This document shows positions 1-64,000 of a DNA stretch of 64,000 nucleotides, in pieces; the first letter of the stretch is position 1; every line of letters starts with the position of its first letter. Source of the DNA: Phanerodontia chrysosporium (taxonomy: Eukaryota; Basidiomycota; Agaricomycetes; Polyporales; Phanerochaetaceae); NCBI GenBank assembly GCA_001910725.1, contig MJGA01000036.1:124001-188000 (forward strand). Reading direction: 5' to 3'. Below the pieces are notes generated by a model that was given only the letters and a program-made list of their open reading frames with translations, searched no databases and was not told the DNA's origin. The translations under genes and the position numbers were made by a program.

Positions 1-842
1 TCGTGCAAGAGGGTGTCATGGTTCGCCTTGGTTTCTCGAACAAGTCGCATCTTATTGCTGATGACCATGTCCATTTGCATGACTGTTTATCGGAGTGTTG
101 CATGGATTCCATCGATTTCTTCATTGAGGTCGTTGATGTGCTGGGTGAGGTCGACGTTGAGTTGTGCAAGGCCTGCATATAGCGCGCAGGGGGCCTTCTT
201 TGCTGCCTCAGCTCGTAGCACTTCGGCGGTGTGATCGTGGTGGAAGATATTGGTGATGCATTCGCGGGGGTGAGGACGGCTGGCTCTTTCGTTGAGTTGT
301 TTGTAGAGATCTTCCATGAGGAGCGCGTATGCGTTGGGGCGATAGTCGAGGGTGAAAGGGACGGATTAGTCAGCGACCATGGGTTCGGGGATAGGGATTG
401 GTTCGGGAGAGGGTTCAGGGGTGTTGCCGGGGGTGACGTACTGGTTGCGGATGATCTCGATTCAGTGACTGTCGGCTTCGAGCTTCTTGCTTGTTTGGTG
501 GAGGGGGTCATCGAGGTTGTGCTGCTTAACCTCGTTGAGCTCCTTCTGCCATTCTCGGAGGGCGTAGCTGACGATGTTGACTCTGTCATGTTTGTGAAGG
601 TTGTCGAACAATGTGAGGAGGAAGCCTCGGATGTGGTCCCTGTTTGTAACGGCGCCGACATTATCGGGGATGCGGTGGAGGAGGTGGTGGATAAGGAGGT
701 AGCAGGTGAGTTGATGCATGTTGTTACATAGGTCGAGGGCGTAGATCTCAAAGTTGTTGGCGAAGGTGACGGTGTCATTAGTGACCTGTTCGTTGGTGCT
801 GTTGACAGCAGTGTTGTCGTTGAAGGATGTAGTGGAGGGCAT
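1..842 (-). pseudogene. Accessory ORF downstream of pol in G1
   Basis: An open frame starts with ATG at 842, about 50 bases after the pol stop, with no LTR between. It reads 126 residues, meets a TGA, and stays open in the same frame through a Pro/Glu-rich stretch to a stop near 365. The next coding-like segment (about 345-87) is a helical stretch containing FHHDHTAEVL, followed by a TAA and more open sequence to base 1. I do not recognise the protein. Its layout (proline-rich linker, then long helices with a DH motif) loosely resembles the ORF upstream of gag in G3 (IVNSDHAHHF). It could be a structural or assembly protein of the element. The homology is inferred by eye and weak. Confidence 0.5.
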
Positions 843-892
843 GTCGATTCTAAGTCTGCTGATTGGGGTCGAGGTGTAGCTGCATTGAGTGG

Positions 893-3800
893 TTAAGGCT
901 GCTGTCGTTTAGGCTTCAAAGCTCGTGTTCTCTTATACTCTTCAAGGAGTTCCTTGGCGTTGGCCAGGTGTGACTCGGGTTCCCATGAGTTTTCTGCCAT
1001 TGGTTGGTCCTTCCACCTTATCAGGTATCTTCTTCCGTTACTCCAGGGTCTGTCTGCCAAGATGGCTTCGACTTCGTACTCCTCGTGTCCGTCGATAAGA
1101 TCAGGTGGTGGTGCCAAAAAGTTCTTCCCGTGTTGCGCCGTTTCGTGATAGGCTGATAAAAGGGACGCGTGTACCACGGGGTGGATTTTCATTGTCTTCG
1201 GGAGTTTCAGCTTATACACGAGGCGAGATAGAACCTTCTCGATCTTGTACGGCCCGTGTCTCTTGGGCGCAAGCTTCATGAATGGGTAGCTGTTCTCGTG
1301 GTGGATCATTTCCAACCAGACCTTCTGACCTTCTTTGAATGGTTCAAAGTGTCAGCATATCCGTTCCGCCATCTGGGCTGTTGCGTAATCCATCGCCGCG
1401 TTGGCTTCTTCTTGGACACATTGTCGTCTTCGGAATCATTCGAGGGTTGATGGAACCTTGGTCTTTGCAAATTGCATTGGGAATGCTACCAGATGAGATC
1501 TGTACATCAGAAAGAATGGTGATTGCTTCGTGGCCGAATGTTCTCGGTTGTTGAATGCAAATTCCATGTTGACGATGTAATCGGACCAATTGTGCAGGTG
1601 ATTTGAACAGAATATCTGAAGGTATGACTCGATTTCGCAGTTCATTCGTTTGGTTTCACCATTCATCTGAGGATGGTATGCCGTGCTCATCCGTTGGTCG
1701 GTTCCTGTCAGCTTCCAGAGTTCCTCCATGAATCGTGAGTTGAACTGCGGATCTCTATCTGAAAGAAAGACGTCTGGCATGCCAGACCATCTGAAGACAT
1801 TGTCATGATAGTATGTGGCTGTCATTGTGGCGTCGGTCTTCTCTGTGCATGGAATAAGAATTACCCCCTTCGTAGAGTCATGGTCGACCACGACTATAAG
1901 AGTGGTAGAACCCTTGGATAGCGGAAGGTGTGTGATGAAGTTGCAGGTAACAAATGCGAACGCTCGGTCGCGTTTCGTTCCTTTGATGGGTTGCAGCGGT
2001 GGCCGTGTTGGATGCATGTTAACCTTCATCTGCTGGCACGTGGCACAGCCTTTGATATATGCCGATACGAAAAATTGCAAGCCAGGCCAATAAAAATTGC
2101 GAAGTATCAGTTCGGCAGTTTTGAATCACCCAGGGTGTCCTAATACGGGGAAGTTGTGATAGAGGGCGACCACATGCCTTTGAAGTGCCGTATTGGCCGT
2201 GACGTAGCACTTATTGTGATAGAACAACAGTCCGCCATTTTCGGTCCAGTCATTACGCTCGATACGGACCGGCATCGCGAAATTCGGGTTGTGAAGGAAG
2301 GCGCAGATTTTTGTGGCAAATTCGTCGCCGCCGAGGGTCGAGTGGATGAATCGCCAAAGGTCGAGGTCAATGGAGTGGTCATGAACTGGAGTATCATCAT
2401 CGTCTTTTGTCAGCATGCTGGTGGCCAAGGACAGTAAGTGGATTCTGCGGCTGTGGAAGAGATCGTCGGGGAGAAGAATGAGATCGACATTATTGTCTGC
2501 CGTGTGACTCAGGTGTAATTTTCTGGTCATGGCATCCGCCTGTACAAGTTGCGTACCTGAGCAGTGATGGAGCAAGAAGTTGAACTGTGACAGGAATAGA
2601 TGCCATCGTGCCTGTCAGCGGTTGAGCCGTCAAGGAGACCTGAAGTATGTCAAATTCTTATGATTGGTGAGGATGCGGACCAGCTGTTTTGCACCCAGGA
2701 GATAGTGGCGCCAGGCTTCGAGTGCACGAATGATTGCAAGGAGTTCTCAGTTATATATCTCATAATTGCATTCTGCGGATAATAGGCTTTGGGAGAAATA
2801 GGCAACGGAATGTCATTCGCCGTTCGTATCTTGTTGCCGTAATACCGCTGCCATCGTGATGAGCGAAGTGTCGCATTCGAGCATGAAGACTTTCGATGGA
2901 TCAGGGGTCATGAGCACCAGTGCTGAGGTGAACCGTCGTTTCAGTTCCTGAAAGGCTTCTTCGCATGCTGGAGACCAAATAAAGGGTATGTCTTTCCTGG
3001 TGAGCTCGACAAGGGGTTGTACAATGTCAGAGTAGTAATCGATAAACCATCGGTAGAAGTTGCCAAATCCAAGAAACCCTCGGACCTGCTTAACTGCAGT
3101 TGGGGTAGGCCATTCGAGAATGCCCTTTACCTTGACCGGGTCCATAAGAATCTGGTTGTGTGAGATGATCATACCAAGGAATTCGACCTGAGCAACGTAA
3201 AAGTCACACTTCTCTGGTTTGACGAATAGATCATTTTGCGCTAGTCGTTCGATTACCCGTAGTGTTTTTTGTCTTAGGTCGTCATCGTCATGGCCACAGA
3301 TGAGGATATCGTCCATGTAGATCTTGAGCCAACCTTTACCAAGCATGTCACTAAAGATGTTGTTCATCATGACTTGGAACATTGCGGGTGAGTTGCAGAG
3401 ACCGAAGAACATAACGGTTGGTTCGAATAGTCCGTGTTTCATTTTGAACGCCGCCTTCCACTGGTCCCCATCCTTGATTCTAACGTTGTTATAGCTCGAG
3501 CAAAGGTCCATCTTGGTGAACTTGTGGAATCCTTTAACCTAATCGAGGAGGTCGGAGATGAGGGGTAAAGGATATGTGTTCCTGACCATTCCTTCATTAA
3601 GATACCGATAGTCCTGACAGGGTCGGAGATTGCCATCCTTCTTTCAAACGAAAAAGAAGGGCAATGCCATGGGAGACTTTGATGGTCGGATATAACCTTT
3701 GCGGAGGTTTTCGTCGATAAACTTGTTCATCTTTTCCTCCTCCAGTGGCGACAATGGGTAAACCTTGCAATCTTTGGGTAGGAAATCGGGTTTGAGGTCG

Positions 3801-5030
3801 ATAGCATGATCGTAGGGTCGAGATTCAGGGAACCGTTCAGATGCTTGCTTCTCGAAGACGTGTTGATACTTGGCGAGGTATGACGGAATATCTTTGGGTT
3901 TCATCTGTGCTCCGTCTTCTTGTGCAAATGCCATAGCTGGGTTGATTTTTGCGTTGATCTGTAGATCCCAGATGGTTTGTGCCATGGTAGAACCAATAGG
4001 TATCGTGTAGACCGTGGAATCACCAGGATTGTAGAATGCCACAAAGTTAGCATCCGTGTGTAGTTCTGTGAATTCCGTTGTGCCGATAAAGAACTCCGGG
4101 GGTGCATCAGGGTTTTGTGCGACTCTTACTGCTCAGATAGCGACGTTTAGCAGGTGTTGGAATTTGTCCTGCAATTTTATGCCTGTCGAGCCAAAACCCT
4201 GCTCCCCCCATTTCGTGTCGTCAAGTTTCTCTACTTCCTGTACCTGCGGGAGACGAATCTGCTCGGTAATGAGTTGAGCCATCCGATCCCCTGCCTGGAC
4301 GTGGAACAAGTTGTCTGTGTTGTTGACCAGTATGACTTGAAGTTCTCCGGTATAATTCTGATCTACAACCCCTGCTGCGACATCAACTCCTTTGAGAGCT
4401 AGGCCGCTTTGTGGTGCGATCCGTGTGTAGATTCCTGTCGGAGGTTTAACCTTGATTCCTGTTGGCACTTTTACTCGAGAGCGAGATGGGATGTCACAGT
4501 CAATGGTGGATGACAAGTCGAACCCGGCAGCTTCGCTGCTTCCTTTAGTTGGAAGGTGCCCTCCTACTCGTTCGACGAATATGTGGGTTTGGAGGAGTTC
4601 CTCTTCGTCCTGGCCAGCAACTTGGATTGTTTGTTTCTCTTTGTCTGGTAGTTCTTCGATCGTGGGTTGCGGGACTGAAAAGTTCAAGGTTCCTTTTTTC
4701 CAATCGATATGAGGGTTGTGTTTTCGCAGCCAATCGATTTCTAGGATAGCTTCCTGTTTACCGAGGTGCATGACGAGGAACTGTTCCTTTACGATCTGAG
4801 GTCCGATGGTGACATGGGTTCCGACATAGTTGCAGATGTTCCCAAGTTGATTTGGAGTTCTGTCTACATTGTACATCAGTATTGGCTGTCGAAGTGGTTT
4901 CTCCCGAAGTCCGAGTCGTCAAATAACCATTCGGTCGATGAACTTTCCTTGAGCTCCAGAGTCAATGAGGGTGATGACTTTGTTTCCAGCATTGGTACTC
5001 AATTCAATAATAACGGGGATCTTCATTGAC
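893..5030 (-). pseudogene. G1 pol: protease-dUTPase-RT-RNase H-integrase-chromodomain
   Basis: A polyprotein in pieces. The protease shows LIDSGAQGKFID near 4960, followed by a TGA. The dUTPase spans about 4174-4575. RT begins near 4042 and carries YNNVRIKDGDQWKAAF and the active site YMDDILI (about 3310). RNase H is eroded between 2580 and 3000. The integrase has a zinc-binding N-terminus (CATCQQMK near 2040). In the catalytic core, LSDRDPQF and NGETKR supply the second Asp and the Glu, but the first Asp position reads CNFITHLP, an Asn. A chromodomain (EEYEVEAIL, YLIRWKD, SWEPE) ends at 893. At least five frame breaks make it non-functional. Confidence 0.88.
4174..4575 (-). other. dUTPase domain inside G1 pol
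   Basis: All five motifs of trimeric dUTPases occur in order: AAGFDL (motif 1), RIAPQSGLA (motif 2), GVVDQNYTGE (motif 3, carrying the water-activating Asp), GDRMAQLI (motif 4) and GEQGFGSTG (motif 5, the uridine/phosphate-closing tail). It lies in one frame directly behind the aspartic protease (4133-4876) and ahead of RT. The family hydrolyses dUTP to dUMP and pyrophosphate, limiting uracil incorporation into DNA. In a retroelement it would act during reverse transcription in the particle. The frame is intact across the domain even though the rest of pol is broken. Confidence 0.9.
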
Positions 5031-5306
5031 TAGTTCTTCATATCGGCTACTAGTACAGAAGAAATCGAGTATCGTTGAGGATGAACAGCTGATGTTCTCC
5101 TCACTGCTGAAAATCCTCATCTGGGTTGTTGTTGGCCCATTCCTCCATCAGTCCGTCAAGGCGTTTGATGGCTTCGTCTTTAGACAGCATTTGGATAGTA
5201 CGTTTTGTGGCTTCGAACAGGTCTTGTTGCGGCTGCTGGGGGTGCCAGCCTGGGTGCCGGCTTTGGCTTCAACGACGTTAGTTTGTCGTCCATTTGTCTG
5301 TCCGTT

Positions 5307-6727
5307 TCATCCTCCTCTGTTGGACTGGAATTGGTTTCCTCCTCTGCTTCCTCTTCGTCCTCTTCCTCGGCCTTGTCCTCGACCTCGTCCTCCAGACCGG
5401 CATTTGCGTGCGAAGTGTCTGAAGCGTCTGCAGGTGAAGCACTTGATGTTGCTCTTCGTAGTTATGGCATCGACATCCATCGCGTTAGGGTCTTTGGGTG
5501 CCGATTTATGACCGGTGTTGTGGCTTGGGTGCATGGCTGCGTCAATGCCTTGGGCGAGATCCTGCCAGAGGCGAAGGGTCTTGGTGGCATAGAGTCATCG
5601 TCTTTTTGCAACTACTTGGGGTAGGGCCATGTCGTGAACGTCTTTGTTCAGTGCCGCCTTATAGTTTGTGATGAAGGGACGTATAGCATTGTCGTCAGTA
5701 ATGTCGATTTTGGCTTCGACAAGGCATGCATTGAACTTAGTGTTGAGGTCACGGACTGATCCCCTTCCTTGCTTTAACTTCTTTAACGCGGTGAATGCAT
5801 CTGCACGGTGGTCGGTAGGTTGGTATCGGAAAAGGAATTCCTGGGCATATTGGGCCCACGTGGGTCAGCCGGTTCGAAGGTACCATCATTCCTTCATCAT
5901 TGACCAGGTTCGCGGTGCCTGGTGCTGACCGTCCTCCATGAGCGAATTAGCGAATACGATCTTCTTTGCTTCTGTGTTGAACTTGGAAGGCTTGGCTTCG
6001 AAGTAGATTTCGCATTGATGAATGAAGTTTCGTGCTTGTTTCGGGTCACCTTTGAAGGTTTGGGGTCTGGCGATATAGGCGTCATTGCGCATATCGAGTA
6101 ACTGTCTGATGATGTCGGGAGGCAACTCTCCTTGAGGCAGGGGTCCTGCTGGGTTTCCTCCTCCGAATGGTCCTCCAGGTGGTCCCCCAGGTGGTCCTCC
6201 GGGTGGTCCTCCGGATGGGTTTCCTCTATTTCCTCTGGATGGGTCTCCGGATCCCCCAGCTCCTCCCGGGTTCCCCTTGTTGCAGATGGCTGTTAGAATG
6301 GCTGTTTCTACTTCTGTTGCGGATAATGTGGTCATGGTGTGGAGCCTCTGTTGAATACTTTCCGCAATGTCACTTGCGCTTAGGTTGTGTATCATGTTGT
6401 AGTGTTCTTGCTGTAGGGATGTTTCAGATTCTTCGAGGTAGTCTCCTTCTCCGTATAGCTTAGTATCGTTCGATATATCTGTCTTCCTATCTTGGAGAAC
6501 TGCCCGATTTGCCCTTCGGCTGGGGCTTCTTTTCCTACGAGAAGTCAATCGTGAGGTGCTGCTCGTGATACTCGCCATGGGCATGGTTGTAATTCGCATG
6601 TGTAGATGATAGGTGTTCCTTCTTTGTTCTTTACGCAATATTTGTCTCTTCTTTCGGTTGGGCAGTAGTAGTGTACGAACGTCTTGCACCGCTCGAGGTA
6701 GGGATTGGGTATAGGTTTTTGAGACAT
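5307..6727 (-). pseudogene. G1 gag
   Basis: The likely start is ATG at 6727 (MSQKPIPNPYLERC); the frame breaks near 6560 and continues in the 5886-6689 frame. That part has a GGPPGGPPGG low-complexity run and a typical capsid segment (TFKGDPKQARNFIHQCEIYF). Further stops and shifts follow before a CCHC zinc knuckle (CFTCRRFRHFARKC, near 5440) and a Gly/Arg-rich tail, as in nucleocapsid domains that bind genomic RNA. PNAMDVDA just before the knuckle is a tag also seen in the G2 and G3 gags. Several frame disruptions make this a dead gag. Confidence 0.8.
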
Positions 6728-6763
6728 CTTCGAGGGGTGTCCCTTCGAAGGATAAATGTAGGA

Positions 6764-6773
6764 AAGCTAATAT
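6764..6773 (-). promoter_or_regulatory. Self-type primer binding site of G1
   Basis: On the minus strand ATATTAGCTT lies two bases inside the predicted 5' LTR end. It pairs with AAGCTAGTAT at 6819-6828 in the LTR (nine Watson-Crick pairs and one G-T). That LTR segment lies 35 nt downstream of a TATA box (6856-6863), where transcription should start. This is the arrangement of Tf1 self-priming. Confidence 0.55.
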
Positions 6774-6775
6774 AA

Positions 6776-7018
6776 TGTAAGAACCGAGAACAAAGTAGAT
6801 TCTAGACGAGAGTACAGAATACTAGCTTGGAGAAAAGGAGATGAGAGTCCTAGCCTTATATATGTCTAACCTAGCCTATGACTAAGGAAGGAACAGCTAC
6901 ATTAGTAAGGCAGGGGAGGGATCAGTAATAATACAGAGGAAATGAGTAAGCAAAAGAAAATATTTATCATTGTATTTGTAGCACACATTATCTATCAACT
7001 ATATTCTCTATTATCACA
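6776..7018 (-). repeat. 5' LTR of G1 (predicted, 243 bp)
   Basis: Bounded by TG...CA on either strand (plus-strand ends TGTAAGAA and TTATCACA). It contains a minus-strand TATA box at 6856-6863 and sits directly upstream of the primer site and gag. The partner LTR is outside the window, so the outer end at 7018 is a guess from the terminal dinucleotide. Confidence 0.5.
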
Positions 7019-8177
7019 AGATCGGTCACTGCTATGAGTACTTCGTTATCTGGAAGTCATTTCCACCCAAGAAAAACTTCTGGGTGCTGCTCTCCGACAT
7101 CCCCACTTCCTCAAACGAGCTCATCGAGCATTTCCACTGCCGCCATCCACGTGCGCCCTGTCCTCACCAGCTTGTCTTCGAGCAAACATTCTTCACTCCC
7201 ATTAATATTGATACTGACATACCTTTTACCTTCTAATCCACAGATCTTGTCCGCCTCGTCCACGCCCTTGTCACCTATCACTTCGCTGCCCGCTCTGATG
7301 TTCACTCCTTTACGTCCTGCTGTTCCTCCCACTGCTACCTGCCTGCGCAGACCACGACTCGCTCTTGCCGCATTTTGCGTTCTGCTGTAAGGCTTGACCT
7401 GGACATTCCTTCTCGATAGTGTCACTCCACTCGCACTAGAAAGGAGGATGATGTAACGGCTTGATCGTCACCCTTAGTATGAGGCTAGAATCACCACGCT
7501 CGTGCGTGCCTGCACTCAGCATAGCGCGCGAGCAGTTCACCTTGGAGGGCTCTGCCCATGGTCATTGTAGCATATACCACGGTCACTTTAATACTCACCA
7601 CGGTCTCTGTAGCACTCACAAACACACACAGTCTCTCATAGCATGTTATGGACACTCTAGCACACCTTTGGGCCTTGATCCGGACCTTAGTTACTTTCCA
7701 TTGACTTCCGCACTCGTTCTCACTATGCCTCTCGATTTTGCTTCCATTTTCTTAGTCACCTTCCTAATTGGGTAGCTCTGGTTCCTGACTTCCCTCTCGT
7801 TGCTGTCTCACTTATACCCACAACCCACAATTCTGTATTCTCACAAATCCAACCCTCATGTCGGGTCCCCTTGCTCCTCCTTTCTCGCTGTGCCCGTTTT
7901 CTTACTCAACATCTATTCTGTTCCTGGAAGGCGCTTAAGCGTGCCCTTCACAATTCTGCTTATTAAGCTATTTAGTTAGTCTGCCTTAATTACTTATTAG
8001 TGTACATTGGTCAGCTTGCTTATTTATCTATTAGCACATTAGTCAAATCATTTTAACCTTACTAATGTACTATTCATATGGAATAATATTTGTTTTATCA
8101 GCTTGACTATTTGCTTAGCAATTTTTACGTCAGAAATACTCTTGGCCATTACTACGTGATTATTTTAGCTGTTAATA
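7019..8177. other. Gene-poor flank with a possible host-gene remnant
   Basis: Between about 7032 and 7420 the plus strand has a coding-like frame (YEYFVIWKSFPPKKNFW near the start, then, after a short intron-like gap ending CCACAG at 7244, a His/Cys-rich stretch). I do not recognise it; it may be an exon pair of a gene interrupted by G1. From 7430 to 8177 the sequence is low in coding signal and increasingly AT-rich; nothing else was found. Confidence 0.3.
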
Positions 8178-8523
8178 TGTTCGATGTAAGAGCTTAACTT
8201 GACTACAAAAGTGCCCTCAATTGCACTGGTGATAGTGGGTGAGCAACTGAGTGTATTGGAGTGAAGGGAGAACTACTGACCTAGTGGTAGTGGGTGAACA
8301 ACTGAAGGGCTCAGACACTAACCCCAGAGTTTATATGCTATTCTACAAGTTGGAGTCTTAACTAAGGACAAAGGAACAAAAGCGAAAAGAGATAAAGAAA
8401 GAAGTACAAAGCAATGACCCTCATGGACCACTACACATAGTCAATGCACCTGGCCACTGCACTGGGCCACTGAGTGCCGCTGAGGGCAGAGGAGTGGTTA
8501 CATCACAAAGGACACAACTAACA
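8178..8523 (-). repeat. Solo LTR of the Copia family
   Basis: 346 bp matching the LTRs of the Copia element at 13166-18623 over their full length, from TGTTCGATGTA to AACTAACA, in the same orientation. Flanking pentamers are TAATA and CAATA, which differ by one transition. This fits LTR-LTR recombination after an older insertion. Confidence 0.85.
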
Positions 8524-9299
8524 CAATATTCCATTATTAGTTTCTTAGTAAGCATCTTTATTGTTTACCAATTTGTTCAATATTATGTGTCTGTCACTTT
8601 TGGTGCAGAACATCTAGAGACCACTTGAGAAATCAACTGTCCTCAGTTATAATATAGCCATTTCCTTACATGATTGTGTTTGCTGTACCTTTTTTTACAT
8701 TATGTATTTAGATTGTGTACCTTTTGCTCGATTTCATTGAAATAGTGTGAGAATTTTTCGCTTTTTTTCATTGTATAGATACTACAATGCAATGGCTGGC
8801 GCACACAAAACAAGTCAGTCAACAAACAGGAAATCATAAATCACACTGCTATCATGGTGGGAGAATTGCTCCCTCTCTGAAGCATACATGAGGAATATTC
8901 ATACTCTCTACAAACCAAAAACTAGGGTGAGTGTTGAAGACAGAATATCTTGGAAGGATGTCATACGTGACAATGAAATGATATTCACCGTAAAGCTTTA
9001 TGGATATTTTGAGCCATTACTCTTGCTTCTTAACAAGCCTTGAGGATAGTTGGGGGTGCGCCACTGCGCTGCATGTTGCCTAGTCTATGCTTATACTTTG
9101 AATACACTCCTTGCCACTTCGGTGGCAGTTTCCGGCTTCTCGTGCTCAAGCATCTCCTCTTCGATAGTGGTCAGATTAATTGATTAATTTGGTGATTTGT
9201 CTAATATTACTCTTCAATATTTCGGTAGTAGTTTAGTCTATGAAAAGCGAGTGGAAAGAGCAAAACGAATGTACACAGTAAGCAAAAGCAGTCAGCCAA
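8524..9299. other. AT-rich intergenic stretch
   Basis: No ORF, repeat or RNA gene recognised. Confidence 0.5.
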
Positions 9300-11330
9300 G
9301 CACAAGTCCATGCAACTACAACACCTCGATGCCATCCACATCCATGAATTCCATCATCTTCTACACTGCAGATGATGTGTTGAGTTTGAAATATGTACTG
9401 GAAGCATAGTCAGCAGATGTAAAATGCGAGACCATGCACTCTTACACTGCATCCAAGTGCGCCTAGTAAAGGACAAACTTTTGAGAGCCTGGCTTGTCAT
9501 AGCCGAGTTTTTCCTGTGTGCCATGGACCACCTCGTAGACCCCACCATATGTCGAACAAGTGAAAGGATTGCTCCTGTTAGGCAGCATCAGCCATGATTT
9601 CAAGGTCACATGTACCTATAAGGACATTAACAGTTGATGCAAGAAGTGGATGGCGAATAAAAACTCACTGCAGTCGCTATCAAACAGAGGAGTGGGACAG
9701 GGATCATCTTGTACTTCTGACCTTTGTATCGCTCCACAAAGGATTCAGATATCTCCTTGAGAAATGTTGCCCATGTCTGCCACAGCAAGGTGTACGCCAC
9801 ATTCGCAAGGATTAGGTGGCGAAATGCAGTGCTTTGTCATAGTTACCCTGTATGATTCTCAGCATCAACACATGGACGCAGAAGTAGCACTTGCACTCAG
9901 GATGTTGCCAACATAAATGAAACGGTTACCTTTCAGTAAGGCCTTAGCATGTCGACGGCCCTCTGAGGTATGATCCAGATCGAAGTGCACTGAAAGCTTC
10001 TGCTGCACCACTTTCTTTACCAAGCCCCAGATGTAATACATATGACCTTCAAGCTATTGCAGTTACCATAAGAAACTTGAAAAGAAATAGAACAACATAC
10101 CAATGACACTGTTTTCATTGCCCATGAAGTGTCTCTGTCGATCTTGTCAATGAAAACAACCTCATGAAGGTGGAGAGCACCTTCGTGCAGTTTCTCGATG
10201 AGGTACGTGGTCTTGTTGCACATCTCTGTAGACTTGGGAAAGATATTGCTGCAGTACAAGTCCAGTTCGAGGAAGTTGAATACAACTTTAACCACACTCT
10301 TGAAGCGTGGATGAATGCGCGTGAGGCTGATAGCTCTCCCTTGCCACATATAAGCTCAAAGAGCCCTTGTGCCGACCGAGGTGCTGATATTGAGGTATTG
10401 CTCCCCTTGCTTGGTGTTGCCGTAGAGCCGCTCATATGCACGGTGGACTCCTACATCAATATTAGAACCATGAGTTGCATGTCAACCAGAATAGTGCTGC
10501 TAATATACTTGTGCTGACAGCGCGCAATGCAGATCATCCTCGGCCCTGTCATTGTCACTTGGCTCACCTGCGTCTGACTTGTTGGCATCGTCATTCATTT
10601 GCGCATCCCTCTTGTGGTGATTCTTGACGGCGTATCTGGTGACTCTATGCTTGTACACATTGTTGACTACTCCTTGCCGGGGGTACGGACCTCCAGGATC
10701 CGTGATTACTTCAAAACAACCTAACTTGAGTAGAGTGCTGATGTAGGAGTGAGCTACTTACTACGGTGCGCTGTAGCCTTTATAGTGCGTATGAACTCGT
10801 GCACCTTGGGCATAGCGTGGCAGACAGCCTTGGAATCTTGGTTGAGGCTTGGTCCAGGTGCATCCTTGGTGCAAGATTTCGTAGGCTTTGAAGGGCTGCA
10901 AGATGGTCCATGGGTCTCAGAGCGGAGGTTATCAGTACAAGGATGGCGCAGTTTAACTGTACGCGTAAGTAATTTACTACATGTCACATATGTAATAAGA
11001 GGGTTACACGTGCCTTTCTTGCTGGGCAGGAATGACTCCTCGCTTTCACTGTCCATTGTAGAGCTCAAGACCCTGCGATTCACAGCAATTTTGTAGGTGA
11101 GTGAGTAAGCCTGCAAAAACTGGGCGGACCAAAGGTATCACTTACCATACTTGGCTAGTATGAAATTCTCAGTAAGGTTACAAAAGTCAAACGAACAATT
11201 GGACTCATAGTGACCATTCCCAATGCCCGCCCACTCCGTCTCATCTGAGCCCGAATCGTCAGCCTCCCTCGGAGACTGCTTGTCTCGCCTGTTCATAGAA
11301 CATGTGTGTGTGAGCATTGTCAAAAGTATA
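9300..11330 (-). pseudogene. Decayed multi-exon gene, weakly DUF6532-like
   Basis: On the minus strand a series of coding-like blocks is joined by short intron-like gaps. Blocks are 11323-11150 (acidic, SGSDETEWAG), about 11100-10760 (SESEESFLPSKK, then KVHEFIRTIKATAH), 10690-10565 (VITDPGGPYPRQGVV), 10460-10100 (AYERLYGNTKQGEQY, then KSVVKVVFNFLELDLY), 10055-9925 (KLSVHFDLDHTSEGRR) and 9820-9310 (WATFLKEISESFVERY, IPVPLLCLIATA, VYEVVHGTQEKLGY). Nonsense codons interrupt the blocks near 10370, 9465, 9450 and 9365; the one at 10370 is consistent with CGA to TGA. The C-terminal pattern, with an LxATA helix before a Trp-containing helix, loosely recalls the basidiomycete DUF6532 family. Function unknown. 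Confidence 0.4.
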
Positions 11331-11998
11331 GGGGAATGAGAGTATGGAGTCAGTTGATAATATACATATCTAGTGGGATAAAGATGGTGGTTGGTGGTTA
11401 AGTTAATGCAGAATGAGGGAAGTTGAGAATCGAGCTGCCTGTTTACGCAGTCAGCACTTCAGTATATAAGTTCTGTTGTGACCGTGACTACAACACGATA
11501 TGTGGAGCGTGCAGCAGGTGATGCTGGCAAGAGCGCAGTGTGGGCAAGTCATGCTGTGCACGAAGCATGCCTCATAGTGGTGGTTTCTGCGTGTTTCTCC
11601 TTGTCTCGCAATACATATGTTCCGCCAGATCACATCTCGCCTGTGATGTCCTCATACAAGAAGCGCGTCGGCAGTGTAAGCATGGAAAGTGTGTTTGGCT
11701 ATAACGTGTCAGATTGTTCCACACATTGCGACGCATGTGTCTGCCCCCTGTGAGGGGCTTCAGTCAGGCCAGACACCTCGCCAAGGTGATACCCTGGAGC
11801 AGGGTGACCTGCAAGTGGAAGCGGCCTGCAGTGCCATATGTGGGCCCATACAGTAAAAGCAGGAGAGTAATTAGAAAGAAAAAAACAACTCATGCGTGTG
11901 AATGAGTACGTGCACATTGCCCCAACCGCAACTCGAGGAGTGGTTGGGGAAGGACACTGTTTGCTATACATAGATACAAAGTCTTGATCAGTACTCAC
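11331..11998. other. Unresolved stretch between two decayed genes
   Basis: No continuous frame with clear coding character. A GTGAGT donor at 11998 shows that the gene at 11999-13135 may have had further exons here. Short minus-strand ORFs (11451-11633 and the 11699-12148 tail) look accidental. Confidence 0.3.
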
Positions 11999-13135
11999 CA
12001 TTGTGATGCTGCTTTGGCTTCGATCGAGCTGATGCATCAAGTCCTCAATGAAGCTATATGACGGCAACGGCATCCGTGGCACGTAGCTTTTGGGGAACCC
12101 AGACAGCATCGTGAAGACGTGAACCTTCGCTACAACCTGTTGCCACAAAGCCTTCTGCGACTCCGAGTATCACGATTCCTTCCTGCTGAACCTCTCGATC
12201 ACTTTGTCAATCTTGTCCAACAGTGTGTTCAAATAGTGATCCATCGCTTCCATCACCATCTTCTCCTCGCCCAGCGATTGACTTCCATCCGTCATCAGGG
12301 CCATGATCACGTCACTCGGCTCGCCGTCCGGTGTACGAGGGAATGCCTCCAGGTACGCCTCATTGATCACTGAAAGCAGGTCCTTGAGGATGTCGTATGA
12401 CGGCTTCTGGCGAGGGTTCTCCAGGTACCGCAGCCAGCATCTGCACTGCTCCTTCTCGTCCAGGGTGTTACTCTTCTTGACGAGACTCTGCACCCACGTC
12501 CTCACCTCCTGCTGCGAGCCGCACTCTGCCACCATCCGCCCCATAGTGTCCATTTGCTCCCATAGCGTATCGACTATTTCTGATGCAATCTGCCCGCACA
12601 AATACATTGTCACAGTTCGTTCGCACCAAAAGAAAAGTCCCTAACTCACTGCTTCAGACATTCCAAGCAGATGCGCAAACAACTTCGGGACCTTCCATAG
12701 AGGATGCTGAGCCAGCGCACGGCATCCAGGCACCACACGGATCAAAAACGCGACCGCATGCTCGCAAAGTACCAGGTCTGTGATAGGGCCTGATTTAGTG
12801 CCAGCCCTGTCATTCGCCTTCTGCTTCAGCCTGTCCATGATGCCCTGCGACTTTGTATTCTTTCCCTTCATTGCGGTCTCCGTCTCCTTCAGCCATGCTG
12901 GTTCAGCTGCCGCCACTGCTTCGTTCGCAGCTGCCTTCGCCTCCGAAGGCTCGACCTTCACTGTCGCGAGCTCTTGCTTCAATGTCGTCACGTCCTGCCT
13001 CACCTTCGATGCGGCCTTGATCTTTGCCTTCAGTGTCTTCACCTCCTCCTTCGTGATCTGTGCCCTCTCCTTGAGCTGATTGCTTTCCTGGACCGCGTGG
13101 GGCACACCCTCCAGCTCGCTTGCCGCTGTAGCCAT
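11999..13135 (-). pseudogene. Coiled-coil hypothetical protein, two exons, one nonsense codon
   Basis: Exon 13135-12650 and exon 12589-11999 join in phase across a 60-bp intron (donor GTGAGT, acceptor GCAG). The start is ATG 13135. Residues about 1-90 are a charged Ala/Lys/Glu-rich coiled coil. The rest is helical (VAFLIRVVPGCRALA, WLRYLENPRQKPSYDI). An in-frame TGA at 12170-12172 splits the second exon, and the frame stays open to a second GTGAGT donor at 11998. No family recognised. The Copia element ends only 30 bp upstream of the ATG, so its promoter or an upstream exon was displaced. It could still be expressed as a shorter protein ending at 12170. Confidence 0.5.
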
Positions 13136-13165
13136 TGCTGCTGCTGCTGCCGCCTCGCCGTTTTT

Positions 13166-13523
13166 TGTTCGATGTAGGAGCTTAATTCGACTACATGAGT
13201 GCCCTCAATCACACTAGTGGTGGTGGGTGAGCAACTCAGTGTATTGGAGCGAATGGAGAACTACTGACCTGGTGGTAGTGGGTAAGCAACTGAAGGGCTC
13301 AGGCACTACCCCCAGGGTTTATATACTATCCTACAAGTCGGAGTCTTAACTAAGGACAAAGGAACGAAAGCGAAAAGAGACAAAGGAAGAAGTACAAAGC
13401 AAGTCCTTTGTCAGTGGTCCATAAGGGCCACTGCACCTGGTCAATGCACCTGGCCACTGCACTGGGCCACTGAGTGCCACTAAGAGCAGAGGAGTGGTTG
13501 CATCACAAAGGACACAACTAACA
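13166..13523 (-). repeat. 3' LTR of the Copia element
   Basis: TGTTCGATG...AACTAACA on the plus strand, near-identical to 18267-18623. It contains two diverged internal copies of a GGTGGTRGTGGGT-type block and a minus-strand TATA-like element near 13320. Confidence 0.9.
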
Positions 13524-13532
13524 CTCCCCCTG
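13524..13532 (-). promoter_or_regulatory. Polypurine tract of the Copia element
   Basis: CAGGGGGAG on the minus strand, directly abutting the 3' LTR, the position used to prime plus-strand DNA synthesis. Confidence 0.75.
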
Positions 13533-13575
13533 ATGCAGCACGTCTCTGCACAGGGCTCCCCCGCATCGAGCACAT

Positions 13576-16500
13576 CTACTGCAAGCCCATAAGGCGACGG
13601 AGTGCAGCAACCTTGGCTACAGACAGAGCCTTGGTGAGGATGTCTGCAACCATCAGGTCAGTCTGGACATACTCTCGGGAGATCTGGCCGTCCTCTATCA
13701 CATCGCGCAGCCAGTAGAGGCGCAGCTGCATGTGCTTCAATCGCCCAAAATGCTCAGGATTCTTGGCCACTGCAATAGCAGAGTTGTTATACATGTAGAG
13801 CGATGATGGGGAATGAGAGAGGTTGTAGCCAAACTCTGTGAGGAGATTGCGCATCCAGGCAATGTCCCGGCCAGCCTGATTGGCAGCCATGTACTCCGCT
13901 TCCGTAGTGGACTGGGCCACCACAGTCTGCAGCTTGCTGCTCCAGTCCACAGCACCAGTGCCCATTATGACCACATAAGCACCGGTTGAGCGCAGTGTGT
14001 CAGAGTCCCCGGCATAGTCAGCATCCGAGTAGGTCACAAAGAGCTCTTTCGTCGCAGCAGGCCCATAGGTGAGCTGCAAGTCGAGAGAACCCTTGAGATA
14101 CCGGAAGAGGTGCTTGACTGCCTGCCAATGGGTCTGTCCAGGGTTCGCATTGAAGCGAGCTAGCACAGAGACCGCATAGGCAATGTCAGGACGAGTGCAG
14201 GTGGCGAGGTACATGAGGGAGCCGACAGCGCTGATGTAGGGGAGATTCTGGATGGCAGCGCGCTCTTCTCGAGTGGAGGGGCAGTCTGCAGTAGACAGCC
14301 GCTTGCCAGGATCCATGGGTGTCTGCACAGAGGAGCAGCACGAGAAACCGTACTTCTCCAGCATGTAGAGGATGTACTGACGCTGCGAGATGGAGATCCG
14401 GCGGTTGGGACGGTCTCGAGTGATCTGAATGCCTAGCAGGAAGGAGGTGGGACCCAGGTCGCGCAGCTTGTAGTGGCTGGATAGTTGTTGCACAATGCGA
14501 TCGGTCTCAGCAGGACTAGTAGAGGCAATGGTAATGTCGTCGATAAAGACAGGCATGATGATCCTGGTGGTGTCCCTGCGGTAAAAATAGAGCGAGGCAT
14601 CGGATTTGAGCCGGATAAAGCCTAGGTCGCGCAGTGTGGCGTGCAGAGTCTTGTTCCAGACGCGCCCAGCTTGCTTGAGACCGTACAGTGCTTTCCTGAG
14701 CCGCAGGACGTCGCCAGGTTGGCCAAAGTGGAAGCCCTCTGGTTCCTGTATGTAGACCTCCTCTTCGAGTACGCCATTGGTGTAGGCATTGGAGATGTCG
14801 ATGGAGCGCAAGTCCAGGTCCTCGAGTGCGGACAGCGCAAGGACGATCCGGATTGAGGCCATGCGTGCTGTAGGAGCGAAGGTCTCCACATAGTCGAAGC
14901 CAGGCCGTTGAGCATTGCCCTTGGCCACAAGGCGGGCCTTGTAGCGTTCCAGCTCGCCGTCAGGGAGGAATTTCTGCGCAAAGACCCAGCGATTAGCGAT
15001 GGCCTTCTTGCCAGGAGGAAGAGCGCAGGGCTCCCAAGTCTCATTGGCAAGGAGGGCCTCGATCTCAGCGTGGGCTGCCTTCTTCCATTCCTCTGCATCT
15101 GGTCGCTTCTTCGCAGCACTCCAGCTATCCGGCCAAGTGTCACCTGCAGCCGCAGCCTTCAGGCAGAGCTCGTCTGTGGAGGCGTCTGACAGTGGAACGT
15201 CCTCCTCTTGATGAGGTTCCTTAGCAATGGGCTCTGGCTGAGCTGGCTGAGCAGGCTGTGAAGGCTGACCAGACGAGGTTGGCTTGACCTTCCACCATTC
15301 ACCAGGAGGCTTAATGGTGCGCCTGGGACGAGACTCTGCCAGTGAAGGCTGAGTGCCAGATGGGCCGGCCTGAGGCTCGGAAGGAGCTGATGACCGTGAG
15401 CGACCTCGGCGAGGTGGAGATGATGCCTGGCGCTGTGACGAAGGCCCTGCACGCTGTGGCTGTCTGCCATGGGAGGCGACTGACTTGCCTCGCCTGGGAG
15501 CAGGTGGTGTGGCTGGAGGCTCTGGAGAGCGAGCCTGGGGCGAGGGAATGGGCGAAGGTGTGCGAGGTGGTGCTGGTTCTGGTGCCTGTGGCTCTGGTGG
15601 TGGTGGAGGCGCAGCAGGCTCGGGTTGCGCATTAGAAGACCCCTCCCCCCCAACGCGAGGCTGTGGCGCATCCTCACCAGTAGTAAACTCGTAGTACTCT
15701 GGTTCAGACGGCGTGGTAGCGCTATCGGGAGGGTGGGCGCGGAAAGGAGGGATATTCGACCAGTTCTTCAAGCCAGGGAAGTACCGCTCATCGAAGATGG
15801 CGCGCTCTGAGATGGTAACCCGCTTGGTGGCTGGGTTGTAGAACTTCCAGCCCTTGTAGCCAGCAGGGTAGCCAATGAAGATTGACTTCTCTGAGTGTGA
15901 ACCCAGCGCACCTCGCTTGTCCTTCTGCATATGCACATAAGCGAGGCAGCCCCAAACGCGCAGATGGGATACATCTGGCTTGCGATCATCGAAGGCCTCG
16001 TAGGGAGTGATGCCAGGCAGCGCAGAGGTGGGACAGCGGTTGAGGACATGTACCAGGGCGGACAGAGCCTCGCCCCAGAACGAGGGAGGCAGTCCGGCTT
16101 CAGCAAGCATGGCGGTGATGCCCTCAGAGAGGACGCGGTTAAACCGCTCCGCCACACCGTTCTGCTGTGGCCTGTTGCGCACAGTGTGTTGCCGCTCGAT
16201 GCCGTGCTCGTTGCAGAAGTCCTCGAGCTCCTTGCTCATGTATTCGCCGCCCTTGTCGTCCCTGAGAGCACCAATGCGCTGCTGCGTCTGGTTCTCCGCA
16301 TGGGCCTTGAACTGCTTGAACGCAGCAGTGGCCTCTCCCTTTGTCTTGAGCAGCATGACCGCTCGCAGACGCGTGGAGTCGTCGATGAAGGTTATCCAGT
16401 AGCGGTAGCCAGAGTTGGTGCGGCCAGGCAGAGGGCCATGGACATCAGAGTGGATGAGCTGAAGTGGCCGGGAGGCTCTGTTGGACGACGAGGGAAAGGG

Positions 16501-17982
16501 CGCAGCGTTGAGCTTGCCAGAGAGGCAGGGCTCACAGATGGGGTCCGCTTCTGCCTTGGAGTCGAGCTTCATGCCAGTGACTATGCCGTCCTTCAGCAAG
16601 CTCCGGATGCTCTGAATGTGCGCATGCGCGAAGCGACGATGCCAGAGGGTCTCATCCATGGGGAGCGTCGAGATGGAGGTGGCCTGGGCGGACTCTGAGG
16701 CTGGAATGACCGTCCCATCGAGGTAGGCAGTGCAACTGGGCCTGATGGACGCAGTGAAGAGGGTCTGGCCGCTGTGCTCAAAGTCGAGGTGCTTGGAATA
16801 GATATGGACATTGAAACCGCGCTGAGACGTGAGATACAAGACTGAGAAGAGATTCGAGCTAAGCTCTGGTACATGCAACACTCTACTGAACTCCACAGTG
16901 CGCACTGCCTTCCCCTGGACTACTGGAGCAAACACCACCGTTCCTACGCCTTTAGAGTACACTATGGCCTCGTTAGCAAGGCGCACAGTGACCCGGAGAG
17001 GCTTGTAGTTGCGGATCCAGTGCTTGTGGGGTGTCATATGAGAAGTGGCCCCAGTGTCTGCAGTCCAGAGGAGGTGAGTGGCGGGTTCAGCGGTGGCAGA
17101 GTGTGCAGTGTGACGCACAGAGGCTTGGCCAGCGGACTCAGAGGGAAGTTCCTGAGCCGCAGCAGCAGTGGCGGTGGCCTTGGGCTTGTTCTTGCCGCGC
17201 TGTTTCTTCTTCTCCTCGACGTCCTGGCGTGCCTTCTCCTTGTCGCGCTTGTAGCGGAAGCACAGCTCCTGAGAGTGGCCAGGAATGTCGCAGTACGCGC
17301 AAGGAGCGTTGCTGGTGGCCTGGGAGGCGTTGGCAGCGAGCACAGAGGCGCTGCCATGCGCGGTAGAGCGAGAACGAAGAGCCTCCTCGTTGACAACGGC
17401 GGACTGGAGCGATTCCTCGTCGAACTTGTCCAGGAGCTGGAGGGACGAGGCGAAATTGGCGTAGGAGTCAGGGAGGGCTCGAATCATGCACATGCAGGTG
17501 AGTTCCTTGTCTAGCTCGTCCAGATCGAAGCTGTTTGGCCTGAGGTTCTTGACCTTCTGCATGGCGCCTTCAATCCTGGTCATCAGAGACGACAGGGACT
17601 CGTTCGCCTCCATCCTGATGGACAGGAACTCCTCCCAGGCGTTGAAGCGCATGCCAGGCGTCTTTTGCAGGTGTACAGACTCGAGGGTGGCCCACATCTT
17701 CACAGGGTCTTCAAGGTGGTCTTGGACATGGATCTTCTGCTCCTCGGAGAGAGAGAGGTAGATCTCACCGGCTGCCTTCATTGCCTTCTCATCGAACGCC
17801 TCCATCGCTGCTACTTCCTCCGCTGTAGGTGCTTTGGGATTGGCTGCGGTGGGGCGCAGCTCCTTGCCCTTGACAAGGCGGAACCAGCCTTTGGTCATGA
17901 GAAGAGCGAGGCAATTCCCACTCCATTGGCGGTAGTTGCCTGCGTGGAGCTTCTCGAAGCGGTAGGAGGTGTCTGAGGACAT
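13576..17982 (-). CDS. Copia gag-pol polyprotein
   Basis: One uninterrupted frame of about 1468 residues from the likely ATG at 17982 (MSSDTSYRFEKLHAGNYRQW); the frame is open further upstream, to 18087. In order: a gag domain; a CCHC knuckle (CAYCDIPGHSQELC, near 17280); an aspartic protease (ADTGATSHM, near 17060); a GAG-pre-integrase zinc region (HRRFAHAHIQS...CEPCLSGK); an integrase with its D,D,E residues (HSDVHGP, LRDDKGGEY, NGVAERFNR); a Pro-rich linker; an RT (RYKARLVAKG, YGLKQAGRVWNK, active site FIDDITI); and RNase H (SDADYAGD, STTEAEYMA). Integrase precedes RT, which defines Copia. In RNase H the usual DN-SAI motif reads YNNSAI, losing a catalytic Asp, so activity is doubtful although the frame is intact. 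Confidence 0.93.
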   Translation of the reverse strand: MSSDTSYRFEKLHAGNYRQWSGNCLALLMTKGWFRLVKGKELRPTAANPKAPTAEEVAAMEAFDEKAMKAAGEIYLSLSEEQKIHVQDHLEDPVKMWATLESVHLQKTPGMRFNAWEEFLSIRMEANESLSSLMTRIEGAMQKVKNLRPNSFDLDELDKELTCMCMIRALPDSYANFASSLQLLDKFDEESLQSAVVNEEALRSRSTAHGSASVLAANASQATSNAPCAYCDIPGHSQELCFRYKRDKEKARQDVEEKKKQRGKNKPKATATAAAAQELPSESAGQASVRHTAHSATAEPATHLLWTADTGATSHMTPHKHWIRNYKPLRVTVRLANEAIVYSKGVGTVVFAPVVQGKAVRTVEFSRVLHVPELSSNLFSVLYLTSQRGFNVHIYSKHLDFEHSGQTLFTASIRPSCTAYLDGTVIPASESAQATSISTLPMDETLWHRRFAHAHIQSIRSLLKDGIVTGMKLDSKAEADPICEPCLSGKLNAAPFPSSSNRASRPLQLIHSDVHGPLPGRTNSGYRYWITFIDDSTRLRAVMLLKTKGEATAAFKQFKAHAENQTQQRIGALRDDKGGEYMSKELEDFCNEHGIERQHTVRNRPQQNGVAERFNRVLSEGITAMLAEAGLPPSFWGEALSALVHVLNRCPTSALPGITPYEAFDDRKPDVSHLRVWGCLAYVHMQKDKRGALGSHSEKSIFIGYPAGYKGWKFYNPATKRVTISERAIFDERYFPGLKNWSNIPPFRAHPPDSATTPSEPEYYEFTTGEDAPQPRVGGEGSSNAQPEPAAPPPPPEPQAPEPAPPRTPSPIPSPQARSPEPPATPPAPRRGKSVASHGRQPQRAGPSSQRQASSPPRRGRSRSSAPSEPQAGPSGTQPSLAESRPRRTIKPPGEWWKVKPTSSGQPSQPAQPAQPEPIAKEPHQEEDVPLSDASTDELCLKAAAAGDTWPDSWSAAKKRPDAEEWKKAAHAEIEALLANETWEPCALPPGKKAIANRWVFAQKFLPDGELERYKARLVAKGNAQRPGFDYVETFAPTARMASIRIVLALSALEDLDLRSIDISNAYTNGVLEEEVYIQEPEGFHFGQPGDVLRLRKALYGLKQAGRVWNKTLHATLRDLGFIRLKSDASLYFYRRDTTRIIMPVFIDDITIASTSPAETDRIVQQLSSHYKLRDLGPTSFLLGIQITRDRPNRRISISQRQYILYMLEKYGFSCCSSVQTPMDPGKRLSTADCPSTREERAAIQNLPYISAVGSLMYLATCTRPDIAYAVSVLARFNANPGQTHWQAVKHLFRYLKGSLDLQLTYGPAATKELFVTYSDADYAGDSDTLRSTGAYVVIMGTGAVDWSSKLQTVVAQSTTEAEYMAANQAGRDIAWMRNLLTEFGYNLSHSPSSLYMYNNSAIAVAKNPEHFGRLKHMQLRLYWLRDVIEDGQISREYVQTDLMVADILTKALSVAKVAALRRLMGLQ

Positions 17983-18253
17983 GGTGAAGGGTGTGGTGTG
18001 AGGAGAGAGCGGTAAAAGCGGGGGAAAGTCGAGTGGCAAGGTTGAGTGGCACAGGTGGTCCAAGCTTGAGTGGCCCAGGCTAATCACTTGATCTGGGGCA
18101 CAGATGGCGGTTGATAACGACGTGGTTGGGCTTCACAGATAGCGGGTGGCGTGTAGAATGCGTGAGCGACGTGCTGGAAGCGAGGATAGCGATTGGGGGA
18201 TGTGTGGCCCTTGTGAAGGCGATGTTGGGGATGTTGTGGCCCAGTTAGAGCGC

Positions 18254-18266
18254 GGGGCTCATAACC
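18254..18266 (-). promoter_or_regulatory. Primer binding site matching the tRNAi-Met anticodon arm
   Basis: The plus strand reads GGGGCTCATAACC immediately next to the 5' LTR. GGGCTCATAACC is the anticodon arm of eukaryotic initiator tRNA-Met, so the element RNA is complementary to the middle of that tRNA, not its 3' end. Drosophila copia is known to use a tRNAi-Met half molecule in this way. Confidence 0.75.
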
Positions 18267-18623
18267 TGTTGAATGTAGGAGCTAAACTCGACTACAGGAG
18301 TGCCCTGAATCACACTGGTGGTAGTGGGTGAGCAACTAAGTGTATTGGAGCGAAGGGAGAACTACTGACCTGGTGGTAGTGAGTGAGCAACTGAAGGGCT
18401 CAGGCACTACCCCAGGGTTTATATACTATCCTACAAGTCGGAGTCTTAACTAAGGACAAAGGAACGAAAGCGAAAAGAGACAAAGGAAGAAGTACAAAGC
18501 AAGTCCTTTGTCAGTGGCCCATGAGGGCCACTGCACATGATCAATGCACCTGGCCACTGCACTGGGCCACTGAGTGCCACTGAGGGCAGAGGAGTGGTTG
18601 CATCACAAAGGACACAACTAACA
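18267..18623 (-). repeat. 5' LTR of the Copia element
   Basis: 357 bp, TGTTGAATG...AACTAACA on the plus strand, matching 13166-13523. On the minus strand it is followed directly by the primer site. Confidence 0.9.
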
Positions 18624-19253
18624 ACTTGCTAGTGATCAAGTCGCAATGGGCGAATTTGCCAGTTTAACTGGTAATAACTCCAATCCTCCAATCAGTCCGG
18701 AACCCCAGGCAGAGTGAACACAAGAAGATGACTTGGAGATGGAGGAGCAAGAACAAGAGAATAGGAAGGAGGAGGAGACTGAGGGGAATGAAGGCTTTGA
18801 TAATACCTCACAGGTGCGCTTTTCTGCAATGTATTTATCTATGTACTCATTCATACCAAAGTACATCTCTCAGCACCCTGCACAGGGCATGCAACTCCGG
18901 ACCAGACACTTCAGCAGAGCTGGATTGACAGAGGTGCAGCAGCACTCCAGCAAGTAGTTAATGGACTTGTTATCATGGTAATCCTGTTCAAACCTCCTTA
19001 GCTTGCAGTAGTAATGTTTAAATCAAGAAACTAAGTTAGGTGGACTCATCTATGGTCAGTTTCTGCCTCAGGTATTTATGGGAGAAATTACAGAGGTGGA
19101 GGGGGATTCAAGGATGTATGAGAAGATAATAAGAGGGGGGGGTGACACCTGGGGTAAGATCAAACTACAAATCATTTTGTAGCAGGGCCTTGAACACACA
19201 GCCAAAGGAAAAGTCTATAATGCTTGATCACTTTGCTGGAAATACCAAATAAT

Positions 19254-19460
19254 ATATAAACACCAACACAGATACTCTACTCGAGATTTAACCAAGTCTA
19301 GAGTATCAAACACCAACACTGTACTTGGGATTTAACCAAGCCTAGAGCATAATACCAATCAATAACAACAACAACAACAATAACTACACTCTAAGCTTAG
19401 AGTGCAACACCAAACAACAACAGTCCTTTACTTGGAATTTAACTAAGCTTAGAGTGCTGA
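19254..19460. repeat. Diverged tandem/inverted repeat block
   Basis: A unit like TACTTGGGATTTAACCAAG followed by YCTAGAGYRT recurs about three times (near 19273, 19321 and 19429), with further isolated CTTAGAGTG units. An (AAC)n microsatellite sits at 19364-19383. Confidence 0.6.
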
Positions 19461-19793
19461 CACTGTAAACAACATTGAATGTAAATACAAAACACGTGAA
19501 GGTAATCATAGTACTAAAGAAAGAGCTGGTAATATGGGCATTTGTATTTTCTGGCACATTCAGGGGAGTTGATATATACATTTTCTGAGATGTGAAATTA
19601 GTGTGTGACTAAGCTATTTTAGAGTATTCTACGTTGTTCTATCAATTTCCATTGCATTTTGGTGCTTTCCATTGTCTTGGCCCTCAGCAGGGTATCACTT
19701 CCAATCTTTTCCAGAACTCTTCTCCACATTCTTTTCGCTTCTTTTATCTTCCAGGGCATGCTTGCAGAACACTGCTTAAGGAGTATTTGTTGT

Positions 19794-19915
19794 AGTATTT
19801 GTCATATAGAATCTGGGCTGTTGGTCTATTTCAGAATGTCCCTGTGCTCTCACGATATTTGTTATAGTATTTGTCATATAGAGCCTGGGCTGTTGGCCTA
19901 TACCAGAATATCTCT
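19794..19915. repeat. Tandem duplication, period about 76 bp
   Basis: GTATTTGTCATATAGARYCTGGGCTGTTGG occurs at about 19794 and 19870 with the following 20 bases also similar. Confidence 0.7.
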
Positions 19916-20533
19916 CTCTGTCTTTTCACACTCATCTTTGAGCTGTGAATTAGACCCTACTCATCCATATCTTGTATCAAATAAGTTTGATGCATGATAT
20001 TGTGAGCATGAAAAGTGTGAATCACCCATGACAGCACTTGCTGCAGCAGTAAACAATGTCATAGCTGCTCTTCTTCCTTTGCCTGTACCATCTGTGTCTA
20101 TTATAAGTCCTGCTCCACAGGTTATCAAATGCCAACTTGCATTTGAAATAATTCTTCAAAGTAAAACCATTATCGCTGAGCTTGCTCTTGTCTTCTGTAT
20201 GTAATGGGATTATGCTTGGCTTGCAGATAAGTACTTTAGTTTTTTACCTGCTTTGGATGTTGCATGTTCTATCTGGCTGAGAAATGAGCGGGAAAGGCTT
20301 AAAAAAGCTGCTTTGACAGTTTTAACATGCTTGTTACTTTTTTCTCAATCTTATACCAACTGTAACCACTTATTCATAATAGAATAAAATCTATCTAATC
20401 AACTACATTGTGATCTCATTATGCTCTTCGAGCCAGGTCCGATAACTATTCCACATTGCTTACACAATTGCATTCCTCTGCTCCTCTGCTTTATTTTACT
20501 CTTTAGCTGTTATTCCATAGCATGCTCTGCAAA

Positions 20534-21131
20534 TGTCACAGTTTTTTTTCTCAACCCTTAGGGTTAGGGGAAGCTGGTGACAGAAGTAATTACTGCAGAC
20601 TGTGACATGTAAAAGCACTGGAGTAACAGCTCTAGACTCTGAACTGGTCATGTGATATGGCAGACACATGATGTATACACATGTGGTATTCTAGGGTTAC
20701 ATAATTAAAGGTCTAGAAGCAAACAAGGGTCCGAAAGCACTGGAATCCGGAATGGAATAAAAAGCCCTGGAGGTCTCTGAACCAGTTTAAACAGTGCTGA
20801 AGCATTCTGGAAGATTCTGAGACACCGTAGAAACATTTAGGAATGTGTAGAGAAATATAGAAATGCTATAGGACACTAACCAATAGCATAGTAGGCATTA
20901 CATAGCTAGGACCCCGAACACCGGTCCCTGGGATCTGGTGCATATGTATATAAACTCTGAGGACTGGGGGTGCCTTCCCAGATTTAATTTCATTGCATCC
21001 CATCTCTCTAGCCTCTATACGTTATCTTCAAGCTTGGCTGCACTCTTTTGTAGTCTATGTAAACCTTTGCCAATAAGTATTGCTGGTTGATTCAATGTAG
21101 AGATGCTAGGGCAGTACATTTTTGTGATAGT
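20534..21131 (+). repeat. Solo LTR of the G2 Gypsy family
   Basis: 598 bp aligning end to end with the G2 LTRs (24167-24766), from TGTCACAG to TTTGTGATA, with many substitutions. The TATA box (TATATAAA near 20945) is kept, but the self-primer start segment has drifted (AGATTTAATTT against AGCTTCAATCT). Flanking pentamers GCAAA and GTAGA differ at two positions. Confidence 0.85.
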
Positions 21132-21543
21132 AGACTCAAAATCCTCAGTCACCTCTACCACTCTGTTCATTCTTGTCATGGCACCAAAACTCTGAGTGAG
21201 CTCCGCTTCTGAAGAACACCAGAGTTTGAGGGAAGTTGCAGATTTTTAAGAAATCACTCTGAACATTTGGAGCTGCAGACTCCAATAGTTGCTAAGAACT
21301 TTCTTCACCACATGCTTTCATTATCTCACAAATCTTTACCTGCTTTGTTTTTGAGGCATTTTCAGATTGGTAGTTTGATATGTTTCATATATCTCTGTTT
21401 ATCTCCGCAAACTCCAAACTCAGTAGTATATAAGCTCTCGCACTAGTACTTGTAACTTTGGTTCAGATATTGACTTAAGTTTCCTTTGCATGTTTTTAAC
21501 TCTCTGCTTAATCACTTCTTGCAATCATTGTGTGGGCCTGAAC

Positions 21544-21889
21544 TATTAGTTAAAGTCTTTGCGATGTGACAACTTCTCTGCCCTCAGTGACATTCAATGG
21601 CCCAGTGCAGTGGCCAGGTGCATTAACCATGTGCAGTGGCCCATGAGGGCCACTGCTTTGTACTTCTTCCTTTATTTCTTTTCACTTTTGTTCCTTTGTC
21701 CTTAGTTAAGACTCTGACTTGTAGGATAGCATATAAACTCTGGGGGTAGTGCTTGAGCCCTTCAGTTGCTCACACACTACCACCAGATTAGTAGTTCTCC
21801 CTTCGCTCCAATACACTCAGTTGCTCACCCACTACCACTAGTGTGATTGAGGACACTTTTATAGTCGAGTTAAGCTCCTACATCGAACA
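21544..21889 (+). repeat. Solo LTR of the Copia family, opposite orientation
   Basis: About 346 bp matching the reverse complement of the Copia LTR, from TATTAGTTAAAG (diverged TGTTAGTTGTG) to CTACATCGAACA. More diverged than the copy at 8178. Confidence 0.8.
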
Positions 21890-22007
21890 ACTTGTAGAAT
21901 AGTATATAAACCCTGGAAGTAGTGCCTGAGCCTCTCAGTTGCTTACTCACTACAATCAGTGTGATTGAGAGCACTTTTGTAATCGAGTTTATCTTCTACA
22001 TCAAATA
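21888..22007 (+). repeat. Copia LTR 3' fragment, left arm of an inverted repeat
   Basis: The last 120 bp of a Copia-type LTR. It is nearly the exact reverse complement of 22089-22208, so the two arms form a long inverted repeat around an 81-bp spacer. Confidence 0.8.
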
Positions 22008-22088
22008 CAAACCCTATCACTTCTTTTTATTTCTGACTTCGAAATTCACGCAATGCAGTATGTTAAGGGCATAGCTCTCTCAGGTTGA

Positions 22089-22379
22089 TATTCAATGTAG
22101 GAGATAAACTTGACTACACAAGTGCTCTCAATCACACTGATTGTAGTGAGTAAGCAACTAAGAGACTCAGGCACTACTCTTAGGGTTTATATACTATTCT
22201 ACAAGTTGGAGTCTTACCTCAGAAGAAAGAAGTGAAAGCGAAAAGGGACAAAGAAAGAGAGTACAAAGGGACTCCTTTGTCAGTGGCCCATAAGGGCCAC
22301 TGCACTTGGTCAATGCATTGGGCCACTGAGGACTGCTGAGGACAGAGGAGTAGTTGCATCACAAAAAACACAATCAATA
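22089..22379 (-). repeat. Variant Copia solo LTR, right arm of the inverted repeat
   Basis: 291 bp, shorter than the 350-bp family members because one internal duplicated block is missing. The ends TATTCAATG...CAATCAATA correspond to the family termini. Confidence 0.75.
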
Positions 22380-24161
22380 TGATCAAAACCCAGGTGGTCA
22401 GGATTATTATAGACATAAAGCTTGCTGCTAACAATTTAGCACTTACCATCTATCATTGAGCACTCCAGCTTCCTGTCACAATCTGTGGCACAGAATCAAT
22501 GGCACTTCTTCTTCAGGTCTTTGTGACAATTGAAAATAGAGTAGTATAGATACTTGAGAGTGACATCATTTACAATTATACATGATATCTTCTTTACAGT
22601 TGAGGTAAGTCATGTGTTATTAATTTGAGGTGATGTACTAACCTACCAGATGACCTTCACTATTAAACCAGAAATATCCACATTTCATACAATAGTGGGT
22701 CAAGTTTGGTAGACCCTCCATTTGGAGACTGGTATTTCAACACAGTAGCCTGCCATTACATTGTAAACCTTTGCACATTCTAAGGCAGACTCCATAAGGT
22801 CATGAATAAGTGGTAGCAAATGGCCTCAAACAATAATGAAGTACTACTTGCTCTGTATTAACTGCATCCACCACTCAATGAGTTTTTAATCAACAAAGTG
22901 ATAATCACTAACTTGTACAATGCTGAATCCTTTAGTGAAGTAGTAAATATGCACATTGTTCATAACAAAGTAGTTGTAATGATAGGAAATATTACAGTCT
23001 GGTAATATGAGTAAGCATTTGCCAGATGCAGCATTAACATAAACGAAAGAATGCACTTTGACAACACAAATGAATAAACTCTGCAGAGGTATTTTTGTTC
23101 TAGGTAAAGAGGTTGATTTTTCAACATCTACCCTTTTTCATGAGTAAACGTGAACATGTCTCATATGAACAAATATGAGATGGAGGGAAAAGTGTAGTAA
23201 TAGCTTCTGAAAATGTTGATCTGTAAGTAACAAATATAGTCAACCATGGAACAGGAACATAATAAACTCATATGCACAGTACAACTTCCTGAAAGCCTCT
23301 ATTGGATCTGCCTCTCAATTCTCAATTAGCACTCATATGTATCTTTCTACGCCAAATGCTTTAGTATATTTTAACCTGAGCTATATCAATCTTTGCAATC
23401 CTGAGCGAGGTCGACAGTCACTCCACTGCAATGAATAGGGGTCACAATGGTGGTATATCAGGAAGGGTGCAAGAATCATGCCTGAAGATAATGATAACCT
23501 TCATTTATCCACACTGAAAGATTAAAAAATATATATGGATCAGGGTTATGGAATTTAGCAAGTCAGAATAGCAATAAAATGCACAAAACAGCTCTAAGAG
23601 GCTATTTATGTATTGCAGTTATTATTGGACATTGTGATAATATGTACAGATTACTATGCTACTTTCTTTGCCTACCAACATTGATCCACCACCACTTTTG
23701 TTTGCTACTTTCAACTGATTTGTTCTTTATCCACTTTAGAGCATTTGCTTTCAGATATACCACTCTTTTGGATCTCAATAATTATCTGTTCTAATCAGAT
23801 AATAGCCTGATCGGGCAATTAATCCCATTTAGCTTGAGATCGATAGATCATTTCAGCTATTGATTTGACCAAACTACCAGTTTCAGGTGTGCCCTCCATT
23901 TCTGACTGTTTCAAAATACTTCTGAACTTTTCCTGAATTGTCCTTGCATTTATTACCCTGATTTTACTAGTGCAGCCATTTTCCTAAGATTTGAAAGCAT
24001 GAATTGAACACTCCTAATTGGAATTGAGTATATTGCCTTGTTCTCATATCTAGTGCACCTTTGTCCATTATGACATACTATAGAATGCACTGTCTAATCA
24101 GTGTAAATAAGCTGGGCTATATGGTCAATAATGGCACAATTGACTGGATAGTTTATAGACT
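22380..24161. other. AT-rich intergenic DNA
   Basis: No gene, RNA or clear repeat was recognised; the longest plus-strand ORF (23579-23794) has no coding character. Confidence 0.5.
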
Positions 24162-24166
24162 AATCA

Positions 24167-24766
24167 TGTCACAGTTTTTCGTCTTAACCCTTAGGGTTAG
24201 GGGCAGCAGGTGACAGAAGCGACTACTCCGAACTGTGACATGCAAAAGTGCTGGAGTGACAGCCATAGGCTCGGGGCTGGTCACGTAATACAGCGGTCAC
24301 GTGATGCGCACACGTGCGGTATCCCAGGGTCACATGGTCGAACGTCTAAAAGCAGGCAAGGGTCTGGAAGCGCCGAGACACTCCGGAATGGACTAAAAAG
24401 TCCTGGAGGTCTTTGGACAGGTCCGGACAGTGCTGGAACGTTCTGGAGGTTTCTGGGACATCGTAGGAACATTTAGGAACGTGTAGGAGAATGCAGGAAT
24501 GCCTGTAGGGCACTAGCCAATAGCGTAGTAGGTATTAGATAGCTAGAACCCTGAACACCGGTCCCTGGGGACCTGGTGCACATGTATATAAACCCTGAGG
24601 GCTGGAAGTGCCTCCCCAGCTTCAATCTCATTGCATCTCACCTCTCTAGTCTCTATACCTCGTCTTCAAGCTTGGCTACACCCTTTGTAGTCCAAGTAAA
24701 CCTTTGCCAGTGAGTATTGCTGGTTGGTTTGGTGTATAGACGCTAGGGCAGCGCATTTTTGTGATA
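24167..24766 (+). repeat. 5' LTR of G2
   Basis: 600 bp. TATA box at 24585-24592; predicted transcript start near 24618, 33 nt downstream. A palindrome of telomere-like units, TAACCCTTAGGGTTA, lies at 24185-24199. Confidence 0.95.
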
Positions 24767-24768
24767 GA

Positions 24769-24779
24769 AGATTGAAGCT
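24769..24779 (+). promoter_or_regulatory. Self-type primer binding site of G2
   Basis: AGATTGAAGCT, two bases after the LTR, is the exact 11-nt reverse complement of AGCTTCAATCT at 24618-24628, the predicted mRNA 5' end 33 nt below the TATA box. No tRNA 3'-end complement (TGG...) is present. In Tf1 of fission yeast the same layout lets the transcript prime itself. Confidence 0.75.
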
Positions 24780-25156
24780 AGCCAACCTACTCCACCTTTG
24801 GTGGCCTAGGTTATTGCTTTGGGTTCTGGGGGCTTGTTTGAACAAGTGCTTTTGCGCTTTGTTCAGTTTTCTGCCGGTCCACAGGTGTAAGTGGGCACTA
24901 TAGTACCTTTTTAGGTACAGACAGGGGAACGTGGTGCAACCCACCTCAGAGGGCTTTGCCTGCGAATGAGTAACCCCTGTTGTAGTGCTGAACTAAGGGT
25001 GTAATACCCTGTTCAACCAGTTTTAGCTGCGTGGCATGGAAACCCGCAGTAATACCCCTTTCTCTTCATTGAGGGTTGGCTGGCAGGAAAGTCTTGCGCT
25101 TTGCCTGTGTGGAGAGGTTTTCTGGCTTGTGTACACAGGCTGACTCGCATTTACTA

Positions 25157-25891
25157 ATGTCTAAATCTGCTAGGAACCGTTTTGTCCTCGCTAAGGATGA
25201 GAGCTCTGGCAAACCCTTGCTTGAGCGCATCAAAATCTCGAACCTTCACCGCTTCAAAGATGTTGGGAAGCCACACCCTGCGTACAAACCTCGCACTACA
25301 CCCTACACCCCTGTCCCTGGTCATTGTGAAAGGCTTGCTCGTGAAGCAGACCTGAACAACTTCAAGCACCAGCTTCAGCTTGAAGACTATCGCAACGAAG
25401 AGTGCAAGTGCCGCCTATTTGATCGCATCGCGAACGCCCCTCCCCCTCTCCCCCTCATCGAGCATATTGAACCTCCCCCTACTCCCTCTATCGAAGTCAA
25501 ACCCATTCCTAAAGACCTTTGCTTTCACACCAACACTCAGGTCCATCAGCTGCGCGACTACCGGACGAAAGTTCAATGGCGCCCTTAACCATTTGGGCCC
25601 ATTCTTTCAGAAGCTAGACGAGCAGCGTTTTCGAGTTGGGTTGACTCAACACGAGCTCTATATCTTGGGCTTGTTCAAGGAGAGGTTTGATAACATTCGC
25701 AAACACCTTCAGACCATCGTCGAGACGAAGGAGTACACCACAAGGGAGTAGAAGAAGATTTCGAGGGATTTGAAGAAGGCAGGTGCATATAGCTTCGCTG
25801 AGCTTAAGCCACGCTTCGCTGAGCATTGCAGAGAGCTGATTCAGGAGTTGGGTGAAGACTGGCTGTTTTTGGAGAAGAACCTCAATTAGTC
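25157..25891 (+). pseudogene. Accessory ORF upstream of gag in G2
   Basis: From ATG 25157 (MSKSARNRFVLAKDESSGKP) the frame runs to 25588. A frameshift close to 25580 then leads to a second open stretch (FFQKLDEQRFRVGLTQHEL, LFKERFDNIRKHLQTI), one TAG at 25749, and a natural stop at 25891, just ahead of gag. The protein would have a basic, charged N-terminus, a proline-rich linker (PPPLPLIEHIEPPPTP) and a helical C-terminal part. Family not recognised. Its place between primer site and gag matches the accessory ORF of G3, and the layout is similar (KLD followed by two or three long helices). Confidence 0.55.
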
Positions 25892-25918
25892 TTTATATCT
25901 GCGCGTTTTTGAATCAAG

Positions 25919-27497
25919 ATGTCATTCAATTCGAATCCTGTTGACTTTGGTTTGCGTTCTGCTTCGAGTTCAAGTGGCATGGACCCTTGGGGAGTGTTAG
26001 AACTCGGCTCTATGGCTGAAGGAGGCCCTACCCCAGTTTTGGCCACTGCGCCGCTTTCGACCTCTTACGAAGAGTACAGCCAGTCATGGATACAAGCCGC
26101 TCAGGAAGGACTGACTCCTGGCGACATTAAGGCCCTCATTGACAGCCTGGGTAACTGGGTAAAGGCTGAAATAGTTCAAGTAAGATCGGAAATGGGTTCA
26201 GAAGTCCTTCGCTTGAAGGAAGCCCTTTGCAAACGCAAAACTGAGGCCAAAACGCTTCAGGAGCAGATAGACACTCTTGAGCAGATCAGAAAGCACTTGT
26301 CTGTGCAGATAGCAGAGGCTCAGAACCAAAACCGTGTTTTACAGAATGCTATGCAGGTGCTGAAGCAGGAGAACGAGAGCTTGAAAGTGTTGGTTCAGCA
26401 AGGCACTAGTGGAGGCAATGTTAGGTTGTCTCAGTCTTTGTTCCCTACCATGAAGGAGCCTGACACCTTTAATGGTGATAAGGCTAGCAAGATGGATGAC
26501 TGGCTCAAGTTGCTGGCACTTTGGTTATGCCACTATGGCGTAATGGACGACGAAAAGAAGATAGAGACGGCAATGACTTACCTGCGAGGTTCAGCAAAGA
26601 AGGTCATGCAAGAGTACTTCGACAAGGTGGCAGACTCAAAGCCCCTTGGTACCTGGACCAACTTTGTGAACGAACTCCAGAAAGGATTCCAAGACCGACA
26701 AGAAGGACAGGGCAAGGGCAGAGTTTGAGCAGCTTGTCAGCAAGAAAGGAACGAACGAGAAGACTTTCAACGAGTTTGCTGCTCGTTTCCGTTCGCTGGC
26801 TCACCAAACTGGCTTCTCCAACAAAGAACTGTTGGCCAAAGCCTATGCCCATACCCCTCGTGCCACTGCCGACATACTGGCAGTCCGTGGTCGTGCTCAG
26901 TGGGCTACGACCTGGAACGGTTGGTTGAAGGATGTTCAGGAGATTCTGCAGGATCAACGTCTCTTGACAGGCACTGTACTCTCTGGACAGCCTCAGTCAT
27001 CGAAAGACCCTGACGCTATGGATGTCGACGCCTTGAAGAAGGGCTCAGCCCAGGGTAAAGGCAAGACAGCCAAAGTTCAGAAGGTTGCCATGTCGTTCGA
27101 GGAGGCGAAGAAGAAAGGCTATTGCGCTCAGTGTGGAGGCAAAGGCCACATCGCCAAGGAGTGTCCATCAAAGAAGAACAACTCAGGTTCTTCGACGTCG
27201 TCGAGTAAAACCACCAATGCATCGGTGGCCAGTTCGTCAAAGGCTTCATTTTCAAAGGGAAAGGAGAAGGATAAGGACTCTCGCCACACGAAGAACATTG
27301 TGCGCGAGGTGTACGCCAGCGACTCGGAGAGATTCCAGGAGGTAGCCTCTGACGAGGAGTCGAGCTCGGATAGCTCAAAAGAAGAAGATACCCCCAAGAC
27401 CAAGCAAAAGAAGAAGTCGTCTTCGAAGGAGAAGGCGCAGAAGATTAACTGCGTGGTGTTCTCAAACGATGAGGATTTTTTGCAGGGACCGATGTAG
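25919..27497 (+). pseudogene. G2 gag
   Basis: Starts MSFNSNPVDFGLRS. A coiled coil covers residues about 85-160 (EALCKRKTEAKTLQEQIDTL); then comes the capsid-like segment (KEPDTFNGDKASKMDDWL). A one-base indel near 26690 shifts the frame, after which the capsid continues (EFEQLVSKKGTNEKTFNEF). PDAMDVDA and a CCHC knuckle (CAQCGGKGHIAKEC, near 27127) follow, then a Ser/Lys/Glu-rich tail. Length without the indel would be about 525 residues. The natural stop at 27495-27497 follows the slippery site by 12 bases. Confidence 0.85.
27476..27482 (+). promoter_or_regulatory. -1 ribosomal frameshift site between gag and pol of G2
   Basis: TTTTTTG falls in the gag frame as T TTT TTG, the X XXY YYZ pattern. 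The protease frame is -1 to gag and is open through this point. An inverted repeat starts 3 nt downstream: GGACC and ATGT pair with ACAT and GGTCC (27486-27518). Confidence 0.6.
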
Positions 27498-28059
27498 AGT
27501 CTGTGACATCTGGTCCATTTTTAGATTTCCTTTACCCTCCCGACTCAGTAGAATGTATTAGATCAGTTTTGGAATCGAGAAAAGTCTCTAGTCTACCCTC
27601 TAAATCGAGCTTTATTGTTCCAGTAACTTTGAGTCAGGGTAAGGAAATCAGCGTGCAGACTACCGCGCTGGTTGATTCAGGGGCCTATGCTGTATTCATT
27701 AGCCATCGCTTCGTCAAGAAGCATAAGCTGAAGACGAACCAGCTGGCCAGGGAGATACGCGTTTATAACGCAGATGGCTCCAGGAACAAGTGTGGCAGTA
27801 TTGAGGAGTATGCTTGGCTCGACGTAGCCGTAGGGGACCATGTCTCCAGACAAGCATGCCTCATTACAGATCTGGGTGGAAAGGACATGTTCCTCGGCTT
27901 TAGTTACTTGAAGAAGCATAATCCTGAAATAGATTGGGATAAGGGCGAATGGAAGTACTCCAGATGCCCAGATTCTTGTCGCTTTACCAGCCACAAGGCT
28001 CAAGTAGCGCAAGCAGAACTCGAAGAACCCATGGACGAGGACTTCGAGGAGGATGAAGG

Positions 28060-31000
28060 TAGTGTTGCCACGGCTTGGCTCGGCTTGGCTGCAGCTCGGC
28101 GTTTGATGGCTCTGCCATTTATGGGTGAGCCGGATCAAGCCGAAGCCACGGCTCATTGATTGGCTCTGGCTGACTCTGGCTGGCGAGCGGCTTGAGCCAG
28201 CAGTCCGTCCATATTTAGAAGGTAGTTCACACGGACTTCGCAAAATTGAGAATAAATTCCAAAAACTACTGCAGTGATGCGACAAATGAGGTCAAATCTT
28301 CACAGGTCTCTTGAGCAAGGTCCTCAAGCTCTTCCTCAACATTTTTAGGACTCTGCCCTTCTGTGAAATTGAGGGAATATCCATGTTTGATGCTGAATTT
28401 GAGCATTTGCAGTGCCTCCATCAAAGCTCCGCTGATTCTGTTGTGCCGATCTGATACAGTTAGCTTTCCAGATGAGAAAACACGTTCACAGGGCACAGAG
28501 GAGGCCTGTATGGGTAGAATATCCATGGCCATGGCATAGATAGTTGGAAATTTGCTTTTTGCTGCCTAAATACCGCAAAAATATCATTAAAATTATTAGT
28601 AAAATCGGTAAAAATTGACACACTAGCTAAGTAACTTACCTGCCAATACAACAGAGATACAGGCTCTTGTTCAGTTGGCTCACTAATATATTTCAGCCAC
28701 TCTTGCTCAACTGTGGGCGTTGCTGAGGCTTTTGGCTTGTGTTTGAACAAAATATTTCGAGCCTGCTGTGCGCTTGTCTGTTGTATGTTGGTGGCCTGAT
28801 TGATATCTTCTGGGACCATATGTTCTCTGTACTTCTTCATCTGTACAAATGGCATTTATTAATGGACTAGATCATTTTGCAGAATTGCATGAGATATACC
28901 TCTCTGATAAATGACTCTTTTGCCTCCCTTTGCTCTGTCGAAGTTGTGCATGCTTTATGCCATTCAAACTTGATCTGAGGATTGATGACTATATATTGTC
29001 AATATATGCGGTGCATTCAAATTTAGAATACGTACTTGTAGCCAAGGTATAAACGTCAATGCTGCGGTTACGCTCACGATATTCATCAAGCTTGTCTAAC
29101 CCCTGCTGAATAATAGATGCAGCCTGTGGATATTCTGTCTGCTGGTCAACCCAGAGTTTCTTCATTCCCTCAAATGCAGGAAGCACATTCGCGAGGGTAG
29201 GTGTTGACTCAGAGGAAAGAACTTCTTGAAAGAGATTTGGTACCTGTTAATCAAATATTAACCAGCTATCTAATTATGGAAACATCGGAAAATTAATATA
29301 TACTTTGAGTATAGCACAGAATATCTCTAAGGTATGCCATTCTGCAGCCTCCAGAGAGAACTTGCGAAGGTCTGCAAACTCATCTCCATCAAGAAATTTC
29401 TCAATGGCCTGAAAACAGATATAAGAAATCATCAAAAATGCGAATGAAAAACATACCTCGCGAAGTACAAGAGCTCGCTCAATCATGAAGTATGTTGAGG
29501 ACCAGCGAGTCTCAACATCTCTCAGTAGCTGAAGGATCTTCTGCTGCATAGAATGAAGAATATTTGTAAAGTGTTGACGACGAAGTGCAGAGGCTCGAAT
29601 CTAATAAAGTATAAAATTGTCAGTAAATGTCAAGAAAATATGAAGAGGAAAGAGGAAGACCTACACCCCAGATAAGGGAGCGAAGAGTTGTGATTGGGTC
29701 CCGTTTGATAGCATCCAGAAAGTTATCTGATGTTATACCACTGTCAGGCTCAAATGCCGGTGCTGACTCCTTCAAATAATCCAGCTTGGTCATTGCACCA
29801 AGCACCGTTTGACAAGCCAAGTTGACAATATGGGGGAAACACCTGGTATATTTATTAGAATTTACTGACATTTTTATAATAAAATATGCGCACCGGATTT
29901 GTCGCTGAGTCTTGTCAAATGGTATTTTGCGAGCTACCAAAGACTTCTCCAAGGCTGCCATGAAAGTGTCATTGTTACTGGCATTATCCATAGTAATCCA
30001 GCCAATCTATCACAATATATATACATATTAGTGGATTTTTACATAATTAAAGTAAAAACAAATACTGCACCTTGTATGCAATTTGCACCCGATCAACGAT
30101 GTACAGAAAGGCCGCTGCAAGATGTTCACCTGTATGCCTAGTCAGCACATGGTGAAAGCCAATAAGGTCAATACGAAGTTTGAGCTGTGGATTTTGTGGA
30201 TCATCCATAACCATCTGCAACCAATGTGCGGTAACAGCCATATATGGTGTTACAAAGGGGTCTGTCCACAAATCCATAGTGAACGTAATCTTGCCAACAG
30301 CGCACTATAAAGCAAGTTTTAGTACTACATTATAAAACAATTTTATTTCCACATACCTGCATTTCTGCAGTGAGGTCTTTGAGATATTGGCTGAAAACTT
30401 TGGAGACCCGGTTACGAATAGTTGTACAGCCTGGAATGTCCCGTTCACGTAGTTCAACACGCAGCAGCATGAAGATCTTGCGTAATCGGGGGCTTTCAAC
30501 AACGCTTAATGGCTTTAACATGTATTAAAAATTAGCAATAGTAATAATAATAATAATTATAGAAATAATGCGCACCTGATCTTCAGCTATGATCCACTCT
30601 ACAATCATATCAACAAATAGCTCATTGCTGAACGGTGGGTGTTCTTCATTAGCTGTCTGACTGGTACCTTCACCACGCTGCTTTTGATGCCACTCTGCAA
30701 CACGTGTAACGGCACTCTTTGCCTTGATTTGAATCCCTGCTTTGTCACAAGTAGGCACCACATAATCAATGTGATTGGCAAGAAAGTGCCTCCTAGGATT
30801 GTCTGTGCCAGCTGTCGTCCACGCTGCGATAGCATGCCCAGAATTTTGTGCACGTATTGCTCTGCAATTATTTTCTCATAAATAAATCAATAGATATTTC
30901 AAATAAAATGCGCACAAGTAGAATTTGCACAGCTTCCGCCCTGTAAGCTTTTCCTGCTCCAAAAATGACCAAATGTCTTTAGCTTTGTTCCCCCGCTTGT

Positions 31001-31852
31001 TCCCTGCAGGGTCATGGGACTTCTGACGCTGGCCAGCAATCGGAAGAGTGGGCAAACCCTTTGGCTGTCGAGATGGAGTAGAGGAGGTGGTGACAGCAGC
31101 AGGGTGATTTGATGTTCGTGCCTGAGGGGCCAAACTATCGTCTGTGTCATCACTAGCTGAAACATCCATGTCGAAGATTTCGTGCTCTTCTTCTTCAACA
31201 TCAGGCAGTATCTGCTCTATATTCTCTCTATCATCTAATAAGCAAATTTATTTCTACCATTAATAGGTTACATACCTTGAAGCCTCTTTAGATACCTGAG
31301 GTGCAGGCTCAGGTAAGGGCTCAGGTGCACGCTGATATACCATGCGACCTCACTTCGGTGTTGAAAAACGCACAATTGACTCCTCCCCTGCCAGATCCTC
31401 TACACTAGCCTTCTTCCTTGGGCCTCTCCTCTTCTTAGGTGAGCCCTGAGCTGCCTCTCCTGCAGCAGGATCTGACAGGACAAGGTAATCAGTACAGCAT
31501 CAGAAGAAATGTTAAAAAGCGCACCATCTAGCTTCCACTGAGTCTTCATAGCTCCAGTCTCATATGTTACATGCTTTGGAGTGACCCTACGCCTCTTTGA
31601 AGTCTTCAGAGGTGTGCCAGGGGCATCGTGTTTGCCTGCTGTGGTGTTGTTCTGTTCTTTCGCCATGGTGGTCGCCAGTTAACATGGTGGTTGCCTAATT
31701 AGGATGGCGATACCGGCGGCGAGCCATAGCCAAGCCGCGTTGTGCTGAGCCCAGCCGCAAATAGGCCATGAGCCAATCAGCGGCTTGGCTCGGCGACCAC
31801 GTGACTCAGCTCTCTGGCTGAGCAGCTATGGAGCCGTGCCGTGGCAACACTA
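28060..31852 (-). mobile_element. hAT DNA transposon nested in G2
   Basis: 3793 bp with terminal inverted repeats TAGTGTTGCCACGGC at both ends. It is flanked by 8-bp direct repeats GATGAAGG (28052-28059) and GATGAAGA (31853-31860), one transition apart. Eight-base duplications are the hAT hallmark. Removing the transposon and one repeat restores the G2 pol frame across the site. It encodes a multi-intron transposase on the minus strand. Subterminal GGCTTGGCTCGG-type motifs recur at both ends, possible transposase-binding sites. Confidence 0.95.
28266..31666 (-). pseudogene. hAT transposase, about ten exons
   Basis: Start ATG 31666 (MAKEQNNTTAGKHDAPGTP). A BED-like zinc-finger region (KAKDIWSFLEQ, then RRHFLANH) spans exons at about 31170-30760. 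The RNase H-like core carries TMDLWTDP (first Asp, near 30270), TMDNASNND (second Asp, near 29990) and, after an insertion domain, the EW of LEAAEWHTLEIF (near 29345). The C-terminal hATC dimerisation motif (ASSVPCERVFSSGKL) ends with the stop at 28266. Introns are short, and at least four share the donor GTGCGC (near 31524, 30915, 30573, 29892). A TGA near 31350 in the acidic N-terminal part probably inactivates this copy; the catalytic core looks open throughout. Confidence 0.8.
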
Positions 31853-34800
31853 GATGAAGAGGAGCCTTGGCTTCAGTGGGTCGATCCTTCCACCCCAAAT
31901 GGCCGCGTTTTGGCAATGACTTGCCGGAAGATCGCAGCGATGTGCAGTATTCGTTCACTGGAGGGAATCAAGGGTTGGGAGCAGCTTGTCCCTACACAGT
32001 ATCAGGACTATGGGGACATGTTTTCAAAGCGTGCAAGCGAACGGTTACCTGTACAAAAGCCTTACGACCACGCTGTCGAATTTATCAACGAAGCTACCCT
32101 ATCTCGACCAGCTCGCAATTACTCGCTGTCACCAGAAGAGAGGAATTCTCTGGACGAGTGGATTCAGGAGAATCTCGCCAAGGGATACATCAGACCAAGT
32201 AAATCCCCGCTGGCAGCACCAGTCTTTTTCATGAAGAAGAAGGACAGTTCATTGCGCTTGGTGCAAGACTACAGAAAGCTAAACGAAGTCGTCAAGAAGG
32301 ATTGCTTTCCTATACCCAAGATCTCAGACCTTATAGATCGACTATCTAAGGCCAGTATATACACCAAGATTGACCTTAGATGGGGGTATAACAACGTCAG
32401 AATTAAGGAAGGAGACGAGTGGAAGCTGGCCTTCATCACATCTTTCGGTTTATATGAACCTACAGTGATGTTCTTCAGCCTCAGCAATGCACCAGCAACC
32501 TTTCAGCGCATGATGAACCATATTCTCGATGACCTAATTCGAGAAGGGCATGTCATGGTCTACCTAGACGACATTCTCATCTTGACGAATGACTTGGACC
32601 ACCATCGGCAATTAGTTCGCGAGATATTGCAGTGGTTACGCGACAACGACCTGTTTGCTAAGCCAGAAAAGTGCTTCTTCGAGACGGATAGCATTGAATA
32701 CCTCGGAACAATCATCAGCAAGGGGTCGGTTCAGATGGATCCATCGAAGGTAGATGGTGTTTTATCTTGGCCCATACCCAAAAGGATCAAAGATGTTTAG
32801 GCTTTCTTGGCTTTTGCCAACTTCTACCGACGGTTTATTCGAGACTTTGGCAAGATTGTTCGCCCATTGTCAAAGCTTACCCGCAAAGGCAAAGAGTGGG
32901 AATGGGGGCCTGAGCAGCAGGATGCCTTCGATACGCTCAAGAGAGCGTTCACTACTGCGCCTATTCTCAAGATTCCGGACGATGAGCACCCCTTTAGGCT
33001 CGAATGCGATTCGTCAGACTTTGCTATGGGGGCTCTACTTGAGCAACTGGGTGAGAATGGTCTTTGGCACCCTGTCGCATTTTACTCCAAGGCGCTAGGC
33101 GTACACGAGCGCAACTACGAGATATACGACAAGGAGATGCTAGCCATCATCCGCGCGCTGAAGGAATGGTGCCACCACTTGGAGGGACACCCTCTACCGT
33201 TCAAAATATGGTCAGATCACCAGAATTTGACCTATTTCCGCAAGGCACAAGACTTGACGCGACGTCAAGCATGTTGGAGTCTTTTCCTCACACATTTCCA
33301 CTTCAAATTGGAGCACAAGCCTGGAAAGACGATGAAGCGGGCTGATCCAATGTCCAGGAGGCCAGATCATGAATTGGGGGTGGATTGCGACAATCATGAA
33401 AAAGTCCTTTTGAAGCCAGAATATTTCGCGATTCGAGCCATGCAACCAACCCATTCATCAATAGTGGACGATAGCAAACTGCTAGAAAGGATCAGAAAAG
33501 CCCTGCTGGACGACAAAGTCACCAAGTCGTACAAAGACCTGATGTTGAAAGGACCAAGAGAGTTCGGGAAGGACTTAGCGGAATGACACCTCAAGGATGG
33601 GCTACTATTACACCAAGGCAAGGTGTATGTGCCCAAGGACGACAAGATTAGGGCAGACCTACTCAAGTTACACCATGACTTCTCTGGGGCTGGACACCCT
33701 GGACGAAGGAAGACGTTGGAGTTGCTGTCGTGCAACTACTGGTGGCTAGGAATGTCAGTTTCTGTCAAGAAGTACGTTGCAGGTTGCGAAGTTTGCCAGT
33801 CGCATAAAAACGTCAACCAGAAGTCTGCTGGCCTGCTACAACCGAACGAGGTTCCGTTGGAACCCTGGGAGATAATCTCATGTGATATGATCACGGACTT
33901 GCCTGAGTCGGACGGTTATAACGCTATCTTCATAGTCGTTTGCCGCTTAACAAAGCGAGCACATTTTCTCCCCATTACCAAGGAGTTTTCAGCCAAGGAT
34001 CTGGGAAATTTGCTCTACGAGCGTGTTTGGCCTTTGCATGGCCTACCCAAATAGATCATTTCGGACAGAGGAACACAGTTCACTGCGAAACTCTTCCAGG
34101 AATGGTGCAGACTCTTGGGAATCAAGTCAGCGATGACTACAGCGTTTTACCCTCAGGCAGACGTTCAGACTGAGCGAGTTAATCAGTTATTGGAGCAGTA
34201 TCTGCGCTGCTACACAAGCTTCAGGCAGGACGACTGGGCATACCTTTTGCCCTTTGCCGAGTTTGCGTACAACAACCAGGCGCATGAAAGCATGAAGAAC
34301 CCGCCATTCTTCGTCGAATATAGTCTTCATCCACGCATGTTCCCAGAGCAAGACCGTGTTACAAGGTTGTCAGAACTGGATGACTGGACGAAGCTCAGAC
34401 AGGAGGCCCAAGATCAGGCAAAGGCTGTGCTCGTGCTGGCTGCAGAGCGAATGAAGTGGTACTACGACCAGGGTAAATCAGAACCCTTGTTCAAGGTCAG
34501 AGACCATATTTGGCTTGACGCAAAGGATCTGAACCTTCGGGTTCCCTCCAAGAAACTGGCACCAAAGCGAGTAGGCCCTTACGAGATCGTAGAGCAACTG
34601 GGACCGGTCACCTTCAAGCTGAAGTTACCAGCCCATGTGAAGATTCACCCGGTCTTCCACGCAAGCAAGCTCACGAAGCACGTCGAGGATGAGGTTGCCA
34701 ATCGCACGTGCAAACCCCTACCACCCATTCGTGTGGGTGATGACAAGGAGTACGAGGTCGAGCAGATCGTAGATGCACAGCCAGACTCTAAAGGCCGTGT

Positions 34801-35032
34801 CATGTACCGAGTACAGTGGAGAGGCTACGACGAGCATAGCGACACATGGGAATACTTGCCCAATCTCAAGCACGCTATGGCGAAGGTCAAACAATTCCAC
34901 AAGAAATACCCAGATACGCCAAAGGCAATTTCCCTTCTGCAATGCCACCACGACAAGGAGGATGAGTTTTTCGTGCACGAACTCATGCTACTCCAATCTT
35001 AGGGAGCAGACGACCAGTTCGAGGTCGAGCTC

Positions 35033-35431
35033 ATGAACAAGGATGCAAAACTCCCCTCACGTGACTCGCCAGAAAGTGCAGGGTTGGATCTTTTCATCAC
35101 GGAAGACCTTACGCTCAAGCCCCATAATCGCAAGCTAGCACCAACTGGCCTTCGAATGTGTACTCCACCGGGTACCTACGCTCGAGTTGTACCACGGAGT
35201 GGCCTCAGCCTCAGAAGCATTGACATAGGAGCAGGCGTTATTGACCGAGATTATCGAGGAGAGCTCAAAATTCTACTCATCAACAACTCGCCCGACACCT
35301 TTACATTCCACAAGGGTGATCGTGTCACTCAACACGTGCTCGAAAGAATCTCCTACGCCAAACCAACTCTGGTTTCTCGCCTCGACTCAACCATTCGCAG
35401 CAGTGATGGTTTTGGCTCCACTGGTATTTAG
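35033..35431 (+). other. dUTPase domain at the C-terminal end of G2 pol
   Basis: Motif 1 SAGLDLF, motif 2 ARVVPRSGLSL, motif 3 GAGVIDRDYRGE (catalytic Asp present), motif 4 KGDRVTQHVL, motif 5 SSDGFGSTGI. It is in frame with pol but separated from the chromodomain by a TAG at 35000-35002 and about 10 codons, and ends 35 bp before the 3' LTR. The TAG is either decay (CAG to TAG) or a read-through stop. It could also be started at ATG 35033 as a separate protein. It is the last coding sequence of the element, unlike in G1. Confidence 0.9.
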
Positions 35432-35466
35432 GCTTCACCAGGAGGTTCAGCTAGAATTGGTGGTAA

Positions 35467-36066
35467 TGTCACAGTTTTTCGTCTTAACCCTTAGGGTTAG
35501 GGGCAGCAGGTGACAGAAGCAACTACTCCGAACTATGACATGCAGAAGCGCTGGAGTGACAGCCCTAAGCTCGGGGCTGGTCACGTAATACAGCGGTCAC
35601 GTGATGCGCACACGTGTGGTATCCCAGGGTCACATGGTCGAACGTCTAAAAGCAGGCAAGGGTCCGGAAGTGCCAAGACACTCCGGAATGGACTAGAAAG
35701 TCCTGGAGGTCTTTGGACAGGTCCGAACAGTGTTGGAACGTTTTGGAGGTTTCTGGAACATCGTAGGAACATTTAGGAACGTGTAGGAGAATGTAGGAAT
35801 GCCTGTAGGGCACTAGCCAATAGCATAATAGGTATTAGATAGCTAGGACCCTGAACACCGGTCCCTGGGGACCTGGTGCACATGTATATAAACCCTGAGG
35901 GCTGGGGGTGCCTCCCCAGCTTCAATCTCATCACATCTCACCTCTCTAATCTCGATACCTCGTCTTCAAGCTTGGCTACACCTTTTGTAGTTCAAGTAAA
36001 TCTTTGTCAGTGAGTATTGCTGGTTGGTTTGGTGTATAGGCGCTAGGGCAGTGCATTTTTGTGATA
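35467..36066 (+). repeat. 3' LTR of G2
   Basis: 600 bp, same termini as 24167-24766, followed by the target duplication AATCA (36067-36071). Confidence 0.95.
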
Positions 36067-36071
36067 AATCA

Positions 36072-36856
36072 TATGCAATTGAGAGCTTGTTAAAATGAGG
36101 CTGAGGTGTTTAGAGCAGATCTTCATCATAGTGAAAAATGAAAGGATTGCTTTGTACTCATTAATATTGAATAACTCCAGCTTTACCAAGTTCTAATGTG
36201 TCAATTATAGATTACAATTTTTGAATGTAAATGAAGAATTGTTCTTTCAGTGACTGGGCACTTTGGAGCTTTTGTACACTATTACAAACTTTGACCGAAG
36301 GTGTGGAAACTTTTATTGTAGTCCCATTAGATTTGGTCATCAATCTGAGGTTAGAGTTCATTACAAACTTTGAAGTAAATCTTTCTCGATTTTTATAGCC
36401 CTTGATACTGCACTTTAGAACATGCCCTTGTATATAGCACAACTATGGACCTTGGGCTATCTATTGGTATCTATGAAAATATGCTATGTCTTGAGCTCAC
36501 TGTTCACGAGCATGCTCAATGTTGGATGCTTACTATATATGTGAGATAGACTCAATCTCAAACGTGGCAACACCATAATAATTTGAATGAGAGGATTCCG
36601 AATATATATATATATCATAAGGTTTTCTAGTTGTTCTGAAGCGGATGGCCCTGGTACAAGTTAGCGGATACACTTTACTAGATGCCCATGGTCAGAGCCA
36701 TGTAAGTGCTGCCTATTCCATTGACGCACTACCTCAATATGACCGCCAACACTGTGTACACCACGGATGTACAATAGCATTTATCTCCTGCTGAACTATA
36801 CAATCATATGTTCAAAATGCTCAACCCATTGGTGGAAGAAGATTGACTTTGCCTTC
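36072..36856. other. AT-rich stretch between G2 and G3-A
   Basis: No coding signal; a short (AT)n run at 36602-36614. Confidence 0.5.
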
Positions 36857-37534
36857 TGTCGCAGAGCAAAGGCTCAACGCTTCACGAGGGAGGGCAAGTG
36901 GGGAGGTCGACAACAAGGTGCAGCGGAGCGAGCCACGCAGCGACGCACAACTTATTCAGCTGTCCGTATTGACCAAGATAACATTAGTGTTTGTAACTAC
37001 AATACAAGCGGGGGCTTACCTGTCCGTATTGACCAAGAGGTCGAGATGACGGACAGGAGCGAGAGGTGCTACCTATATATACTACACGAGTTCAGGGCAG
37101 GCTGTACAGTTACATAAGCTGATGGGCAGTGTTCAGCACAGCCGGCGAGGCTGCGACGCGGACTGCGTGGCGAGGCTATGCCAGGGCTGTGTCATGAGGC
37201 TGCGTCAGCTGGCAGTGTTCCAAGGCTGCGTCAGGCCGAGGCTGTGTCATCAGGCTGATCAGCTCGGCGTGTCATCAGGGATGACAGTGCCTCCTCGGCA
37301 ATCCAGGGAACCGGTTGCGGAGCAGACTGGTGATCCGGGCAGTGTCTGAGTGTGCAGCAGGATGCGCGGCATCTAGGGATGATGCGCCATCAGGGCGCTG
37401 GCACTGGGTGGCCAGGCGCTGAGCGTGGGCGGCTAAGACTCCAGACGACGCGAGGGCTGCTCACCTGTTGGATTAATCGAGGAAAATAGCCAAAAATCGG
37501 CGAAAAATAGGGCTGCGCCGTCACATCTGTGACA
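36857..37534 (-). repeat. 3' LTR of G3-A
   Basis: 678 bp, TGTCGCAG...TCTGTGACA on the plus strand. About 15 bp shorter than the copy B LTRs because of a deletion near 37272. Its last about 265 bp differ from the left LTR of copy B at one base only. Confidence 0.92.
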
Positions 37535-37572
37535 TTACCCCCCTCCTAAAACCGAGCGTCCTCGCGAGGTCG

Positions 37573-40500
37573 TTAGATGCAGCGCCCCTCCTCCCAGTCG
37601 AGATCGGCCTTAGCGCGATCGGAGGCAGAAAGGAGAAAGACATTGACTTTGGTGATGAACGGGCGAAAAGAGGCGGCGAGGGCTTCAAAGGCGGTGGCAG
37701 CGAGCTTGTGGGGCGCTTCCGGATTTTCGCGATGGAACTTGTTGACCAGGGTCTTGGCGTGCTTGAGGTTGTCTGCCTTTTCCCACGTGTTGCCGGCTTG
37801 ACCGTAGCCTTTCCAGCGGACCTTGTACTGCAGTTGGCGGCGGTATATGCGGCTGTCGAGGATCTTCTCGACGACGTATTCTTCTTCACCGGCAACCTTG
37901 ACAGGTTTGGGAGGCAGGGGCTTCTTGACACCCTGATCGTGCCATGGGCTGAGGCAGTTGACATGGAAAACTGGGTGGATTTTCAGCCAGCTCGGGAACT
38001 CAAGCCGATAGTCCAGATCGCCGATCTTCTCCAGAACCTTAAACGGACCCAGCTGGCGGGGGCCGAGCTTGGGCGAAGGCTGATCGATGCTGAGGTCCTT
38101 CGTGCTGAGCCAAACCTGATCACCGATCTTAAAGGAGTGGGTGCGTTTCTTTGCAGCCTCGTATTCCTCTTTCATTCGGGCTTTGGTTAGGCGCAGGGCA
38201 GCTTCGGCCTCTTTGCGAATGTTAGCCATGCAGTATAGGTGCTCATCGAGGGTGGGAACCTTGGTATGTTTGCCGGCCGGAATCGTGAAGTCCGGTGTGT
38301 AGCCGTAAACAATCTCGAAGGGTGTGCACTCGGTAGCACTAGACACGTGCGAGTTTAGGGTAAACTTGGCCATCGGAAGCCAATCGACCCAGTCATCTTG
38401 GCGCTGGGAGACGAAGAGACGCAGGAGTTTCTCGACTTCCTGGTTCTTGCGCTCGACCTTGCCGTTGCCTTCAGGGTGATACGCCATGGTGAGACCGGTA
38501 GCAATGCCAAGGCGCTTGTACAGTGCTTGCATGTACTGAGCTGCAAACTGGGGTCCACGATCAGAGAAGATCTTGCGTGGGAGGCCGTGAAGGCAGAAAA
38601 TATCCATGTAGTGGACGTTGCCCATGCCAGCAGCGGTGATCGTCGAGTCGACCGGCACAAGGTGGCACTGATCCAAGTAATGGTCCACGTAGACTGCGAT
38701 CGAGTCCTTCTTGGTCTTGGCGTCGTGTGGAAGCTGCGTGATGAGATCCACGCCGATGTGTTCCGAGGGCCCTGAAGGGACGTCGTGGGGTTGTAGAGTG
38801 GCCTTTGAATGCAGGGCGGACTTGTACCGTTGACACTGGTCGCAGCCGAGCACGTAGCGGCTAACGTCGGCGGAGATGTGTGGCCACCAATAGTACTGAG
38901 AGACCAATTCGAGGGTGGTGTGCTTTCCGGGGTGCCCGGCAGTCAGCGCGTCGTGGCAAAACTTAATGACGTCATTGCGTAGCGCGGCACCATTCGGAAC
39001 GTAAACCTTTCCATGATAGTAGAGAAGGCTGTTGTTTTCTTCCCATTCGAGGACGCCATTGTGCAGCTTGCGGGGCCCCTTGGTCCGGAGAGTCTGCAGG
39101 GCGTCTGCGACTTCCTTTTCCTTTTCGGAGCAGTCGCGAATGCGCTTTTCGAGGGGGGAAGGGTTTGCAAAAGCTGCCGTGGCGGATGTCTTAAACAGCT
39201 CTGACTTCAGTACTATCTGCGAGCGGTTGTCCTCTTCATCAGAGACATGCAGCAAGGAAGGCCGGAAGAGCGGGTCAGCGAGGAGATGTGTCTTGCCAGA
39301 ACGGTGGATGATGCGGAAGTCGTACTCGGCGAGGTAGGAGGCCCAGCAAGCTTGTCACCGCGTGAGATTCTGCGCAGTCTTCCAAAACTGGAGATTCTGA
39401 TGATCGGTCCAGATCCCAAAAGGCTCCAGGAGACCTTCGAGGAACTGGCACCAGTCCTTGAGAGCTTCAATGATTGCAAGCATCTCGCGGTCCCAGCTCT
39501 CGTAATTCCGCTCGGCGGGGCTCATGGTCTGCGAGCGATACGCGATTGGATGCCAGAGACCATCTTCAGGGTTGCGCTGAACTATTACCCCACTGGTGGC
39601 GTAGCCAGAAGTATCGGTTTTGACGTGAGTTGCCCGATCAATACTCCACATGGCGAGCACCGGCTGAGTTGTGAAGGCGCGCTTGAGCGTTTCGAAGGCT
39701 TCTGCCTGTGCGGGACCTCAATTAAACAGAGTATCCTTCTTCGTCAGATCGTGCAGCGGGCGGCAGATCTTTGAGAAGTTCTTGATGAAGCGGTGATAGA
39801 AATTGGCAAACCCAACGAAGCCTTGTACGTCTTTGAGATTCTTCGGGGTCGGCCACTCGGCTACAGCCTTAACCTTGCCGGGGTCCATGCCAACCTGTCA
39901 TTCGCTGATGAGGAGCCCAAGATACTCGATCTCTGAGCGCTCGAACTTGTACTTCTCGGGCCGAAGGTACAGATCATATTTGGCGAGGTATGCCAGGACC
40001 TCGTGAACAATCTTCCGATGTGAAGCGAGATCATTCGACCAGATGAGGATGTCGTCGAGATAGACTGCGACCTTGCTTTCGGTGATGAGGTCGGCGAAGA
40101 TATGGTTTATGAGGGCCTGGAACGTGACAGGGCTGTTGCACAGACCGAAATACATGACTCGGGGTTCGAAGAGACCGTGGTTGGTGACAAAGGTGGTTTT
40201 CCACTCGTCACCTTCCTTAATCCGGACATTGTTGTAGCCCCAACGGACATCGAACTTGGTGAAGATCTTAGCGCCTTGGAGCTTTCCGATGATGTCGGAG
40301 GCGAGCGGAAGGGGGTAGCGATTCTTCACGGTGATGTCGTTGAGCTTGCGGTAATCCTGGATGAACCGAAGCTTGCCGTCCTTTTTCTTGATGAAGAAGA
40401 CAGGGGAAGCGATCAGAGACTTGCTGGGGATGATATAGCCTTTGGCGAGTGCGTCGTCAATGAACCGCTGTAGTTCTTCATTCTCGATCGGGGACATGGG

Positions 40501-41300
40501 ATAAACCTTCGATTTGATCGAGGTCGGGGCGTCCGGAACGAGATCTATCACGTGGTCCCAGGGCTGATGCTTCGGAAGGCGGTGCAATTCCTCTTCGGAG
40601 AACATCTTCTTATGTCGGTGGTACTCCTTGGGGACCAACTCTTCAAACATCTTGGCGTACTTCTCGCGATTGGCTTCAACAGCGATCGCTTGCGAATAAG
40701 TGTAGCCGGCGAGGATCCAGACTTCGTCCTTGGCGTCCTCGACAATGCCTGCTCGAAGCCATTCTCGACGTTCGGAGCGATTGGCGTCAATCTGATGGAT
40801 ACTGAAAACCGGGGTGTCCTCAGCTCTGCCGCGGAGCTGAAACTGGACATCTCCCGTTTCCCAGTCGATGTTCGGATTCCATTTCTTGAGCCACGGAAGT
40901 CCGAGGATGACGTCCTCCGGACCGATGTTCGTGACAAGAAATTCCTCCTTAAACGTGTAAGAACCCACAGTAAGCTGAAGTCTGGTGCGACGCGTGATAG
41001 ACCCTGCTTCATTCTTAGTTCCGTCGATGTTGTACAGTGTGATCTCCTTCTTGAGCGGTACTGTGAGGATCTTGTGTTGCTTATGGAAATCCTCGTGGAT
41101 GAACAGCGAAGTTGCACCGGAGTCAATCATTGCGGGTGTGCGAATAGTTTTATTGAGTCCGGTGAGCTTTACAGGTACACGATAATGATTGGAAAAAAAA
41201 TCTAGCACTGATATTGTACATGAGCGGATAGTATCTGAAATGTTCTGTGGTTCTAGCGACAGTGCCGGAGTTGAATCCGAGCTTGACGAAACGGGGACCG
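37573..41300 (-). pseudogene. G3-A pol
   Basis: Protease and RT lie in one frame (39898-41208; MIDSGATSLFIHEDF, YLDDILIWS). RNase H is broken between 39255 and 39898 by stops and shifts. Integrase and chromodomain lie in a second long frame (37573-39255; SDRGPQF, EGNGKVERKN, EEYVVEKILDSR). All domains of the intact copy B pol can be followed, so this is a recently killed copy, not a different element. Confidence 0.9.
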
Positions 41301-41348
41301 ACGATGCGGCGTCACTCCAGCCCCTTAAGCAAAACCCCCGAGCTGCTT

Positions 41349-42575
41349 TTATATCAGAGCCAGCTGATCACGGAGGGCAGCGAGTGCGGCGGCTTGATCG
41401 TCAGATGAGCTGCCAGAAGACGAGGAGGCCGGAGACGAGGAGTCCTGTGACGAGATTTCCGAAGACGAGGCGCAGACGGCGGCGGTAGCGGGGGCAGTTC
41501 TCGGCTTGCCTTCGAGGCGAGTGCAACAGACGTGGGACCAGTGACCCTTCTTGCTGCAGTGGTTGCAGACCGAGTTGTGGTGAACGGGGTCCGTGGACTT
41601 GTGGGACTTTGAGCCACAGACCTTGCAGTGGTCCTTCATGACGGTGTCAAACTGGCGCTTGAGATCCGTGCCGGTGAGACCCTTAAACAGCTTGTCAATG
41701 TTCGCGGCATTGATGTCCATCGCGTTCGGGTCGCGGAAGGCGCGCGTCGATGAGCTAGCCGGAGTTGAGGACATTTTGCCCTGCTACGCCAAGAGGTCTT
41801 GCGAAAGCTTGTCCTTCGACCGGTCGATGGCGAAACTAGCGTTCTTGAGCTCGTTGTACGTCTCGGGGCCTTTGCTGGTGCTGGGGTTGACCATGTACGA
41901 GATTCGCTCGAGATAGTCCTTGTTGAACTTCGTCCGTAGCTGGGCCGCCAGATCCTCCGGGGTGAGCTTCGTGCAACCGGCGAGGGCTTGGAACTCCACA
42001 AAGAACTCCGCGAACCGACGATTGCCTTATGTGCACGTCTGCAGCTTACTGAGGGCCTCGGCCTTCTCGTCAACAGGCTCGAACCGGTTCTTGAATGCTT
42101 CCCAAAACGTAGCGCAAGAGCCGTCAAATATCTGAACACCGTCTGCCGCCTGCTCGATGTATTGCCGTGCCCATTCAGCCGCTTCGTCCTGCATGAAGGA
42201 GAGAGCGCCGATAATCCACTTCTGGCCGTCTACCAAGATCTTGCCGGAGTCCGGGTCCCGCTGGAGGTTACCGTTGACATCGCGTTTGCCGAATTTCTCT
42301 GGCTGTCCATTGGCGTAGATGCGGTAGGCGGCGCGGAAGAGACGGGCCGTGTCTGAACCTTTCCCTTTGCACGGGACAGACTTCTCGACGAAGAGCAGTT
42401 CCTTATTCACATTGACCGTGGCGTTGACCGTTGTGTGAGTGTTACCGATGGCCTGGGCCAGAGTGTTGACCGTGTTGGTGAGCTGCGTCATTGCCTGGGC
42501 CATTTGCAGGAGCGCAGCAGAAACGGGGTCAGAAGGCGCCGGACCGGGCGGCGCTCCTCCGGGAGTGCTGGACAT
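41349..42575 (-). pseudogene. G3-A gag
   Basis: Starts MSSTPGGAPPGP as in copy B. Nonsense codons, read against copy B, replace Gln near 42027, 41781 and 41349; the last two are CAG to TAG and CAA to TAA. The two zinc-binding clusters are kept (CKVCGSKSH and CNHCSKKGHWSHVC). The gag-end slippery site GGGTTTT is conserved near 41333. Confidence 0.88.
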
Positions 42576-43045
42576 ATTTGGGGACGGGGAGTGTTGGCTC
42601 CTGAGTGAGCGCGAGAGAGATCAAACAGTGAAGGAGCGGGTTCGTGTTCGGAGAGGACGGAGCCGAGCAATGTCTCGGGAGACGAGTGGTGGCTGCTGTC
42701 CAGGGGACTGCAGTCGGAAGTGTTCGGGGTAGTGGCAGAGGCGCGGGTGAATTCTAGCCGTTGCGCGAAACAAGGGCGCTCGAATTGTGTTTCTCAGTCA
42801 CTAGGCGGAACCGGGAGTAGCAGAGGGGCAGTCTCTCGATAAGGGCAGGGCTGTTGACTGCACTCCCTGACTTCTCGAGACCCGTTGTTCTCCTCGATGT
42901 GAAGATCAGCGGCAGCAGTGATACCGTTCTCTGTGGTTCACCTGAAGAAGTGTGGACAATTCGAACTATCAAAATCCAGAGCGACAGAAAGTGTATTTTA
43001 TGAACTAATCAAAATACCCGGCCCGGTACACTATGTCTAGCTCTC

Positions 43046-43693
43046 CTATGATGCGGCGGAAATTGCGCCTAAACTGACAAACAGGATGTCACCAATCTGA
43101 GCTAGTCCAAGCTCGTACTGGTGCCACTCCTTAAACATGGTGGTAGGGGCGAGGCGACTGAGCTCAGCGTGGATCTGGCAAAGTCGCTCGAGCAGGAGGT
43201 GGAAGTGGTGGGCGTGGTCGCTGTTGACAATGTGGAGCAGGTCGACTTCCTCGATGGCCTTGAGACGCTTGATGGTGGCGTCGAGCTTGGGCGTGAAGAT
43301 GCCGACAAGGTCAGTGGGGGAGTATTTGGGGATGTCGATGCCGATGGGCTTGCAGGCGATGGGCTCGTACGTCGGGGCGGCGCTGAGGCGCTCTGCCAAA
43401 CTGAGCTTGGAGGAGGAGGCAGCTACAGTGGCCTGGGCTTCTTGCGCCTCTCGTTGGCGTTGCTTGCGGATGCGGTTGCCTACGCGTTGTTCGGCTTCAC
43501 GAGCCTCGCGGACGGCAGTCCAGTTGATGGAGGGGACGGAGGGCGGATGCTGGGGGAGCGTGGATACGTACTTGACGACCGCCTTGACTTTGCGGTCCGT
43601 CCACTTGACGAGGTTACCAGCCTCGCGACGACGTTGGAGGCGGTCGAAGATGCGCTGGGGGATGTGGTCCTTGAGCCGGACGTCTTTCGGCAC
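43046..43693 (-). pseudogene. Accessory ORF upstream of gag, G3-A
   Basis: About 215 residues, about 90% identical to the copy B product by eye and free of stop codons until a changed C-terminus. The open frame begins at a GTG directly after TTTGCA, with no in-frame ATG, so a splice acceptor is likelier than this start. See the copy B entry for description. Confidence 0.6.
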
Positions 43694-43848
43694 TGCAAAG
43701 CAAGGGCCTTAGCAACATGTACGGAGTGAGCAGGCTGCTCGACTACGACGTACTCGCTTTAAATGGTGGGGATAAACTTTTTTAAATGGTATTTGTGGGG
43801 GAGCGGTAGGGGAAAAATGCCTAGGGCACCCAAAAGATCTCGACCTAA

Positions 43849-44071
43849 TGTCACGGAGTAAAGGCTCAATGCTTCACGAGGGAGGGCAAGTGGGAAGGTC
43901 GACGACAAGGCGCGGTGGAGCGAGTCACGCAGTGACGCACAACTTATTCAGCTGTCCGTATTGACCAAGATAACATTAGTGTTTGTAACTACAATACAAG
44001 CGGGGGCTTATCTGTCCGTATTGACCAAGAGGTCGAGATGACGGACAGGAGCGAGAGGTGCTACCTATATA
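43849..44071 (-). repeat. 5' LTR of G3-A, truncated by Tc1
   Basis: TGTCACGGAG... matching the first third of the other G3 LTRs, and ending at the TA used by the Tc1 insertion (44070-44071). It still includes the segment complementary to the primer site (44030-44039). Confidence 0.88.
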
Positions 44072-45518
44072 CAGTGGCCGCCAAAAATAACGCAACAAGA
44101 CTAGGCGCCGACTGCCTTTTGGCATGCATCGATCTGTATATATTCATAAATACATGTATATACCCAATTAAATTCATATAGCATTCATGTATACAACAGA
44201 GTGTGCTTAAATATTCTTGTGATTATTGAAGGGCTCACTGTGACAAAAACTGTCTCACAAGATAAGTGACCAATCAAAACCCCCGAAGCCATCAGTGATG
44301 TGCACCACCCATCCTGCTCGATGCGCGTCGTCATTCCTCCACCACACCCTTCTCTCTTCACAAAAAATTTCACAAATATTCTTACACATATTTTGTCATA
44401 AACTACACGTATGACAGTCCTCACCCCTACCAAACGTGCCCGCATACGGGACTTTCTTGCTGCTGGACTCATACAAACCGGAATTGCCAACAAACTTGGT
44501 GTACACTGCTCACAAATCTCCCGCATCATCTCCAAGCTTCGTGAAGACAACAACAACTACAATGTCAACAAGAAGCCAGGTCGCCCACGTGTTTTTGATG
44601 ACCGTGATCTCCGCCGTGCGAGTCGTGCAATCACAAGCGGCAAGTGCGCAGACACTACCGAGGTTCGACACACTCTATTCCCCCACGTCTCAGTCCGAAC
44701 TGTCCAACGTGAACTCTCAAGCATTGGTCTGAAGGGACACATTCGTCGTACCAAGCCCCTTCTTCATCCTATTCACATAATGAAGCGGCGAATGTGGGAG
44801 AAGACACATCGCAGGATGGAGATGGAGAAGTGGAAGACAGTTATCTTTTCTGATGAGTCCAAGTACAATCTTTTTGGCTCAGATGGAAAGCAATACTGTC
44901 AGAGGAGGGTAGGAGAGGAGTTTCTACCACGGAATCTCAAAAAGGTGGTGAAATACGGAGGAGGAAGTATAATGGTATGGGGATGTATAAGCTGGAAGGG
45001 CGTTGGGAGGCTGCATCGAGTGGATAGAAATATAACGGCAGCCTCATACTGCAAGATTCTCGAAGAGTCCTACCTTGGCTCTCTAGAAGACCTTGGTTAC
45101 CCACGCAAAGCAGTCATATTCCAGCAGGACAATGACCCGAAACACACTGCAAAGTGTACAAGGTGATGGTTTAAAGACAATAACATTGAATTGCTCCCCT
45201 GGCCACCCTCTTCCCCTGACATGAACATCATAGAGCATGTCTGGTGGCACCTGGAAACTCTCGTCAACCGCCGCAACCCCTGTTCACGCAATCTAGATGA
45301 ATTGTGGTGTGCATTGCAGGAGGAGTGGGAAGCACTTAATATACAATTTATTCGCAGGCTGTACAGGTCTATTCCACGTCGTTTGCAGGCCCTTAGGGAT
45401 GGCAAGGGCCAGTACACTAAGTACTAATTTTTTGGACATTTTCTCTTCACTTTGTGCTGTGTTCTCGAGAAGTTTTGTCGAGGTTGTCATGTCTTGTCCC
45501 AATTAGGCAAGAGGGGTT
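44072..45518 (+). mobile_element. Tc1/mariner transposon in the G3-A LTR (right end missing)
   Basis: The left end CAGTGGCCGCCAAAAATAAC follows a TA target inside the G3-A LTR, as expected for Tc1 elements, which insert at TA. The matching inverted repeat is not visible before the next LTR starts at 45519, so the right end is lost. It codes for a DD34E transposase. Confidence 0.88.
44411..45427 (+). pseudogene. Tc1-family transposase with one in-frame TGA
   Basis: About 338 codons from ATG 44411. The N-terminal helix-turn-helix pair reads KRARIRDFLAAGLIQTGIAN then the GRPRVFDDRD (GRPR) hook; a second paired-type motif is SVRTVQRELSSIG. The catalytic triad is complete: FSDESKYNLF, QQDNDPKHTA and DMNIIEHVWW, with exactly 34 residues between the second Asp and the Glu. 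A TGA at 45164-45166, between the last two motifs, is the only visible defect; the frame continues to TAA at 45427. With the right terminal repeat gone, this copy could not move itself anyway. Confidence 0.9.
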
Positions 45519-46212
45519 TGTCGCGGAGCAGTGGCTCAACGCTGCACGAGGGAGGGCCAATGGGGAGGTCGACGACGAGGCACAGCGGAGCGAGTCACGC
45601 GGCGATGAACAAACTTCTACAGCTGTCCGTATTGACCAAGGTATATTAGTGGTGTATACTACAATACAAGCGACGGGCTTACCTGTCCGTATTGACCAAG
45701 AGGTCGAGATGATGGACAGGAGTGAGGAGTGCTACTCTTATATACTACAGGAGTTCAGGGCAGGCTGTACGATTACATAAGCTGATGGGCAGTGCTCAGC
45801 ATAGCCGACGAGGCTGCGACGCGAACTGCGCGGCGAGGCTGTGCTGGGGCTATGTCACGAGGCTGTGTCAGCTGGCAGTGTCTCGAGGCTGCGTCGGGCC
45901 GAGGCTGTGTCATCAGGCTGATCAGCTCGGCGTGTCTCGGCGAGGGGAGTCATCAGGGATGACAGTGCCTCCTCGGCAATCCAGGGAACCGGTTGCGGAG
46001 CAGACTGGTGATCCGGGCAGTGTCTGAGTGTGCAGCAGGATGCGCGGCATCTAGGGATGATGCGCCATCAGGGCGCTGGCACTGGGTGGCCAGGCGCTGA
46101 GCGTGGGCGGCTAAGACTCCAGACGACGCGAGGGCTGCTCACCTGTTGGATTAATCGAGGAAAATAGCCAAAAATCGGCGAAAAATAGGGCTGCGCCGTC
46201 ACATCCGTGACA
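45519..46212 (-). repeat. 3' LTR of G3-B
   Basis: 694 bp. The distal about 265 bp match the G3-A LTR at 37270-37534 with one difference, while the same stretch of its own partner LTR differs at a dozen or more sites. Confidence 0.93.
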
Positions 46213-46225
46213 TTACCCCCCTCCT
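46213..46225 (-). promoter_or_regulatory. Polypurine tract of G3-B
   Basis: AGGAGGGGGGTAA on the minus strand, abutting the 3' LTR; identical in copy A. Confidence 0.75.
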
Positions 46226-46250
46226 AAAACCGAGCGTCCTCGCGAGGTCG

Positions 46251-49200
46251 TCAGATGTGGCGCCCCTCCTCCCAGTCGAGATCGGCCTTAGCGCGATCGG
46301 AGGCAGGAAGGAGAGAGACGTCGACTTCGGTGACGAACGGGCGAAAAGAGGCGGCAAGGGCTTCGAAGGCAGTGGCAGCGAGCTTGCGGGGCGCTTCCGG
46401 ATTTTCGCGATGGAATTTGTTGACCAGGGCCTTGGCGTGCTTGAGGTTGTCTGCTTTTTCCCACGTGTCGCCGGCTTGGCCGTAGCCTTTCCAGCGGACC
46501 TTGTACTGCAGTTGGCGGCGGTATATGCGGCTGTCGAGGATCTTCTCGACGACGTATTCTTCTTCGCCGGCAACCTTGACAGGTTTGGGAGGCAGAGGCT
46601 TCTCGACGCCCTGATCGTGCCATGGGCTGAGGCGGTTGACATGGAAAACCGGGTGGATTTTCAGCCAGCTCGGGAGCTCGAGCCGATAGTCCAGATCGCC
46701 GATCTTTTCCAGAACCTTAAACGGACCCAGCTGGCGGGGGCCGAGCTTGGGCGAGGGCTGATCGATGCTGAGGTCCTTCGTGCTGAGCCAAACCTGATCG
46801 CCGACTTTGAAGGAGTGGGCGCGTTTCTTCGCGGCCTCGTATTCTTCTTTCATGCGGGCTTTGGTTAGGCGCAGGGCAGCTTCGGCCTCTTTGCGAACGT
46901 GAGCCATGCGGTCTAGGCGCTCATCGAGAGCGGGAACCTTGGTGTGTTTGCCAGCCGGGATCGTGAAGTCCGGTGTATAGCCGTAAACAATCTCGAAGGG
47001 CGTGCGCTCGGTAGCGCTAGACACGTGCGAGTTCAGGGTGAACTCGGCCATCGGGAGCCAATCGACCCAGTCGTCTTGGCGCTGGGAGACGAAGAGACGC
47101 AGGAGTTTCTCGACTTCCTGGTTCTTGCGCTCGACCTTGCCGTTGCCTTCGGGGTGATATGCCGTGGTGAGACCGGTAGCGATGCCGAGGCGCTTGTACA
47201 GCGCTCGCATGTACTGGGCTACAAACTGGGGTCCACGATCGGAGAAGATCTTGCGTGGGAGGCCGTGGAGGCGGAAGATGTCCGTGTAGTGGACGTCGCC
47301 CATGCCGGCAGCGGTGATCGTCGAGTCGACCGGCACAAGGTGGCACTGATCCGAATAGTGGTCCACGTAGACCGCGATCGAGTCCTTCTTGGTCTTGGCG
47401 TCGCGTGGGAGTTGCGTGATGAGATCCACGCCGACGTGTTCCCAAGGCCCTGAAGGGACGTCGTGGGGCTGTAGGGTGGCTTTCGGATGCGGGGCGGACT
47501 TGTACCGTTGACATTGATCACAGCCGAGTACGTAGCGGCTAACATCGGCGGAGATGCGCGGCCACCAATAGTACCGAGAGACCAACTCAAGGGTGGTGTG
47601 TTTCCCAGGGTGTCCGGCAGTCGGCGCGTCGTGGCAAGACTTGATGACGTCGTTGCGCAGCGCGGCACTGTTCGGGACATAGACTTTCCCATGGTAGTAC
47701 AGAAGGCCGTTGTCTTCTTCCCATTCGAGGACGCCGTTGCGCAGCTTGCGGGGCCCCTTGGTCCGGAGAGTCTGCAGGGCGTCTGCGACTTCCTTTTCCT
47801 TTTCGGAGCAGTCGCGAATGCGCTTCTCGAGGGGGGAGGGGTTTGCGAAGGCTGCCGTGGCAGCTATCTTAAACAGCTCTGGCTTCAACACTACCTGCGA
47901 GCGATTGTCTTCTTCATCGGAGACATGCAGCGAGGAGGGCCGGGAGAGCGGATCCGCGAGGAGATGGGTCTTGCCGGGGCGGTGGATGATGCGGAAGTCA
48001 TACTCGGCGAGGTAGGAGGCCCACCGGGCTTGTCGCCGCGTGAGATTCTGCGCAGTCTTCCAGTACTGGAGATTCTGATGATCGGTCCAGATCTCAAAAG
48101 GCTCCGGGAGACCTTCGAGGAACTGGCGCCAATCCTTGAGAGCTTCGATGATTGCAAGCATCTCACGGTCCCAGATCTCGTAGTTCCGCTCGGCGGGGCT
48201 CATGGTCTGCGAGCGATACGCGATTGGATGCCAGAGTCCATCTTCGGGGTTGCGTTGGGCTATGACTCCTCCGGTGGCGTAACCAGAAGCATCGGTCTCG
48301 ACGCGAGTTGGCCGATCAATGCTCCACATGGCGAGCACGGGCTGAGTCGTGAAAGCGCGCTTGAGCGTCTCGAAGGCTTCTGCCTGTGCGGGACCCCAAT
48401 TAAACGGAGTGTCCTTCTTCGTCAGATCGTGCAGCGGGCGGCAGATCTTTGAGAAGTCTTTGATGAAACGGCGATAGAAGTTGGCGAACCCGACGAAGCC
48501 TCGTACGTCTTTGAGGTTCTTCGGGGTCGGCCATTCGGCTACAGCCTTAACCTTGCCGGGGTCCATGCCAACCTGTCCTTCGCTGATGAGGAGCCCAAGA
48601 TACTCGATCTCTGAGCGCTCGAACTCGCACTTCTCGGGCCGAAGATACAGATCGTATTTGGCGAGGCGTGCCAAGACTTCATGAACAATCTTCCGATGCG
48701 AAGCGAGATCGTTCGACCAGATGAGAATGTCGTCGAGGTAAACTGCGACCTTGCTCTCAGCGATGAGGTCGGCAAAGATGTGGTTCATGAGGGCCTGGAA
48801 CGTGGCAGGGCTGTTGCACAGACCGAAGTACATAACTCGGGGTTCAAAGAGACCGCGGTTGGTGACGAAGGCGGCTTTCCACTCGTCACCTTCCTTAATC
48901 CGGACGTTGTTGTAGCCCCAACGGACGTCGAACTTGGTGAAGATCTTGGCACCCTGGAGCTTCCCGATGATATCGGAGGCGAGCGGAAGGGGGTAGCGAT
49001 TCTTCACGGTGATGTCGTTGAGCTTGCGGTAATCCTGGATGAACCGGAGCTTGCCGTCCTTTTTCTTGATGAAGAAGACAGGGGAAGCGATCGGAGACTT
49101 GCTGGGGACGATATAGCCCTTGGCGAGTGCGTCGTCGATGAACCGCTGTAGTTCTTCATTCTCGATCGGGGACATGGGATAAACCTTCGATTTGATCGAG

Positions 49201-50008
49201 GCCGGGGCGTCCGGAACGAGATCTATCGCGTGATCCCAGGGCTGATGCTTCGGAAGGCGGTGCGATTCCTCTTCAGAGAACACCTTCTTGTGTCGGTGGT
49301 ACTCCTTGGGGACCAGTTCTTCGAACGTCTTGGCGTACTTCTCGCGATTGGCTTCGACAGCGATCGCTTGCGAGTAAGTGTAGCCGGCGAGGATCCAGAC
49401 TTCGTCCTTGGCGTCCTCAACAATGCCTGCTCGAAGCCATTCACGGCGCTCGGAGCGGTTGGCATCAATCTGGTGGATACCGAAAACCGGGGTGTCCTCA
49501 GCTCCGCCGCGGAGCTGAAACTGGACATCTCCCGTTTCCCAGTCGATGTTCGGATTCCATTTCTTGAGCCACGGAAGTCCGAGGATGACGTCCTCCGGAC
49601 CGATGTTCGTGACAAGAAACTCCTCCTTAAACGTATAAGAACCCACAGTGAGCTGGAGTCTGGCACGGCGTGTGATAGATCCTGCTTCATTCTTGGTTCC
49701 GTCGATGTTGTACAGTGTGATTTCCTTTTTGAGTGGTACCGTGAGGATCTTGTGTTGTTTACAGAAATCCTCGTGGATGAACAGCGAAGTCGCACCGGAG
49801 TCAATCATTGCAGGCGTGCGAATAGTTTTATTGAGTCCGGTGAGCTTTACAGGTACACGATAGTGATTCGAAAAAGGATCTAGCACTGATATTGTACATG
49901 AGCGGATGGTATCTGACAAGTCCTGTGGTTCTAGTGATGGCGCCGGAGTTGAATCCGGGCTTGACGAGACGGGGACCGACGATGCGGCGTCACTCCGGCC
50001 CCTTAAGC
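46251..50008 (-). CDS. G3-B pol polyprotein
   Basis: Open for over 1240 codons in the -1 frame relative to gag. No ATG stands at its head, which fits expression by frameshifting at 50009-50015. Approximate residues counted from 49919: protease MIDSGATSLFIHEDF (about 35-50); RT with GYNNVRIKEGDEWKAAF and YLDDILIWS (about 394); RNase H DASGYATGG, EIWDREMLAI and WTDHQNLQYW; integrase zinc domain HDAPTAGHPGKHT...CDQCQ (about 760-800); catalytic core VDLITQLP (829), SDRGPQF (890) and NGKVERKN (925); chromodomain EEYVVEKILDSR, YKVRWKGYGQ, DTWEKADN (about 1120-1165). The chromodomain should bind modified histones and steer integration. All catalytic residues I can check are present. Confidence 0.95.
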
Positions 50009-51253
50009 AAAACCCCCGAGCTGCTTTTGTATCAGAGCCAGCTGATCACGGAGGGCGGCGAGCGCGGCGGCTTGGTCGTCAGACGAGCTGCCGGAAGACG
50101 AGGAGGCCGGAGACGAGGAGTCCTGCGACAAGGTATCCGAAGACGAGGCGCGGACGGCGGCGGTAGCGGGGGCGGTTCTCGGCTTGCCCTCGAGGCGGGC
50201 GCGACAGACGCGGGACCAGTGACCCTTCTTGCCGCAGTGGTTGCAAACCGAGTCGCGGTGAACGGGGTCCGTGGACTTGTGGGACTTCGAGCCGCAGACC
50301 TTGCAGCGGTCCTTCATGACGGCGTCGAACTGGCGCTTGAGATCCGTGCCGGTGAGACCCTTAAACAGCTCGTCGATGTTCGCGGCGTCGATGTCCATCG
50401 CGTTCGGGTCGCGGAAGGCGCGCGCCGACGAGCTAGCCGGAGTCGAGGACGTCTTGCCTTGCTGTGCCAGGAGGTCTTGCGAGAGCTTGTCCTTCGACCG
50501 GTCGACGGCGAAACCCGCGTTCTTGAGCTCGTCGTACGTCTCGGGGCCCTTGCCGGTAGCGGGGTTGACCATGTACGAGATCCGCTCGAGGTAGTCCTTA
50601 TTAAACTTCGTCCGTAGCCGGGCTGCCAGGTCTTCCGGGGTGAGCTTCGTGCGGCCGGCGAGGGCTTGGAACTCTGCAAAGAACTCCGCGAACCGACGGT
50701 TGCCCTGCGTACAAGCTTGCAGCTTACTGAGAGCCTCGGCCTTCTCGTCCATGGGCTCGAACCGGTTCTTGAAGGCCTCCCAGAACGTAGCGCGGGAGCC
50801 GTCGAATATCTGAGTGCCGTCTGCTGCTTGCTCGATGTACTGCCGTGCCCATTCAGCCGCTTCATCCTGCATGAAGGAGAGAGCGCCGACGATCCACTTC
50901 TGGCCGTCTACCAAGATCTTGCCGGATTCGGGGTCCCGCTGGAGGTTGCCGTTGACGTCGCGCTTGCCGAATTTCTCCGGCTGTCCATCGGCGTAGATGC
51001 GGTAGGCGGCGCGGAAGAGACGGGCCGTGTCCGAACCTTTCCCTTTGAACGGGACGGGCTTCTCGACGAAGGGGAGCTCCTTGTTGGCGTTGACCGTTGC
51101 GTTGACCGTTGTCCGATTGGCGCCAATAGTTTGGGCCAGAGTGTTAACCGTGTTCGTGAGCTGCGTCATCGCCTGGGCCATTTGCAGGAGAGCAGCGGAG
51201 ATGGGGTCGGGGGGAGCCGGGCCAGGAGGCGCTCCACCGGGAGTGCTCGACAT
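50003..51253 (-). CDS. G3-B gag
   Basis: 416 residues from ATG 51253 (MSSTPGGAPPGPAPPDP). A leading helical region (LLQMAQAMTQLTNTVNTLAQ) precedes a capsid core (DEAAEWARQYIEQAADG, WEAFKNRFEP, RFAEFFAEFQALAG). PNAMDIDA comes next, then two zinc-binding clusters, CKVCGSKSH and the CCHC knuckle CNHCGKKGHWSRVC. A Ser-rich tail ends at TAA 50003. It would form the particle and bind genomic RNA. The last codons contain the frameshift signal for pol. Confidence 0.93.
   Translation of the reverse strand: MSSTPGGAPPGPAPPDPISAALLQMAQAMTQLTNTVNTLAQTIGANRTTVNATVNANKELPFVEKPVPFKGKGSDTARLFRAAYRIYADGQPEKFGKRDVNGNLQRDPESGKILVDGQKWIVGALSFMQDEAAEWARQYIEQAADGTQIFDGSRATFWEAFKNRFEPMDEKAEALSKLQACTQGNRRFAEFFAEFQALAGRTKLTPEDLAARLRTKFNKDYLERISYMVNPATGKGPETYDELKNAGFAVDRSKDKLSQDLLAQQGKTSSTPASSSARAFRDPNAMDIDAANIDELFKGLTGTDLKRQFDAVMKDRCKVCGSKSHKSTDPVHRDSVCNHCGKKGHWSRVCRARLEGKPRTAPATAAVRASSSDTLSQDSSSPASSSSGSSSDDQAAALAALRDQLALIQKQLGGFA
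50009..50015 (-). promoter_or_regulatory. -1 ribosomal frameshift site between gag and pol of G3-B
   Basis: GGGTTTT read as G GGT TTT in gag, two codons before the gag stop; pol is in the -1 frame and open across it. Nine bases further on GCCGGAGT begins, repeated inverted as ACTCCGGC about 50 nt later, so a stem or pseudoknot is possible. Copy A keeps the heptamer, and its one change in the first arm (GCTGGAGT) still pairs as G-T. Confidence 0.7.
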
Positions 51254-51682
51254 GTTGGGAGGACGGGGAGTGTTGGCTCCTGAGTGAGCGCGGGAGAGAT
51301 CGAGGGGCGAGGGAGCTGGTTCGTGATCGGAGAGGACGGAGCCGAGCGATGTCTCGGGAGACGAGTGGTGGCTGCTGTCCGGGGGACTGTGATCGGGAGT
51401 ATTCGGAGTGGTGGCAGAGGCGCGGGCAAATTCTAGCCGTTGCGCGAAATGAGGGCGTTCGAACTGTGTTTCTCGGTCGCTAGGCGGAACCGGGAGTAGC
51501 GGAGGGGCAGTTTCTCGATAAGGGCAGGGCTGCTGACTGCACTCCCTGGCTTCTCGAGACCCGTTGTTCTCCTCGACGTGGAGGTCAGCGGGAAGAGTGA
51601 CGCCGTTCTCTGTGGTTCGTCCGAAGAAGTGCGGACAATTCGAACAGTCGAAATCCAGAGCGACAGAAGATGTATTTATAAA

Positions 51683-52371
51683 CTAATCGAAATAACCAGC
51701 CTCGTACACAATGTTCAGCTGCCCTACGATACGGCGGAAGTTTCGCCTTAAACCGATGAACGGAATGTCACCAATTTGAGCGAGACCGAGCTCGTATTGG
51801 TGCCACTCCTTAAACGTGGTGGTGGGGGCGAGGCGGCTGAGCTCGGCGCGGATCTGGCAAAGTCGCTCGAGCAGGAGATGGAAGTGGTGGGCGTGGTCGC
51901 TGTTGACGATGTGGAGCAGGTCGACTTCCTCGACGGCCTTGAGACGCTTGATGGTGGCGTCGAGCTTGGGCGTGAAGATGCCGACGAGGTCGGTAGGGGA
52001 GTACTTGGGGACGTCGATGCCGACGGGCTTGCGGGCGATGGGCTCGTACGTCGGGGCGGCGCTGAGGCGCTCTGCCAAACTGAGCTTCGAGGAGGAGGCG
52101 GCTACGGCGGCCTGGGCTTCTTGCGCCTCTCGTTGGCGCTGCTCGCGGATGCGGTTGCCTACGCGTTGTTCGGCCTCACGAGCCTCGCGAACGGCGGTCC
52201 AGTTGATGGAGGGGACAGAGGGCAGAGGTGTCGGGAGCGTGGAGACGTGCTTGATGACCGCCTTGACTTTGCGGTCCGTCCACTTGACGGGGTTACCGGC
52301 CTCGCGACGACGTTGGAGGCGGTCGAAGATGCGCTGGGGGATGTGGTCCTTGAGCCGGACGTCTTTCGGCA
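51683..52371 (-). CDS. Accessory ORF upstream of gag, G3-B
   Basis: 229-codon open frame with no internal methionine and no in-frame ATG upstream before a TGA. It begins right behind TTTGCAG, a splice-acceptor sequence; a GTACGT donor 61 bp upstream (intron about 52372-52432) would be a normal fungal intron. Translation must therefore start from an upstream exon or at a non-AUG codon (GTG at 52372). The product has a basic N-terminal region (KDHIPQRIFDRLQRRREAG), a coiled coil (REAREAEQRVGNRIREQRQ), a proline-containing linker and a helical C-terminal domain (KLDATIKRLKAVEEVDLL, VNSDHAHHFHLLLERL). Not recognised. Its conservation between copies A and B, and a similar ORF at the same place in G2, argue for a function. 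Confidence 0.65.
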
Positions 52372-52513
52372 CTGCAAAGCAAGGACCTCAGCAACGTGCA
52401 CGGAGTGAGCAGGCTGCTCGACTACGACGTACTCGCTTTAAACGGAGGGAATAAACTTTTTTAAACGGGGTTTGGGGGGAGCGGTAGGGGAAAATGCCTA
52501 GGGCACCCAAAAG

Positions 52514-52523
52514 ATCTCGACCT
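52514..52523 (-). promoter_or_regulatory. Self-type primer binding site of G3-B
   Basis: On the minus strand AGGTCGAGAT starts two bases after the 5' LTR. It is the exact complement of ATCTCGACCT at 52707-52716 in the LTR, 34 nt downstream of a TATA box (52744-52750). The same pair is present in copy A (43837-43846 and 44030-44039). Confidence 0.75.
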
Positions 52524-52525
52524 AA

Positions 52526-53220
52526 TGTCGCGGAGCTAGGGCTCAACGCTTCACGAGGGAGGGCAAGTGGGGAGGTCGACGACAAGGCGCGGCGGAGCGA
52601 GTCACGCAGCGACGCACAACTTATTCAGCTGTCCGTATTGACCAAGGTTATATTAGCACTGTAACTACAATACAAACATCGGGCTTACCTGTCCGTATTG
52701 ACCAAGAGGTCGAGATGACGGACAGGAGCGAGGGGAGCTACCCTTATATACTACAGGTCCTTTAGGGCAGGCTATACGATTACATAAGCTGATGGGCAGC
52801 GCTCAGCATAGCCGGCGAGGCTGCGACGCGGGCTGCGCGGCGAGGCTGTGCTGGGGCTATGTCACGAGGCTGTGTCAGCTGGCAGTGTCTCGAGGCTGCG
52901 TCGGGCCGAGGCTGTGTCATCAGGCTGATCAGCTCGGCGTGTCTCGGTGAGGGGAGTCATCAGGGATGACAGTGCCTCCTCGGCGATCCGGGGAACCGGT
53001 TGCAGGGCAGACCGGTGATCCGGGCAGTGTCTGAGCGCGCAGCGGGATGCGCTGGCGTCTAGGGGTGATGCGCCATCAGGGCGCTGGCGCTGCATGGCCA
53101 GGCGCTGAGTGTGGGCGGCTAGGACTCCAGACGGCGCGAGGGCTGCTCGCCCGTTGGATTAATCGAGGAAAATAGCCAAAAATCGGCGAAAAATAGGGCT
53201 GCGCCGTCACATCCGTGACA
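52526..53220 (-). repeat. 5' LTR of G3-B
   Basis: 695 bp. TATA box 52744-52750, predicted start near 52716. Just inside the transcript an 18-bp direct repeat (52689-52706 and 52629-52646) brackets an intron-like 60-bp segment. Confidence 0.93.
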
Positions 53221-53993
53221 CACAGCCTACAGCCTACATAAGGCTTCTGAGGCTTCTTCAAGAAGACAGGTTCGTTCTCGGGCAAACTAGGAGGCTGCTC
53301 TGGCAATAGTAATTTTCGCATGAAGTATCATACATCAGACGCACTCAGATCACTGGTAGACGAGTCGTCCTTGAGTAGTGAGCGATAGCCTGCAGCATAT
53401 GAGTTTGACGACATGGCTGGATGCACCTCTTGGTTGGAGGATGCAGATACTGAAGGGCTGACACCGTGAACTTCCACTATGTTGGGCATATTCTGGCTCT
53501 GAGTTGCCGAGTTCTTCGGCCTTGTCCTATGCTTTTTTGGAGGTGGAGACTGTTCGTCCTTCGGGCTTTTAGGTGGAGGAAGGACCTGCGGGAGTGCATC
53601 ATAGTGGCGGCGACGACTTGGACTGTTGGTCGAAGATGTCCCCCGCAAGACTGAGGTATAAGGTGGAGGTGTTTGTTGAAGGCAGAGAGAGTATTGTGGT
53701 GTCAAATGGGATGTGAATGCATGAACACCATAGTCAAGATAGGAAACGCCGCGTGTTGCCAGATGGTCGAAGACACAAGGGTCAGAAGCAGATGTGACCA
53801 CTTGGGAAGGGAACGGAAAGGGGTGAAACTTGGCAGGGTTCCAATCAGAGGAGTTAACGGTGACGAGAGTGGTTGGGACAGCTGAGGATACCTGTTGCAT
53901 GTACAGCGCCATGGGTCTGGACAAGTGCAGCGTTGCATAGAGGCAGAGGAGCTGTAGGGAGGCATTGAGGGGTTCTATGATTTTCCTGAGCAT
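53221..53993 (-). pseudogene. Hypothetical protein cut by the G3-B LTR
   Basis: A 221-codon frame from ATG 53993 to 53328 encodes a Ser/Pro-rich, probably disordered protein (HDHY-type basic patch, PPPKKHRTRPKNSA). A GTATGA donor at its end and a CCAG acceptor near 53290 suggest a following exon with LPENEPVFLKKPQKPYVG. That exon runs straight into the LTR at 53220. The phase of that splice does not work out cleanly, so the join is uncertain. No family recognised. The lost 3' part was not found elsewhere in the window. Confidence 0.4.
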
Positions 53994-56113
53994 TAAAACA
54001 AATGTCGGGCACTTTATTTATATGGTTTCCATACCTTCATTGCAGACTCTGTGCATCATGCCTAGATGTCAGAGGCTGGTGGTGCAAAGGGTAAAAAAGA
54101 GCTTCAGACAATGCATATACCATACATGCATGCACATAGAGGAGTGTGGCGTGTTTTTGTGGCAAACTGCCTCAAAGTCGGCTTCCAATATATCAGCTTT
54201 GGGAGCACATCAAAGGTGAACATACCACCATTTCCTGCTGTTGCAGGTTTATGTCGGTCTCAGAGCTAACTCACAATGTTTCGTAAGTCAAAGAGTATAT
54301 ATTCCTGGTGCTAAAGATGAGGTTCCACGTTGCATCACGGCATGAGGAAGGGGACACATCAGTGGAACAGAGATGGTGCACTATGAGGTCCGGACACCTG
54401 GAATTTTGCCATGATCATGGAGGAAATACTCTGATTCACCTGGTTAGTGGAGTTTTTTGGAAATTGTTGAAAATCACCCGAAACAAAATGAGTAAGGCAC
54501 ATGGTGAATTTATACAGAACTGGGTGAATTTATGCACGTACGAGGGTAACCGACCGGGATTGATGTGGAGTGTCTCGCATCGCGCGCAACAGTCACAGTC
54601 CACTCATCTCTCTCCATTTCCCTCATGTAAGTCTGGCAAACTGTGCCCTCACCCTCTGCCCACCACAACGAGCGCGCTCAGGCTACCGCCACTGTCCTCT
54701 GAGCTGCTCGTCTTCCTACTGATGCCACTGCCCACTCACTTCACTGACCTCATGTGCAGCATCCACAATCACGTACCGTGTTGCTGTGGTGCAGGGTAAA
54801 CCAGGTGTGTCGACCTCCCCTTTGATAAACGAGTGCTAATAACATTGTATATATCATAGAGTCGACTGAAAATGAGACCACGGCACCCTCTGCAGGTCAG
54901 ACCACCATGCCACTGCTGCCCTGCCCCTTGCTCCAGACTTCACCACACGCATTAAGCGTTAACCCTTGCAGCATGTGTCAGTGCCCTGGTGGTACAATTG
55001 CGCTCAACCCCACTATAATGCAGGCTTCGCAAGGTGCGCATAATGGCATTGTGTTCATCAACTGACTCAACTAACTCGCCCGGCTCAAGCCTTCTAGAGT
55101 GCGGGCCGCCATCATTATTGCTGCCCACCAGCGCAATCTCACACAGACGGGGCACGAGGATTCTATGTCCAGGTTTGCTATAGTAAGTCAGTCTCTGACA
55201 TGATTCCGAGTCATGTATCTAAATTGCATGTACCTTCTTCAGCTGCCAGCAAGCAGCACTCCCGCAGTCTCTGCTGTCCTGTAGGTATCCCTGTGCATGT
55301 TGCCCGGTGCCTCACCCAGTGCCCCCTCCCCTTGTCTTGTGCAGCCTCCTGCAGACACAGTGAGTCCTCTCTATAGTACATTGCACATATATGCACTGTA
55401 TATCCTCATGCTACCGTCAATAAATCTGTGATGTTGTCCTACTTGGTCATGGTTTCCGTGTGTGAATCCTGGAGAAGATCCACCATTACCGTGTGGAATA
55501 TGGCCTGCTTTAGGGCACACCAGGCAAATTTCAGCTGTTTGGCTCACTTTTCAGATATGGTGAAAATGGAAATATTGCAGGTCATTTTCACCATGATTGC
55601 AATCTCGCATATCACCGAACTTTCAGACACATTTCACCCATTGAGGCAGCACTTTTGGCCCATTTCTAACAAGGTGATTTTTGCCCGAGCTGACCACTAC
55701 AGTGGTGACTGTGGAAGTCATCACTCCGGAGTGACGTCGGAGTGCTCTGGAGTGGTCACGTGTGACTCCAGACGACTTCAGAGCGGCAAGCCGCGATGCT
55801 GCCGGAGTGGATCGCAATCTGCTTCAGAGCACTCTGACTCTGCGGCAATACTATATGGCAACTTTATAGCCAGTTGTTACCCCTCCTCAGACAAGATGGT
55901 AATAGTCTGTTTACCTTGCTTCAGTTCAATCCTAAAGGGTGTTGCTCAGTTAGATAAACACACTGGTGCTAGGTCTCTCAAACCCCAGTAAAAGTATAAC
56001 ATTACTGTTATGCAATGTTTATAGTTACTGAACACTTGCTTGTGATCTGTCTGCCAAAGGATAGCCTGATATGAAAGCCAAATTCATATTAGAAATTACA
56101 GAATTAAGCACAT
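53994..56113. other. Intergenic region, no recognised gene
   Basis: Several ORFs of 60-190 codons overlap on both strands (for example 54308-54799 and 55428-55991), without a family pattern or matching introns. A self-complementary GC-rich patch lies at 55695-55830, including CTGGAGT...ACTCCAG around CACGTG (55749-55773). Confidence 0.4.
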
Positions 56114-57527
56114 CTATTCATGCCAACTTCCTATCAGCCAACCAAGAACACCAGCAAACGCAGCACTGGCAGCCATTGCCCATAGCTGTTCAGGTGAGAT
56201 CCTTGACCGTTCAAATCTGGGGAAAGTGGAGAATACGCTTGCAGATGGTTCACGTCTTTGAAGCAGTACATCCTCTGCAGAAGCAGAGGCAACCGCCGCA
56301 GGCTGCAGGGAATAGTGTATAGCTTCCACAAGTTGACACAGGACTTCGTCCTGTCGGCGGAGCTGCTTCGAAAGCTCCTCGTATTTGCTCTCGACCGTGC
56401 CTAAGGTTTGTGCGGACATTTCTTCAACCTTCTTCTCGAAGGTCTGTGCCAAACGTCTCCGCTTCCATGGCTCGACCACGATAATCGCAAGGACGAAGAC
56501 GGCCAAGTTGAGACCTAAAACAGTCAACGACCCGTACGTCGACGCGCTCCGGATCTTATCCGACCAGACCTGCTCTTCGTGGTATCGATTGAGGATAACG
56601 CGCATGAGCTCCGTGAACTCCCGTTCGACTTCTTCCTCGGTTTCGATCGCCTTCGCCTTCGCGAGAGTCTCTTCCTGTTCGTAGAGATGATCCTGACGGA
56701 CCAATGCTGTGAAACGTCCGACATCTGCGTCTGTCCAGGAGGACTTCCGCTGGAGAAGGTCGTTCACTTCCCGCTGAGATCTGGCCCGCTGCTGCACCGC
56801 TCGCTCAAACGCGACCTTTGCCTCGCGAGCAGCCTCTCGTGCGGCTTTTATACGCCGCTCTGAGATGTACGTGAGGATTGAACAGTAATCTGACTGAACC
56901 GTACGTACCCTGCTCCGTGACTTGTCGTTTGAGAGACTCTATCTCTCCGTATCCTGTCACCTTATTTAATTCTCTCCCTAGCTGTGCGAAGGCGGTTGCT
57001 GCGGCGATGGTGTACCGGTCCACTCTGTCTCGCACAACGCCAGCTGCCCGCTCTGTCCATGATCTGAGCCTCTCTTTCACCTCATCAACATCGATTACGT
57101 TTGCTAGCGGAGTCGGTTTGTCGGCGGGGGGCTGCGAGTTGTCGGGTGGACGTGGCGCCTCCTCGACATTAGAGGTATCGTGAGATATGTGGGACGGGGG
57201 AGTGAATGCAGTGTTCGGTGAAGGGGATGCTTCAGCGGAGCCCTGCCTGTGTGGTGGAGGCAACTCGATGACTGGTTGAGCGAGGTTGACTGTCTGACTG
57301 GTGCCGACGTTGGAACCATTCTGGGGGTCTACGGGGGATGAATACAATCGCCGAAAGGCTAGGAGAGCAGTATGCGATTGGGCATGGCGCACTGGACGAA
57401 CAGGACAGCGAGGCCGCGGCAGGAAGCAACGGGAGAAAGTGAACCTCAGCATGAGACGGTGCTGGCTGGCGCCGCTCTGTCTGGCTGAGCTCTTGAGCCA
57501 CGTGCGCGGAGACGCTCGAGGGGGCAA
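56114..57527 (-). CDS. MDM33: Mdm33/She9-like mitochondrial inner membrane protein
   Basis: Exons 57527-56909 and 56859-56114, joined across a 49-bp intron (donor GTACGT, acceptor TCTCAG) and giving 454 residues. An internal ATG at 57452 starts a more typical targeting peptide (MLRFTFSRCFLPRPR, with RRLYSS as a cleavage region) and gives 429 residues. A Pro/Ser-rich spacer is followed by a long coiled coil (KAAREAAREAKVAFERAVQQ, EVEREFTELMRVIL). The first membrane span is SLTVLGLNLAVFVLAIIVV, right before the family-typical EPWKRRRLA. A second coiled segment leads to a C-terminal span (AASAAFAGVLGWLIG). Yeast Mdm33 shapes the mitochondrial inner membrane. It is divergent from the gene at 57644. 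Confidence 0.88.
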
Positions 57528-57643
57528 GACTCACAATCCGCGGCTTCTGCAGCAGTCGAGTCTCGACGTCCTGTTGAGGGCTCGCCGCCCACAAAACCCT
57601 TGAAATACACCAGTCTCGCTCGCTGTCACACTTTTCTTTGACT
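57528..57643. promoter_or_regulatory. Short bidirectional promoter region
   Basis: Only 116 bp separate the outermost start codons of the MDM33-like gene and the DUF4203-like gene (191 bp with the internal MDM33 start). Regulatory sequence must be shared. No TATA box was seen. Confidence 0.5.
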
Positions 57644-59457
57644 ATGGTTAGCACCGTCAACATCTCTTGCGACCTGCTCTCCTCGCTGCTCCCCGCAACG
57701 CCTTTCGCCTTGGCCTACGTCCTGCCTCTCCTTTTCCTGTCCTTACTCTTGACCGTTGCTGGCACTTTCCTAACCCTAGATAGGACCCATATCTTCCCAT
57801 CTACCGAGCCTCGAAGGCTCAGTCTCGCGAATGTCAAACACCCCTGGATGCCTACCGCCTCACTCCTCTTGCGAGGTGGGATTGGAGGCCTATGCTCAGG
57901 TTTTGCGTTCGGAGGTGCGCATTCTATCAGATGGCTTATCATCGTAGCTCATCCGAATTCCGTTAAGTTCACTGTGCTACATTTCTCTGCCTTCTTATAC
58001 CCGCTAAGACGACCTCATCCCCGCTCAGCCCCAAGGCATTTCTCTCCGTCTGGGTACTTTCAGCCTTATTCTGCGCCCTACTCTCCGGGAGATTGAGAAT
58101 TGTTACTCTTATCTTCGCTGGTGCGACGGGATAGTGAGTCGCAATGTCTCGGCGTATCGTTATGTGCTCATACGTTTGGTCTTCCAGTGCTTCTCTCGCC
58201 CTCGCCTTCATTGTAATTGCGCACCCGTCCCTCCTCACACGCATCGCGATCATACCCGTCTTGACAGTTACCGGCGTCGTGATCTCTCTTCTCCCCATTG
58301 TTCGGGTCAGAAACGTCGCTTTGCGCTTCGCGAATGCGTCCGCAGGATCGTTTGGGATCATTCTATGCATCGCCATCCTGGTTCGCAATGATGCTTGGGG
58401 CAATATCTGGGATCGTCTGTGGATCAAGAATGGTGTGGGCTGGGGCACAAGCCAGGAGAAAGGCCTCAGCGCCGCGTACTGTGTCTTGTTTTTGGCTGGT
58501 GTTGCTTCCGATTGGCTACTCCATCGCAAGTTTGGAGAGAACCCGGATGAGGTGAGATTTTTTCCATGATATTCGAGCCGTTCATTCATTGCGACATAGA
58601 AGTGGGACCGCTACCTTGCTACCTTCACGGATAATTTGCCCAACGACGGCCGCCGCGCGGGAACCTTCACGCCATTTGCGTCACTGTACGACCGCCTGCT
58701 CGGTCGGGACAGGTGTTTCGCGCCTATAGTCCCCGATGAGAAGGCACTCGTGTACCCCATTAGTTCTGGCACTGCGGAGAAGCCTCTCGACTTGGAAGAC
58801 CAATTTGATGTTTGCCTCCCCCTCGGGAGTGCCAAGTCTCATACGACCTTCCTTCGCAAGAAGGTAGACAAAGTCGGGACTCCCCACCCTGGTAGAAGGG
58901 TAATCAAATTCCGGCCTGATGACGAGCAGTCTCTATCAAGCGAGGATGATGAGCTTTCACCAGTACACCGTCCCTTCGTTCCTCGCTCCCTCAGCTCCGC
59001 GTCATCCGCGACTCTCACTGACTCTCGCACGGGCCTCAAACCTTCCAAGCTACCTGCTTCTGGCGTCGTGGAATACTCAGATTGTGAAGAGGACCTTACC
59101 GAACTACACAATGACGCAGTCTCGCAAGACGATCCCAAATGGGTCCCACCCTTCATACGGCGACATTCCACTCGTACCAATCTGGCGCTTGTCCCGGAGC
59201 TCGACCAACTCAGTACTCCGTCTGCGCCAGTTCAAGAATATCGTCGGAATAGCCCTCTGCAGACCGACTCGTCGGGCTCCGTGCCAGCGACACCGTCCCT
59301 CATCCGCGCGGTGGATCGCATAACAGCGGCATACACTGCGCAAGCTAGCGCGCCTGTGAGACAGGATAATCTTGCTTCGCCTGTCACCCATAGGCCTGCT
59401 GCTGGCAAGTCATGGGACGTCTTCTGGGCGGATGTAAAGGAGAAGGCGACGGCATGA
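57644..59457 (+). CDS. Multispanning membrane protein, DUF4203-like
   Basis: Four exons, 57644-57966, 58029-58133, 58188-58551 and 58600-59457, 549 residues. Introns are 48-62 bp; the first donor (AA then GTTCAC) is the least certain and was chosen because it restores PKAFLSVWVLSALFC. About seven hydrophobic spans fill residues 15-265 (for example YVLPLLFLSLLLTVAGTFL, IAIIPVLTVTGVVISLLPIV, LSAAYCVLFLAGVASDWLL). Behind the last span KWDRYLATFTDNLP begins a long hydrophilic Ser-rich tail with acidic patches (SLSSEDDELS), probably cytosolic and phosphorylated. The pattern is that of fungal DUF4203 (TMEM198/TM7S3-type) proteins, whose role is unknown. Confidence 0.75.
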
Positions 59458-59884
59458 ATATCCTCGCAATTTTTTTTATCTTCACTTTCCTTTGTCACGA
59501 CTATCATGACCATTCACGACCCGTAATGACCTTTTATGACCTGCTCGCTTTATCGATATGTATCAACAAGCGTGCTTGTGTAATGTCGCGCAAATAAGAT
59601 ACATTGCCCAAGACACAGACGTGGGCAAATGTAGGCCAACATGCGCCTGTCGAATCCACGACACGAAGCTATTGCAGAGATCGGTACTAAGACTACAATC
59701 TATTGTAAGGTATCCGTGCCTTGTACAATCTAAACACCAAGCTACATCAGGGCGTACTGAGCGAGTATGAGCTCATCTGCAATATTGCGTGTATTCAGTA
59801 CGCCCACGCAATATCGAAGTGTGCTAACGGTCTCTACACCACTGAGCAATGAAATCACCGTCCACACAACAAAGCGAATCCATT
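59458..59884. other. Convergent 3' intergenic region
   Basis: Lies between the stops of the DUF4203-like gene (plus) and the P450 reductase (minus). A repeated CATGACC-like motif (59508-59540) and AT-rich patches are likely 3' UTR and poly(A) sequence. No gene. Confidence 0.5.
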
Positions 59885-62264
59885 CTACGACCAGACATCC
59901 AACAATAGGCGATTACGCTCCTTCAGGAGCTTGAGTTCTGCTGCGCCTTCTACCTCAGCCGATCCACCTTTGGCCTCGCCGAGGATCCGGCAGAGTGTCT
60001 CCTCGACACTCTTGCTCATACTCTTGGCGTCGCCGCAGATGTAGACATAGCCTTTGCCGTTGAGGATTGCGTCCGCAATCTGCTCTGCGTCCTCCCAGAT
60101 GAGGTCCTGCACGTAGATCTTGCTGCCATCAGGCTTGTATGGCGGCTCGCGAGAGAATGCGCAGCGCATGATGAACTTGCCGTGGAGCTCTTTGGCGTAC
60201 TCCGGCCACTCGTCCTTGTAGAGGAAATCCTGGTCCGAACGGCGGCATCCATAGTAGAGGCGGATCGGACCCCAGTCCGCAAGGCCCTCGGGACCGTGCT
60301 TCTCGATAGTGCGCCGTGCCATGGCGACACGCTCCTGTACGAAACCGCGGAAAGGTGCAACGCCCTGGAAGAACATGATCAACGACTCGCGCACAGTTTA
60401 TCGGGACCCAGACAATACTTACAGTACCAGGCCCGATCATGATGACGGGGCTCTTCGGATTTGTAGGCAGACGGAAAGTGGAGCGACGGACGTGGATAGG
60501 GACCTTAACGACGTCGCCCTGCTTGTATGCTCCACGGGGACCCTCGATAGAGTAAGTGGGATAGTGCGACACAATGGAGGGCTCCGAAGGCGAATCGTCG
60601 CTGACCAGCGTAGCTGCCTTGTCATGGTGGGAAGCGTATTTCAGGTTGAGCAGGAAGTTCGACCCGACGCCGTATATCCAGCGTTCTTCGACACGAGGAG
60701 CCTTCTCAGACTTGTACTTCAGGACGACCACAGTGGCATGAATCGCGTTCGGGTAGAGCTTCGGGCTAGACGAGATGGAGTAATACCTTGGCTGCAAGCG
60801 GGGAATAGACGAGACTATGATGTCGAAAGGAATCTTCCATGCAGTGGTATTCGAAGCAGTGGGATCGGCGTGGAGATCGTTACCAGCAGCATATTGGAGC
60901 ACCTCGCCGAGCTTCATGCACCCGTTGGCGACGATGTTCTGGTAGTGCTCTTTGTTGCTGTTGAGGTCCTTCAGTACTGCTTCTGCCTCCGGGTTGGGCG
61001 CGAATTTGGCGAGGACACCAAGAATTTGACGGCCAGCAAGAGCGCTGATATCGATGTAGTGGCGAAGGACAGTGGCATAGGTAGTCGGGACAGGGAACGG
61101 AACCTTGGCGAGAGCGGGATCCAAAGACTCGATGTTGATTACCGTGTCTTTCTTCTCGTGCAGTCCAAGAGCGTAGAGAAGACGGTCAACCTCCTTATCC
61201 GCGTTCGATGGCCAGACACCGACATGGTCACCGTGCTGGTAGGTGATACCCGAACTTTCTGTACTGAGTTCGATGTGCACGCAATTGCGGTCCGAGCCAG
61301 GGGCGAAGAGCTCCTTAGCAGCGATGATAGGCGCGGGGTATGGGTTCTTCGCGTCATGAATGCCCTTTGTGCGCGTCAAAGCTCGAGCAGATAGCTCGCC
61401 TGCACCAAGATCAATCCTGTGGGGAGACAGAGGCGAACTTGGACGTACCGAGATAAACCTTTTCCTCAGGGTGATCGAAGACCTCGGTCACGACGAAGTC
61501 GGGAGAGTCACCGCCCTGGCCTTCCTCAACGTTCATAGCCTTAGCGAACGCCTCCCACATGCCGTCCTTCCACTCCAGGTAATCCTCCTCCATGCTCTTG
61601 TCGTCGTCGCCCTCGCCTCTTTCGCCAATACGAATAGCACCCATCTTCTGCAGGTCACGGTCGACGTTGCGCGAGATGAGGTTGTAGTGCTCGTATGTCT
61701 TGTTACCGAGACCGAAGATAACATACTTGAGGCCGGGGAGTTTGTGCTCGCCGTTGGAGAACTCAAAAGACTCATCCGACAGGTTCTGACATAGTTGCAC
61801 GGCGTTGTCCGTCGGCTCACCTTCGCCGTAGGTGGCCATGACGAAGAAGACACAGCAGTCCTCCGGAACCTGGTCGAGATTCTCGAAGTCATATTCCTCG
61901 GGATCGCACACGAGCGACGCCAGACCAAACTTGGATTTGGCCTCTTTCGCGAGACGGATAGCGTATTCCTCCGCAGTACCGGTCTGTGAGCCATAGAAGA
62001 TGACGATACGCTTTTTCTGTGATACGTGGCAAAGGGTCAGCGCGGGCGGCAAGGACCCTAGCAAGACGGAAAGCGTACCCCTTCCTTCATTTTTGCGATA
62101 AAATCTCTGGGATTTCCATTGCCACCAGCGGCCGCTTTGGATGAGGGCACCTGGACGGTCTTTGGCTTCGCCGCAGAGAAGATTTGCTCGCGGAACAGAT
62201 AAAGCGCAGCGAGGATGATGCCAACGGAGAGGACGATGACGTCCGAAGACGAAGAGACGGCCAT
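59885..62264 (-). CDS. CPR1: NADPH-cytochrome P450 reductase
   Basis: Exons 62264-62079, 62016-61449, 61399-60423 and 60364-59885 give 736 residues, the usual length. All donors are GT (GTACGC, GTACGT, GTAAGT); introns are 49-62 bp. An N-terminal anchor (IVLSVGIILAALYLF) places it on the ER. The FMN domain has FYGSQTGTAEEYA, ATYGEGEPTDNA and FGLGNKTYEHYN. The FAD domain has RYYSISSSP. The NADPH domain has MIGPGTGVAPFRGF, YYGCRRSDQDFLY and YICGDAKSM, and the chain ends LLLDVWS, the Trp that stacks on the flavin. It passes electrons from NADPH via FAD and FMN to microsomal P450s. One intron splits the GPGT-GVAPF NADPH-binding loop. Confidence 0.97.
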
Positions 62265-62697
62265 GGCGCCGACGAAAGAGGAGGACTAGCCTTAGGCAGG
62301 GTCCTCAAGACTGGAGATGAAAGGAAATGGGAGGCGAGGAGAAGGAAAGAGATTAGGATATAAATGTGAGAGAGGGCGAGTGTCCGTGGCAGAAATGGTT
62401 CCATCGACAATAGGCGCTTAGTCAGCACAGCTTTGTCTTGCGCTCTAACGCTCTTTGCCTCTGCCCGACGACAAAAACGTCGGTTTCAGGTTGCGATCGG
62501 AAACTAAACCGAGGAGCCAGGCAGCGGTTTCGTTTCGCAAAGTCCAGCCACACATTGTCGTCTCTCGCACCTAGGTGCTGCAAGCGTGTGCGGGCGCAGT
62601 GTGCGGGCACAGGCCGTGCAGGAGCTCGGCGCCGAGCACCTGCGGTTAGCTCGGCAGTAACTTGCACGACACGCGGGATACAACAAATCGCATGTTA
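62265..62697. other. Upstream region of the P450 reductase gene
   Basis: On the minus strand a pyrimidine-rich leader (about 62290-62370, with a CATTTATATCC element near 62355) precedes the reductase ATG. The remainder up to the SET gene stop is GC-rich with no ORF of note. Confidence 0.45.
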
Positions 62698-64000
62698 CTA
62701 CACATCTGGGAACCCCACACTCTCAGGAGCCCGCATCTGCACAGCCAGCCTGTATCCCAGACTCTTAGGATCAGCAACTACCGCGTCCATGGCCTTCGCG
62801 TGTTCGCTATCGTGGCCTAGCTCAATCGCGTACCACTTCTTGGCCAGCCTAGCCCATCGTTGCGTAGCCTCGACACTGACAGGCGGTCTGTCAGATCAAG
62901 AGCATGTCTCTTTCCGGTGGCATTGCTTACTCGGCATGTGCGGCGGCGACCACCGCGGCGTCAGCAGCAAGTTGTCCGCGCTCGCTCCAGTAGCCTTCCT
63001 CTTCCCCCAGGGCCCATATCTTGCGCGCAATGTCGATTGCTTGCTGACCACTAATCGAGCCGTTCTGCCACGTTCGAAATCGCGCATAGAGTTCTGCGAT
63101 CTTCACCAGCCGGTCATCCGACGTCTTCGACTCGTCGTCAGAACGTGAACAGACGCTGCATTGGCATGTGAACCCATACTGGGCCTGAAGGATCTGTCTG
63201 CAGAATAGGGCATTCAATGACAATTAGATCACTGCGCCGCTCCGATCTCACCTTCGTGAGTCTCGTGGGCGTTTAGTATCGAGGTATGTGGTCAGCAATT
63301 CCTGATAGAATCGTTAATTCCCAAGGCCATGGAGCCGCGTAGAAACCAGGACTCGCCTCGCCTCTGGCGATAGGCTTGAGGGCGTGAACCACGAGAACGC
63401 CTTCTGACGAACGCCAATTATAGACTACGTTGAAGGCTGCTGAGCACCCGTGGTTAAGACGCGCGGTCGACGGAAATAGCCCCACGCCGTCTTCCGCCGC
63501 GGAGATGGCGTTGGTCTCGAAAATGGCCAGCGCCAGCTGCAGGTCGAACAATGGCGTATTGGGGACAGCGTCCTCGGGGAGATTCACGTACGACAAGTTG
63601 TAGAATGCGCCGCGACTATGAGGCGATAGTTTCTCAAGCGCGTCAAGGATGATGGAGCCTGGTGATCCCCGAACAAACCCTTGTGCAGTGCTTCAGTAGA
63701 GGTTTGTTATCGTGAGGGACGCAGAAAGTCACCTTGCGCCGGCACCAGGAACAAAGGTTTCTCACGGAGAATTAATTCGCCTTGCTACGAGGGAGTTAGT
63801 GAAAGCACAGAGATTGGACTCGGGCGTGACAAGCCTGGATATCTCGTGTAGCGATTGCCCCCTTTCCCTTGCCAGGGATGTCTACTACTTGGTAAGGCCA
63901 GCTGTCTCCGGACTGTTGTAAGGTTGCGCCGCGCGGAAGGGTTGGTAGCCAACATAGATCGAGATGACCAACAGAGTGAAAGCTACCAGGAGCAAAGCGC
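62698..64000 (-). CDS. SET-domain protein (SMYD/SET6-like), 5' end outside the window
   Basis: Exons traced by phase: 64000 (open)-63835, 63784-63733, 63679-63357, 63301-63252, 63197-62931 and 62875-62698, with introns of 50-55 bp. The split-SET pattern reads IPGKGKGAIATRDIQ, GELILREKPLFLV, the substrate/cofactor motif LNHGCSAAFNVVYNW, LKPIARGE, TTYLDTKRPRD (catalytic Tyr region) and the post-SET Cys cluster YGFTCQCSVCS. A helical tail ends PESVGFPDV at TAG 62698. Such proteins are putative lysine methyltransferases. Two introns (63785-63834, 63302-63356) keep the frame only if they start with GC. Upstream, a hydrophobic stretch (LLLVAFTLLVISIYVGYQPF) lies in another frame at the window edge and may be a membrane anchor joined by a further intron. 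Confidence 0.82.

What the first reader, a model, noticed from the sequence alone, without database searches (positions are those of the whole stretch)
35033..35431. Second, independently placed dUTPase: C-terminal end of pol in G2
G2 also carries a five-motif dUTPase, but behind the chromodomain as the last coding unit before the 3' LTR. Two Gypsy families in one window with the enzyme at two different positions suggest either two captures or a domain shuffle. This parallels the two locations seen in retroviruses. Possible role: lowering uracil load during reverse transcription in non-dividing hyphal cells.
Basis: partly seen in the sequence, partly recalled or inferred. Interest (0 to 1): 0.87.

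Follow-up and report, generated by a model that had tools for sequence, protein, structure and literature searches.

The report
C-terminal dUTPase of fungal Gypsy retrotransposon
A common fungal jumping gene carries, at the end of its replication polyprotein, an enzyme type that keeps uracil out of DNA; selection seems to have kept it, but such an arrangement in fungal jumping genes was already in print.

Summary
Window 35003-35431 encodes a complete dUTPase (PF00692, E 7.7e-36) right after the chromodomain of a Ty3/Gypsy element (G2), 35 bases before its 3' LTR. This copy is dead: a premature stop cuts the dUTPase off from pol. Its family (A) is large: 89 of 150 scored dUTPase hits, 33 of these 89 inside an uninterrupted 1385-aa frame.
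Variants shared by four or more copies are mostly silent (9 replacement or stop: 29 silent, p = 3e-7), while single-copy variants look neutral: the domain was kept by selection.
G1's dUTPase, between protease and RT, is only distantly related. Descent of either enzyme from the seven sampled cellular fungal dUTPases is rejected (AU p = 0.010, 0.007). One old element-borne lineage that changed place fits best, but separate captures from unsampled donors are not excluded.
dUTPase at both positions in one fungus, with the idea of independent acquisition, was published in 2010 for Postia placenta (PMC2864245, passages). New member of a known kind; the selection test and family census are what is added.

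The parts
35003..35431 (+). dUTPase domain of G2 (family A), last coding unit of pol, with its own stop codon
   Evidence: PF00692 E 7.7e-36; five motif regions
35000..35002 (+). premature in-frame stop between chromodomain and dUTPase in this copy; at least 33 of 89 family hits are open through this point
34115..34999 (+). C-terminal part of integrase with SH3_Tf2-1 and chromodomain
33623..34054 (+). N-terminal part of integrase, ends at a premature stop
   Evidence: gapless alignment to an open copy over 3579 bases
32807..33586 (+). RNase H region, ends at a premature stop
31841..32800 (+). reverse transcriptase
   Evidence: PF00078 E 9e-32
28160..31840 (.). 3681 bases between the protease and RT frames without any recognised pol domain; probably a nested insertion of unknown kind
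   Evidence: two ORFs in it have no Pfam match
27503..28159 (+). aspartic protease region
   Evidence: PF13975, PF08284
25919..27497 (+). gag region in two frames, zinc knuckle in the second
   Evidence: zf-CCHC E 0.00023 over its cut-off
24167..24766 (+). 5' LTR
35467..36066 (+). 3' LTR
   Evidence: 31 mismatches in 600, 29 of them transitions
24162..24166 (+). target site duplication AATCA, left copy
36067..36071 (+). target site duplication AATCA, right copy
4133..4876 (-). G1 (family C1): end of protease followed by dUTPase (domain about 4181-4558), upstream of RT
   Evidence: PF00692 E 4.3e-35; open relatives PR-dUTPase-RT
46251..49919 (-). comparison element (family D): 1222-aa pol ORF with chromodomain and no dUTPase

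Best explanation
G2 is a decayed copy of a large chromovirus (Ty3/Gypsy) family whose pol polyprotein ends in a trimeric-type dUTPase (order PR-RT-RNaseH-IN-chromodomain-dUTPase). Selection has kept the enzyme during the family's spread. Inferred mechanism: the domain is made as part of pol, packed into virus-like particles with RT, and hydrolyses dUTP to dUMP and pyrophosphate near the site of cDNA synthesis, so that less uracil is built into the element's DNA. At the C-terminus its motif-5 arm is free without any cleavage. The different place in G1 most likely reflects relocation of an old element-borne dUTPase lineage, and not two recent captures of the host gene. Shown: domain, order, copy number, selection signal, rejection of descent from the sampled cellular fungal enzymes. 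Inferred: activity, packaging, benefit, direction and mechanism of relocation.
For: Domain and order. Fold: the predicted dUTPase part matches solved dUTPases (Foldseek prob 1.00; vaccinia dUTPase TM by target 0.92), with a low-confidence stretch between chromodomain and dUTPase. Family: 89 of 150 scored dUTPase hits are family A (85% or more), 33 of these 89 in a 1385-aa open frame. Selection: 84 full copies against one reference copy; variants in 4 or more copies 9 replacement or stop: 29 silent against 284:142 possible transitions, OR 0.16, p 2.9e-7; variants in 2-3 copies 26:19, OR 0.68, p 0.25; singletons 41:23, OR 0.89, p 0.67; outside CpG, shared in 4 or more 2:15. Origin: A+host rejected p 0.0104, C+host p 0.0071; A+B+C+E held together has log-likelihood 11.25 higher than the free tree; branch 82/92 in a 31-row tree. 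Backbone: A and B sister in RT (98/97), A with B+P0245 in IN (95/95).
Against: 141 columns resolve little: A+B, B+E, A+C and A+B+E are each not rejected either, free searches missed better trees, and the bootstrap of the 97-row tree had not settled. Eight AU tests were run without correction, and the C+E group was named after seeing a tree. P0248 shares C's RT and IN clades and slot, yet its dUTPase falls outside A+B+C+E, which speaks against simple inheritance in the slot. The fungus's own cellular dUTPase gene was not found (150 of 188 candidates scored, none that I could recognise as cellular; not every row was looked at), so the closest possible donor is missing. The seven 'host' rows are three ascomycete, three tremellomycete and one unnamed protein (groups recalled). 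No activity, expression or particle data. The neutral expectation treats all transitions alike, and shared variants could in part be recurrent mutation.
Confidence: 0.68

Rival explanations
1. Two independent old captures from different, unsampled donors: families A/B at the C-terminus, family C between protease and RT.
For: Place follows backbone: A, B and P0245 are C-terminal and form one IN clade; C1, C2 and P0248 are PR-RT. In the RT tree P0248 and a group K (P0146, P0183, P0189, P0218) join C (97/96), yet K's enzyme lies with cellular fungal and plant dUTPases (96/97 in 31 rows; the narrower clade K+host only 65/19 in 47 rows), which suggests that capture or replacement in that slot can happen. 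P0248's enzyme is also apart. PMC2864245 proposed independent sources (passages).
Against: A+B+C+E as one clade has the higher likelihood and a moderate branch (82/92); C's enzyme groups with C-terminal P0245/P0006 (98/87).
Confidence: 0.35
2. The domain is a hitchhiker without function, carried passively at the end of pol.
For: The window copy is dead; 8 of the 84 compared copies have a stop in the domain.
Against: Variants shared by four or more copies are strongly depleted in replacements while singletons are neutral; the motifs are kept in relatives P0001-P0005 at 69-77% identity, P0005 being cut before motif 5.
Confidence: 0.05
3. The stop before the dUTPase is a programmed signal that makes a small amount of read-through pol-dUTPase.
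For: The stop lies between two domains in the same frame.
Against: 33 of 89 family hits are open through this point in a 1385-aa frame; the window copy carries three other stops and shows C-to-T / G-to-A decay, 131 of 180 differences, 70 of them at CpG.
Confidence: 0.01
4. Recent simple transfer of one dUTPase between G1 and G2.
For: Both lie in one genome.
Against: 43-45% identity of G1's enzyme to family-A copies and different flanking domains.
Confidence: 0.01

Closest known systems
PosPlaTy3-4 of Postia placenta (PMC2864245, 2010; passages seen)
   Same: Gypsy element with dUTPase at the carboxyl-terminus of Pol
   Different: Its sequence is not held here, so identity with family A could not be tested
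PosPlaTy3-5 of Postia placenta (same passages)
   Same: dUTPase between PR and RT, as in G1
   Different: Sequence not compared
dUTPase-containing Metaviridae of Phanerochaete chrysosporium (Novikova and Blinov 2008; known here only as cited in PMC2864245)
   Same: dUTPase in basidiomycete Metaviridae; P0242, named a Phanerochaete sordida polyprotein, has the C-type dUTPase at 68% and PR-dUTPase-RT order
   Different: Original paper not seen
Bdelloid rotifer Juno, Vesta and TelKA elements (PMC5408684; passages)
   Same: dUTPase between PR and RT
   Different: No chromodomain; other lineages
Retroviral dUTPases (PMC4531489; passages)
   Same: dUTPase as a domain of the gag-pol products, at more than one place
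   Different: Places are gag-pro (betaretroviruses) and RNase H-IN (non-primate lentiviruses), neither of which is used by G1 or G2

Membership tests
Ty3/Gypsy chromovirus (Metaviridae) | LTRs with short target site duplication | tested here: met
   600-bp LTRs, AATCA duplication
Ty3/Gypsy chromovirus (Metaviridae) | PR-RT-RNaseH-IN order | tested here: met
   window pieces; RT-RNaseH-IN-chromodomain order in an open copy, L044, and PR first in relative P0125
Ty3/Gypsy chromovirus (Metaviridae) | chromodomain at the integrase C-terminus | tested here: met
   PF00385 E 1.9e-12
Ty3/Gypsy chromovirus (Metaviridae) | gag with zinc knuckle | tested here: met
   zf-CCHC 21.5 bits, cut-off 20.8; the gag body itself has no firm Pfam match
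Ty3/Gypsy chromovirus (Metaviridae) | primer-binding site and polypurine tract | not tested
   not examined
Trimeric dUTPase (PF00692) | full-length domain with five motifs | tested here: met
Trimeric dUTPase (PF00692) | dUTPase fold | tested here: met
   (model of an open family copy, L044)
Trimeric dUTPase (PF00692) | homotrimer and dUTP hydrolysis | not testable with these tools
   needs protein
Fungal cellular dUTPase captured by the element | groups with cellular fungal dUTPases | tested here: not met
   AU p 0.0104 for family A, 0.0071 for family C, against seven cellular rows; own-genome DUT not found
PosPlaTy3-4-like family | sequence kinship with PosPlaTy3-4 | not testable with these tools
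   sequence not held

The most novel reading that the evidence does not exclude
One element-borne dUTPase lineage, separate from the fungal cellular gene, has moved between at least three slots of pol (after the chromodomain in A/B/E, between PR and RT in C, between RNase H and IN in P0243) in closely related chromoviruses, while in one sister group (K) the PR-RT slot was refilled with a cellular-type enzyme. The slot would then be a poor marker of descent, and what is kept is having the enzyme somewhere in pol.
Probability: 0.45. Interest if true: 0.55.

Novelty: new member of a known kind. Interest (0 to 1): 0.38.

Why it matters
A population-style test inside one genome indicates that an accessory dUTPase of a fungal retrotransposon is maintained by selection. 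That is a hint that uracil in cDNA limits these elements. A genome with 89 or more copies of family A, plus B and C families and a dUTPase-free family D, gives a natural comparison for when an element needs its own dUTPase. The bare finding (dUTPase at two places in one basidiomycete) is not new.

Tried and rejected
Programmed stop before the dUTPase: rejected, other copies are open there.

Two short dUTPase-only loci (L041, L042) looked like a non-autonomous element that kept only the dUTPase. They are truncated family-B ends abutting a repeat found at about 40 places (40 of 83 candidates scored), several near contig ends; of 12 loci of that repeat (L048-L059) only two (L048, which is the L042 locus, and L059) have a B fragment beside it.

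Host dUTPase gene: sought with a cellular fungal protein; no row among the 150 scored of 188 candidates could be recognised as cellular, and not every row was looked at. Not found, not shown absent.

Discordance between IN and dUTPase trees (P0245 next to B in IN, next to C in dUTPase) looked like proof of exchange, but B+E held together is not rejected, so I do not claim it.

First selection count on 29 copies was biased, because these copies had been chosen by similarity of their dUTPase; I replaced it by all 84 full copies other than the reference. Four partial hits of the 89 were left out.

The sequence nested in G2 read like a hAT transposon to me, but its two longest listed ORFs have no Pfam match, so I do not name it.

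Full report
What is there. The window lies in a 39.0-Mb, 145-contig genome; element kinship (P0242, named Phanerochaete sordida) suggests a polypore-like basidiomycete, but the species was not determined. Window 35003-35431 encodes a full dUTPase domain (PF00692, E 7.7e-36, profile positions 2-129 of 129). It follows integrase, SH3_Tf2-1 and a chromodomain (34115-34999). Its stop codon is 35 bases from the 3' LTR. The element has 600-bp LTRs at 24167-24766 and 35467-36066 differing at 31 sites (29 transitions) and is flanked by the 5-bp duplication AATCA. Its gag region carries a zinc knuckle.

The window copy is dead. Its pol frame has stops at 32798, 33584, 34052 and 35000, and 3681 bases without a recognised pol domain lie between the protease and RT frames. 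Against an open relative (L044) it differs at 180 of 3579 sites, 131 of them C-to-T or G-to-A, 70 of these at CpG. This is the signature of deamination of methylated DNA (inference). The last stop separates chromodomain from dUTPase in this copy; 33 of 89 family hits run through in one 1385-aa frame.

Census. A search with the G2 dUTPase scored 150 of 194 candidates. By my reading of the rows these are 89 of family A (85-100% identity, C-terminal), 34 of family B (45-51%) and 27 of families C1/C2. Counts are lower bounds. The chromodomain was found just upstream of the dUTPase in 38 of 38 loci examined, 30 of A (one of them the window's) and 8 of B. With G1's piece as query, C1 gives 10 rows at 81-100% and C2 23 rows at 57-58%; one open copy of each read here has PR-dUTPase-RT (L043, L039). 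Family D, in the window at 46251-49919, has none. Of 65 family-A RT hits (83% identity or more) 56 have a family-A dUTPase at, or within about 0.7 kb of, the expected distance. Of the other 9, four run off contig ends, two are truncated or interrupted before it (L114, L115), three were not examined (C80:1351913, C53:86233, C90:74777).

Selection. All 84 full-length family-A dUTPases other than the reference copy L044 were compared with it (the window's copy is among the 84; four partial hits dropped). Variants found in four or more copies, which have most likely passed through transposition, are 9 replacement or stop and 29 silent; possible transitions are 284 and 142 (odds ratio 0.16, p 2.9e-7). 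Variants in 2-3 copies: 26 and 19 (odds ratio 0.68, p 0.25). Variants in a single copy, mostly later decay, are 41 and 23 (odds ratio 0.89, p 0.67). Outside CpG the ones in four or more copies are 2 and 15. I take this as purifying selection on the domain while elements are active. The expectation ignores mutation bias other than through the CpG check.

Structure. A model of chromodomain plus dUTPase of the open copy L044 (mean pLDDT 76; dUTPase core mostly above 80) has the dUTPase fold: 269 PDB matches with E at most 0.001, best Entamoeba histolytica dUTPase, vaccinia dUTPase TM-score 0.92 by target length. A stretch of low confidence lies between the two domains, and the last residues (motif 5) are also of low confidence. 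In known dUTPases this arm completes the active site of a neighbouring subunit (recalled). At the end of pol it is free without cleavage, a possible reason why this slot is tolerated (inference).

Positions elsewhere. Two searches for dUTPase-bearing polyproteins and one for the short domain gave relatives. Among the rows gathered before, 52 carried other element domains: 20 with the dUTPase before RT (a few without a visible PR), 12 C-terminal, 10 between RNase H and IN, 6 before PR, 4 other (in-genome copies and one duplicate included). Family A's closest relative found elsewhere is P0125 (1346 aa, same order, dUTPase 89-90% identical).

Phylogeny. RT, 40 rows: A and B are sisters (98/97); C joins P0248 and K (97/96). 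IN plus chromodomain, 27 rows: A with B+P0245 (95/95); C1, C2 and P0243 (100/100), then P0248 (100/100). dUTPase, 97 rows: A with P0001-P0005 and P0125 is one clade (100/99); C with P0242, P0243, P0245, P0006 and P0017 another (100/87); the bootstrap had not settled. In 47 rows the latter, without P0017, is 98/87. Clade tests: A+host p 0.0104, C+host p 0.0071, rejected; A+B+C+E not rejected and 11.25 log units better than the free tree; C+K p 0.108; K+host already a branch, but at 65/19. A+B, B+E, A+C and A+B+E are also not rejected. In 31 rows A+B+C+E is one side of a branch with 82/92; K's dUTPases fall with cellular fungal and plant ones, 96/97; P0248's falls outside A+B+C+E although its RT and IN lie with C. 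I read this as one old element-borne lineage at several slots, with other enzymes in K and P0248. With 141 columns and no DUT gene from this fungus, two old captures remain possible.

Literature. PMC2864245 (passages) reports dUTPase in Postia placenta elements at the amino-terminus of Pol, at its carboxyl-terminus and between PR and RT, cites earlier cases in Phanerochaete and Tuber, suggests independent acquisition, and repeats the idea of replication in non-dividing cells. PMC5408684 (passages) reports PR-RT dUTPases in rotifers. PMC2774666 (passages) mentions similarity of betaretroviral and fungal chromoviral dUTPases. PMC4531489 (passages) describes the two retroviral places. I saw no test of selection on a retrotransposon dUTPase in the result lists of the paper searches, but none was aimed at it.

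Verdict. Observation confirmed; interpretation partly supported; the arrangement is known, the family is a new member, and the selection evidence is the useful addition.

Noticed in passing
P0144, P0147, P0148, P0150, P0151, P0153-P0156, P0166, P0176, P0182: In Kwoniella, Cryptococcus, Papiliotrema and Naematelia a dUTPase of cellular type is annotated together with coronin/WD40 domains in one protein; in the six of these whose coordinates were printed (P0144, P0148, P0150, P0154, P0156, P0166) it is the C-terminal part. It recurs across many genomes, so perhaps a real fusion and not a merged gene model.
   Followed up: partly
window 28160-31840: 3681 bases nested in G2 between protease and RT with no pol domain; the ORF 29620-29991 (-) read like a hAT transposase to me, but Pfam gives no match.
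   Followed up: partly
L042:272-880 and about 40 further places in G000: A repeat of about 600 bp rich in palindromes of the type CGATCGCTGCTCGAGCAGCGATCGG, several copies near contig ends and several as inverted pairs about 3.3 kb apart; perhaps subtelomeric.
   Followed up: partly
P0146, P0183, P0189, P0218: Gypsy polyproteins with the dUTPase before RT whose enzyme resembles cellular fungal ones (P0146: 67-72% identity to them), while their RT is close to family C.
   Followed up: partly
P0131, P0185, P0202, P0203, P0250, P0264 and others with PF07727: Ty1/Copia-type polyproteins with dUTPase, several of about 1600 aa with the domain near residues 590-800.
   Followed up: no
window 44411-45166: ORF that reads like a Tc1/mariner transposase; Pfam gives HTH_Tnp_Tc3_2 at E 4.9e-06, below its cut-off.
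   Followed up: partly
window 13576-18087: Single 1503-aa open frame (-) with Copia gag, integrase and RVT_2 domains, no dUTPase match.
   Followed up: partly
window 37573-42575 and 46251-51253: Two copies of family D (chromodomain Gypsy without dUTPase); by the ORF list the second has open gag and pol frames, the first is broken.
   Followed up: no
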